Shown here piece by piece: positions 1 to 64,000 of a stretch of DNA of 64,000 nt. The DNA is from Xestospongia bergquistia. Lineage: Eukaryota; Porifera; Demospongiae; Haplosclerida; Petrosiidae. The stretch covers positions 6,491,821-6,555,820 of the forward strand of contig OZ014417.1 of NCBI GenBank assembly GCA_963965975.1, read 5' to 3'. Below the pieces are notes generated by a model that made no database searches, was not told where the DNA came from, and saw only the letters and a program-made list of their open reading frames with translations. The translations under genes were made by a program, and so were the position numbers. Positions within the stretch are counted from its first letter, which is position 1. Every line of letters starts with the position of its first letter.

Positions 1-545
1 TAAGGTCTGTACAACATTACTATAGTAACAACATCCAGCATATATCACTATAGCAACATTATTAAATACTTAATTCTCATTTAAAAATGAATGAAAATCA
101 GAAGTTTTCTAAATGATAATTTATACCACTTAGTTATAATGAAGCAGGTTATTAATAGCCACACAGTTTCAGTAACACTAATATTTTCAATAACTGTGTA
201 TCAAAGCTGTACTGGTTTCATCCTTCACATTTTATATTTTATATGAGAGCCATATCAGCAGGTTCCTTACATTCCTTAGTTATATTGTTGTTGAAATTTG
301 AAAAATGCTCAAAATATCTTAAAATTAATAATTATTATTAGTCTTGATTCATAGGTTAATTAATAAACACTAATAATTTCAGTAACTATAGTAATGTCAG
401 TAATGGTGTATCAAATCATGGACTGGTTTTATTCTTTATAGTTCATATTTACATAGTAGGCACATCAGCAGGTTCCATGTGTCTCTTAGATATATTGTTG
501 CAAATGTTTTAAAAAATTAAAGTTAATTAAAATTAATCAGAATTA
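1..545. other. 3' flank of RTK copy A
   Basis: No gene seen. The stretch lies just downstream of the stop codon of the minus-strand kinase gene A and recurs at about 9050-9600 (copy B) and 17175-17614 (copy C), so it is part of the tandemly duplicated unit. It contains an imperfect internal direct repeat: two blocks with the shared phrase 'catcagcaggttcc' near 255 and 465. A minus-strand AATAAA (plus-strand tttatt, 428-433) about 110 bases past the stop could serve for polyadenylation, but copy B does not keep it. Confidence 0.6.
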
Positions 546-3120
546 CTAAGAGAAGCTACATACAGTGAAATCCATATATTTAGCTAGTGGTTTTATCATG
601 TCTTCTATAGACTGAACTAAATCAGAAAATGGTGGTCTCTCCTCTGGATTACTTTTCCAACAGGACATCATTAATTTGTATCTGGAGACAATAATTATAA
701 TTATAATGTTGAAATTGATATCTAGTTTCTTACATTTCCTCTGAACATGCTGCATTATTTGGAATTAAGAGTCTACCTCCACTGTCCAGTAATTGAACTA
801 CACTCAAAAAGTCTAGACCTGGATAGGGAATTTTACCAAGACTGAACACCTCCCAACATAACACACCATATGACCACTGTGTAATTGGATAAACGTTTTA
901 AAAAATATAATTAATCCACTGACCACATCTGTCTTCTCAGAGAATAGACCATCATGAAGGCTTTCTAATGCCATCCATTTAACTGGCAATTTGATAACAG
1001 TTTTATCAGATTCAGTATTACTCCATTGTCTGTAATAGCTACGCATATAAAGATCTTTTGAGAGCCCAAAGTCACCAACTTTAATAATACCATTATCATC
1101 AATCCTAAATGACTGACTGAATTGAGTAGAGTTAGAAAAAACTTACATGCAGTTTCTAGCAGCAAGATCTCTATGTACAAATCTTTTTTCAGCTAGATAT
1201 GACATTCCCTTAGCAACTTGTAAACACATGGAAAGAAGCTGTTTCCTTGCATTGAGTACAATATCATTATCGCTGGTTTCAATAATTGTTAAATTTGGTC
1301 TCTCCTTTTTGAGATAAGACAACAGACTACCTCTAGTCATAAATGGCATTACAATGTAAGGTGCCTGACCAAGGTCAAGACAGACTCCAATGAGAGAAAG
1401 TATATTTGGATGATCAAAAGAGGACATTTTCGCACTCTCTTCCATAATAGAGTTCACATCTTCATTTGTGTAAAGACCTTAATTGCATTAATTGAGGATT
1501 TTGAATTAAATTTAGAGTTAATGATATTACTGACCTTTGAGAGTTTTAACAGCAACAGGTACTGGAGCACTATTAATGATGTCAATATCAAGAGTTAATA
1601 ATCCTCGATAAACTATCCCAAATTCACCTTCAAATCATTTGATATCTTGTAAACTAAATATAACTATTAACAATACCTTGACCAATAGTCTCTTGTAATT
1701 CTAATAAAGAGCCTGAAATAATTCTGCACTCAGATAACCATTTTGAATATGAAGATGAAACATCATATATAGATGTGTGATTTAGTATGTCAGTGACATT
1801 TTTGTTGCTGTCACTGTGTATTGCATAATTGTTGTCTACTGCAGTAACTAGCGTTAAGTTATTTGTAGTTAGGGAATTCTCACTGTTAACATGATAAGTC
1901 ATTTCCAATTCGATGCTACAAAATAAGAAATAATAGTGCTCTTAATAACAATGATCACTATATAGGAAATTACATGAAAATTCATACATTTAAAACTCAT
2001 TACCTAGCTTGGATTCTCTTTCTTCTTTTTAGACAAACTATTATAACAATCACTGATGACACAGATAGAAGTAGTATGACTATAATTACTGCAATGATTA
2101 TAGTCAAGTAAGTTGCCAGGCTCATTGACTTTGAGGATTGTGGTGATATAGGTGAGAATGATGGAACATATGGTGTAGTTGAAGATGCTAGAACATATGA
2201 TATAGTTGATGTAGGTAATGATGATATAACATATGTTATTGTTAACAAAACTCTTGAAGTAGCTAAGGATGATGGAACATATGAGGTAGTTGGTATAGGT
2301 GATGAAGCTGGAACATGGGATGTAGTTGAATTTGTTAAACAGTCAATGCCTTTCAAACTACTGAGGCATCTACAAGTGTCAGGAGCTATGCATTGTTTGT
2401 TAGTGCCACATGGTGAACTACAAATTGCTGTGTTGGGAGAAATCATATGATGCATGATCAAATGACCTAAGTACCATACGTGTGATGCAGTCATTGCCTG
2501 ACCAACCACTAATACATGTACAAGTATCAGGAGCTGAGCATTCCATATTTGTAGCACATGAAGAATTGCAAATTGCTAAATGGATGTACCATATATTTAA
2601 TAATAATAATAATTGTAATATTCTGTAAATCAATAAGAAGTAACTTACGTGGACAGTTAGGTAAAGGACCATAACCTGAACAACATCGTTTTTGCTGACT
2701 GTAAATTAACTTGTAAAGTGTTATTTTCTTAATTCTATTAAAAGATATATGACATTTGTTATTGTGTAATTACATGTTCTATTTTAGAAAATAACTAGCA
2801 TTTCTGTCCTCTTGTAGTTAAATTAATTAAATTGCAATAATACCACCACTTTTAATCATAACAGTAGATTAGTAGTATATAAGTAATATAAACTCATGCT
2901 AAGTTACTAACATTGGACATTGACCAAAAAAGCATGAGGTGTACGTGAAAGTATATTCATCAGTTTCTATTATAGTAGTGATGTTTACAAGGTTGGAACA
3001 ATTTGAAGCTGCAGAACAACTAAACAAAATATATCATAATCATGAAAAACTTTTATTGAACAAGTCTTACTTATTCATCAGAATGTCAATAAAAAACAAA
3101 ACAATAAAGAGTCTCTCCAT
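546..3120 (-). CDS. EMI-EGF receptor tyrosine kinase, copy A
   Basis: Eleven exons read as one frame of 628 aa: 3071-3120, 2912-3019, 2649-2734, 2480-2575, 2004-2427, 1677-1915, 1535-1627, 1147-1477, 924-1104, 734-876, 546-681. Exon 1 is a signal peptide (MERLFIVLFFIDILMN). Exons 2-3 are Cys-rich and EMI-like, ending CCSGYGPLPNC. Two EGF modules follow (one whole 96-nt exon, one at the start of exon 5), then a Ser/Thr/Pro stalk and a membrane helix at about 219-245. The kinase has a Gly loop GQGEFG at 333-338, VAVK lysine K362, likely helix-C E379, HRDLAARN at 467-474 (catalytic D469), DFG at 487-489 and activation-loop tyrosines Y495, Y499, Y500. All key residues are present, so an active tyrosine kinase is expected. 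It should act at the plasma membrane as a receptor that phosphorylates tyrosines; the ligand is unknown. The start is chosen because the same short signal-peptide exon opens every paralogue. Confidence 0.9.
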
Positions 3121-6100
3121 TTTGAACAAGGCAGCAGTTTACACACAATTAACTATAAAATGATAACTATAAAACTAGAAAGGTTTTAAAAAATTATTTA
3201 TACACAGAAGAATATGTTTTTAAATGAAATATTTACTTTTAAAGATGTTACTATGAATTTCAATGTTAATAATTAGTGACTTTTATGGAACTTGGAAGTA
3301 ACCACTTAGTGAAATGGCATTTTATTAGGTCAATGTTGACTAACTTACTAACTTAGCACTAGGCAAGTAATCTGAACAGTGAATAAATCTCATCATAGCT
3401 AGGTGTCATATGTATGAGTGTGTGGTTCAGTCACACCAAATTAAGAGTGTAATCAAAACTTTACTCATATCACAGTGATTGATACACCTCTACCTTTCTG
3501 TTAACATGTCAAGTTATATCCTCTTTAGTGCATACTATGGCTTCCTTTTGGATCATTTTGAACAACAATATCCTTTGCTCTCTTAATGAATTTTCATCTT
3601 TTCAAACTGCATAATGAACTAGGAAGTTCTGCTTGATAATTTCTATCCTCCAAATATGCCTTAATTAATTTCTTTGTCTAATATCTTGTTCCAGTGATCA
3701 ATCTCATTTTTTAAGCATAATTATCTTTCTTTGGTTCTCGTTCCTCATATATTTCAACTGAATATGGAAGGAGAAGATGCACATTCCAATTCCTACTCTA
3801 ATTTAAATGTAATAGTGTTATACTGAGTTGGAATATCTGTCCTCATCTTCCGAAATGACAATACGGAGTTCAAATGTCCGTCCTCAATTTTCATACATGA
3901 TACACCTATAATAATAAGGAACCTAACCCAACTGGAAATGGCTCACTGATGCTCCATTCTAAGAGATGGCTCATTGTACTCACACATTGTATTTTATTAA
4001 ATAACAAGCCAAATAATAATTAGATATGGAGTATGTGCCAAGAATAACAAAGACATCAATTTTTTCATTAATTGGAATTTTCAAAAAATGCAAAGGATCG
4101 TGGAAGAAATAGGAAACAGGAATTGGAATGTCCATTTCGAAATTTCAAAACAGGTAATTCCATTTTCCTAATTTTTTAATTTCAAATTCTTGTTGAAGAA
4201 GAAGCTTGCCATTTTTGAATATCTTTCACTGTTCATGCCACTTATTTGAAGAAGGCAATACACCAGATTCTTGGCTTTCCATATAGAACTTGTGCAAATA
4301 TAAGAGTGACACGTAATACACCAACATATCTGGGGTGTGGCAATAATAACATTGACTAATTGCCAAAATAATAATACTGAAGGAACAATAAGTTTCTGTA
4401 GTGATAAGCATCATGATAAAAGAAAGTTTGATTTGGTAAACATGTACTGAATGAGTATAGCTAGTTGTCAAAAAATGAAATCTATCTCAGTAGTTAGACA
4501 AATGTTTTAGAAGTAGGATTATATCAATTCTTGTCACTATAACTATTATATGGTAGCTTTGCTGTGTGTTATGTGTAAGAATATCACTTATCAATACTGT
4601 TCACTATAGATAGCTTTGATGTTAAATGTGAAAGCACTGTAACTATCAATTCCTGTTATTATATTACATTCTGTACTTGTGATAGCTTTGCTATACATTA
4701 CAATGTAAGAGATGTCACTTAATTTTTTCTTTGGTTGCTTTTGCTTGTAAGAGCTGTGACTATAGAATCAATAATAGAAAATGTATACAAACATCTACAC
4801 ACATGTTCTTCTTGGAAATACTGGTACACAAACTATGCAGTTTTAGAGTAATTAGTAACAACTACAAACAATATGTTGTTATATATTAATAAAACAACCA
4901 ATCTCTTTAATCAGTGTATACTTGGCTGACAATTTCTAGAAAGATTCATGGTGTGTAATACTCTCACATCCAAATGTCATTATATATGATATACGTATAT
5001 GGTTCAAGTGTATAGCAACAATATCACACCTAAACCTCGAGATCAGCCTGAGGGGAATCCTAGGGTTGATTTCAAAAGGTGAAGGTGTGATATTTGCCAC
5101 TATATATAGATCAATTCATCTAGCACCATAAAATTAATAGATAATAACTAAATGCACTGCTACAATTTAGAGTTTGAACACTGACTGTAACTTAAAAGTT
5201 TATATAACGTATACTTCTTTAAAAAATAGTTGTTTCTTTCTACATATAAACACAAAGATTCAAACATTCCTAGAATATAAAGGATGGCTGGCACAATTTA
5301 CAATCCTAAACCCTAACCTCTGAACACACGTTTGTGTTCAATTCTAATATAAGTTAGAAGTTACAACGTCTTGTTGTAGAAGCAGTGTACTAAACGTTTA
5401 GAACATTTCGTCCTATGCAAAAATGTTTTTATTATCCTAATGTAGCAGAATGATTGGTTATTGATGTTATGATTGCATCCCACTGTTTGATTAAATCTCT
5501 TTCATGCTGTCTTATTGATGGGAAATTCTTTTAGGTTCATTTTATTTTTATACAGTTTACCTAGACATTTTCCTTAAACTACTACTATTGAAAAGCAACT
5601 TTTACTTTAGAAAAGTCTCCAACTCATACATTATGGCAGATGTAATTAAATCTAATATGTAACATTTGATTGGTTGATTTAACTAATACATAATAATGCA
5701 ATTACATATAAAAAAATGTAAATATAGTGTGGCAATGATATGGTTAAATTTATACACCAGAAATAGAATTCTTCAAGGAATAATTTTGTTATGTAGTGAC
5801 AGGCATCATGCTAAAAATATCAGTTTGATTTGGTTAAAATGTACTGAAAGACAGGTACGAGTAATGGTCAATGAAAATTATCTTAGTATTTAGACAGATA
5901 CTGTAAGGGCCATTACTATATTTATTCTGTCGTACATTTGACATGTGTTATGTGAAGTGAATGTTATTATATCATTTCCTGTCATTCTGTGGTAGCTTTA
6001 ACGTGTATTATATGTAAGGTTGACACCATCAATGACTGTCACTATATATATTGTGTGATAGCTTCGATGTGTATTATACAATGTTTGTCACTGCATATAT

Positions 6101-6700
6101 TAGAGTTGTGAGTAAGAGCTGTGGCTATGGAATTTATAATTGAAAATCTATACACACTACACAGGTGCTCATTTTGGAAATTGGAAATACATAAGCACAT
6201 AGTAATTAGCGATGAAAAACAGTATAGTGTTTATTATGTGTAAGAGCTGTCACTATCAATTCCTCTGTCACTATATCACTTTAATAATAGCTATGTATTA
6301 CAATGTAAGGGTTGTCACTATATTTTGTGTCAGCTTTCTAGTGGGCAATAGAAGTACACAAACTGTGCAGTTCTAGAGTAATTAACAATAATTACAACTA
6401 TATCATGTTATATATTAAAACAACAAATCTCTTTTAACATTGTATACATGACTTTAAATTTTCAACTTTCTAGAAAGATGTATAAATAGTGTGTGATACT
6501 GATACATCAAAATGCCATTATTATATGCAATATATATTATATTATGGTTTTGAGGTATATAGCAGCATTATGAAACCTTTACTCCTTGATATTAGCCCAA
6601 GACAAAGCCAAGAATTGATGTCAAGGGGTGAAGGTCTAATAGTTGTAGCTGTAGATCAATTCATCCATTACTTTTTGGAAATTAATAAGTAAAGCCATAA
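3121..6700. other. Spacer upstream of RTK A (duplicated unit)
   Basis: No gene recognised; open frames are short and not conserved between copies. The stretch aligns by eye with 12260-16080 (copy B) and, in pieces, with 28258-31045 plus 36319-38340 (copy C). It holds two copies of a repeat core at about 4960-5135 and 6500-6690 (phrases such as 'cagcctgaggggaatcc' and 'gatcaattcatct'). It also carries low-complexity phrases such as 'ggtagctttgatgtgtatta'. The minus-strand RTK promoter presumably lies just above 3120, but no clear TATA or initiator motif was picked out. Confidence 0.55.
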
Positions 6701-7660
6701 TATGCTAGTCACACTATATACATCCTTTGGTTGGCAAAGGTACTAAAGATAGTGTTAGAAATATACTTACAGTAAGACTTTAACGAATGAAGAGACTGTG
6801 AAAAGTTTATCTGTAGTTTCTGGACAGGACTACTATAGTATTTGGCTAGTCTCGTATTCACCTAGATCCACGACGAAGGACGAAGTAATAAAATAGGTCT
6901 AGTGAATAGTATTTGACATTTCTGTGCCAAGTCAGGAGTCAGGAACTGTTGTTGGCAGAGTAAACAGTTAATTATCACTCGGGCCCATTTTTCGTACGTC
7001 TGTGTGTAGGACAATGACATACACAATGCTTTACAACAATATTTCATTTGACAACATACTTAAATGTACAAACCTTTAAAAGAATAGAATAAAATATTGA
7101 CAGTATTACTAATAGAAGATACAGATAAAACAATAGTTCCAAAACACGAAGGGATCTGTTAAATAACCATAAAATTGATCCAACCTGTGGACTGTTGCGT
7201 TGACCTGTCAATCTAATTTCATGGCGACAACAGTATTTCCTTCTATCAGCAGTGTAAGCACAAATCAATTATGCGATTACTCCTACAGAATTCAGTTTGT
7301 CAGTCATGAGCACGCTCAGATGTTATCGCGTTGTTGTTATCATGTTACAAGTAGTGTTTACTTCGTGAAAGTAAGTTTCTTAAATGAATCTTTTAAGATC
7401 TATTTTATAAATATGGATGTTTGTTTGGAAATCACGTTAGAATTGTTTACTGTGAGTTTCTGATATGTTGTTTAAGTGACTCTTGCTCAGAGCTAAAAAG
7501 AGTGATCATGAGTAATAGCTCATTCAGCTGTAAGGTTATAGTTACCTCTGTCTGTGAGTTCTTAATTATTACTGTTAATTAATTGTATATTTGTTTGATG
7601 GTTATAGTTTTTCTATGTTTGTTTTCTATCTGTTACTTTTTTATTTTACAATGTCCTTGC
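6700..7660. repeat. Conserved spacer module M, copy 1
   Basis: A block visibly richer in G+C than its surroundings, repeated at 16080-16900, 38340-39240 and (shorter) 41120-41665. Landmarks are 'gaatgaagagactgtgaaaag' broken by small changes, 'tagtctcgta' followed by 'gatc(c/t)acgacga', and 'ggcaacaa(c/t)' near an ATG at 7218. A short plus-strand frame starting at 7200 is not preserved between copies, so coding is unlikely. The block may be an old interspersed element or a regulatory region copied with the kinase unit. Confidence 0.5.
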
Positions 7661-8148
7661 ATGCAAAACCTCTACTTTTAAATTGTAATATATACTACAT
7701 TGATATAAGGGCAGAAATATCAAAAAGAAGGTAGAGATGAATAAATAAAATTTTCTAACTGGAGATCTCATCAGCAGACACAACAGACAAACAAAAAGCC
7801 CCTTGATATTATTTAAACGATCGAAACAACCTTGCTCATCACTTCAACCAATTGTAATCTATTGAGGACTTTATCTCACTGGCTGTTGCTATGGACTCCT
7901 CAGATGTATTTTGATTGGTTGTATTGCGTATATAGCTTAATTTGTTTGTTGATTTTTAGTATTGGTTGGCCAGACAAAAAAGTCTTTCATATCTATTACC
8001 TACCTCTCTGCCTAAACCTTTTCAATAGTAGGTGGTTAGCTATTTTTTTCCTGGCCCATCCTATATATTGTTTATAAAGACAACCATGTTAAATAATATT
8101 ATATAAGAAGACCATGCAAATGTAAAAAGATGTTATGTATCATTCAAA
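7661..8148. other. Spacer between module M and the orphan EMI fragment
   Basis: No gene seen. The first half (to about 7880) matches 16900-17170 upstream of the copy B/C junction. The remainder is not found in copies B or C, so those units lack the segment that carries the orphan signal-peptide/EMI fragment. Confidence 0.5.
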
Positions 8149-8365
8149 CAAATCTCGACAACAATCTCAACCCCAAAGCCACATGAGATATAGCACAATA
8201 TTCAACATATGATGTTACAGAAGAGACAGCTATATATTGTAAGCAAGATGATACAGCATGACAACTGTATATGATAAAACAGATTATAATAATACAGTGT
8301 CATAATAAAACTTACCTATCCATCAAAGCTGTATAACAAAACAAGACAATCAAGAGCCTAATCAT
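8149..8365 (-). pseudogene. Orphan signal-peptide + EMI exon pair
   Basis: Two exons in the order seen at the start of the kinase-less receptor at 51015. A signal-peptide exon (8316-8365, MIRLLIVLFCYTALMD, donor GTAAG) is followed by a first EMI exon (about 8149-8264) beginning SCHAVSSC. The EMI exon changes frame near its last third compared with the intact version at 50795-50914. No second EMI exon or EGF exon follows before the kinase unit ends. It is therefore a fragment of an EMI-EGF-FN3-type gene stranded between RTK copies A and B, and evidence that the two receptor subfamilies once lay closer together. Confidence 0.7.
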
Positions 8366-9600
8366 TTTAGAGTTTTAACACTGACTATAACCTATAATCA
8401 TAATTCACTTTAAAACTTAATGATTAAATAATATATGCTTGTGGTATATATAGCAGTGTTGACCATTGTTAGTTGCATCCATTGCCATACCACAGGAGGT
8501 TTGAGTTAATGAAAGTGTTTAATTTCATTTGTTGCTTGCAAAAATCATAATGTAATGAAACTATGAAAACAAACATACCCATATATTAAGTTAACAGATC
8601 GTTAATTATAGGACTGCCTGGCACTCTGGCAGAAAAATAGATAAAAATTGTGCTTATATTCCTAATGGTAGTTATTCTGATGCTAATTAATATGCATAAT
8701 TATTGTTACAATTCTAAGTGACAAGTGAGTGTTGTAGTATTTACCTTCAGTCAGTCAACTTCAGCAGTTTTCTTTGCATCTGGTCATTGCCGTCATGTAC
8801 TCCATTAAAATATAATTGATTGGTACATTACACTCTGTTAATGCCACACAAAATGCATAGCTAATTCTATATACTAGTTAGACAATCCCTACCAGTACAC
8901 CTAGTCACAAAAGTACAGCTGTTTGGAGCTACATGCCTTATTAGTGTCACATTAAGTATCACAAATTGCTGTGTTTAGTTCAGATGAATTATGCAGTAAA
9001 TGTAAAGCTCAAGTAATTACTTTTAAATACATCTATGCATATGCTGTATACATCATCATTGTTACTATAGTAATGTTGAACATTACTATAGTAACAATAT
9101 GCAGTATATATCACTATAGCAACATTAATAAATACTTAATTCTCATTTAAAAATGAATGAAAATCAGAAGTTTTCGAAATGATAATTCCATTTACTCTTA
9201 CCACTTAGTTATAATAAAGCAGGTTATTAATAGCCACAGAGTTTCAGTAACACTAATATTTTCAATAACTTTGCATCAAAACCTATACTGGTTTCATCCT
9301 TCACATTTTATATTTCATATAACAGCTACATCAGCAGGTTCCTTACTACTCTTACTATATTGTTGCAGAAAATGCTAAAAATATCTTGAAAATAGTGAAT
9401 ATTATTAGTCTAGATTAATAGGTTTAATTAATACACACTAATAGTTTCAATATAAGTACTAGTGTCAGTAATGGTGTTTCAAATGGTAGACTGTTTTCAT
9501 CCTTTATAGTTCATATTAACATAGTAGGCACATCAGCAGGTTTCATGTGTCTCTTAGGTGTATTGTAGCAACAGTTAAAAAAATTAAAAGTTAATTAAAA
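8366..9600. other. Junction between RTK units A and B
   Basis: No gene seen in 8366-9050. From about 9050 the sequence repeats the 3' flank seen at 1-545, marking the start of unit B. The A-to-B distance (546 to 9601) gives a duplication period of about 9.05 kb. Confidence 0.6.
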
Positions 9601-12259
9601 TTAGTAAGAGAAGCTACATACAGTGAAATCCATATATTTAGCTAGTGGTTTTATCATGTCTTCTATAGACTGAACTAAATCAGAAAATGGTGGTCTCTCC
9701 TTTGGATTACTTTTCCAACAGGACATCATTAATTTGTATCTGAAGACAATATTTATAATTATAATGTTGAAATTGATATCTAGTTTCTTACATTTCCTCT
9801 GAACATGCTGCATTATTTGGAATTAAGAGTCTGCCTCCACTGTCTAGTAATTCCACTACACTCAAAGGGTCTAGACCAGGATAGGGAATTATACCAAGAC
9901 TGAACACCTCCCAACATAACACACCATATGACCACTGTGTAAATGGATGATAGTTAATAAAAATGTAATATACTGACCACATCTGTCTTTTCAGAGAATA
10001 GACCATCATGAAGGCTTTCTAATGCCATCCACTTAACTGGCAATTTGATAACAGGTTTATCAGATTCAGTATTACTCCATTGTCTGTAATAGCTACGCAT
10101 ATAAACATCTTTTGAGAGTCCAAAATCACCAACTTTAATAATACCATTATCATCAATCCTAAATGACAGAGTGAATTGAGTAGATTTAGACATAGCTTAC
10201 ATGCAATTTCTAGCAGCAAGATCTCTGTGTACAAATCTTTTTTCAGCTAGATATGACATTCCCTTAGCAACTTGTAAACACATGGAAAGAAGCTGTTTCC
10301 TTGCATTGAGTACAATATCATCATCACTGGTTTCAGCAATTGTTAAATTTGGTCTCTCCTTTTTGAGACATGACAACAGACTACCTCTAGTCATAAATGG
10401 CATTACAATGCAAGGTGCCTGACCAAGATCAAGACAGACTCCGATGAGAGAAAGTATATTTGGATGATCAAAAGAGGACATCTTTACACTCTCTTCCATA
10501 ATAGAGTTCACATCTTCATTTGTGTAAAAACCTTAATTCAATTAATTGAGGAATTTGAAATGAATGAATTTAGAGTTAATTATATTACTGACCTTTGAGT
10601 GTTTTAACAGCAACAGGTATTGGAGCACTATTAATGATGTCACTATCAGGAGATAGTAATCCTCGATAAACTATCCCAAATTCACCTTTAAATCATTTAA
10701 TATAGTGTAAATTAAATACAAATATTAACAATACCTTGACCAATAGTCTCTTGTAATTCCAATAATGATCTTGAAATAATTCTGCACTCAGATAACCATT
10801 TTGAGTATAAAGATGAAACATCATATATAGGTGTGTGATTTGGCATGTCAGTGACAGCTTTGTTGTTCTCATTGTGTACGGCATAATTGTTATCAACTGC
10901 AGTAACTAACGTTAAGTTTTTGGTATTTAGGGAATTTTCATTGTTAGCACAATATATCATTTCCAATTCGTTGCTACAAAATAACAAGATTATATTGATT
11001 GTAATAACAACACTATATAGGAAAATACATGTAAATGTACGTATATTAAAACTCACTATCTTTATTACCTAGTTTGGATTCTCTTTCTTCTTTTTAGACA
11101 AACTATTATAATAATCACTAATGATATAGACAGGAGTAGTATGACAATTACTACTGTAATGAAGTAAGTTGCCATGCTAATTGAATTTGAGAATTGTGAT
11201 GATGTAGGTGAGAATGATGAAAAATGTGGTGTTGTTGAAGAAGCTAGAACATATGGTATAATTGACCTAGGTGAGGATGATGTAATATATATTGTTGTTG
11301 ACAAAAACCCAGATGTAGCTGAGGATGATGAAACATATGGTATAATTGATTTAGGCGAGGATGATGTAATATATGTTATTGTTAACAAAACTCTTGATGT
11401 AGCTGAGGATGATGGAACATATGGTGTAGTTGGTATAGGTGATGAAGCTGGAACATGGGATGTAGTTGAACTTGATAAAGAGTCAATTTCTTTCAAACTA
11501 CTGACACATGTACAAGTGTCAGGAGCTATGCATTGTTTGTTAGTGCCACATGGAGAACTGCAAATTGCTGTGTTGGGAGAAATCATATGATGCATGATCA
11601 AATGACCTATATGGCATACGTGTTAAGCAGTCATTGCCTGACCAACCACTAATACATGTACAAGTATCAGGAGCTGAGCATTCCATATTTGTAGCACATG
11701 AAGAATTGCAAATTGCTAAATGGATGTACCATATATTTAATAATAATAATAATTGTAATATTCTGTAAATCAATAAGAAGTAACTTACGTGGACAGTTAG
11801 GTAAAGGACCATAACCTGAACAACATCGTTTTTGCTGACTGTAAATTAACTTGTAAAGTGTTATTTTCTTAATTCTATTAAAAATATATGACATTTGTTA
11901 TTGTGTAATTACATGCTTTATTTTAGAAAATAACTGGTATTTCTGTCTTCTTGTAGCTAAATTAATTAAATTTTAATAATGCCACCACTTTTCATCATAA
12001 CAATAGATTAGCAGTATATAAGTAATAAAAACTCATGATAAGTTACTAACATTGGACATTGACCAAAAAAGCATGAGGTGTACGTGAAAGTATATTCATC
12101 AGTTTCTATTATAGTAGTGATGTTTACAAGGTTGGAACAATTTGAAGCTGCAGAACAACTAAATAAAATATATCATAATCATGAAAAACTTTTATTGAAC
12201 GAGTCTTACTTATTCATCAGAACATTAATAAAAAACAAAACAATAAAGAGTCTCCTCAT
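9601..12259 (-). CDS. EMI-EGF receptor tyrosine kinase, copy B
   Basis: Eleven exons, same architecture as copy A, reading as one frame of 654 aa: 12210-12259, 12051-12158, 11789-11874, 11620-11715, 11069-11567, 10735-10973, 10593-10685, 10201-10531, 9978-10158, 9792-9934, 9601-9739. Every exon equals its copy A partner in length except exon 5 (75 nt longer, from one extra 84-nt stalk repeat less a 9-nt difference elsewhere) and the last exon (one extra codon, ending CSFSY). Kinase motifs are intact: GQGEFG, VAVK, HRDLAARN (catalytic D494), DFG (D512) and the activation-loop YY. The signal peptide is MRRLFIVLFFINVLMN. The extracellular EGF and the kinase are very close to copy A; differences concentrate in the stalk and juxtamembrane region. 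Expected role is membrane receptor tyrosine kinase, ligand unknown. Confidence 0.9.
11273..11440 (-). repeat. 84-bp stalk repeat, two copies (RTK B)
   Basis: Two consecutive 84-bp units in exon 5, each encoding 28 residues of the form SSSATSG..STTIYITSSS followed by a Pro-Tyr-Val turn. Copy A has one such unit and pseudogene copy C has five. The unit length is a multiple of three, so gain or loss changes only stalk length. Confidence 0.85.
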
Positions 12260-15200
12260 TTTGAACAGGGCAGCAGCTTACACACAATTAACTATAAAAT
12301 GATAACCATAAGACTAGAATGGTTTTAAAAATTGTTTATACACAGAAAAATATGTTTTTAAATGAGATATTCACTTATAAAGATGTTACTTTGAATTTCT
12401 CTCTTAATAATTAGTGACTTTTATGGAACTTGTAAGTAACCACTTAGTGAAATAGCATTTAATTAGATCAATGTTGACTAACTTAGTACTAGGCAAGTAA
12501 TCTGAACAGTGGATAAAAATCTCATCATAGCTGGTTCCCATGTATATATCTGTGAGTGTGTGGTCTGCTCATCCTTAATTAGAATTTAATGAAAACGTTA
12601 CTCACCACCACCCTTTCTGTACATGTTATAACAGGTAACATCTCTAGTTATTTCTTCTCCAAGCACGTTAGTGCATGCTATGGCTTCCTTTTGGATCATT
12701 TTGAAGAACAATGTCCTTTGCTGTCTTACTGAACTTTCATCTTTTCACACTGTATGATGAACCAGGGAGTTCTGCTTGATAATTTCCATCCTCCAAATAT
12801 GCCTTAATTTCTTTGTTGAATACCTTGTTCCAGTGATCAATCTGATTTTTTTAGCATAATTATCTTTTCACAATAATAAGGAACCCAACCCAACTGGAAA
12901 CCCCTCACTGATGCTCCATTCAAAGAGATAACTCATTGTACTCACACATTGTGTTTTGTTAAATAACAAAAAGCCTAATAATAATTTAAAATGAGGCATG
13001 TGCCAAGAATGAAGGAAGAACAAAGGCATCAAAAGTGCCACTAATTGGAATTTCAAAACATGCAAAGAATCATGGAAGAAACAGGAAACAGGAATTGGAA
13101 TGTCCATTCTCAGCTTTCATAGTAGAAATGTCAAAAAAGGAAAAGTCCATTTTCCTAATTTTTTTATTTCAAATTCTTTCTGAAGAAGAAGCTCACCAAT
13201 TTTTGGAAGATCTTTCACTGAATAGACATGCCAATTATTTGAAGAAGGCAGGACAGCAGAGTATTGGCATTCAATATAGAACTTGTGCAAATATAAGACT
13301 GACACATAGTACACATATGATATATGGGTGGCAATGATAATGTAATGGCAAAATAAGAATACTGAAGGAAAAATAAGTTTCTGTTATCTAGTCATAAGCA
13401 TCATACTAAAAGTAAGTTTGATTTGGTTAGCATGTCTTGAATGATATAGCTAGTTGTCAAAGAAATGAAATCTATTTCAGTAGATAGACAATTTTTTTAG
13501 AAGTGGCAGTATATCAATTCCTGTCACCATCACTATTCTGTGGTAGTTCACTATAGGTAGCTTGAAGGCACTATAACTATCAATTCCTGTTAGCATATTT
13601 ATTCCGTACTTGTTATAGCTTTGCTATATATTACAATGTATGCTCTGTCACTTAATTTACTCTTTGGTAGCTTTCCTGTGTCATTGTGTGTAAGAAGTGT
13701 GACTACAGAATTAATAATAGGAAATGTGTACAAACATCCACACATGTACTCTTCTTGGGAAATAGAAGTACACAAATTATACATTTTTAGAATAATTAGT
13801 AACAACTATAAATAATATATTGTTATATATTAAAACAACCAATCTCTTTAAACTGTGTATTCCTGGATGGCAATTTTCTAGAAAGACTTATAAAAAATAT
13901 GTAATACTCTCATATCCAAATACCATTATATATAATATATGTCTTCAAACATATAGTGGCAATAACATACCTAAACCTCGAGATATCAGCCTGAGGGGTA
14001 TCCTAGGTTTGATTTCAAGAGGTGAAGTTGTGATATTTGCTGATATATCTATAGATCAATTCATCTAGTACTTCATAAATTAACAGATAATAACTTAATG
14101 CACTCAATACACCACTCAGTTGTCAAAACTACTAAAGATAATATTAGAATGTACCTACAGTAATAATTTAAACGAAGAAGTTTCTATAAAAATTAAAAGA
14201 AGCTTAAAAGATGTTGTTGGTCTCAATATTAACAATTATTCATATGCCACAGATTGAATAGAAATTAACATATAAAAATGTCACTACAATTAAGAGATTG
14301 AACACTCTTTAACGTAAAAGTTCATATAAGGTTTACTTCTTTAATAAATAGTTGTTTCTTTCTACATAAAAACGCAAAGATTCAAACATTCCTAGAATCT
14401 AGGCGATGGCTGGTATAATTTACATCCCTAAACCCTTCACCTATGAACACACATTTTTCAGTTCGTTCAATAAAAATTAGAAATTTCAAAGTCTTGTTGA
14501 AGAAGCAATATACTAAACTCTAAAAGGTTTTGACCTATCTGAAAATTATTCTACTTATCCTAATGTGGCAAAATAGCTAGTTATTGCTGTTATGATAGTA
14601 GTCCACTGTTTGTTAAATTTCTTTCATGCTACTTATTGATGTGTAAATTTTTTAGGGTAAATTTATTTTCACTTATCATAGTTCTTATCATTTTCTTAAA
14701 CTACTACTATTGAAAACAACTTTTACTTTAGAAAAGTCTCCAATACATACATCATGTCAGATGTAATTAAATCCAATATGTAACATTTGATTGGTTGATT
14801 TAACTAATACATATTATATAGTTACATATAAAACACATGTAAACATAAGAGCAACATAATATAGTATATATAGGGTGTGGCAATGATATTGTTGAATTTT
14901 TGCTGGAATTAGAATGCTTCAAGAAATAATTTGGTTATGTAATAATAGGCATAATGTTAAAGATAGCATTTTTATTTGGTTAAAATGTACTTAATGACAG
15001 GTGTGAGTAATTGTCAGAGCAATGAAAATTATCTTAGTAGTTAGACAATGCTGTAAGGGCCATTACTATATTTTTTTCTATCACTATATTTATTCTGTGG
15101 TACATTTATGTCTATTACAATGTTATTATACTATTTCCTGTCACTGTATGTATTCTGTGGTAGCATTAGTATGTATTATGTGTAAGGTTAATTGATATCA

Positions 15201-16080
15201 TCAATTACTGTCACCACATTTATTGTGTGTTAGCTTTGATGTGTATTATACAATATTTGTGACTATATATATGATATATGTGGTAGTATATAGCTTTCCT
15301 GTGTCATTGTGTATAAGAACCATGACTATTGAATTCATAATAGGAAATCTATACACATTACACTTGTGCTCATTTTATAGGAAGTGAAAGTACACAAAAC
15401 TCATAGTAATCAGTAATCAAAACAGTTATTCCTGTCACTATATGTAGTATGTGGTAATTTTCCTTTGTCATTGTGTGTAAGAGCTGTAACTATGGAATTT
15501 ATAATAGAAAATCTGTAGACTTTACACTTGTGTTCATTTTAGAAATTGAGAGTACACAAGCACATAGAAATTAGCGATGAAAAACAGTATAGTGTGTATT
15601 ATGTATAAGAGCTGTCACTATCAATTTCTCTATCACTATTCAATTCTGTAATAGCTATGTATTACAATGTAAGGGTTGGCACTATATTGGTGTCAGATTT
15701 CCAGTGTCATTGTGCTCTTTTGGGGGAATAGAAGTACAAAAACTGTGCAGTTCTAGAGTAATTAACAATAATTATGAACTATATATTGTTATATATTGAA
15801 ACAACAAATCTCTTTAATAATGTATATATGATTGGTAATATTCTAAGAAGAGTTATAAATTGTGTGTATACTATTACATCTAGACGATATTATTATATGT
15901 AATATAATTAATTATACTATGGCTTTTAGATGTATAGCAGCATTATCAGACATTTACCCTTTGATATCAGTCAAGACAAAACCAAGAATTGATTATCAAG
16001 AGGTGAAGGTCAAATATTGTTAGCTCTAGATCAATTCATCTAGCACCTTCAATTTAAGTAGTAAAACTGTAAATTGCTAG
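12260..16080. other. Spacer upstream of RTK B (duplicated unit)
   Basis: No gene recognised. It is collinear with 3121-6700 and carries repeat cores at about 13900-14080 and 15870-16050. A plus-strand open frame at 13035-13337 is not kept open in copies A or C and is taken as chance. Confidence 0.55.
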
Positions 16081-16900
16081 TCAAACTACTTACATCCCTT
16101 GGTTTGCAAAGGTACTAAAGATAGTGTTAGAAATATACTTACAGTAAGAGTTTAATGAATGAAGAGACTGTGAAAAGTCTATCTGTAGTCACTGTACTGG
16201 ATTACTGGTACTGGACTAGTCTCGTACCCACCCAGATCTACGACGAAGCGACGAGGGGAATAAAAATGTCTGGTGAATCGAGTTGACGTGCTAAGTCAGG
16301 AATACGTTACTGTTGTTGGTAGAGTGAAATGTCAATTATCAGTCGCACCCATTTCCCGTACGTCTGCGTGTAGACAAGAGTGTAGATGTACAATACTTTT
16401 AGAAAATAAAATAAAAAACATTGACAATAATACTTATAAAAGATACAAATGGGACAATTCTTTGAAAAGACAACAGTTCCAAAATACGACATGATCTGTT
16501 AAACAACCAAAAGAGATTAAAAATTGATTCAACTATGAGACTGTTGCGTTGGCTTGTCAATCTAATTTTATGGCAACAATGGCATTTCCTTCTACCTACA
16601 GTGGAAGCAAGATCAATTATGGGATTTGTCTTACAGACTTTAATTTGTTAGCCATAAGAATGCTCTTACGATTTAGGTTTATAATTAGAATGTTGGCTTC
16701 AAATCACGTTAGAAATGTTTACTGTGAGTTTCTAATATGTTGTTTAAGTGACTCTTGCTCAGAGCAAAAGAGAGCGAGTAATATTTCATTTAGCTGTAAG
16801 TTTGTACTTATCTCTGTCTGTGAGTTCTTAATTATTACTGTTAATTAATTGTATATTTGTTTGATGGTTATAGTTTTCCATGTTTGTTTTCTATCTGTTA
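16080..16900. repeat. Conserved spacer module M, copy 2
   Basis: Second copy of the block described at 6700-7660, with the same landmarks ('tagtctcgta', 'gatctacgacga', 'ctgttgcgttgg'). It lies between the RTK B promoter side and the 3' end of pseudogene C. Confidence 0.5.
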
Positions 16901-17614
16901 CTTTTTTATTTCACAATGACCTTCCACGCAAAACCTCTACTTTTGAATTGTAATATACTACATTTTACATGCAATAAAACATTAAAATAATGAAGACGAT
17001 ATAAGGGCAGAAATGTCAAAAAGAATGCAGAGATGAATAAATAAATCTTCTAACTGGAGATCTCATTAGCAGATATGGCAGACAAAAAAGCCCCTTGATA
17101 TTATTTAAATGACTGAAACAACCTTGCTCACTTCAACCAATTGTAACCTGTTGAGTACTTTATTCCAGCTATCTCACTGGTTGTACTCTTACAACTTAGC
17201 TATAATGAAGAATGTTATTAATATATAGCCACAGAGTTTCAGTAACACTAATATTTTCAATAACTGTGTATCAAAACCTATACTAGCTTCATCCATCATA
17301 TTTTATATTCGTATGACAGCTACATCAGCAGGTTTCTTACTACTGTTAGCTATATTGTTGTAGAAATTTAAAAATGCTCAAAATATCTTAAAATTAATAT
17401 GTATTATTAGTCTAGATTTATAGGCTAATTAATACTCAGTAATAGTTTTAGTAACACTACTAGTGTTAGTAATGGTGTATCAAATCATGGACTGGTTTTA
17501 TCCTTCATAGTTCATATTTACATAGTAGGCACATCAACAGGTACCAGGTGTCTTTTAGATATATTTTTGCAAAAGTTTAAAAAAATTAAAGTTAATTAAA
17601 ATTAGTCAGAATTA
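16901..17614. other. Junction between RTK units B and C
   Basis: No gene seen. Up to about 17175 it matches 7660-7880. From there it matches the 3' flank of copies A and B (1-545 and 9050-9600). The junction is near 17175. Confidence 0.55.
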
Positions 17615-18594
17615 CTAAGAGAAGCTGCATACAGTGAAATTCGTATCATGTTGTATCATGTCTTCTAACAACTGAACTAAATTAAAAAATTGTGGTCTCT
17701 CCTCTGGATTAATTTTCCAACAGCACATCGTTAATTGATATATGAAGACAATAATTATAATTATAATGCTAAAATTGATATCTAGTTTCTTAATCTACTG
17801 ACCACATTTGTCTTCTTAGAGAATAGACCATCATGAAGGCTTTCTAATGCAATCCACTTAACTGGCAATTTGATAACAGTATTATCAGATTCAGTATTAC
17901 TCCATTGTCTGTAATAGCTACGCAATAAACATCAAACCTAAATGACTGAGTGAATTGAGTAGAGTTAGAAATAACTTACATGCATATTCTAGCAGGAAGA
18001 TCTCTGTTTACAAATCTTTTTTCAGCTAGATATGACATTCCCTTAGCAACTTGTGAACACATGAAAGAAGCTGCTTCCTTGCATTGAGTACATATAGTAC
18101 AATGTCATCATCACTAGTTTCAGCAATTGTTAAATTTGGTCTCTCCTTTCTGAGATAAGACTACCTCTAGTCATAAATGGCATTACAATGCAAGGTGCCT
18201 GACCAAGATCAAGACAGACTCCAATGAGAGAAAGTATATATGGATGATCAAAAGAGGACATCTTCACACTCTCTTCCATAATAGAGTTCACATCTTCATT
18301 TGTGTAAAAACCTTAATTCGATTAATTGAGGACTTTGAAATGAATGAGCTTAGAGTTAATGATATTACTGACTTTTGAGAGTTTTAACAGCAACAGGTAT
18401 TGGAGCACCATTAATGATGTCACTATCAGGAGTTAATAATCCTCTATAGACTATCCCAAATTCACCTATAAATTGTTTAATATTGTGTAAATTAAATATA
18501 ACTATTAACAATACCTTGACCAATAGTCTATTGTTATTCTATTAATGATCCTGAAATAATTCTGCACTCAGATAACCATTTTGAGTATGAATAT

Positions 18595-18831
18595 TGTGAT
18601 AACTTAAAAAATATATTTTGTTTATTTTTATACAGTATTGTTTTGATTATCACTTAGATCATGCATTCAGTGTTGTACTTATAACTTCTTAGTCAAGTTT
18701 AATTTCTTCTAGAACTTTTCTTTACCATGTGTTCTTTTTATAATAAAATAGTTATTTTCTGTACAATCACATTCAGTCTACTTGTTGGTTATAAAGATTG
18801 TTATTGTTGAGTTAATATTCAAGTTATTACA
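18595..18831 (+). repeat. 5' LTR of the outer LTR element
   Basis: TG...CA bounded and 237 bp long, matching 26310-26547 along its whole length with about 20 differences. It contains AATAAAA near its middle, a plausible polyadenylation signal. Confidence 0.9.
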
Positions 18832-20735
18832 TTTTGACCACGAGGATGGCTGCTTTGATCGGAAAGATTGGAGAATTTCAGCAAGGGCAGGAAGAACGGA
18901 TGCAGCAATATGAAAGGCTAGAACACTACTTCGCTGGTAATGGAGGAAGGAGAAAAGAAAAAGTCAATATTACTCACAGTGATAAGTCCATCTTCTTACA
19001 AACTACTACGAACTCTAGTGTCCCCACATAACCCAGGAAAGAAAGGCCTGGAGGAGCTAATGAGAGGTCTAAGAGACTAAGACAACACTATGATCTGACT
19101 CCTTCTGAAATCGTGCAACACTACAAACTCAACAGTCGGTACAGGCAGCCTACAGAAACAATGGCAACATTCATTTCGAAACTACATTTGTTAGCCTAAC
19201 TATGGAGCTAACTTGGAAAAAATACTATAAGATTGGTTGGTATGCAGTGTCAATGACAGCACCATTCAACGTTGGTTGTTTGCTAAGACGAAGCTGACAC
19301 TGGCAAAAGCTATTGAGATAGCTCAAGGGATGGAGACAGCTGCTAAGAATACTGATATGCTGAGTCAGGGAACAAAGTCCAGTGGATTAAAAGAGCCACA
19401 AGCAGGAGATATACACAAGCTACATGCTCCAATCAAGAAGTACGACAAGAACAACCAACTGCTACAGATGTGGTAAAAGCGGTCACTCGTGAGTTTCATG
19501 CTGATTTCAAGACACAAAATGTCACAACTGTGGCAAATCAAGTCATCTTAAGAAAGTATGTCGAAAGAAAAACAGAAGCAAACCTCAGAGCACCATGGGA
19601 TGAGGTCAGTTAAATGTTTAGTAGAGGAGAGTAATGAGAATTTTAACTCGTTATTTCATTGTATAATGTAAGTACAGGACAGAAGTCAAAGCCAATAATG
19701 ATACCTGTAAAAATTGAATGCATAGACCTATCAATGGAACTGGACACAGATGCATCGGTATCCATCTGTGTCTGAGAAAGACCTACAAGAAATGGTGGTC
19801 CACTAAGTCATTGACAAAATCCACAGTGGTGTTACACACACATACAGATCAACCTCTGGATGTAACGAGTAGCATGGAAGATGAGATAAAGTACAAGTCC
19901 CAACAAGCACAAATACCTCTATTGGTAGTTGTAAGTAAAGGTCCAAATTTACTTGGCCGAAACTGGCTTTGTCATATAAAACTGGACTGAAGAGAAATAC
20001 ACAGATTGTAGCAGGATCGATTAGACCTTATATAACGTCAACATGAAAAGCTATTCCTAGAAATATGCAGGGATACAAAGCTCATTTCATGTAGATGATA
20101 AAGTCAAGCCTAAACTCTGCAAAGCCTGACCAGTCCCATATGCCATGAGAGGACTTGTGGAACAGGAGCTGGAGAGGCTGGCCAAAGAAGGAGTTATGGA
20201 GCCAGTTCAATTTGTTGAGTGGGAGGCCACCTATAGTCTCAGTATTATAATTTGACAAGAAAGAAGTCAGGATATGCGGTGATTTCAAAGTTACAATTAA
20301 TCAAGCTTCCAAACTCGATCCCTATCCTATTCCAAAAGTGGAAGGTGTGTTTGCAATGTTAGCCTATGGACAAACTTTCACAAAACATGATCTCAGCCAA
20401 GCTTACCAGCAGATAGAGCTAGAAGAAAGTTCAAAGAACTATGTAGTTATCAACACTCACAAAGGCTTGTTCAGATATATCATGTCTCCTATATGGAGTG
20501 GCCTCCACCCCAGGTATATTTCAAAGGACCATGGAGAATTTGCTACAGGGAATGAACCATGTAGTAGTATATATTGATGATATTCTGGTGACAGGAGAAA
20601 GTAAAGAAGCTCACTTAGCCAATCTACAAGAAGTTTTCTAGAGGTTAGAGAAAGCAGGACTTTGCCTAAGGAAAAACAAATGTACATATATGTCACCAAG
20701 AGTCACTTACTTAGGTCACAGAATTAATGAAGAAA

Positions 20736-23700
20736 TGTGTGATGACTTATGAATTTATATTTTAGAATAACTATTAGAATAACAAACTTCAACAACAGAA
20801 CACAACCAACTCATACAAATACAACAGCAGCTAACACGATGACTACCAAATGAACAAAAAATTTCATAACAACTTAAATATATACACTAATTAAACAATT
20901 ACATCATTATGACAATATTACTAACATTGGGTAAGCATGACACATACATTAGATAAGTATTAGTCTACTACATTCCTCCACCTTTAGTATAAAATAGGCT
21001 GTCCATAACGTTTCGGCGGTCTTCTTTCACGAAGGAGATCGATGTGTAGTCATTGATGTAACAGGTGTAATTGTTTTGGACGTTTGAGCGTTTCCACCAG
21101 TAGATGGTTGATCTATGGGTGACACCACAACAGGTTCTGTAGTTTGAGATGAACTATTAAAATCACCACCATACATTTCAGAATCAATTTGACTATCTGG
21201 AGCTGAATCTAATGATTCCGACACATAATCTCTTTTCCTCACATAACCTACACGACGTCTAATTTCCTAAGACAAGGGACCTGAAACTTTGACAACTTCC
21301 CCAACAAGCCATTTTTGGTGAGATGATCCAAAATTTTTAGCTAATACTTTTTCTCCAACAGAAAACCTACATAATTTCTTACTATTGTCATAAGACCTTT
21401 TTTTGCTTATCCTGGGCTTTTTCAACTGTCTTACTATTGTCTGGAAATAACATATCTAATCGAGATAGTGGATGACGTCCCATTAACAATTCAATAGGTG
21501 GTAATCCCATGGTCGAATGTGGAGTAATTCGACACTTAAACAGAAATTTAGAAAATTTCTCTTGAACATTTTCTCCTTCTCCACTCTTGAGTGCATGTTT
21601 AACAATTTGTACTTCTCTTTCCGCTTGACCATTGAGGATGAGGTGTTGTTGTGACATGTTTGATACCATTTCCTTTCAAAAAGGTTTTAAATTCTTTTCT
21701 TACAAAGGTTGGACCATTATCAGTTACGATTGTTTTGGTAATCCATGAGTAGAGAAAACAATTCTAAGTTTTTTAATCGTTTTTGTTGCTGTAATTGACT
21801 GCATCACATTAACATCAATCCATTTGGAGTGAGCGTCAATGAGGACTAAAAACATGTGTCCCATGAATGGACCTATAAAATATAAATGTAATCAATTCCA
21901 CAGTTGAGTTGGCCATTCCCAAGGGTGTAAGGGAGCTGCTTGCGGGGTTTGGCATGTTTCTTGACAGACATTACAATTTTTGACCATTTCTTCAATGTCA
22001 CTATCCATTTTGGCCACCACACGTATGATCTGGCTAACGATTTCATCTTGCTTGCTCCTTGATGAGTTTCATGTAATTCCTTTAAAACTGTAGTATGACA
22101 ACTTTTTGGAATTGCTATTCTTGATCCCCACAATAAACATCCTTGGAGAACACTGAGTTCATGTTGTCTGGTTTTATAGGGATTTAAGTCAACTGAGTCC
22201 TGTAAGATAGGCCAGCATGATAATACACATCAGCGAACTTTTGTTAAAATCGGGTCACAATCAGTATGTTGTCTAATCTCTGCTCCACTCAATAACGTAG
22301 TTGACAAATGGTCTAACAAATTTACTAACTCTCCTGATAGGCAGTCTGACGAAGTAGTGACTGGTAATAGTAATCGACTAATTGCATCAGCATTACTTAT
22401 CTCAGTTCCAGCCTTGTAACAAATAGTGTACCTATATGTGCTTAATATCAATGCCCATCTCTGAATACGTGCAGATGCCAAATGAGGAATACCTTTCCTT
22501 TCACTGAATAGAATAGATAATGGTTTGTGATCAGATTCGATTGTAAATGCTCGGCCATACAGATAATTATCAAACTTTTTGTGCCAAAAACTATGGCAAG
22601 ACCATCTTTTTCAAGTTGGGCGTACTTTTTCTCAGCTACTGTTAGAGTCTTGAGGCAAGCGCTATTGGTCTATTGCTACCACCTTCCATGGTATGTGACA
22701 AAATAGCACCAATCCCGTAGGGTGATGCGTCAAACGTCAAAACTAAAGGTTTTGTGTTATCAAAATAGACTAATAGTGAGTCTGCTTGCAAGGTCTTTTT
22801 AGCTGCATAAAAAGCTGCACCTTCTTTGACTGTCCAGGAACATCTACTGTTCTTGCATAGTAAATTATATAAGGGAGCCAATTTTGATAATAAATTAGGT
22901 AAGAAACAGCTATAATAATTTATAAGTCCTAAAAAGGACCTTAGTTCTGCTACATTTTTGGGTTTAGGCGCATCTTGAATCGCTTTGACCTTTTCAGTGG
23001 TTGGGTCAAGCCCCAGGCAATCAATAATATGGCCTAGATATTCAACACTTGACTTTAAGAAAGAACATTTCTCCCTATTTAATTGCAAGCCAGCTTTATC
23101 TAGCTTATCTAACACAGCACTGAGATTCTCTAAATGACCTGCAACAGTCAAACTTGATACTAGTATGTCATCAAGATATGCTGTTACTTCCTTGCATCCT
23201 TGGCGGAGGCTATCCATGTAATGCTGAAAAATTGCTGGTGCAGACGCAACACCAAATGGTAACCTGTTATAACAAAATAACCCCTTGTGGGTATTTATGG
23301 TAAGAAATTCCTTTAAACTGTCTTCTAATGGCAATTGAAGGTATGTTTGAGACAAATCTAGTTTACTAAAATACTTCCCACCTGGTAGCTTGGTAAACAA
23401 ATCTTCTATTTTAGGAAGGGAATAGGTGTCTATTTGGGATGCTTGGTTAATTGTGACTTTAAAATTGCCACAAATCCATATTGAACCATTTTGCTTAACC
23501 ACAGGTACAATAGAAGCTGCCCATTTTGAAAATTGTACTGGTGATATGACATTGGATGCCACCAGCCTTTCTAATTCTGCTTCAACTTTCTCTCTTAATA
23601 CAAATGGTACAGGTCTGGGCTTAAAAAATTTGGGACAAGCTCTATTGTTTACACTAAGTTGTATTTTGACACCTTTGAGGCAGCCCAATTGCTCTGTAAA

Positions 23701-24593
23701 AACACTGGAATATCCTTTTAGGAGTTGCATTGGGTGAATCTAGACTAAACATTTCTCCCAGATTGACTCTACACTTACTAACCCAATCCCTCCCTAAAAG
23801 GTTTGGGTATTACCATCAACCACAAGGAGTGGCAATTCCTCCTCTAGCTCTTTGTACTTTACACATACATTAATACTACCTATAATTGGAATACTCTCAC
23901 CTATGTAGGTTTTCAACTTGACTGGTCATTTTGTAATGGGAGTTGTAGCAACTGTATTGATGTGGTTGTACGTATCCTTGTTGATAATGGAGAGAGATAC
24001 CTGTATCGAGTTCCATAGTTACTGGGACTTGGTTAAGACTCACATTAACAATAATAGGTTCTGTTGAACTATTTCTTGCACTGAACATATCATATGAATA
24101 ATCTCCGGTAGTTTGTTCTTGTTCTGAAACAAAGTGGCTCTTTGAAGAAGATTTCTGACACCTAGCATCAGGTTTCTTTAGACTTACATACTCTTGCAAT
24201 GTGACCTTTCTTTTTACAAATCAGACAATTCCAGTCTTTGCATTTACATGAGGATGGCGAATGAGCTGCTCCACACCTGTAGCATGGTTCGTGGTGACTT
24301 GTTGTGTCTGTAGTAGTTTTGTAGCGTCTCCCCCGAGTCTGTGAGGTGAAGTGAAAACTTCGGCTGGGTACAGTAGTGTCTGACTTGAGATCCTGAGTGT
24401 CCTTTTCAGCCACTTCCAATGCTTTAGCTATGTCGAGTGCCTTGTCAAAAGTTAAGTCCTTCTCAGCCAGGAGACGTTTCTGAATACCAGAATGACTGCA
24501 AGTCTATCGCATATCATCTCTGGTAATGTGTCTTTATAGTCGCAGTGTTTGGCTAACTGTCGTAACATGACACATAAGTATTAGTCTACTACA
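20736..24593 (-). mobile_element. Second Ty3/Gypsy-type LTR element, nested and inverted (broken)
   Basis: Inserted within the reverse-transcriptase region of the outer element and oriented opposite to it. The LTR at its low-coordinate end spans about 20736-20972, with a minus-strand polypurine tract next to it (20973-20985). At the other end the terminal bases of the same LTR are recognisable up to 24593. Parts on the minus strand, 5' to 3': gag zinc knuckle (about 24168-24419), protease (around 23980), reverse transcriptase (about 22642-23730, with the YLDDILV active-site box), RNase H (about 22230-22560), integrase (about 21400-22130) and a C-terminal region (about 21027-21242). It resembles the outer element in domain order and RT wording, so they are related families. 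It is younger than its host by position, but also a fossil, with roughly half a dozen or more breaks. Confidence 0.85.
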
Positions 24594-26309
24594 AAAGGCT
24601 TCACCCAATTGCAGAAAAGGTGAAATGCAGCTCCTACTCCTCAGAATGTACAAGAACTAAAAACATATTTAAGACTGCTCAACTATTGTGGGAAATTTGT
24701 CCCAAATCTCTCAACAAGATTGGCACCACTATACAAATAGTTAAAAGCAGACCAAGAGTGGAAATGGACAAAAAAGAAGCCACGGTATTTCAGACTTCTC
24801 ACAACATCAGCTGCTAGTTCACTTTGACCCCCAAAAGAAACTAATCTTGTCATGTCATGCCTCATAGGAGCTGTACTGGCACATCAGATGCCAGATGGTT
24901 CAGAACAACCAATTGGTTTCATTTCACAGATATTATTGCCTGCTGAAAAAATACTCACAAATGGAGAAAGAGGGACTAGCATGTGTATTTGGAGTTAGAT
25001 GATTTCACTCTTATTTTTGGTATAAATCACCAGTAACAGCAAATCAAATCAAAATATAGATTAGAAAAGACCCTGTACTCTCCAAAGTAGCTGAATGTAT
25101 TCGATGTCAATGGCCAGATACTACAGAAGATGCTTTAAAACCTTTCAAATCAAGACAGATAGATCACTCAGATCAAAATTGCTGTATTCTTTCAGGGAAA
25201 TCAAGTCATCATACCACCAGAAGGTAGAATTCCAATTCTACAGGAACTACATGAGTGTCACCCTGGTGTATCACGTATGAAAAATTTGGCCAGAACCTTT
25301 GTTTGGTGGCCATGGTTTGATAGCGATATTGAACAAACTGTATCGCACTGTACTGAATGTCAGAGAAATTCTTCTCTTCCTCCAACAGCACTCCTACATC
25401 CATGGGAATGGCCTTCCCAACCATAGTCTAGAGTTCGTCTGGATTTTGCAGGTCCAATCAGAGGATATATGTTACTAATCATTGCGGATGCACACTCTAA
25501 GTGGATTGAAGTTCACGTAATGTCTTCATCTACCTAAAATGGTACTATTGAGAATCTTAATGTAACATTTGCTCAATTAGGTATTCCTAAATCAAGTATT
25601 ACAGACAATGAACCATGTTTCATAAGTGTAGAATTTAAGAAAGAATGGCATAACACATATAACCTCAGCACCTTATCACCCATCATCTAATGGTTTAGCT
25701 GAGAGCTGTGCAGACAGTAAAACAAGGAATTAAGAAACTTCAGGAAGGTAATCTCAGAGATAAAGTTTCTAGGTCTCTGTTTGCATACAGGAATACTCCA
25801 TAGACAACAACTGGACAATCACCAGCTGAAATGTTATTTGGTCACAAATTATCTACATGCTTCAGCCTACTGAAACCTAGTCCTTCTATAAAAGTTCGTA
25901 CAGGACAGAAACAACAAAAGAGTAGCCATGACAAACGAGCTGTAGAAAGGTCTCTCAAGGAAGGTGACCACATTTATGCTAGAAACTACTCCACCAGACC
26001 TACCTGGCTACCTAGTTTATTTTGAAACAGGACCAGTCTCATTCATAGTAGAATTAGAAGTAGGGCGTGAGTGTCACAGACATGCTGACCAACTCAGGAA
26101 GAGAGCAGAAACTAGTGAAAAGACATTAACTACGCCAACTGATGACAAACACCCTCAAATCATCTGAATCATCCACTTATAACTCTAATGAGACACTTAT
26201 TTCAAGTGATAACTCGCCTGGTAATGTAAAGACAAGACGCTGATCTAACAGAAATAAAAAACCTTTAGACCACTTAGCTCCATTACTTTCGCATTAAGAA
26301 GGGAGAAAA

Positions 26310-26547
26310 TGTGATAACTTAAAATATATATTTTGTTTATTATTATAAAATATTGTTTTGATTATCATTTAGATCATACATTCAGGGTTGTACTTATCAC
26401 TTCTTAGTCAAGTTTAAGTGCTTCCAGAACTTTGCTTTACCAATGTGCTCTGCTTATTATAAAATATTTATTTTCTGTACAATCACATTCAGTCTACTTG
26501 CTGGTTATAAAGATAGTTATTGTTGAGTTAACATTCAAGTTATTACA
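26310..26547 (+). repeat. 3' LTR of the outer LTR element
   Basis: Partner of 18595-18831, preceded by the purine tract gaagggagaaaa. The host exon resumes immediately after it (26548). Confidence 0.9.
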
Positions 26548-27017
26548 AAGATGAAACATCATATATGTGTGTGTGATTTGGCATGTCAGTGACAGCTTTC
26601 TTGCTCTCACTGTGTACTGCATAATTGTTATCTACTGCAGTAACGTTAAGTTTTTGGTATTTAGGAATTCTCACTGTTAACACGATATGTCATCTCCAAT
26701 TAAATGCTACAAAATAAAAAATTATATTTATTATAATAACAATAATCACTATATAGGGAAATACATGTAAATGTGCTAATATTAAAACTCACTATCTTCA
26801 TTACCTAGCTTGGATTCTCTTTCTTCTTTTTAAACAAACTATTATAATAATCATTGATGATATAGACAGGAGTATTATGACAATTACTACTGTAATAATA
26901 ATAATCAAGTAAGTTGCCACACTAATTGAATTTGAGGATTGTGACGATGTAAGTGAGACTGATGGAAAATATGGTGTAGTTAAGGATGTTAGAACAAATA
27001 GTATAGTTGGTGTAGGC

Positions 27018-27437
27018 GAGGATGATGCAATATATATTGTTGTTGACAAAAACCCAGATGTAGCTGAGGATGATGGAACATATGGTATAATTGATTTACG
27101 TGAGGATGATGTAATATATATCGTTGTTGACAAAAACCCAGATGTAGCTGAGGATGATGGAACATATGGTATAATTGATTTACGTGAGGATGATGTAATA
27201 TATATTGTTGTTGACAAAAACCCAGATGTAGCTGAGGATGATGGAACATATGGTATAATTGATTTACGTGAGGATGATGTAATATATATTGTTGTTGACA
27301 AAAACCCAGATGTAGATGAGGATGATGAAACATATGGTATAATTGATTTACGTGAGGATGATGTAATATATGTTATTGTTAACAATAATCCAGATGTAGC
27401 TGAGGATGATGGAACATATGGTGTAGTTGGTATAGGT
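27018..27437 (-). repeat. 84-bp stalk repeat, five copies (RTK pseudogene C)
   Basis: Five head-to-tail 84-bp units in the EGF-stalk-membrane exon, start points 84 bases apart (27018, 27102, 27186, 27270, 27354). The inner three are nearly identical, which suggests recent slippage or unequal exchange. Each encodes 28 Ser/Thr-rich residues with the turn SIIPYVP. An overlapping frame with many His residues is only a shadow of the repeat. Confidence 0.9.
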
Positions 27438-28257
27438 GATGAAGCTGGAACATAGGATGTACTTGAGCTTGTTAAACAGTCAACAACTATCAATCCACTG
27501 ACACATGTACAAATGTCAGGAGCTATGCATTTTTTGTTAGTGCCACATGGTGAACTGCAAATTGCTGTGTTGAGAGGAATTAATATGATACATGATCAAA
27601 TGAATTGTGCATCATACGTGTTAAGCAGTCATTGCCTGACCAACCACTAATGCATGTACAAGTATTAGGAGCTGAGCATTCCATATTTGTAGCACACGAA
27701 GAATTGCAAATTGCTAAATTGATATACCATATATTTAATAATAATAATAGTAATGTTCAGTAAATCAATAAGAAGTAACCTACATGGACAGTTAGGTAAA
27801 GGACCATAACCTGAACAACATCGTTTTTGCTGACTGTAAATTAACTTGTAAAGTGTTATTCTCTTAATTCTATTAAAAATATAGGATATTTATTATTGTG
27901 TAATTACATGCTCTATTTTAGAAAATTACTAATATTTCTGTCTTCTTGTAGCTAAATTAATTAAATTGTAATAATAACAGCACTTTTCATCATAACAGTA
28001 GATTAGTAGTATATAAGTAATAAAAAACTCATGCTAAGTTACTAACTTTGGACAGCGACCAATAAACCCACATGAGGTATAAGTGATAGTATATTCATCA
28101 GTTTCTATTATAGAAGATATGTTTACAAGGTTGGAACAATTTGAAGCTGCTGAACAACTAAACAAGATAGATCATAATTATGTACAATTTCATTGAATAA
28201 TTCTTACTTATTCATCAGAATGTTAATAAAAAACAAAACAATAAAGAGTTTCTCCAT

Positions 28258-31045
28258 TTTGAACAGGACAGCAGTTTACACAAAATTAACTATAAAATGA
28301 TAACCATAAAACTAGAAGCATTTAAAAAAATACTTTTACACAGAAAAAATTGTTTTAATATGAGGTGTTCCCTTTTAAAGATCTTATGAATGTTCCCTCA
28401 TAATAATTAGCATTTTGTATGGAACTAGAATTAACCAATCAGTAAAATGAAATTTTATAATGTTAATGTTGAGTGGCTTAGTACTAGGCAAGCAATCTGA
28501 ACAGTGGATAAAAATCTCATGATAGCTAGTTTTGATGTATATATCTATAAGTGTGCGTGATCCCATCAGGCTTAATTACGAAAATTTACTTAAGTCACAG
28601 TGATTGATACACCTTCCCCTTTTTCTGTAATAACAGAAAATATCTCAAGTTATTTCTTCTCCAAGCACTTTATTGCATGCTATGGCTTCCTTTTGGACCA
28701 TTTTGAACAACAAAATCCTTTACTCTCTTAGTGAATTTTCATCTTTTCATGTTGTATGATGAACCAGGTAGTTCTGCTTAATAATTTCTATGCTGTAAAT
28801 ATGCCTTCATCAATTTGGCTGAAATCTTGTTCCAGTGATCAATTTGGTCTTTTTAGCATAACTATCTTTATTTTGTTCTTGTTCCTTATTCATTTCGACT
28901 GAATATAAAAGTAAAGACAGACATTCCAAATTCCTATTTTCAATTTTAATCAAAAGGTGTTATCCAGAGTTAGAACGTTTGTCTTCATCTTTTGAAATGA
29001 CAATGCAGAGTTCAAATATCTGTCCTTGATTCCCATTCATGACAGACCTAGAATAATCAGGAACCCAACCCAACTGGAATGTCTCATTGATACTCGATTA
29101 TAAGAGACATTCCATTGTACTTGTGCTTTACATTTTTTTTGAATAACAAGAAAAGCTTAATAAAAATTAGAAATACGGCACATGCCAAGAATAAAATAAA
29201 GTAGAAAGACATCAACTGTGTCATACGAAAGCCAAAGGTGGACATCCAATTCTACTTTGCAATTTCATATTCTGCATTGAAGTTTTCCAAAAATACAAAA
29301 ATTCCAATTCTATTTTCCATTGCTCAATGAAATGAAACACAGAGCGTGCACACTGCAATCTGTCTCTTTGAATGGAGGAAAGCTACATGTTTCCAGTAAG
29401 GTCAGGGATTTAGGATTTTAGTTGTTAAATATTAATTAATTAAGGATGGAAAATAGAATTGGAATTGAATTTTTTGGGAAAACTGCAAAGTAGAATTGGA
29501 TATTTTAAAAAATTTTATAAATTACAAAGTAAAAGCAGATGGCTGCCTTTGGCTTCCATAGTGTCATTAATTGAAATTTCAGCACATGCAAAAGTGCGTG
29601 GAAGAAATTTGAAACAGGAATTGAAATGTCCAGCTTCCGTAGTAGAAATTTCAAAATAGGAAATTCCATTTCCAAATTTTTTATTTCAAATTCTTGTTAA
29701 AGAAGAAGTTTGCTAATTTTGGAAGATCTTTCACTGCATGGATGTGATACCTGTTTGATGTAGCAGGACAGCAGATAATTAGCCTTCTATACAGAACCCG
29801 TGAAAATAAAGGAGTGACACAATACACTTAAGATATATGGGATGTGGCAATGATAACATTGAGTTGATGCCAAAATCAGAATACTGAAGGAACAATAAGT
29901 TTCTGTTATGTAGTGGTATGCATTATACTAAATGTAAGTTCAATTTGTTTGAAATGTATTGAATGAGTATAGCTAGTTGTCAAAGAAATGAAATCTATCT
30001 CAGTAGTTAGACAAATGTTTTAGAAGTGGCACTATATCAATTCTTGTCACTATAACTATTATGTGGTATAGCTTTGCTGTGTGTTATATGTAAGGATATC
30101 ACTATATCAATGCCATTCACTATAGGTAGCTTCGATGCTGAAGATGAAAGTACTGTAACTATCAATTCCTGTTAGCATATATATATATTCTATACTTGTG
30201 ATAGCTTTGCTATATATTGCAATGTAAGGGCTGTCACTATATTTATTGGACCATTGTCTACACTTTTTTGTGGGAATAGTAGTAGACAAACTATGCAGTT
30301 CTAGAGTATTTAGTAATAATTATAAAAAATATATTGTTATATATTAAAGGAACCAATCTCTTTTAACAGTATATACATGGCTGGCAATCTTCTAAAAAGA
30401 CTTACAAATGGTGTGTGATACTCTCACACCTAGATGCCATTATGCATGATACACACATGGCTTCAAGTGTATAGCAGCAATATCACTCCTAAACATCAAG
30501 ATGTCAGCCTGAGGGGAACCCTAGGGCTGATTTAGAGAGGTGAAGGTGTCATATTTGCTGTTATATATAGATCTATAAAACTAGCACTTTAAAAATTAAC
30601 AGATAATAACTTAACGAGATCAATACTCCACTTGGTTGTCAAAACTACTCAAGACAGTATACGAATTGTACCTACAGTAATAATTTAAACAAAGAACTTT
30701 CTATAAAAATTAAAAAGAAGTTTAAAATAGATGTTGTTGGTCTCAGTATTAACAATTATTCATTTGGCACAGATTGAATAGAAATAAAGATGTCACTACA
30801 ATTTAGATGTTGAACACTGACTATAGCTTAAAAATTATATAAGGTTTACTTGTTTAAAAAATGGTTGTTTCTTTTACATGAAAAAACACAAAGCTTCAAA
30901 ACATTCCTAGAATATAGAGGATGGCTGGCACATTTTACAACCCTAAACCCTAACTTCTGAACACACATGTTTACATTCATTTCTAATATAACTTTTCAAA
31001 GTCTTGTTGAATAAGCAGTGTATTTTGCCCTATGTAAAAATGCTC
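28258..31045. other. Spacer upstream of RTK C, first part
   Basis: No gene recognised. It aligns in order with 3121-5420 (copy A) and 12260-14530 (copy B) and carries one repeat core at about 30420-30590. The homologous spacer continues at 36319 after the DNA transposon, so the transposon landed after the unit was duplicated. Confidence 0.55.
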
Positions 31046-31047
31046 TA

Positions 31048-31446
31048 GAGTAAATTACACAAGATCGGGCGGATCACTTTCGGCCGCCTCCCACAGGACA
31101 AACGTGCGAAAGAACGAACTTCTTTACCCTGCTACCATAAAGTATAATCCTTTACTTGTTTATTCTGATACCTTTGATAATTTCTTATCTTTACTGTGCG
31201 GAGCAACAAAGTTTATAAAAAATATTTCGGGCACATGCGTAGGCGGACAACAATAATGTCAATTCGTACGAGTGGCAAAACTCTTCTCACGATCAAGCAA
31301 ACTGAGAAAGCTATGGCTGGCAGGATTGATTGATGACTGAACTACAACACGATAGCCAAACCATTTCTTTCAGCAAGGAGTTCACGTCTCCAAAGAGCAA
31401 AAGATTTGAATGGGTGTGGACATGAGTATTCGGACACACCTTCATC
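31048..31446 (+). repeat. Left terminal inverted repeat
   Basis: 399 bp beginning GAGTAAATTACACAAGATCG and ending near CACCTTCATC. It pairs with 35918-36316. It is long for the pogo/Tigger group, which usually has TIRs of a few tens of bases. Confidence 0.93.
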
Positions 31447-31687
31447 AGTGTAGCGTGCTCTCAACGTGGCTCAACGTGTTTGCACTTTGCTCTCAAATTG
31501 GCTATTGCTCTCATTATTGCTCTCATTCTCACCTTTAACTTTGCTCTCAACGTCATTGTGGTCTTTACTCTCAACGTAGTTCACTCTCATTGTGGCATTT
31601 GCTCTCAACGTGGTTGTTGCTCTCATTGTGGCCTTTGCTAGCCTTTGCTGTCAACGTGGTCTCTTAACGTGGTCACTCTCTAAAGCT
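31447..31687 (+). repeat. Subterminal 'CTCTCAACGTGG' motif array / leader of transposase gene
   Basis: About a dozen imperfect copies of a motif of the form (T)GCTCTCA(A/T)(C/T)GTGG fill the space between the left TIR and the transposase ATG. They are clustered only at this end; no similar cluster was seen inside the right TIR. They could be transposase-binding sites, promoter elements or a 5' leader. The ATG at 31688 follows directly. Confidence 0.75.
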
Positions 31688-33753
31688 ATGGCTGAAGGTT
31701 ATACATTAACAGGTATGTTTAACTTACTAGTGTTTATGTTACTATTAATTATTATCTAGATACTAGTAGCATTCATAGTCTCACTCATGCTAAAGTTACT
31801 TCTTCATCAACAAGTATGTTAACTTGTCAATGTTTGTGTTATTATAATTATTTTATCTAGTCGTAAAGGACAAAACACTTCCCTTATGTGAACGTATATT
31901 TTGCTCAACATCTATTATTCCATCATCTTCTACTCGGCCTACAAAATATAAGACTTGGACATTAAGCGATTTAGAATTTGCATGCAGTGCTGTTAAAGAT
32001 GGCATATCTATTAGACAAGCAGCAGAGGAGTACCAAATACCCAAATCTACGCTACAAGATCACGTGTCCGGAAAGGTAATAAGTGGTAGTAAAAGTGGTC
32101 AAAGGTATTTGACAGAAAGTGAAGAAGAAGAGTTGGTATCCTTTATTTTGGAAACAGCAAAGATTGGATTCCCACGAACAAGAAAGGAAGTCTTGTCATT
32201 AGTTCAAATTGCAGTTAACCAAAAAGGCAAAAATGTAACAGTGTCCAGTGGGTGGTGGGAAGGTTTTAAGAAGCGGCATTCCGAAATTTCACTTCGGACC
32301 ACTGAGCAACTTGCCAATAATCGTGCAGCAGCATGCACTCTTGATGTATTAAGTAATTACTTTGATTTACTAGAGCAGACAGTTCTGGATAATGACCTTG
32401 TTTCAAAACCTAATCAGATATTTAATTGCGACGAAACGGGAATGCCTCTCAATCCAAAGTTTCCAAAGGGCATAGTGGCTAAAGGTATCAAACATCCGAG
32501 AGCAGTAACAACGGGAAATAAAACCCAGATGACTGTCCTTGCTTGTTGTAATGCTGCTGGATATTGTTTGCCACCTTTTGTGCTGTTTGACAGGAAATGT
32601 CTTAGACCAGCAATGTGTGATGGTGAGGTCCCTGGGACTATGTATGGTCTCTCAGATTCAGGGTGGATAACTAGTCAATTATTTGATTTATGGTTTGTAC
32701 ATCACTTTTTGCCTCATGCTCCTGCTGCTCGTCCTCTACTCCTATTACTAGATGGCCACTCATCACATTACAATCCTTCAGTTATCAGTAAAGCTGCTGA
32801 GGAGAAAGTGATAATTTTCTGTCTACCACCTCATTCATCACATGAAACACAACCACTAGATAAGGGCCCATTTGGTCCATTAAAAACCTCTTGGAAAGAA
32901 GTGTGTCGGAAGTTTTTGGCTGACAATCCTGGGAAGGTTGTTAGCAGGTTCACGTTTTCCAAATTGTTTGGTGAAGCATGGATGCATTCAATGACTTTAA
33001 AAAATATTCAGGCTGGTTTCAAGTGTACAGGGATTTACCCCTTGAAGAGGGATATGATTGTTCCACTGGTGAAAGATACAACCACCAGTACTCTTGCACA
33101 GCGCACTGGGTTGAAGTTTATACCACTGTATATACCGCAGATCTGCTGTTCCTGAATTCACACAGGAAGAAGAGTTACGTTTTCAGAGAAGATTTGAAGA
33201 AGGTTATGATATAGATTCTGATAATCGTTACAATTCATGGAAAGAAATGCACCAGTCATCTGATGATGTTAATCCAGAGGCCAATCTAGGTTCTCCTTTG
33301 TCACATGATATCACACTTGTTAACAGTGATATGGCTACACATTCATTGGTTCCTGCATTTAATCCTTACATGTATCCATCCTGTACTCCCGATACATTTC
33401 AAGTAGTGGTACCTGTATTCAATTGTCAGTCTCAAAAGAGTATTTGCAATGACTATACTATGCTTCCATTTCTCTATGTTCCTCCAAAACAATTTGAACA
33501 CCCTGCCAATCTCCAACGATCGTCTACTCTTTCAAAAGTCATAAATGAAGAAAGACCTGTACCCTTTTGTAAGCTTCCAGTTATACCACCAAAACATAGT
33601 GGAAAAGTTTTGACTAGTGAAGAGAATCTCAGAGCTATAGAAGAAAAGGAAAGGAAGAAGCAGGAAGAACTGAGAAAAAGGGATGAACGAAAGGAGAAGA
33701 GAAGTAAGATTGTTGATATCCCAATACATGTAATCGCATTTATATCTCATTAG
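31688..33753 (+). CDS. Tigger/jerky-type transposase, three exons, one frame change near the C-terminus
   Basis: Exons 31688-31712, 31760-31813 and 31861 onward join in frame (introns 47 nt each) to give MAEGYTLTD... and a 457-aa frame ending at 33155. The N-terminus has a psq/CENP-B-type helix-turn-helix (KDGISIRQAAEEYQIPKSTL). The DDE_1 domain has NCDETG (D217), DGHSSH (D324) and QPLDKG (D360), a DD35D triad, all three residues present. After about 33115 the recognisable family C-terminus (EFTQEEELRFQRRFEEGYD) continues in the next frame and stays open to 33753. A single small indel at about 33115-33150 has therefore probably shortened the protein. It would bind the TIRs and cut and paste the element. 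The third-exon start is supported by TATCTAG and frame continuity. The last part is Lys/Arg-rich. Confidence 0.9.
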
Positions 33754-33776
33754 ATCAAGCCAGGATTAAAAAATTG

Positions 33777-33782
33777 AATAAA
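33777..33782 (+). terminator. Polyadenylation signal AATAAA after transposase
   Basis: Canonical AATAAA 24 bases after the 33753 stop. It would end the transposase transcript before the micro-exon gene; read-through past it would be needed to join both genes in one transcript. Confidence 0.55.
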
Positions 33783-34003
33783 CGTAAGAAAAAGGACCTT
33801 TTGTGTTAGTATTATTAATAATAGGAAGTGCACCCCTTGAAAAGTCTTCAACATGTAGAAGAGGTTCTCAATTGCATTCTAGCTTTGATGATGGTAAGCA
33901 TTGTGAGTGTCAAGTAACACCATAAAACATGCACTGGTACATGTAGCTTGCTTCTTCCTATCTTTGGAGATAATCAATTACTGGGAAACATTTCTAATGA
34001 AGG

Positions 34004-34194
34004 TACCGTAAATCAGGAGAATTTCGTCATTACGTAATTTTTTGTACTTGTGATGATGTACAAAAATTATTTAAGCAAATATTAATTTATGCGCATGTGC
34101 AATATGGTGGAACAATGGAATATACGAAAATAAATCAAAGAAAAAATTTAATACGTGAATATTTTTCAACATGAAATATTCCAGATTTACGGTA
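34004..34194. mobile_element. Small inverted-repeat element (MITE) nested in the transposon
   Basis: About 190 bp. The left end TACCGTAAATCAGGAGAATT pairs with the right end, which reads TACCGTAAATCTGGAATATT on the minus strand. There is no coding capacity. A TA at each edge could be the target duplication. It sits between the transposase gene and the first exon of the micro-exon gene, 14 bases before that ATG, so it may supply or disturb the promoter or 5' end. Confidence 0.75.
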
Positions 34195-34208
34195 TTATAT
34201 AAATAATC

Positions 34209-35694
34209 ATGTACTGGAAAGTTGCACTTGTAGGTTTTTACCACTCTACTTTTTCTGATATATTTACCACTACTCTCACATGTGCTGAAGCTGTTGCCGA
34301 ACCTTCTTCTTTAACAGGTACAATATATTAACTTGTCAGTGTTTCTGTCACAAATTGGTATTACTATCTAGGCACTGATAGCACTCGTAGTCTCACACGT
34401 CCTAAAGCTACTGCTGAACCTTCATCAACAGGTATGTTAACTTGTCAGTGCTTCTGTCACAAATTGGTATTACTATCTAGGCACTTATAGCACTCGTAGT
34501 CTCACTCGTGCTAAAGCTACAGCTTCAACAACAGGTATGTTAAGTTGTCAGTGTTCCTGTCACAAATTGGTATTACTATCTAGGCACTAATAGCACTCGT
34601 AGTCTCACACGTGCTAAAGCTACTGCTGAACCTTCATCAACAGGTATGTTAACTTGTCAGTGTTTCTGTCACAAATTGGTATTACTATCTAGGCACTAAT
34701 AGCACTCGTAGTCTCACACGTGCTAAAGCTACTGCTGAACCTTCATCAGCAGGTATGTTAACTTGTCAGTGTTTCTGTCACAAATTGGTATTACTATCTA
34801 GGCACTAATAGCACTCGTAGTCTCACACGTGCTAAATCTACTGCTTCAACAACAGGTATGTTAAGTTGTTAGTGTTCCTGTCACAAATTGGTATTACTAT
34901 CTAGGCACTGATAGCACTTGTAGTCTCACACGTGCTAAAGCTACTGCTGAACCTTCATCAACAGGTATGTTAACTTGTCAGTGTTTCTGTCACAAATTGG
35001 TATTACTATCTAGGCACTAATAGCACTCGTAGTCTCACTCATGCTAAAGCTACAGCTTCAACAACAGGTATGTTAAGTTGTCAGTGTTCCTGTCACAAAT
35101 TGGTATTACTATCTAGGCACTTATAGCACTCGTAGTCTCACTCGTGCTAAAGCTACAGCTTCAACAACAGGTATGTTAAGTTGTCAGTGTTCCTGTCACA
35201 AATTGGTATTACTATCTAGGCACTAATAGCACTCGTAGTCTCACTCGTGCTAAAGCTACAGCTTCAACAACAGGTATGTTAAGTTGTCAGTGTTCCTGTC
35301 ACAAGTTGGTTTTACTATCTAGGCACTAATAGAACTTGTAGTCTCACACGTGCTAAAGCTACTGCTGAACCTTCATCAACAGGTATGTTAACTTGTCAGT
35401 GTTTTTGTCACAAATTGCTATTACTATCTAGGCACTTATGGCACTTGTACTCTTAAAGCTACATCTAAGGAAATGAAGAAGAGTGTTAGAGGTGAAATGA
35501 ATTTTATTGGCCAGTTATCATTAATAGTTTCTATTCTAGTTAGTAATTGCCTACATAAAACTTGTGCTCATCCAAGGGCAACCACTTGGGTGAATTGTTC
35601 GAATTGCCTGCAGTGGTACCATTGCAGTTGTGTCAATGTATTATACACTGTTGCCAAGAGAAAAGACTTTAATTATGTTTGTGAAAACTGTTAA
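34209..35694 (+). CDS. Micro-exon array gene ending in a PHD finger (transposon cargo)
   Basis: Twelve exons read as one frame of 313 aa. They are 34209-34317; micro-exons 34372-34431, 34481-34534, 34584-34643, 34693-34752, 34802-34855, 34905-34964, 35014-35067, 35117-35170, 35220-35273, 35323-35382; and last exon 35432-35694. Every junction is phase 1 with GTATGT...CTAG sites (first donor GTACAA). Each micro-exon encodes 20 residues like GTNSTRSLTRAKATAEPSST or an 18-residue variant ending ATASTT, giving a Ser/Thr/Arg/Lys-rich repeat. The last exon ends in a C4HC3 pattern typical of PHD fingers (CLHKTC, CSNC, WYHCSC, CENC), a fold that reads histone tails or acts in ubiquitin/SUMO transfer. 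The ATG at 34209 is a suggestion. Because transposase exon 1 also ends in phase 1, it could splice to any micro-exon instead. The function is unknown; a nuclear, chromatin-related helper of the transposon is an inference. Confidence 0.72.
34372..35431 (+). repeat. Tandem exon-intron array (10 units of 103 or 109 bp)
   Basis: Ten units, each one micro-exon plus one intron of exactly 49 nt. Two unit types alternate irregularly. Type L has a 60-nt exon with an intron containing GTTAACTTGTCAGTGTTTCTG. Type S has a 54-nt exon with an intron containing GTTAAGTTGTCAGTGTTCCTG. The order is L S L L S L S S S L. Exon and intron types co-vary, so whole units were copied. The spacing and GT-AG borders rule out a simple satellite read by chance. 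Confidence 0.9.
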
Positions 35695-35917
35695 TTTTTG
35701 TATTAATGGTTTTTGACTGCAGTCTCAAATGACAAGCATTGCATTCAACTTGCATACATCACTGAGATACACCATCTCTAACACCACAGCGCACTGCATG
35801 CAAACTCTAAATTATTTGATGTCTAAAGTTCTACATTTCAAAAGCCATTAGAAGACAGTTGTGTCCATTACGACTATAAACGTACCAGTTGAATAATTAT
35901 AGAGCTAGACCATCATT
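35695..35917 (+). other. 3' region of the micro-exon gene
   Basis: Between the PHD stop codon and the right TIR. No open frame of note and no canonical AATAAA was found; it probably serves as the 3' UTR. Confidence 0.5.
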
Positions 35918-36316
35918 GATGAAGGTGTGTCCGAATACTCATGTCCACACCCATTCAGATCTTTTGCTCTTTGGAGACGTGAACTCCTTGCTGAAAGAAA
36001 TGGTTTGGCTATCGTGTTGTAGTTCAGTCATCAATCAATCCTGCCAGCCATAGCTTTCTCAGTTTGCTTGATCGTGAGAAGAGTTTTGCCACTCGTACGA
36101 ATTGACATTATTGTTGTCCGCCTACGCATGTGCCCGAAATATTTTTTATAAACTTTGTTGCTCCGCACAGTAAAGATAAGAAATTATCAAAGGTATCAGA
36201 ATAAACAAGTAAAGGATTATACTTTATGGTAGCAGGGTAAAGAAGTTCGTTCTTTCGCACGTTTGTCCTGTGGGAGGCGGCCGAAAGTGATCCGCCCGAT
36301 CTTGTGTAATTTACTC
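35918..36316 (-). repeat. Right terminal inverted repeat
   Basis: Reverse complement of 31048-31446 over 399 bp; the only difference noticed is one base (gatct against gattt) near the inner end. Confidence 0.93.
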
Positions 36317-36318
36317 TA

Positions 36319-38340
36319 CTTATCCTAATGTAGCAGAATAGCTAATTATTCTGTTATGATTGCAGGCCACTGTTTGATTAAAATTCTTCAATGCTGTTCT
36401 ATTGATGTGAAATTCTTTTAGGTTAATTTTATTTTTATACAGCTTTTTTTATCTTAGTTGACATTTCTTTAAACTACTACTCTTGAAAAACAACTCTTAC
36501 TTTAGAAAAGTCTCCAATTCATACATTATGTCAGATGTAATTAAACCAATATGTAACAGTTGATTGGTTGATTAACTAATACATAATTATACAGCTACAT
36601 ATAAAAAAAATATAAATATAAGAGCAAAATTATATATATATATACAGAGTGTGGCAATGATATTGTCGAATTTATGCCGGAATTAAAATATTTAAAGTAA
36701 AAATTCTGTTATATAATAATATTCATCGTGTATTGAGTGACAAGTGTAATTAATTGTTTGAGCAGTGAAAAATATCTCAGTAGTTAGACAGATGCTGTAA
36801 ATGAGCTTAATCAAGTTTGCAACCTAGTTGTAGAATTACTATTCAGAATTCGAAATTATCACCATCATATGATTCCTCTATATAAGCAAATTACTGACCA
36901 TTGTTACTGCCATCATCACACATTGCTATTATATCTAGCAAATGAACCTAATCAAGGTTGCAACCTAGTTTTAGAATTACTATTCCCTAACTAACAAAAC
37001 ATTTACAATAAGAAACATTAACTTTCTCAACATCATCCTCAACTCTAACACCAGTACATCAGTACTTCTATACAAGAAATTCCTATTGAGTAACAATAAA
37101 TTGAATAGATTTTATAATCACCTTTATCAGAATCATCAACAACTCTTACATCTATGATTAATACATTATTCATCTGTCATGATACTAGCTGATGATTTAG
37201 CTATAACATCAGGATACAACACAGATAGTTGACTTTGACCAAGAAACTTTGACTGAGCAGTTGTTGCTGGAGGTTGAAATACCTCAGTGTGTGTTGATGG
37301 CAGTAACAATGATGAGTAATTTCCATATATAAAGGAATCACATGATGGTGATTATAAAACACATGTAAATGTAAGAGCAATATATAATATATATAGGGTG
37401 CGACAATGATATTGTTACATTTATGCTGGAATTAGAATATTTCGAGAAATAATTTTGTTATATAATGATATGCGTAATGTTAATTATTTGGTTAAAATGA
37501 TCTGAATAACAGGTGTAATTAATTGTCAGAGCAATGAAAATTATCTCAATCATTAGACAGATGCTGTAAAGGCCATTACTATATTTATTCTGTGGTATAT
37601 TTGATGTTTGTTATGTGAAGGGAATGTTATTATATCATTTCCTGTCACTATGTTCTATGGTAGCTTTAATGTGTATTATGTGTAAGGTTGATATCATCTA
37701 TTACTGTCATCATATTTATTGAGTGGTAGCTTTGATGTGTATCATGTAATATTTGTATATATGCTATATATGGTAGTAGCTTTTCTGTGTCACTGTGTCT
37801 AAGAAGGGTGACTATGGATTCATAATAGGAAATCTGTACGCACTACACTTGTGCTAATTTATAGCAAGTGGAAGTACACAAGGACATAGTAATTAGTGAT
37901 TAAAAACATTGTAAGTAGCTTTTGATGTATAAGAGCTGTCACTATTAATTTCTCTATCACTATTTTAATTCTGTGATAGCTTGTATTACAATGTAAGGGT
38001 TGGGACTATATTTTGTGTCAGCTTTTTAATGTGCTCTTTTTGGGAAATAGAAGAATGTTATATAATTATATTGAAACAACAAATCTCTTTTAACAGTGCA
38101 TATATGATTGGTAATATTCTAAGAAGACTTATAAATGGTGTGTCATACTCTTACATCTATATAATGTTATTATATGCAATATATATTATAATATGGCTTT
38201 TAGATGTATAGCAGCATTATCAGACCTTTACCCTTTTACATCAGCCAAGACAATATAAAGAATTGATTATCAAGAGGTAAATGTCTAATATTTGTAGCTC
38301 TAGATTAATTCATCTACCACCTTGAAATTATTAAGTAAAA
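36319..38340. other. Spacer upstream of RTK C, second part
   Basis: Resumes the duplicated spacer (compare 5430 onward and 14560 onward). An insert at about 36800-37340 is not in copies A or B. It has two runs of 'tcaagtttgcaacctagtt' type repeats (near 36810 and 36950), also seen near 40320, and an open minus-strand stretch (37166-37330). A repeat core lies at about 38140-38320. Confidence 0.5.
37166..37330 (-). other. Orphan open stretch, possible terminal exon fragment
   Basis: Minus-strand reading gives about 52 codons ending TAA at 37166, with wording that looks coded rather than random (for example SLLLPSTHTEVFQPPATTAQ) and less AT than its surroundings. No start, partner exon or family was recognised. 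It could be the end of a transposase or a displaced C-terminal exon; it is absent from spacer copies A and B. Confidence 0.35.
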
Positions 38341-39240
38341 CTGTATATTGCTAGTCACACTATATACATCCTTTGATTGGCAAAGGTACTAAAGATAGTG
38401 TTAGAAATATATTTACAGTAAGACTTTAACGAATGAAGAGACTGTGAATAGTTTATGTGTAGTCACTGGACTGGATTACTGGTACTAGACTAGTCTCGTA
38501 ACCACCCAGATCTACGACGAGGAGACGAGGGAAAAATTTGGTCTGGTGAATCGAGTTGACATGCTAAGTCAGGAATACGTTACTGTTGTTGATAGAGTAA
38601 ACTGTCAATTATCAGTCGCGTCTATTGCCCGCCCGTACGTCTGTATATAGGACAGAGTGAGGACTCAGATGTACAAAACTTTAAAAGTAATATAATAAGA
38701 ACATTGATAATATTACTAATAGAGGATACAGATGGGACAATTCAATGAGAAAGGACAACAGTTCCAAACAAAACAACCATAAAGAGATTAAAATTGATTT
38801 AACTATGAGACTGCTGCGTTGACTTGTTAATCTAATTTAATGGCAACGACGGTATTTCCTTTTACCAGCAGTACAAGCAAAAATCAATCATGGGATTTCT
38901 CCTACAGACTACAATTTGTTAGTCATAAGCATGCTCAGTTGTTAAACCGTTGTTGTTATGTTAAAAAACAGTGTTTACTGCATGAAAGTAAGTTTCTTAA
39001 AAGAATCTCTTACGATCTATGTTTATAATTTGGATGTTGGTTTCAAATCATGTTAGAATTGGTTACTGTGGGTTCTGATATGTTGTTTAAGTGACTCTCG
39101 CTCAGAGCAAAAGAGAGAAAATAATAGTTCATTCAGCTGTTAGGTTAAGATTGGCTCTGGCTGTGAGTTCTTAATTATTACGGTTAATCAATTATATATT
39201 GTTTGATGGTTATAGTTTTTCCATGTTTGCTTTCAATAAT
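38340..39240. repeat. Conserved spacer module M, copy 3
   Basis: Third copy of the block at 6700-7660 and 16080-16900, including 'tagtctcgtaaccacccaga' and the ATG-containing 'atggcaacgacgg' at 38839. It marks the far end of RTK unit C. Confidence 0.5.
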
Positions 39241-40320
39241 TTTACTTTTTTAAAATTTTATATATGTCTGTGTGTGTGACACTCACATATATAAGTCTAC
39301 TTTCACAATTATGATATCTTTGGTTTCTGAATTCTGTAACTCAACAAAACACCTTTAAATAGTTTTACACTATTGTTAATTCTCCAATCTTAAAACTTAT
39401 TAATAAATCAGTCTGTGTGTTGCAACAACAAACTATTCAACTAATTTTAGGACATTTTTTACCTTTCTTCTTCCCAGGTCGTCTCCTTTATATTTAAAAC
39501 AGGACTTGTCACGTTTTTTGATTTATGAGAACTCTCTCCACATTTTCATTTGGTGAGGTACTGTTATAACAGTTAGTAGAACATTTACTGCTTAATGCTA
39601 GACTCTGAACTGGAGCTAGTAAAAAGATAAGGAAAATATGCTATATGCATTACATACTTGTCCTGTATGATCATCATACGTGCTATGTAAGAAATATTGA
39701 ATTGAATTGATTCTAAAACTGTGTTTAGATGTTTGATAGCTAGTTTTAAATTCTAACGTGTAATGAATTTTTAATAGGCTCTGGAAATGTCATTCTATTC
39801 CATTCCACTTTGGGAGCAGGTCTATCATGCAAAGTATAGCTGTTCTATAAATATTGTTGGATACTGTTCCAGCTACAAAATTTGGACAATAAAAGCAACT
39901 AAGACTTATAAGATTTCTTATTTATTTGCCTCCAACAAAACCATTTTACTTTAAATAAATGTTATTAATATTATTTTGATATGTTTTTGTAAATGAAACA
40001 AACGGAGAAACAAATCATTGTTTTTGCTTACCTCTAATACTACACAAAATACTCAAATTCTGGATAAGAATATATTCAGACTATTACATGATTTGGAGAG
40101 AAGAATACCATTCTTATTTACTAAAAAAAACTGGTACAGTAATTACAAGATAAGAAATCTCAACTCTGTTTGGAACAGCATGTATGAGGGCTATAACACC
40201 ACACAACATACTGAATTGGTACAGCATAACTGGAATATTTATGTGAATGAATTGTTTTTTCTATTGCTCACACTGCCATGTCATTTTATCTCATGGCATG
40301 TTATCTAGCAAATGACCCTA
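39241..40320. other. Unassigned intergenic stretch
   Basis: No homology to the other blocks was recognised. A 96-codon plus-strand frame at 40018-40308 has unremarkable composition and no recognised motif, so it is not called as a gene. Short open runs on the minus strand near 39480-39600 may be transposon debris. Confidence 0.4.
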
Positions 40321-41119
40321 ATCAAGTTTGTAACCTAGTTTTAAAATTACTATTCAGGACTAAAAATTATCATTATCATATAATTCCTTCATAAAAGAAA
40401 ATGACTTATCCTTGTTACTGCTGCTAGTGGGCAAGGCACTTTAAGTAAAAAGTAATAATAGAATTTATGTGTTCAAGATTTAAGTGTACCATTGACACAT
40501 GATTCGTTCATCTACAATATCTCAACAAATAAGATATGCAATCTTTGACTGTCATTGCAATCAATGACCACTAGTAAATGAAGTAGTTTTAAACCACAGG
40601 CAACAATTGTTCTTTCAAACTTTTTGTTGATGTGTATAATGTGTATAAAAGCTGTTACTATTAATTTCTCTTATCACTGTCATAGATTCTGTGATAGCTA
40701 TGTATTACAATGTAAGAGTTGGCACTTCATTATGTGTCAGTTTTTCATTGTCATTGTGCTCTTTATGGGAAATAGAAGTACACAAATCGTGTAGTTCCAG
40801 AGTAATTAATAATAATTAATAACTATATTATGTTATATAATTATATTGAAACAACAAATCTCTTTTAATAGTGTATATATGATTGGTAATATTCTAAGAA
40901 GAGTTATAAATTGTGTGTATACTATTACATCTAGATGATGTTATTTTATGTAATATATATTATAATACAATTTTTAGATATATAGCAGCATTATCAGACC
41001 TTCACCCTTTGATATCAGCCAAGACAATATAAAGAATTGATTATCAAGAGGTGAATGTCTAATATTTGTAGCTCTAGATTAATTCATCTGCCATCTTGAA
41101 ATTAATAAATAAAACTGTG
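40321..41119. other. Fragment of a fourth spacer unit
   Basis: Begins with the 'tcaagtttgtaacctagtt' repeat also found near 36810 and continues (from about 40620) with spacer sequence like 15590-16080, including a repeat core at about 40920-41100. No kinase gene accompanies it. It is therefore a partial fourth copy of the duplicated unit. Confidence 0.5.
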
Positions 41120-41665
41120 AATTGCTAGTCACACTACATACATCCCTTAGTTGGCAAATGTACTAAAGAAAGTGTTAGAAATATACTTACAGTAAGAGTT
41201 TAACGAATGAAGAGACTGTGAAAACTCTATCTGTAGTCACTGGACTGGATTACTGGTACTAGACTAATCTCGTAACCACCCAGATCTACGACGAGGAGAC
41301 GAGCGAAAAATGTAGATCTGGCGAATCGAGTTGACGTGCTAAGTCAGGAATACGTTACTGTTGTGGGTAGAGTAAACTGTCAATTATCAGTCGCGCCTTT
41401 TTCCAGTACGTCTGTGTACAGGACAGAGTGAGCTTACGTAGATGTAGAAAACTTTAAAAGAAATAAAATAAAAACATTAACAATATTACTAATAGAAGAT
41501 ACAAATGGGACAATTCTATGAAAGGACAACAGTTCGAAAACAGGAAAGGATCTGTTAAACAAACAGATTAAAATTGATTCAAGTATGAGACTGCTCCGTT
41601 GACCTGTCAATCTAACTTATTGGCAACAACGGCATTTCCTTCTACCTGCAGTGCAAGCGAAAATC
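41120..41665. repeat. Conserved spacer module M, copy 4 (shortened)
   Basis: Fourth copy of the module, with 'gatctacgacgag' and 'ctgctccgttgacctgtcaa'. It is cut off at about 41665, where the Tigger-like relic begins. Confidence 0.5.
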
Positions 41666-42240
41666 AATAAATCCATACATTGTACCATGAACTTTGCCCT
41701 CAGTCAATTTCAGTTTAACAGTCTTCTTATTAAATATTACAAGTGTAGGTAAAGCAAAACCACCAGCATTATAACATGACATAACTGTATTACACTTTGT
41801 ATTACCAGTAATGTATGACTTAGGTGACTATTTGAATAAATCAGCCTCTCAATATTTTATATAATAAAAAAATAATTTTCTAAAAATTCCAAAAGAACCA
41901 TAGATTATACGACCATGCATGTTATTAATTCTCAGAGACTCAGAGAGTCGAGTTTAATGATAAGTAAGAAATGATTTCTATGTATGCCAACTGTTGAATT
42001 CATTCTTCCTGTCAACTTTTTTTCTATTACTTGCTACTTTGTACAGAAATATCCAAAGGAGGAACATCCTGTAATAAAACTAGCTAGTTCAATTTCTTAG
42101 AAGAATTCAGATATCGAGCCCACTTTTGCAATCAAATGACACTTTGCCACTTACTTTATCACGTAGAGTGGACCTTGGAATGCCAATTTCCACCAGTGAT
42201 CAACAGTCATTCCTCTTATGCATTTACTGACTACATGTGA
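41665..42240 (-). mobile_element. Relic of a Tigger-like transposase
   Basis: Two separate minus-strand segments resemble the intact transposase at 31688-33753. Around 42105-42200 the reading GIPRSTLRDKVSGKVS matches the helix-turn-helix end. Around 41665-41800 the reading CYNAGGFALPTLVIFNKK followed by GTMYGFID matches the segment between the first and second catalytic Asp. Several hundred bases of the expected gene between them are missing or unrecognisable, with stops, so it is a decayed internal fragment. No TIRs were found. The wording differs enough that it is a different family, not a copy of the young transposon. Confidence 0.75.
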
Positions 42241-44568
42241 GTTACATGGAATTTAGGAGTTGTCCAAGCCTGGCATTTTTCAAAATGTGATGTTAAATTT
42301 GTACACACAAGTGATGATAAGTTTAATCATAATGGTTCTATATGTTTTATTTACTCTACAAGAGGAACGGTAGTACAAAGAAGTATAACTTAATTAGTAG
42401 GTTTTCAAATTTAATGAACATTAATTAATATGAGCCACACATCTACTGATACCATCTCCACTTAGTACATAACATCATGAAAGAGAATTGAGCACAAAAA
42501 AAGATGGGAGTTTAACTTGATGCTTTCAATACATAAACTATTATGTGTCAATAATTAATAAAAGTTTTTAATTCATTTTTACTGGATTAAATTGCTACGA
42601 GTTTGCTAAAAATACTTTGACATTTAATAAAATGAACTCTAGCTTTATTGTATGACACCAAAGCCATCCATTGGCCATAGAATTTACAGATTTTTTTCAC
42701 AATTGATAGAGTTTGTAATATAATCAGGACTTACTTTCAGTATATTAACCTTATTTTCAAGGAAATGAAAGGGCCGAGTATTTATTAATTTGCCTTATTT
42801 TGTAACAATAGGAAAATTATAAACATGAATAGCTGCACCTGTACTATTGTTTTCCTGCACTTCCTCTTGACCTAATATTGTAGATACTGTTCTCTAGAAA
42901 TAACAATACATAGACCTGTTTGTAATTAATATTACTCATTCGAACAATGTTAGTATTTGAGTAAGATTAAAGCAACTGAGAATTTGAGAAAACTTGTATA
43001 TAGAATATTTCATGCAATATGAGTAACTTCTGTTTACGTTTCTTTAAAAAAATATACATGATACACAAGATATGATCATGACAGACAATATGAAGTATGA
43101 AGTAATAGTGAATCTGATTTTTATAGATCAAATGTCAAATTTTATATAGAAATGTGAGAATCTGGTTATCAATGGATTGAAGTGAGTTTGACAATAACTA
43201 TAACTTATACAAGCCAAATTTACAGCAAAATAATCCTGCATTTTTTATTATTGCTGTTTACACACAGATTTTGGTGTTGTTTTGTTATCGAAGAATCAAG
43301 TATCAGATGGAAACACATATTATGAATAATGAAATAAAGATTTCTCAGAGAAATACAAAAGTTGAATGATCACTCAATGGAATGAAAAGTGAAATTAATG
43401 TAGCTAATTAAGATGTTGACACCACACTATATACTATATCAAAAATTACAAATAAATTACTGTACTCTTTTGTCTACCCATTTCTCCATGACTTATGTTT
43501 GTTATCTTAGTATAGTGTTATCTGTCTTTAAGAGTAGCATCAAAAACATAAATTATTATCCTACTTACAATAATAGCTATATGTATAGAAGGGGATAAAC
43601 TTGATTAAGGCAGACTGAATTTTGTGTTGAATCTGTCTTTATCCTTCTCAACATTGTTGACTGGTATTACCTCAGCTAAGTATGAGAGAGAACTAACTGA
43701 AAGATGTACCTGATATTTTACATCAATACAAGTTTTTCTTTGTATTTAAGTGTAAGGTTTGAACAGGGATTTTGCATGCACAAGTGATATTTAAATCCAA
43801 CGAGACATGTAATGAATGATAAGGGTCCAAAAGTGACAATTCCATGTTTTATTTCCTTTACAAGGTGAGTGGCAGAACAATCAAATAAACACTAGTCCAC
43901 TGTAGATTTTCAGAGTTCTACAATGAACACCCAATTGAAGAGATTATTGAAATCCTCAATGTTTGTATATATTTAGTCTTAATTAAATAATTTGGGTCAC
44001 AGTGCTTACAAAATAAAGAATATTTATGATTTATGAAAGGACAAGAAATCATTGTCAGGAGTTCATATTCTTGCTTTCTGTATGGAATGTCCAATTATTG
44101 GAACTGTTTGCATTAAGGTAGTGTGGCTCAATAAATAGGGTTTTAATTTAAGTAGCATTTAGGAAACCTTAGAGTGAAGTTTCCTTGTGGTATAAATTCT
44201 CTATAATGTTATTTGATAAATATGAGCCAAGCATTTACTGGTACCCTCCCCTACCACTTTCATAGCATTAGCAAAGAGTATATTGAGCACAAAGATGAGA
44301 GTTTAGCTTGCAATTAATAGTTTCAATTCATGGACTATATTTTGTGTTAATTATTAAGAACAAAACATTTTTACATTACAATTTTATAGAACAATATTGC
44401 TGTTAGTAATTTATTAGCACTACTTCGACTTTTAATAAAATGAAATCCAGCCTTATTACATTCACACTGCAATTGATTTTTTTCAAAATCAATTGCAGTC
44501 TCCAGTTTTTCTTTTCACAATTCCTACAGTTTGTAATAATAATAAAATCAGCAGTTACTTTTAGCACA
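42241..44568. other. Tandemly duplicated 3' flank of the kinase-less receptor, with an exon relic
   Basis: 42220-42900 resembles 43770-45200 in order ('atatgagcca..catctactg' near 42430 against 44220; 'cacaattgatagagtttg' near 42700 against 'cacaattcctacagtttg' near 44515). It includes a decayed copy of the tail exon 45099-45200 at about 42785-42885, whose donor is no longer GT and whose frame runs into a stop. The intermediate tail exons are missing in this copy. The rest (42900-43770) shows nothing recognisable. Confidence 0.6.
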
Positions 44569-45014
44569 TTAACCTTGTTTTGAAAGAACTAAAGGAGGCC
44601 CTTGCTTTTGTGCAGTCATTGCTGTACCATAACCATGATTGGAAGTCATTTCAAAATGTTCTACATCTGAGGTTCCATGTTCACTATAGTATATATACAC
44701 AGTTTATATCATCATTGTATATGACTGGTTTACCTTGCTTTCTTAGAAGAAGGAACAGGAGGAGTTGGTTTCTTTTGTGCAGTCATTCCTTTGCCATAAC
44801 CATAATTGTATGCCATTTCAAAATGTTCTATATCTGAGGCTCCATGTTCACTATAGTATATATGTACAATATATATCATCATTGTATATGACTGGTTTAC
44901 CTTGCTTTCTTAGGAGTAGAGACAGGAAGAATTGGTTGCTTTTGGACATTCTCCATTGTACTGTAATGATATATATAGATATATATATATATACATACAT
45001 ACATGCATACATAT

Positions 45015-45051
<37 letters not shown>

Positions 45052-48000
45052 GTATATATGTATTTATCTGGATACAACCAGAGTATTTATTAACTTACCT
45101 TCTTTTCATAACAATAGGAGAAGCATAAACATGACTAGCTGCACTTGTACTATTGCTTTCCTGAACTTTCTCTTGACCTAATTTTGTAGATATTGGTTCC
45201 CTGGAATTAAAATAATAATTGTTATAGAACCTATTTGTTATTAATATTACTCATAACATTGAGGAACATTTATCACTTCATAGATCCTATCCTCTGTCAC
45301 ATCTTGCAGGTCATTCATATTTCTTTTAAAAAAGGTAGATACAATTTACTCATATTACATGAAATATGCTACATACATTTTTCTGGAATTTTCAGTTGTC
45401 TTATTGTTACTCAGATCCTCATAATAGTTTTCAGCATATACAACACTAAATTCAATATATATTACAGTATACTTTGTGAAAAGAATCACTGATTACCTGT
45501 TTGGAGAAATATCATTCTTATCATGTGCACAGTACAGCTCATTGTTAAATTTTGTTTCTGTTGCCAAATAACATTGATCTTTATTCTTATTTTCTCCTTC
45601 TTGCTTTTCATGCCGTCTGTATATATTGTAATGACCTCCTTATTTGAAATTATATGTACAACATACCTTCTTTTTAAAATGTAATTTCTTTTTGGTATAC
45701 ATTTCCTTAAAATGCAAACTGATAATATTATACAACAAACACAAAGAAACAATGACAGGCCACCAGCAGAACCAATAGCACTGAATAAAATCATTTTGTG
45801 TTTTGTGTTAGTTTCAATACTTGGTGTCTGAGTTGGACTTGTGCTAATGACTACTGGAGTTGAGTCATTTGACAGAAAATAAACTGATGTCACTGTTAAC
45901 AATTGTTCATTGATAAGTATTTCAGGATTATTTGCAGTCCAATTTTGTAATACAGTCAATAGTAGTGATGTTGTGAAATTAGATATAGCAGATAATCTTG
46001 CTCTCATTTGTACTGTATGTTTACTGTCACACTGTAAAGTGTTATCTGATATATAGTCTGAAGTTATTGAACAATAACAGACTTTATTCAACACTCTAAT
46101 TATGACTTGAGTAATCTCAGTGAGTTTACTTTCAGTTTTATTTAGCTATAACAAGAAATTAATTATAATATTTGTCATTGTTATATAACTTACTATCCAT
46201 AGATAACAGTTATCCAATCCATTGATATATATAACAATTAGTTTGTTGTCATATACTTTAAAGAAAAAGCTTAAAATCATAATTAAAAAAACTAACCAGG
46301 AATTAGTATATTTTGAGATTCCAAACCACGTCCTTCTTTAGTTTGTGCTGACACTGACAAACAATATTTTGAGAGTGGATTCAGATTTCCTACTTTAATT
46401 GAAGTATTAAGAGAATGTATTAATAAATTGCTTATGTCAACCACAACACAAATATCTATTGATTTGGTCAGATTAAAGGAATATCCTGTCACAATTCCTC
46501 TCCCCTCTTCTAGTGTCAGTGGCTTTATTTCCACTATTATTTCTGTTAGAGAAACTCTCTGAGCTAGTTCAATGTTTGGAGCCACTCTGGGAACTATAGA
46601 AAAGCAAAATAAATAGTATATAGTAATTTTATAATACATTTATTATGAATACTTGTGTCTTTTAGTTTTACCTGTCTCCTGAGTAAAAAATAATTTATAT
46701 AAAGGTTCTCCTATACCAGCAATAGTAACTGCAGAAACATTAACTTCATATGGAGTATAAGGATCTATAAATAGGATAAAAATTGTAACAAATACAATTT
46801 AAGATTTAAACTAACTCAGATAATATATTAGGTGATATAAGCTTTCTTCAAGTTCAAATCTAACAGATTGATTTTCTGTCAAACTCCTAATACTGATGTT
46901 GTAGTGTAAAATAATTCCATTTGATATTAATGGTGGTTCCCATGAAATGTTGACAGATGAATTAGATAGCACATTGATAGTCAAATGATGTATGGAGCCT
47001 GGCTCTATAGTTCACCACATGAAAGAGTATGACATATTTTATAAAGACTTTTCATCTATCTATTCCTTTTGTATAGATATCCCTCCATCCATCAATCTAA
47101 CCTGTCTGTTTAGTTTTATTGTAAACAAAGTTTGACTGAGGTCCTTCACCTCTACTAGTAGTACCTGATATACTTACTCCCACTTGTTGATAGGGTGTCA
47201 TTCCCTCCAGGAGATATAGTGTGAACTGACTATCTACAATTCTAGTAGATATCTCACTACCATTGGTATAGTTGATGTACAGAGTATAGTGAGTAATGAC
47301 ACCATTAGGTATCATTGGAGGTTCCCATTTAATCAGAAGAGATGAAGAATTAACAACACTAACTGTAACATTAACTGGAGAGTCTTTAGGAGCTAAATTG
47401 GAAGGTTATAACCTAATTAATAATAGTTAGTCTGTCACTTACCATCTTCTAATGTAGTAAAATTAATACATTGTGTTTTACCTGTTCCATTAGTTGTCCA
47501 TTGAGGTGTTACACAGCATATATAAGGAGTATATGGCTTTAAAAATAGTACAGTGGTATACAATTTCTGAGTGATGTCTGATGTTATTATAGTGTTAGTA
47601 TTTGATATATTACACATTACTATGTAACCATCAAAACTTCCATATTGCATGTATTGAAATGGAGGATTCCATGTTATTATGCAATGTGTACTGGTAAGTT
47701 GTGAATAAGTAATATCTTGAATAGTTCCTATACAGGAAAATAGTATTTTAATAGAATAATTTTAAATACACTCTTTTTTGTATAGTATAATTTGTATGGT
47801 TCAATCAAAGTGATCATTAACCATTAACTTAAGCGTATATATGAATACCTATAATATAAGTGAATCAGAGGCTAATTTGTTAATAGCATACTAAGCTGTT
47901 GACAATATTTATAGTTTGTATATTATTTCATTATGCATAATTTACCTAGGCAATGAATCCCATCAATTGCAAGTACACTTGTTGTATCACAGGAGCAGTA

Positions 48001-51000
48001 GTATGATCCATTAGTATTAGTACAATGAACTTGACATGAATTTTGTGAACATTCATTGATATCTATATTGTCAAAATTGTTGTTGTCACATTAATTAATG
48101 CAAATTGCTATAATATATCATATTAATATTATATTAACAAAACCACTACAAATTGCTGTGCTGTTATAAGACTATATAACGAGTCCCATTGAATATGTAA
48201 CAATACCTGCTAAACAGTTATTGCCTGTCCATCCACTGACACATGTACAAGTGTCAGGAGCTGTACATTGTTTGTTAGTCCCACAAGGTGAACTGCAAAT
48301 GGCTACATAAATAAGAATTTTATTGCTACTTAATCAATGAGTATACCATACGTGTTAAGCAGTCATTGCCTGTCCATCCACTGACACATATACAAATGTT
48401 AGGAGCTGTACATTGTTTGTTAGTACCACATGGTGAACTACAAATTGCTGTGTTGTTATAAGACTATATGTAGTGAGTTACATTGGATATGTACCTTACC
48501 TGTTAAACAGTTACTGCCTTTCCATCCACTGACACATGTACAAGTGTCAGGAGCTGTACATTCTTTGTTAGTACCACAAGGTGAACTACAAATTGCTTTG
48601 TTAAAAGGGAAAAATGATTATAATGTGTCCACAGGAAAATGTAACCATACGTGTTGAGCAGTTATTGCCTTTCCATCCATTGACACATGTACAAGTGTCA
48701 GGAGCTGTACACTGTTTGTTAGTACCACATAGTGAACTACAAATTGCTTTGTTAAAAGGGAAAAATGATTATAATGTGCCCACAGGAAAATGTAACTGTA
48801 CGTGTTAAGCAGTTATTGCCTTTCCATCCACTGACACATGTACAAATGTCAGGAGCTGTACATTGTTTGTTAGTACCACATGGTGAACTACAAATTGCTG
48901 TGTTGTTATAAGAATATATATAGTGAGTTACATTGGATATATACCTTACCTGTTAAACAGTTACTGCCTTTCCATCCACTGACACATGTACAAGTGTCAG
49001 GAGCTGTACATTGTTTGTTAGTACCACATGGTGAACTACAAATTGCTGTGTTGTTATAAGACTATATATAATGAGTTACACTGGATATGTACCTTACCTG
49101 TTAAACAGTTACTGCCTTTCCATCCACTGACACATGTACAAGTGTCAGGAGCTGTACACTGTTTGTTAGTACCACATGGTGAACTACAAATTGCTTTGTT
49201 AAAAGGGAAAAATGATTATAATGTGTCCGCAGGAAAATGTAACCATACGTGTTGAGCAGTTATTGCCTTTCCATCCACTGACACATGTACAAGTGTCAGG
49301 AGCTGTACATTGTTTGTTAGTACCACATGGTGAACTACAAATTGCTGTGTTGTTATAAGACTATATATAATGAGTTACACTGGATATGTACCTTACCTGT
49401 TAAACAGTTACTGCCTTTCCATCCACTGACACATGTACAAGTGTCAGGAGCTGTACACTGTTTGTTAGTACCACATGGTGAACTACAAATTGCTGTGTTG
49501 TTATAAGACTATATATAATGAGTTACACTGGATATGTACCTTACCCGTTAAACAGTTACTGCCTTTCCATCCACTGACACATGTACAAGTGTCAGGAGCT
49601 GTACACTGTTTGTTAGTACCACATGGTGAACTACAAATTGCTGTGTTAAAAGGAAAAAATGATTATAATGTGTTCACAGGAAAATGTAAACATACGTGTT
49701 GAGCAGTTATTGCCTTTCCATCCACTGACACATGTACAAATGTCAGGAGCTGTACATTGTTTGTTAGTACCACATGTTGAACTACAAATTGCTGTGTTGT
49801 TATAAGAATATATACAGTGAGTTACATTGGATATATACCTTACCTGTTAAACAGTTACTGCCTTTCCATCCACTGACACATGTACAAGTGTCAGGAGCTG
49901 TACATTGTTTGTTAGTACCACATGGTGAACTACAAATTGCTGTGTTGTTATATGACTATATATAATGAGTTACACTGGATATGTACCTTACCCGTTAAAC
50001 AGTTACTGCCTTTCCATCCACTGACACATGTACAAGTGTCAGGAGCTGTACATTGTTTGTTAGTACCACATGGTGAACTACAAATTGCTGTGTTAAAAGG
50101 AAAAAATGATTATAATGTGTTCACAGGAAAATGTAAACATACGTGTTAAACAGTTACTGCCTTTCCATCCACTGATACATGTACAAGTGTCAGGAGCAGA
50201 ACAATTTTTATTAGCACCACATGGTGAACTGCAATTAGGTATAAAAAAATTAATTATTATTTTACAGATTATTAAACCATACCTGTTAAACAGTCACTGC
50301 CTTTCCATCCACTAACACATGTACAAGTATTAGGAGCCGAGCATTCCATGTTAGTACCACATGAGGAATTGCAAATTGCTAAATTATGATATTATAATAT
50401 TCTGTGTACATTAATAACAAGCATAACTTACGTAGACAGTTTGGTTTAGGACCATAACCTGTACAACATTGCATTTGAAGATTATAAGTCAATGTATATT
50501 TTGTCGTGCTGCGTTCTCTATATTATAATATAAACATGTACTTCATTGTTGTCGTATTATTTGCATGTACTATCTTATAGAAAAAGTATATGATTTTTAG
50601 TTTTCTAGCTAAATTGACAATATTAGCATTACTGCCAAATGTATTTAAAAGATTTAACCCATCTCAGCAATAATAAATCCTGATCTAATTAATAGAAAAT
50701 ATTGTTAACTTATTTTGGATTGTATGATTTCATTTGTATTATATGAGCAAATTTTAATACACAAAATACACTTAATAAATTGTATCAATCTAACCCATCT
50801 CGACAACGACTACCACCCCACCAGCCACATGATTTGTAAGTAGCACGATACCCAACATATGATGTTACAGAAGACACAGATACATTGTATGAGCAAGATG
50901 ATACAGCATGACAACTGTATATGATAAGACATATTACAATAATACAGTGTCATAATAAAACTTACCTATACATCAAAACTGTATAACAAAAGAAGACAAT

Positions 51001-51015
51001 CAAGAGCCTAATCAT
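44569..51015 (-). CDS. EMI-EGF-FN3 transmembrane receptor with long tyrosine/proline tail
   Basis: Reads as 1308 aa. Signal peptide 50966-51015 (MIRLLIVFFCYTVLMY). EMI exons 50795-50914 and 50432-50517 (YRATYKSCGWW; CCTGYGPKPNC). Fourteen usable 96-nt EGF exons between 48207 and 50378. Calcium-binding-type EGF 47946-48062 (DINEC). FN3 region 47443-47727, 47102-47392, 46816-47004, 46672-46764, 46297-46593. Linker 46194-46255. Exon 45667-46145 has a Cys-containing membrane-proximal domain of unknown family and the membrane helix (about 1096-1124). Tail exons are 45497-45616, 45099-45200, 44901-44960, 44734-44850 and 44569-44683. The tail (about 184 aa) has several tyrosines (NYIL, CYLA, HVYASP, AYNYGYG) and PTPPVP; its last two exons repeat SEHG.SD.EHFEM. 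There is no kinase. Signal peptide, EMI and EGF repeats are also the ectodomain plan of MEGF10/Draper; an engulfment or recognition role is an inference. Confidence 0.87.
44963..45065. repeat. (AT)n/(ATAC)n microsatellite in an intron
   Basis: A run of TA dinucleotides with ATAC and ATGT interruptions fills the intron between tail exons 45099-45200 and 44901-44960. Confidence 0.9.
48207..50378 (-). repeat. Array of single-EGF exons in the receptor at 44569-51015
   Basis: Exon low ends at 48207, 48352, 48500, 48651, 48802, 48950, 49098, 49249, 49397, 49545, 49696, 49844, 49992, 50143 and 50283. Each is 96 nt (50143 has a damaged acceptor), phase 1 at both ends, and encodes one EGF module with the pattern CxxPC...C..P..CTC.SGW...C. 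Introns are about 49-57 nt. Two intron types alternate (with 'ttataagactatata' or 'aaaagggaaaaatgat'), giving a roughly 300-bp two-exon higher-order unit in part of the array. Plus-strand open frames through this array are antisense shadows. Confidence 0.92.
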
Positions 51016-53444
51016 TTTAGAAGTTGAACACTGACTGTAACGTTATAGACTATTTTTTTTAAAAAGTTGCTTTTATCTAAATTAAAAAAAAAAAAAAAAT
51101 TATAAATGTTTCAAATATTCCTGAAATGTAGGGATCGCTATATGCAAATAAAATTCTACATAACAGCCCTAAACCCTAAACTATGAGCAGATACGTTTTT
51201 GTTAAATTTAAATATTCAGGTTCAATGTGAGAAATTTAAAATTCTCACTGAATTAGCAATTTGCCCAATTTTTGGAAAATATCTCCTATTGTATATAAAT
51301 GTGACCTGATTTGCAAAAAGGGACCACTTCTGTCAAAACATTTGTGATCTGATTTGTGATAAAAACACAGTTAAAACATACCCAAAAACGGTAATGCATA
51401 CATATAGAATAGTTAAGCATATATAACAATTGTATGTATACAAAACTGCTTTTTGAGATGTTTTAACAATTGATTTTTCACAAATCAGGTCACAAATGCA
51501 TTGACAGAAGCGGTCCTTTTTTACAAATCAGGTCACAAATGTTCCACTAACATGATGTGGCATGATAGCTATTTATCATTACATGCCATTGTATACTTGA
51601 AGCAATAATAGTTTTTGTAATCTTCTTGTAAGGATCAATCTGAAGGCTATACTGTTTTGTTTTGTTTGTTTCTTTTTATGCTGTTCTGTTGGTGTGATAA
51701 TGTTTTGGATTAATTTTATTTTATTACAGTTTATTTATCCGAGTTGATATTTTTCTTAAGAAGCTGCTATAGAAAAACATTATCTACTTTAGAAGAAAGG
51801 CCATACATACATCATGTTAAGTGAAAGGAAATACCTGTATATTGACAATCATGTAAAAAAGTTATCTGACAATCATATTCTAACATATTGATAACTGCCA
51901 AGTCTGGGAGTATTGTAATGCAGTGTATGTTTCAGGATATAATACAGTCTAATACTATTATATTAATACAATAATTAATTATCTATATACTTTAAATTGT
52001 TTATTCCATTTCAATATATTTTAATTAATCATATATAGCTGATGCTGATGGATCAACTTACGTTTGCTATAGAGTGCACTGACCAGATATTCCTCGCAAT
52101 TCACAGTCAGCAGTGATTGACAGCTGATAGTTCTAAGTCTTCTTTCTGATCACAAACAAGTAGGAAATATGTAGTTTGAATACCAGATCTGTCTTAACAC
52201 AGACATTCAAAAGAAATGAGCAAACAACTCTCTTTAAGGACTTCGTTGCCGTTCTGCGCGGGCGTATAATAAAAGTTGACGGGTCACGTAATAACAGACT
52301 ATATAAAGTGCCGTTTAGTAAACATTGTAAAACGGATGTTAGCCTACACTTAATGTTTACATTTGTTTACTGAGAGGTTAGGAAGCAATATAACAACCTT
52401 ATCTATTTTTAAGGTAATACTCATTGCGTATTCATACATAATTAAGTCATACAAATAAGGAGAAAGTCATCACCAGTAACTGATAGGCCTTTTATATTGG
52501 ATGGCCATTATAAATATTTGTCAACTCAATAAGTAAATACTACTGAGCAAGCATATGTTATAGTCACCACATATTACAGTGTAATCTTTGCTACAGAAGT
52601 CTCCTCCATATTGACAAATAAGTTGTTATATCAGATTCACAATATAGTAACTTGAATTATGAATTAATCTGTTTTGACAAAGAATGAAAATACATGGTAT
52701 TTATACAAATATGATAATACAAATATATGATGTAATGTAATAACTAATACAAGATAATGAGGGAAGTTCTTAACTAAAAGTTAAAAAACTGAAAGAAGTA
52801 ATTCTGAACTAATGATAATAAACACTTGAAGTACATATCTATGACATGAGACCTACACAGGTGCCAGTGCTAGTTGTGAAAACCTCAAAATGAAATAATG
52901 TAAGTATAATAAACAAACAGTAAAATCCTTCCTTCTAAGATTGAAAGTCATATTAATGTGAAAATGAAACAGAATATCAGGTGGGCAGGAGGTCTGAGTT
53001 GAACCAGACAGTGGAGGATTTTGTGAATCTTGATTATGAATATCAGTGCTTTTGTCAGAAGGTAAACAAGATAACCTAATGTTTGATGAATCACTAAGAG
53101 TTGTAGTAGACAGGAGGAACAATTTAGTAAAAAACATGACCATCCTCTAATTCAATGACATATGACAATTGTCTTTAATTGCAACTTCCTACTGACAACA
53201 ATATCATCATTGTAAACACTGACTTTGGGGTAAATCCTACAATGTGTTCTCCATTGTACAACAAAAGATAAAGGGAGCTGATACCACGCCAAAGGACAAA
53301 TGATTATAGCAATAGAAGCCCTTGTGTAAATTGATGGTAGCATATTGTTTCAGGTGGAACTAAGTGTACGTGTGTCAGTGTGTGCCAGATGTGAAAACTT
53401 CAGAAAGGAAATGATTCAAGTATAATACCATGCACTTCTTCAAA
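51016..53444. other. Intergenic region upstream of the kinase-less receptor
   Basis: It should hold the promoter of the minus-strand gene starting at 51015. A stretch at about 52180-52350 has less AT than its surroundings and contains 'gggtcacgtaataac', a possible bZIP/CRE-like site. It could be a promoter of that gene or a short exon. Minus-strand open frames at 52853-53143 and 53152-53343 may be remains of the tail of the pseudogene above them, but no motif proves it. An inverted-repeat element lies at 51297-51540. Confidence 0.45.
51297..51540. mobile_element. Small inverted-repeat element (MITE-like)
   Basis: Arms of about 64 bp at 51297-51361 and 51478-51540 are inverted copies (key phrases 'gtgacctgattt' on the left and 'aaatcaggtcac' on the right). 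Each arm carries its own short repeat of that phrase. The roughly 115-bp centre has no coding capacity. Transcribed, it would form a long hairpin. Confidence 0.75.
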
Positions 53445-55246
53445 TCAATGATCTATTGATTTTGTCAGATTAAAGTTATATCCTGTCACGTTCTTCTACC
53501 AACTCCTATATAGGGTTAGCAGTTTTGGTTTTCTCAATAATTTCAGTTAGAAAAAGTCTGTGCTATCTCAATGTTTGGAAATATTCTGGGAACTATAAAG
53601 AAAAGCATAATTATAGTTTTTAATATGCTTGGCCTTAAAGTTTATACTTATATCCTAGTAAAAGATACTTCATGTAAAGCTTTTCATGCATACATCAAAA
53701 CTGTGTTTATATAATTCATAACAAATATAATTCAAGGTATAACTAGCTTAAATTTTGTATCAATTGATATAAACTGTCTGTAAGTTCTATTAAGACAGAA
53801 TAATTAAATGTTACAACTACTATTAATTTCAAATAATGATATTAGTTTATAAAGTAATTCAATTTGTTAGGAATAGTGGCACCAAGGAAATGTTGACTAA
53901 CATCTTTGAAAAGACAGTGGTAGTCAATGAATGTATAGTATCACAATCTATTTGATCATAGAAGAACATAATGACATGATATTTTATAAAGTCACTTATT
54001 CATCTATATAGTATATGCATACACTTTTCAATCTAACCTGTCTGATCAGTTGTGTTGTAGACATAGTCTGACTGACGTTCTTCTCCTCTACTAGTTGTAG
54101 CTGATATACTTACTCCCACATGTTGATAGGGTGACAATCCATCCAGTATATATAGTTTTAAAAGGTTTTGGATAAATCAACATTATTGATACTTTCAACT
54201 ACTGAATCACCATCATCTGATATGGTAATGTTAATACACTGACTTTTTTCTACTCCATTAGTTGTCAATTGAGGTGTAATACACCAAATGTATGAAATAA
54301 ATGGTTTTAGAAATATTACAGAGACATTCAAATTTTGTGTGGTGTTTGATGTCTGGAAATAACTGCGTTAATATAGATCTGTATAATGAGTTTAAATGGA
54401 TATGTACCCATACCTGTTTAACAGTGATTAACACTCCATCCATTTACACATGTACAAGTGTCAGGAGCTGAACAGTTTTATTAGTGCCAGATGGCAAACT
54501 GTAATTTGCCGTAAAAAAGATATTAATATAATTTTGCTAATTATTAAGCAGTGCATGTTAAACCTTCATTGCCTGTCCTTCCACTGACACAAGTACTGGT
54601 ATCGCTCCATGCTCCATAATGTGAATTTATAGTTACTTAGTTGTGATAAAGTAGTATTTGTGTACATCAATTACAAGAATAACTTGTAAATTGATGCACA
54701 AACAGTTTGGTTTAGGACTATAACGTGAACAACATTGCAGTTAAAGATTATAAGTCAATGTATGTCAGTGACATAGTCTAAGTTTTTTGTTTTAATATAA
54801 ACATGTAGTTGATTTGTTGTAATATTTGAATTTACTAGTTTAGAAAATTAGTGTATAATTTTGCTGTTTCTAACTGATAACATCAGCAATATTTACACTT
54901 TAACCCATTTCAACAATAATCAAAATCTGATCTAATAAATAGAAAATTATTTGATTTTATTTTGAATTATCTAAGTCACGTGTATTATATATTATAGGCA
55001 ATTATTATAAATGCACCAAAATATCTAATAAAAGATATCATTCTTGACAATGATTGCAACCAAACAAGTCACATAACATTGTATATAGCCCAACATACAA
55101 TGAAAGTCACAGGTACATAGTATGTTTAAACACTACTACATGACAACTGTATATGATAAGACAGATTACAATAATGCAGTGTCACAAAAAAGCTTACATA
55201 TCCATTAAAACTGTATAACAAAACAAGAAAATAAGAGCCTCACCAT
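53445..55246 (-). pseudogene. Decayed EMI-EGF-FN3 receptor copy
   Basis: Minus-strand remains appear mostly in gene order. A signal-peptide exon starts at 55246 (MVRLL...) but its frame runs into a stop before the donor. The second EMI exon is near 54695-54780. Two worn EGF exons lie near 54410-54600. An FN3 fragment (about 54190-54360) is joined directly to an EGF-type intron. Further FN3 pieces lie near 54035-54150, 53750-53960 and 53445-53595. Most splice sites and frames are lost. It is flanked by two intact family members with the same orientation, so it is a third tandem copy that has died. Confidence 0.8.
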
Positions 55247-55497
55247 ATTAGAGTATATATGAACACTGACTGCATGAATCTTATAAAACTGTATAGGGCT
55301 TACTTCTTTAAAAGCTGATAATGTTATTAAGAATACTTTTTACTTCGGCATTGAAATTTGTAACATGATGTTTTTAAACTTCATTGATAATTAAAATGAT
55401 ATTCTAGTGATACATAACAATAGTCAGTGTATGCAGATACATTGTTTGATAGTATTAATACTAATTAGAGATATTACATAAAGAAATCAAGTTGTAT

Positions 55498-58400
55498 TTA
55501 TAGATTTATAACACTAATATCATCATCTATCAAGTACTGGTCATTGCTAATTATAACAGTGCTTTGTCTTGTCTTATTGTAACGATCTTTACTTTTAACA
55601 TTTCCTCCTTGCACTTCAAATCCTCTGTAGTAAAAACATAGTTATTATATATGTAGATTATAATGTATTCAGCTAACTTTGGTACTATCTTGTGATTCCT
55701 TTTTGATTTTAAAAGACCAAAAGGCATTATTATGCCAGAAACAGCAAGAAACAAAAACGAAGTACCAACAAAACCAATTGAAAAATATAGAATAACGTTT
55801 CTTTTTGTTGTAGGTTCAGTATTTGGTGTCTGAGTGGGACCAATGCTAGTGAGTACGGGAGTTGTGTCATTTGACAGAAAATTGACTGATGTCACTATTA
55901 ACATCTGTCCATCAACTATTATTTCTGAAGTATTTCGTGTCCAATTTTGTAATATAATCAATAGTTGTGATGTTGTGTAATTAGATATAGCAGACAATCT
56001 TGCTCTCATTTGTATTGTATGTTCATTGTCACATTGTAAAGTGTTATCTGATATATAGTCTGAAGTTATTGAACAATAACAGACATTATTCAACACTCTA
56101 ATTATGACTCGAGTAATCTCAGTGAGTTTACTTTCAGTATTATTTAACTATTATAACAACAAATTCTATTATAATATTTAATATTGTTTATAACTTACTA
56201 TCCACAGATAACAGTTATTCAATCCATTGATATACATAACAATCAGTTTGTTGTCATATACTTTAAAAAATAACCTAAAATGTGTTATCATAATTTAAAA
56301 TAAACTAACCAGGAATTAGTATATTTTGAGAATCCAAACCATGTCCTTCTTTAGTTTGTGCTGACACTGACAAGCAATATTTTGAGAGTGGATCCAGATT
56401 TCTGACTCTAATTGATGTATTCAGAGTGGTAACAAATATTTCATTCATGTTAACCACAACACAACGATCTATAGATTTAGTCAGATTAAAGGAATATCCT
56501 GTCACAATTCCTCTCCCCTCTTCTAGTGTTAGTGGCTTTATTTTTATGATTATTTCAGTTGAGGAAACTCTCTGTGCTAACTCATTTTTTGGAGCCACTC
56601 TAGGAACTATAGAACAAAATCAAAATGTTTAATGTCCTTTTAAGATTATACCTGTCTCCTGAGTAAAAAATACTTCATGTGATGCTTTTCCTGAACCAGC
56701 AGTAGTAACTGCAAAAACACTAACTTCATATGGAATATAAGGATCTAAAGAATGCACGTATAATTTATAAAATAATACAATTCAAGCTGTAACTAACTCA
56801 AATTTTGTATTAAATAATTTAAATTTTCTGTAGGTACAATCGAGATAGAACGATTAAAACTATTAACTGTCAAACTCCTAATATTGATGTCATAGCTTAA
56901 AATAACTCCATTTGTTAGTAATGGTTGCTCCCATGAAATGTTGACTGATGTATTTGAAATTACAATGACAGTGAACTGCTGGATAGTGTCAAGCTCTAAA
57001 TGAACAAAAAAGATTCTAATGGCAAGATTTTTTAGAAACACAAATCATTTATCTATATTTGCATACATTCATCAATCTAACCTGTCTGTTCTGTTGTATT
57101 GTATACATAGTCTGACTGAGGTCCTTCTCCTCCAATAGTTGTAGCTGAGATACTTACTCCAACTTGTTGATAGGGTGTCAGTCCCTCCAGGAGATACAGT
57201 GTGAACTGACTATCTACAGTTCTAGTAGATATATCACTACCATTAGTATAGTTGATGTACAGAGTATAATTAGCAATGATACCATTAGGTATCAATGGAG
57301 GCTCCCATTGAATTAGAAGAGATAATGCATTCCTCGCAGTTACTGAAATATTAACTGGAGAGTCGTCAGGAACTAAATCAATATGCCATGGATTAATATA
57401 ACATTATCGGTGGTTATAGTCTGTCACTTACCATCTTGTAATGTAGTAAAGTTAATACACTGACTTTTTCCTGTTCCATTAGTTGTCCATTGAGGTGTGA
57501 TACAGCATATATAAGAAGTATATGGCTTTAGAAATGTTATAGAGAAATTCAATTCCTGAGTGATATTTGATGTTATTATAGTGTTAGTATTTGATATATT
57601 ACACATCACTATGTAACCATCAAAACTTCCGTATTGAATGTATCGAAGTGGAGGATTCCATGTTATTAGGCACAATGCACTGGTAAGTTCTATAATGGTC
57701 ATATTCTGAATATCTCCTGTGTGGGAAAAGGAATTTAAATTTTTGTATGTGCTACTATTATTGCATATGAACTATATGATCATTGTGAAACTATCATTTG
57801 AGCTAAAATGTATCTGTTTACAAAAAAACAATACATAATTGATCAGAGCTTAAAGTTGATAATAGATGCATGGACATAATAATTATTATGTACCTAGACA
57901 ATGAATTCCATCAGCAGCAATGACACTTGATGTATCACAGGAGCAGTAGTATGATCCATCAGTATTAGTACAATGAAGCTCACATACATTTTCTAAGCAT
58001 TCATTAATATCTAAATTAGTTATAATTAAGGAAAAAATACTTATATTACTGAATATATTATTACCTAATAGACAGTTATTGCCAGCCCATCCACTGACAC
58101 ATGTACAATTGTTGGGACCTGTACACTGTTTATTAATACCACATGGTGTAGTACATATTGCTATGTTTTTATAAGTCTGTATAATGAGTTCATAATTGTA
58201 TATATAGCCATACCTGTCAAACAATCACGGCCTGTCCATCCACTGACACATGTACAATTGTTGGGACCTGTACACTGTTTATTAGTACCACATGGTGTAG
58301 TACATATTGCTATGTTTTTATAAGTCTGTATAATGAGTTCATAATTGTATATATAGCTATACCTGTCAAACAATCACGGCCTGTCCATCCACTGACACAT

Positions 58401-61076
58401 GTACAATTGTTGGGAGATGAGCACTCCATATTAGTACCACATGGTGTTGCACATATTGCTGTGTTTTTATATGTCTGTATATTGAGTTCACAATTGTATA
58501 TATAGCCATACCTGTCAAACAATCACGGCCTGTCCATCCACTGACACATGTACAATTGTTGGGAGATGAGCACTCCATATTAGTACCACATGGTGTAGCA
58601 CATATTGCTGTGTTTTTATATGTCTGTATACTGAGTTCACAATTGTATATATAGCCATACCTGTCAAACAATCACGGCCTGTCCATCCACTGACACATGT
58701 ACAATTGTTGGGAGATGAGCACTCCATATTAGTACCACATGGTGTAGTACATATTGCTGTGTTTGTATAAGTCTGTATAATGAGTTCACAATTGTATATA
58801 TAGCCATACCAGTCAAACAATCACGGCCTGTCCATCCACTGACACATGTACAATTGTTGGGAGATGAGCACTCCATATTAGTACCACATGGTGTAGCACA
58901 TATTGCTGTGTTTTTATATGTCTGTATAATTAGTTCATAATTGTATATATAGCCATACCTGTCAAACAATCACGGCCTGTCCATCCACTGACACATGTAC
59001 AATTGTTGGGAGATGAGCACTCCATATTAGTACCACATGGTGTAGCACATATTGCTGTGTTTTTATATGTCTGTATAATGAGTTCATAATTGTATATATA
59101 GCCATACCTGTCAAGCAATCACGGCCTGTCCATCCACTGACACATGTACAATTGTTGGGAGATGAGCACTCCATATTAGTACCACATGGTGTAGTACATA
59201 TTGCTGTGTTTTTATAAGTCTGTATAATGAGTTCACAATTGTATATATAGCCATACCTGTCAAACAATCACGGCCTGTCCATCCACTGACACATGTACAA
59301 TTGTTGGGAGATGAGCACTCCATATTAGTACCACATGGTGTAGTACATATTGCTGTGTTTTTATAAGTCTGTATAATGAGTTCAATATTGTATATATAGC
59401 CATACCTGTCAAACAATCACGGCCTGTCCATCCACTGACACATGTACAATTGTTGGGACCTGTACACTGTTTATTAGTACCACATGGTGTAGTACATATT
59501 GCTATGTTTTTATAAGTCTGTATAATGAGTTCATAATTGTATATATAGCCATACCTGTCAAACAATCACGGCCTGTCCATCCACTGACACATGTACAATT
59601 GTTGGGAGATGAGCACTCCATATTAGTACCACATGGTGTAGCACATATTGCTGTGTTTTTATATGTCTGTATACTGAGTTCACAATTGTATATATAGCCA
59701 TACCTGTCAAACAATCACGGCCTGTCCATCCACTGACACATGTACAATTGTTGGGAGATGAGCACTCCATATTAGTACCACATGGTGTAGTACATATTGC
59801 TGTGTTTTTATAAGTCTGTATAATGAGTTCACAATTGTATATATAGCCATACCTGTCAAACAATCACGGCCTGTCCATCCACTGACACATGTACAATTGT
59901 TGGGAGATGAGCACTCCATATTAGTACCACATGGTGTGATACATATTGCTGTGTTTTTATATGTCTGTATAATTAGTTCATAATTGTATATATAGCCATA
60001 CCTGCCAAACAATCACGGCCTGTCCATCCACTGACACATGTACAATTGTTGGGAGATGAGCACTCCATATTAGTGCCACATGTAATATTGCAAATTGCTA
60101 AATGTAGTATTACAATAGTACTGTTTTTTGTGCATTAATAGCAAATATCTTACGTAAACAGTTTGGTATAGGACCGTAACCTGAACAACATGATTTAGTC
60201 TCTCTATAGGTCAAATAATACTTTGTCAGAGTATCACTTCTATATGAAAAAACAAGAATAAAAGGCAAAGAATTGATATTATAATATTTATAAATGTAAT
60301 TTACATTTATTGCTCCTAATTTTTATTGAAATGATAAAAATAACTTAATATTCTAAAGAAAAGAAATATTTTAGTCCTAAAGTATTGGCTAAGTGTGTAG
60401 GTTTCAGTTTATACTTCATATTTGTCAATAATAATATGCATACCATATTAAAACAATAGTGGAATAACACCAGACTTATTATAAACAAGTTATGGTCACA
60501 TTGTGTTGATTTCAATTACAATTAAACCACTAAAATTGACATAAATTGAAAGTTCCAGAAGTCACGGAAGTACATTGTTTTTGCATATGGTGTAGATCTT
60601 AGATTAATTGCTATGTTCAAAAAGTTATAATAGCATTGGAATGTGGATTGATTTAACTTGATATTTTCGTGTTACTTATAACAATAGAACAAATGATTAC
60701 AGACAACTCTACATTTATAATAATTTATGTTATCAAAGCGTACGTGGATAAGTATGATTGGACTGAATGCCCTGGACATTTTGCATGCCAGGCTGCATTG
60801 TATACATTTACTAGTATATAGCTCAATATGCTAACATTATTATAATAATAATAACCAAACATCTTACCCGTTTCGACATCTAATAAATGAATCAACATTT
60901 GAACAATTGGTACGATACACTAGAGATGATGTTATGACAGATACATTTAAAACTGTATAACAAGGTGAAGTAGCTAAACAGCTAAAGAATATTATGATTG
61001 CTGTTAGAATAAAATGGAGTCCTACCTATTCATCAAGACTGCAGAGAGAGACAAAAAAACCAAGAGCCTTGTCATT
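55498..61076 (-). CDS. EMI-EGF-FN3 transmembrane receptor with short tail
   Basis: Reads as 1177 aa. Signal peptide 61027-61076 (MTRLLVFLSLSAVLMN). EMI exons 60868-60981 and 60154-60239 (CCSGYGPIPNC). Fourteen 96-nt EGF exons between 58065 and 60097. Calcium-binding-type EGF 57894-58010 (DINECLENVC). FN3 region 57432-57716, 57082-57372, 56798-56995, 56652-56744, 56310-56606. Linker 56199-56260. Membrane-proximal and membrane-helix exon 55678-56147 (helix about 1096-1124). Last exon 55498-55624. Exon sizes match the receptor at 44569-51015 almost one for one up to the membrane. The cytoplasmic end is only about 53 residues (with DRYNK and DQYLIDDD) and there is no kinase. The membrane-proximal domain (NVCYCSITSDYISD, RARLSAISN) is shared by the two genes and not recognised. 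It is a plausible cell-surface recognition or adhesion receptor; its partner is unknown. Confidence 0.87.
58065..60097 (-). repeat. Array of fourteen single-EGF exons with 149-bp period
   Basis: Exon low ends are at 58065, then 58214, 58363, 58512, 58661, 58810, 58959, 59108, 59257, 59406, 59555, 59704, 59853 and 60002. The last thirteen are spaced exactly 149 bases (96-nt exon plus 53-nt intron). Introns are almost as alike as the exons, so the unit of copying is exon plus intron and copying was recent. Two EGF wordings occur: NKQCTGPNNCTC (58065, 58214 and 59406) and NMECSSPNNCTC (the rest). Confidence 0.95.
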
Positions 61077-62879
61077 TTGAACAGAATACTGAAATATATA
61101 TCTAGGGAAGGTTGATTTCGAAAGTTATTACAAAATATTTAATGTAATTTATGCAAATCTGCAATTGCTAATTTTATGAATATATATAATTGTCGCCTGC
61201 CTTACTGTACAATTAATCCTACGTATTGTCTTAGAGACTGACCTCACAAAGGAAAGTGTACAATGTATTTTTTTTAAAACACATAATCTTTTTATAAAGA
61301 ATTTTTTGTTGTTCGAATTATACTTTGTAACGATTCAGATTATTGGAGGTCTCAGAGATTGTTGGTCTCAGAGAGTTGTAACGTATAAGAGATTACAGTA
61401 ATATAGCAACAGGCTCAAGCAAAAAGGAATATAGAATTAAGGATTTTTTACTGAGGTTGATGCTATTTAATTATTAATGATCCTTATAGAACTCCTAAAT
61501 TAGCATTTTCAATGCTATCGATTGGTTGATTCAACAGACCGAGGTAATTTTATGACATTTGATATGTATAATATATAATACGCAATTAATTAATAATTTG
61601 TGTCTAATTTGCCAGCAGAAAGCTAGACTTTGCTATAATAGTATACAAGTAGCTTAGATTTACACTTAAATGTTTTAATAGTAATGTCCTATTAATGAAA
61701 TAATTTATATGGTATATGAACTGTAAAATGATTGGAATGTATTAACACAGTTGAGAAAATTAATTAATTCCAACTGATTTAATGGAATACAAAAATCTGA
61801 GTATAGGCTGTCTCAACACGAAACAAGCTTATATAACTTTATACGATAGTGGCCATTTTATTGTTCTAGTGATTTGTGGTACTTCTTTTATCTTGAGCTT
61901 ATTAGAGGATCAATGAAGTTAATACTATAATGTTCTAGAATTTATATTCTAAAATTAAGGATCTGCAAAGTATTTTACCTTAAAATATTAAAAGATCTGA
62001 ACATGTCTTTTAAACGTAAATTCCAACATTTAGATTTATGCACTATAAATATTATAATTAAAACAATTAACTAAATTATTAATAGATATTAAAGCAGAAC
62101 TTTGTAGCTTACAATGCACATTCAGTAATTTGCTCTAACATGCTTTAAAACATGTTAATAAAAAATAAGATTCCTATTTCCTTTGCAAGTGTTATACTAT
62201 TATAATTATATTCTATACGTGTTCTTGACATGCAAAACAAATGATATTATAATTAGTAATTAATTTGTAAAGGAGAATACAAAGTTAATTTTGTTGATTA
62301 TTGTAAACAATTATATACATACCTGCTCTCTTGTGTCCTGAAATGGTTTAACTAATAGTATCTAACTGTCTAACTTACTCTGAGCTCTAAATGAGAATAA
62401 AATGTTAAATTTGACAAAAATATTTTGTGTGTTCATGTTGGCAGACCATCCAAATAAAATGTATAATTGTTAAGTACAATTGTTTGAGCAGAATTTAAAC
62501 ATGATTTAGGAGGACTTCACTGCTACTTAAAAAACGTAATTACAAACATTTTTGATTACTAACTAAATAACTAACTACTCTAAACAACTCATAATGATAG
62601 ATTTACAATGTCATTATTTTTAATAGTTTTCTTATGATTTGAAAATAAACTAAAAAAGGAAATAGTTAGTATTGCATTGTTCAGCTTGTTTTTCTGATCG
62701 ATATCGCTGATAACACGTGGATATTAAGTCATATTGCAGGTACTTTAACAAATTTGATTGTATATATTATTCTGTTCACCTTAATGTATATTTTAGTTTT
62801 AGCTAAATCATTTCGTTGTATGCAGTGCGAATATATTATAATAGACTTTAGTGAACACAAGAAGTATATACTAACTAAC
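61077..62879. other. Upstream region of the short-tail receptor
   Basis: Very AT-rich; no gene or repeat was recognised. It should contain the promoter of the gene starting at 61076 and possibly further exons of a minus-strand gene starting at 62986, of which only a weak candidate near 62655-62715 was noticed. Confidence 0.45.
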
Positions 62880-62986
62880 CTTTTCCTCAAACGTCTTGGC
62901 TCCTGATTTACGGGCAACTTTAATGTAGGTGTGGTAACTGTAGTCGTCTTTTTATATACCTCCGAATTGAGGCTGTGACGCAGCAT
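62880..62986 (-). CDS. Probable first exon of an unidentified minus-strand gene
   Basis: An ATG at 62986 opens 35 codons (MLRHSLNSEVYKKTTTV..., ending PRRLRKR) up to a good donor (AAAAG|GTTAGT, low end 62880). It has clearly lower AT than its flanks and a basic C-terminal run. No family was recognised. No second exon could be fixed with confidence; a possible acceptor lies near 62715. It could also be the only exposed part of a gene nested around the receptor. Confidence 0.4.
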
Positions 62987-64000
62987 AGGTGTTAGTTGAA
63001 ATTAAATAAGTGGTTTAATTCTTTATATGGACTTATGAATAAATGTTTATATGATTATATAGCGATGCCATTGCCACCTCAATTTGCTTTCTTGCATTCT
63101 AAGCCATTATTTTAAGAAAGTCTATGCAGTTTTTAGACAGTACTAGTTAATTATAATGAATAGAGAAAATTAGAAAAAGATTTTATAGCTAATATCTTTG
63201 TCAGCTTTTAGAAACGCATTTTTAGTTATGAATTTCTATAGATACATATGTAGATTTATACCCAAAACATATCCACAGTTGATTATTAATTTCATATAAA
63301 TAGCAATAGTTCATTTATAATAAAAGTACATGTTAATATAATCAAAAATAATTAATATAGAGATAGACCAGTTATTTAGAAGTGTTCCTGAATAATAAGA
63401 CGTCCCCATAATATTTTTAATAATATAACTACAATTCAATACACTCACGATTGTGTCTACAAAAATACTTTACTGATGATATCATAACTGCTTATAACTG
63501 CTTTGTTTTAGGTAGCCAAATGACTATCGATAGATATTTTATTTATAAATATTATTATTTAATTATATTGAAGAAAAAAGTATCCATATAAAAATAATAC
63601 AGTATTTAATAATACTTTATATAATCCTCATAACTTTAGCTAATATGTACATGTATATTACCTTTTGCAATTGAAAAGTGTCTATTCATATCCTGAATTA
63701 TATGACATATATAGTTTTTAATGTATTATCATTGCCTCTTTGTGAAGGATTTGTACTATACTCAAAGTGACCAAGTTGACAGGATAATTTAAAATCACAA
63801 AAAGACTGTTTTACTGAAAAAATGGGTTACTTTTTAATTTACTCGAATTCATAAACTGCTTAGTATCTTAATCACAAATTTAAAAAATAGCGCTAAAAGA
63901 AAAGACATTATCACAACTTAAAATATTTCACGAACAACCATAAAAGTATAATTAGCACAGTTAACAGAATACAAAAAATAATACTACAATTAGTATCTAT
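62987..64000. other. Right edge of the window, no gene seen
   Basis: Extremely AT-rich, with no open frame or repeat of note. Confidence 0.5.

Follow-up and report, generated by a model that had tools for sequence, protein, structure and literature searches.

A tandem micro-exon array in a pogo-superfamily transposon of the sponge Xestospongia bergquistia, possibly encoding a linker within the transposase

Ten tandem micro-exons, each followed by an intron of exactly 49 nt, lie inside a DNA transposon of the sponge Xestospongia bergquistia that is assigned to the pogo superfamily. On balance, this array and the PHD-like end downstream of it appear to be the C-terminal part of the transposase, in one gene with a micro-exon linker. 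What is new is probably the pogo transposase gene with an amplified micro-exon linker; tandem exon duplication itself is known. Positions are those of the window, the whole 64,000-nt stretch of contig OZ014417.1 that was analysed. The array and the exons at its two ends are as follows.

34234-34317, plus strand: degenerate first unit exon, 84 nt, with an ATG (34209) in the same frame 25 nt upstream
34372-35382, plus strand: ten micro-exons (60 or 54 nt) with 49-nt introns, defined from splice geometry and unit comparison
35432-35491, plus strand: degenerate last unit exon, 60 nt provided that the following intron is real
35492-35539, plus strand: possible 48-nt intron, open in frame
35540-35694, plus strand: PHD-like terminal exon and stop

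The array exons are 60, 54, 60, 60, 54, 60, 54, 54, 54 and 60 nt long (five of each length), giving 570 nt of coding sequence or 190 codons. All ten introns (34432-35431) are 49 nt, and splice sites are GT-AG and the phase is 1 throughout; another intron, of 54 nt (34318-34371), comes after the degenerate first unit exon. Read as spliced, the sequence from the ATG at 34209 to the PHD-like end forms an open frame of 894 nt, stop included (297 amino acids), and the unspliced array has many stops in each of the three plus-strand frames. The exon and intron sizes, the splice sites, the phase and the open frame from 34209 had been described in an earlier sequence-only reading and are confirmed here. 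The periodicity of the array is well outside chance (TRF score 1725). The splice sites of the ten array units, and of a related unit in the transposase leader, are fixed by homology and not by choice of frame. As the outer splice sites were picked to preserve the frame, the fact that the first and last degenerate units are multiples of three nucleotides was dropped as evidence. The 48-nt candidate intron could be retained, since it is open in frame.

The element that carries the array has long terminal inverted repeats (TIRs) and a transposase frame upstream of the array.

31048-36316, plus strand: whole pogo-superfamily element, 5,269 bp, with TA flanks at 31046-31047 and 36317-36318
31048-31450, unstranded: left TIR, 403 nt, identical to the right TIR at 401 of 403 positions
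35914-36316, unstranded: right TIR, 403 nt, identical to the left TIR at 401 of 403 positions
31688-31712, plus strand: possible first transposase exon, with an ATG and a phase-1 end
31861-33155, plus strand: transposase open frame with HTH_psq, HTH_Tnp_Tc5 and DDE_1 (DD35D), from a profile scan of 31848-33152
33115-33703, plus strand: transposase tail in a different frame, with a basic charged stretch at its end

The TIRs, previously put at 399 bp, measure 403 nt with TA on both sides, and their near identity indicates that this copy is young. The TA duplication is read from the TA that flanks this one occupied site. In the transposase, DDE_1 was matched at E = 1.7e-21 (77 bits, cut-off 22) and the catalytic triad is D, D, D, with 35 residues separating the last two. 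The DNA-binding domains HTH_psq (30.9 bits, cut-off 20.4) and HTH_Tnp_Tc5 (23.9 bits, cut-off 22.2) were also found, and CENP-B_N was absent among the eight Pfam families that matched the transposase at E ≤ 1. A search of solved structures with the transposase returned two weak matches, both named Ribonuclease I. DDE_1 with D, D, D, an N-terminal HTH, TIRs and TA flanks, each of them a mark of the pogo superfamily, are all present. The element is placed in this superfamily because its HTH domains, DDE_1 and DD35D fit the classification given in the sections of PMC7386202 that were consulted.

In those sections, Tigger elements have CENP-B_N with HTH_Tnp_Tc5, or HTH_Tnp_Tc5 alone, and Fot and Fot-like elements have HTH_psq and/or HTH_Tnp_Tc5, DD35D and TIRs mostly of 40-60 bp. 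By its domain content, the element described here would differ from Tigger in carrying HTH_psq together with HTH_Tnp_Tc5. Its DNA-binding domains and DD35D fit Fot/Fot-like, but the length of its TIRs (403 nt) does not. That length fits an unclassified group of pogo elements with very long TIRs in the same sections, where long-TIR pogo elements are restricted to insects. At 5.27 kb, the element is slightly over the size range of 1.20-5.20 kb given there.

The transposase frame of this copy is broken between 33115 and 33155, so the full protein probably cannot be produced from it, barring a very small intron at that place. The break might stem from an intron of just 13 or 31 nt, spotted by eye.

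A unit resembling those of the array is present in the 5' leader of the transposase.

31760-31813, plus strand: leader micro-exon, 54 nt, homologous to the array units
31814-31860, plus strand: leader intron, 47 nt, homologous to the array introns

The leader exon and intron align to the array with a score of 89, and the best of 500 dinucleotide shuffles, every one scored against all ten array units, reached -6. In a looser control, with a new shuffle for each unit, the best shuffle scored 15. Against the five 54-nt array exons, the leader exon aligns without gaps and is identical at 42-44 of 54 positions; against the 60-nt exons, also five in number, the alignment has 6 gap positions. Alignments of the leader intron with the ten array introns have 2-6 gap positions each, not confined to multiples of three. 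As the exon gaps are 0 or 6 while all ten introns are gapped, this pattern may be taken as mild evidence for coding. An earlier leader intron (31713-31759, 47 nt) also aligns to the array introns (37 of 50 columns).

A route by which the transposase tail could be spliced into the array is predicted from GT-AG sites and phase.

33704-33753, plus strand: predicted GT-AG intron, 50 nt (donor 33704 in all six chains; acceptor 33753, 33809 or 33824)
33754-33783, plus strand: predicted exon extending the basic tail, in two of the six chains
33784-33824, plus strand: predicted GT-AG intron, 41 nt, in two of the six chains
33825-33893, plus strand: predicted exon, phase 1 at both ends (other limits 33810 and 33902)
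33894-34233, plus strand: predicted GT-AG intron, 340 nt (donor either 33894 or 33903; acceptor 34233 shared by the six chains)
34004-34194, inside the predicted 340-nt intron: MITE-like inverted repeat with 22-nt imperfect inverted ends

A phase-1 GT-AG chain joins the tail at 33703, through the predicted exons, to the array and the PHD stop; the preferred path uses introns 33704-33753, 33784-33824 and 33894-34233. There are six chains of three introns or fewer (two introns in four of them, three in the other two). All of them exit at 33704 and enter at 34234, and the middle of the route is non-unique among them. Of 200 dinucleotide shuffles, 25 allowed some chain, and in the real sequence a chain that finishes in another phase is possible as well. 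The join between tail and array thus appears to be only weakly above chance. Within the window, the MITE-like insert has no convincing second copy; its best match elsewhere has E = 0.024.

Since the leader unit is homologous to the array and the tail can be spliced into it in phase 1, the array is more likely a linker in the transposase gene than a gene of its own. A further point for the join is that, if the donor at 33704 were not used, the basic tail would continue into an unrelated stretch up to a stop at 33753. The sequence-only reading had proposed an accessory gene of the transposon; the transposon-borne array holds, and the leader homology and the splicable tail speak against a separate gene. 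Such a gene would give a short transcript from near 34209, encoding a 297-amino-acid repeat protein with a PHD-like end. The spliced frame is indeed open from the ATG at 34209, and the transposase frame can end at the stop at 33753. Two polyadenylation-type motifs, ATTAAA at 33765 and AATAAA at 33777 (one of 84 AATAAA on the same strand of the whole window), leave room for a transcript ending upstream of the array. In addition, the sections of PMC7386202 consulted give pogo elements either a single ORF or two, with transposases as the products. However, the ATG at 34209 is merely the first after an in-frame TAA (34200) and lies 15 nt past the end of the MITE-like insert, the first unit exon has a usable acceptor at 34233, and the array units are homologous to the transposase leader unit. 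Given the weak splice control and the polyadenylation-type motifs, the one-gene reading is preferred with moderate confidence and a separate accessory gene is considered unlikely.

With the array as a linker, a single transposase gene of a pogo-superfamily DNA transposon would be interrupted by short introns, and a unit of 103 or 109 bp, made up of a small exon and the intron that goes with it, would have been tandemly duplicated within it. The resulting linker would be a low-complexity stretch rich in Ser, Thr, Ala, Arg and Lys, made of ten units of 18 or 20 amino acids. Before it would come the DDE catalytic region and the basic tail, and after it the C-terminal PHD-like finger. The array would be spliced, with tail, array and PHD in one transcript, and the linker may tether the PHD-like finger, for chromatin reading, to the catalytic core. 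As each unit is a phase-1 exon with a length divisible by three, unequal exchange or slippage could lengthen or shorten the linker with the frame kept, and copy number may be changing by unequal exchange. The earlier suggestion that a symmetric micro-exon array on a transposon can change in copy number without frame loss is supported by these phase-1 units. A more elaborate version, in which the linker array separates the catalytic core from a chromatin-reading PHD, linker length and perhaps the preferred insertion site vary among copies of the element, and a unit has been relocated within the gene, between its N-terminal and its C-terminal part, is tentative and fairly unlikely. Should splicing follow the prediction, the array would offer a compact natural example of exons amplified within a transposon gene, in which array length, splicing and insertion sites could be examined across the copies of a single genome.

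The one-gene reading has points against it in the weak splice control, the polyadenylation-type motifs, the broken transposase frame, a PHD match below its cut-off and a pN/pS of 0.92 among the ten array units. These units have diverged recently, with mean divergence of 6.5% in exons and 4.7% in introns. The chance of zero stops given about 11 exon changes is 0.69, and that of the 8 variable intron columns missing the nine splice-site columns is 0.17. Because of these chances, the pN/pS and an exon divergence that is not below that of the introns, the intactness of the array is not proof of selection or function. The lack of stops in the array was dropped as proof of selection, being expected 0.69 of the time. 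The same values, together with the broken transposase frame, would suit a non-functional minisatellite, in which exon-intron units were multiplied in a dead copy and are not spliced into protein. However, the TIRs (401/403 identical) point to a young copy and, relative to the leader, gaps are 0 or 6 in exons and not kept to multiples of three in introns. A minisatellite of this kind is judged quite unlikely.

Copying of units is sufficient to account for the constant introns. As exon and intron were copied as one unit (103 or 109 bp), the intron lengths are equal, and as the introns are copies of each other (mean pairwise difference 4.7%), the recurrence of exactly 49 nt should not be counted as ten separate coincidences. 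A functional constraint on "exactly 49 nt" was dropped, since unit copying explains the constancy. The array consists of adjacent homologous exons and introns of compatible phase, the features of tandem exon duplication.

The sequence-only reading had not recognized this design, and yet the same constant-intron layout occurs elsewhere in the window. An EGF-like array on the minus strand (58214-60097) consists of 13 exons, each exactly 96 nt long, separated by 12 introns that all measure exactly 53 nt, with GT-AG splice sites and phase 1 throughout and divergence of 4.6% in exons and 5.1% in introns. The label "EGF-like" comes from two single exons that match EGF families under the Pfam cut-offs (best E = 3.3e-5). 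A second EGF-like array is present on the minus strand at 48145-50380, with a period of about 148 bp; a pattern search caught nine of its exons (48207-50378), among which three pairs are adjacent and have 52-nt introns. Since these arrays share it, the layout is not peculiar to the transposon. The array at 58214-60097 has symmetric phase-1 exons, constant introns and a divergence similar to that of the transposon array, but it encodes a Cys-rich EGF-like module in a host-type gene, whereas the transposon array would encode a low-complexity linker. Its constant introns show that duplication of this kind operates in this genome. The EGF-like arrays suggest a host in which short exon-intron units are easily multiplied, and the element may do no more than take part in such a host-wide process. 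Schistosome micro-exon genes, which are host genes, also have many symmetric short exons like the array described here; unlike it, they are not known to have exons that are copies of one unit.

Ten symmetric exons, all multiples of three in length and with near-identical splice sites, might also allow a regulated isoform ladder, in which variable exon skipping gives a set of linker lengths from one locus. However, uniform splice sites would predict constitutive splicing. Furthermore, in the parts of PMC4432959 considered, another sponge, Amphimedon queenslandica, has small introns and rare exon skipping (1.8% of alternative-splicing events). A regulated ladder is very improbable.

The terminal exon resembles a PHD finger. 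The Pfam PHD profile matched it with 22 bits, under the gathering cut-off of 24 (E = 1.7e-4). A search of the sequences of solved structures with the PHD-like end gave 33 sequences at E ≤ 1, the best being the PHD finger of BPTF (E = 1e-4). Most of the 33, by name or as otherwise known, are PHD-finger proteins. An AlphaFold2 single-sequence model of the tail had a mean pLDDT of 43.7, too low to use.

A transposase with a C-terminal PHD has already been published for Ginger1 (PMC2836005, in the portions covered). Ginger1 (Ulp1 and PHD) shares with this element a C-terminal PHD on an intron-split transposase. In contrast, it belongs to another superfamily (Gypsy-integrase-like) and has few introns (0-4 in the table rows and text covered), and an exon array is not mentioned for it in the covered portions of that paper. 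Neither "PHD" nor "intron" occurs in the main text of PMC7386202. In the literature searched, by titles and the openings of abstracts, neither a PHD finger nor an exon array was found described for any pogo element.

Comparison of the whole element with the rest of the window (outside 31000-36400) by blastn gave zero rows at E ≤ 1e-3. Pattern matches to the transposase frame numbered 15 in bacterial and archaeal genome contigs and one in viral contigs, none of them confirmed. The TIR pattern had no match in either set of contigs, and the array intron pattern had none in the viral contigs. As the collections searched were bacterial, archaeal and viral, the absence of further copies says little.

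A degenerate pogo motif matched two loci in the viral contigs. One (L001) was rejected as a relative; the frame that holds its match runs opposite to a long phage-like frame and, by eye, the match looks like chance. The other (L002, positions 1208-4577 of a contig listed as viral in IMG/VR) contains transposase frames of pogo-like type, which are broken and, judged by eye, number at least two. It has all three domains of the transposase described here, to which it is 27% identical over 316 columns (E = 3e-35). After its stop, a tail frame ends in a small Cys/His motif for which Pfam matches are sub-threshold. It offers one thin example of what may be a C-terminal zinc-binding end in pogo-like transposases.

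Other repeats are present in the window, the sequence of which is AT-rich. An 84-bp tandem repeat (26801-27595, 5.4 copies) is open in frame on both strands; its minus strand, by eye, would encode a Ser/Thr-rich stalk and then a hydrophobic stretch. A shorter relative of this repeat is found at 11065-11622. An open frame for reverse transcriptase and RNase H on the minus strand (22642-23739; RVT_1, E = 9.1e-27) appears, by eye, to belong to a Ty3/Gypsy-type retrotransposon.
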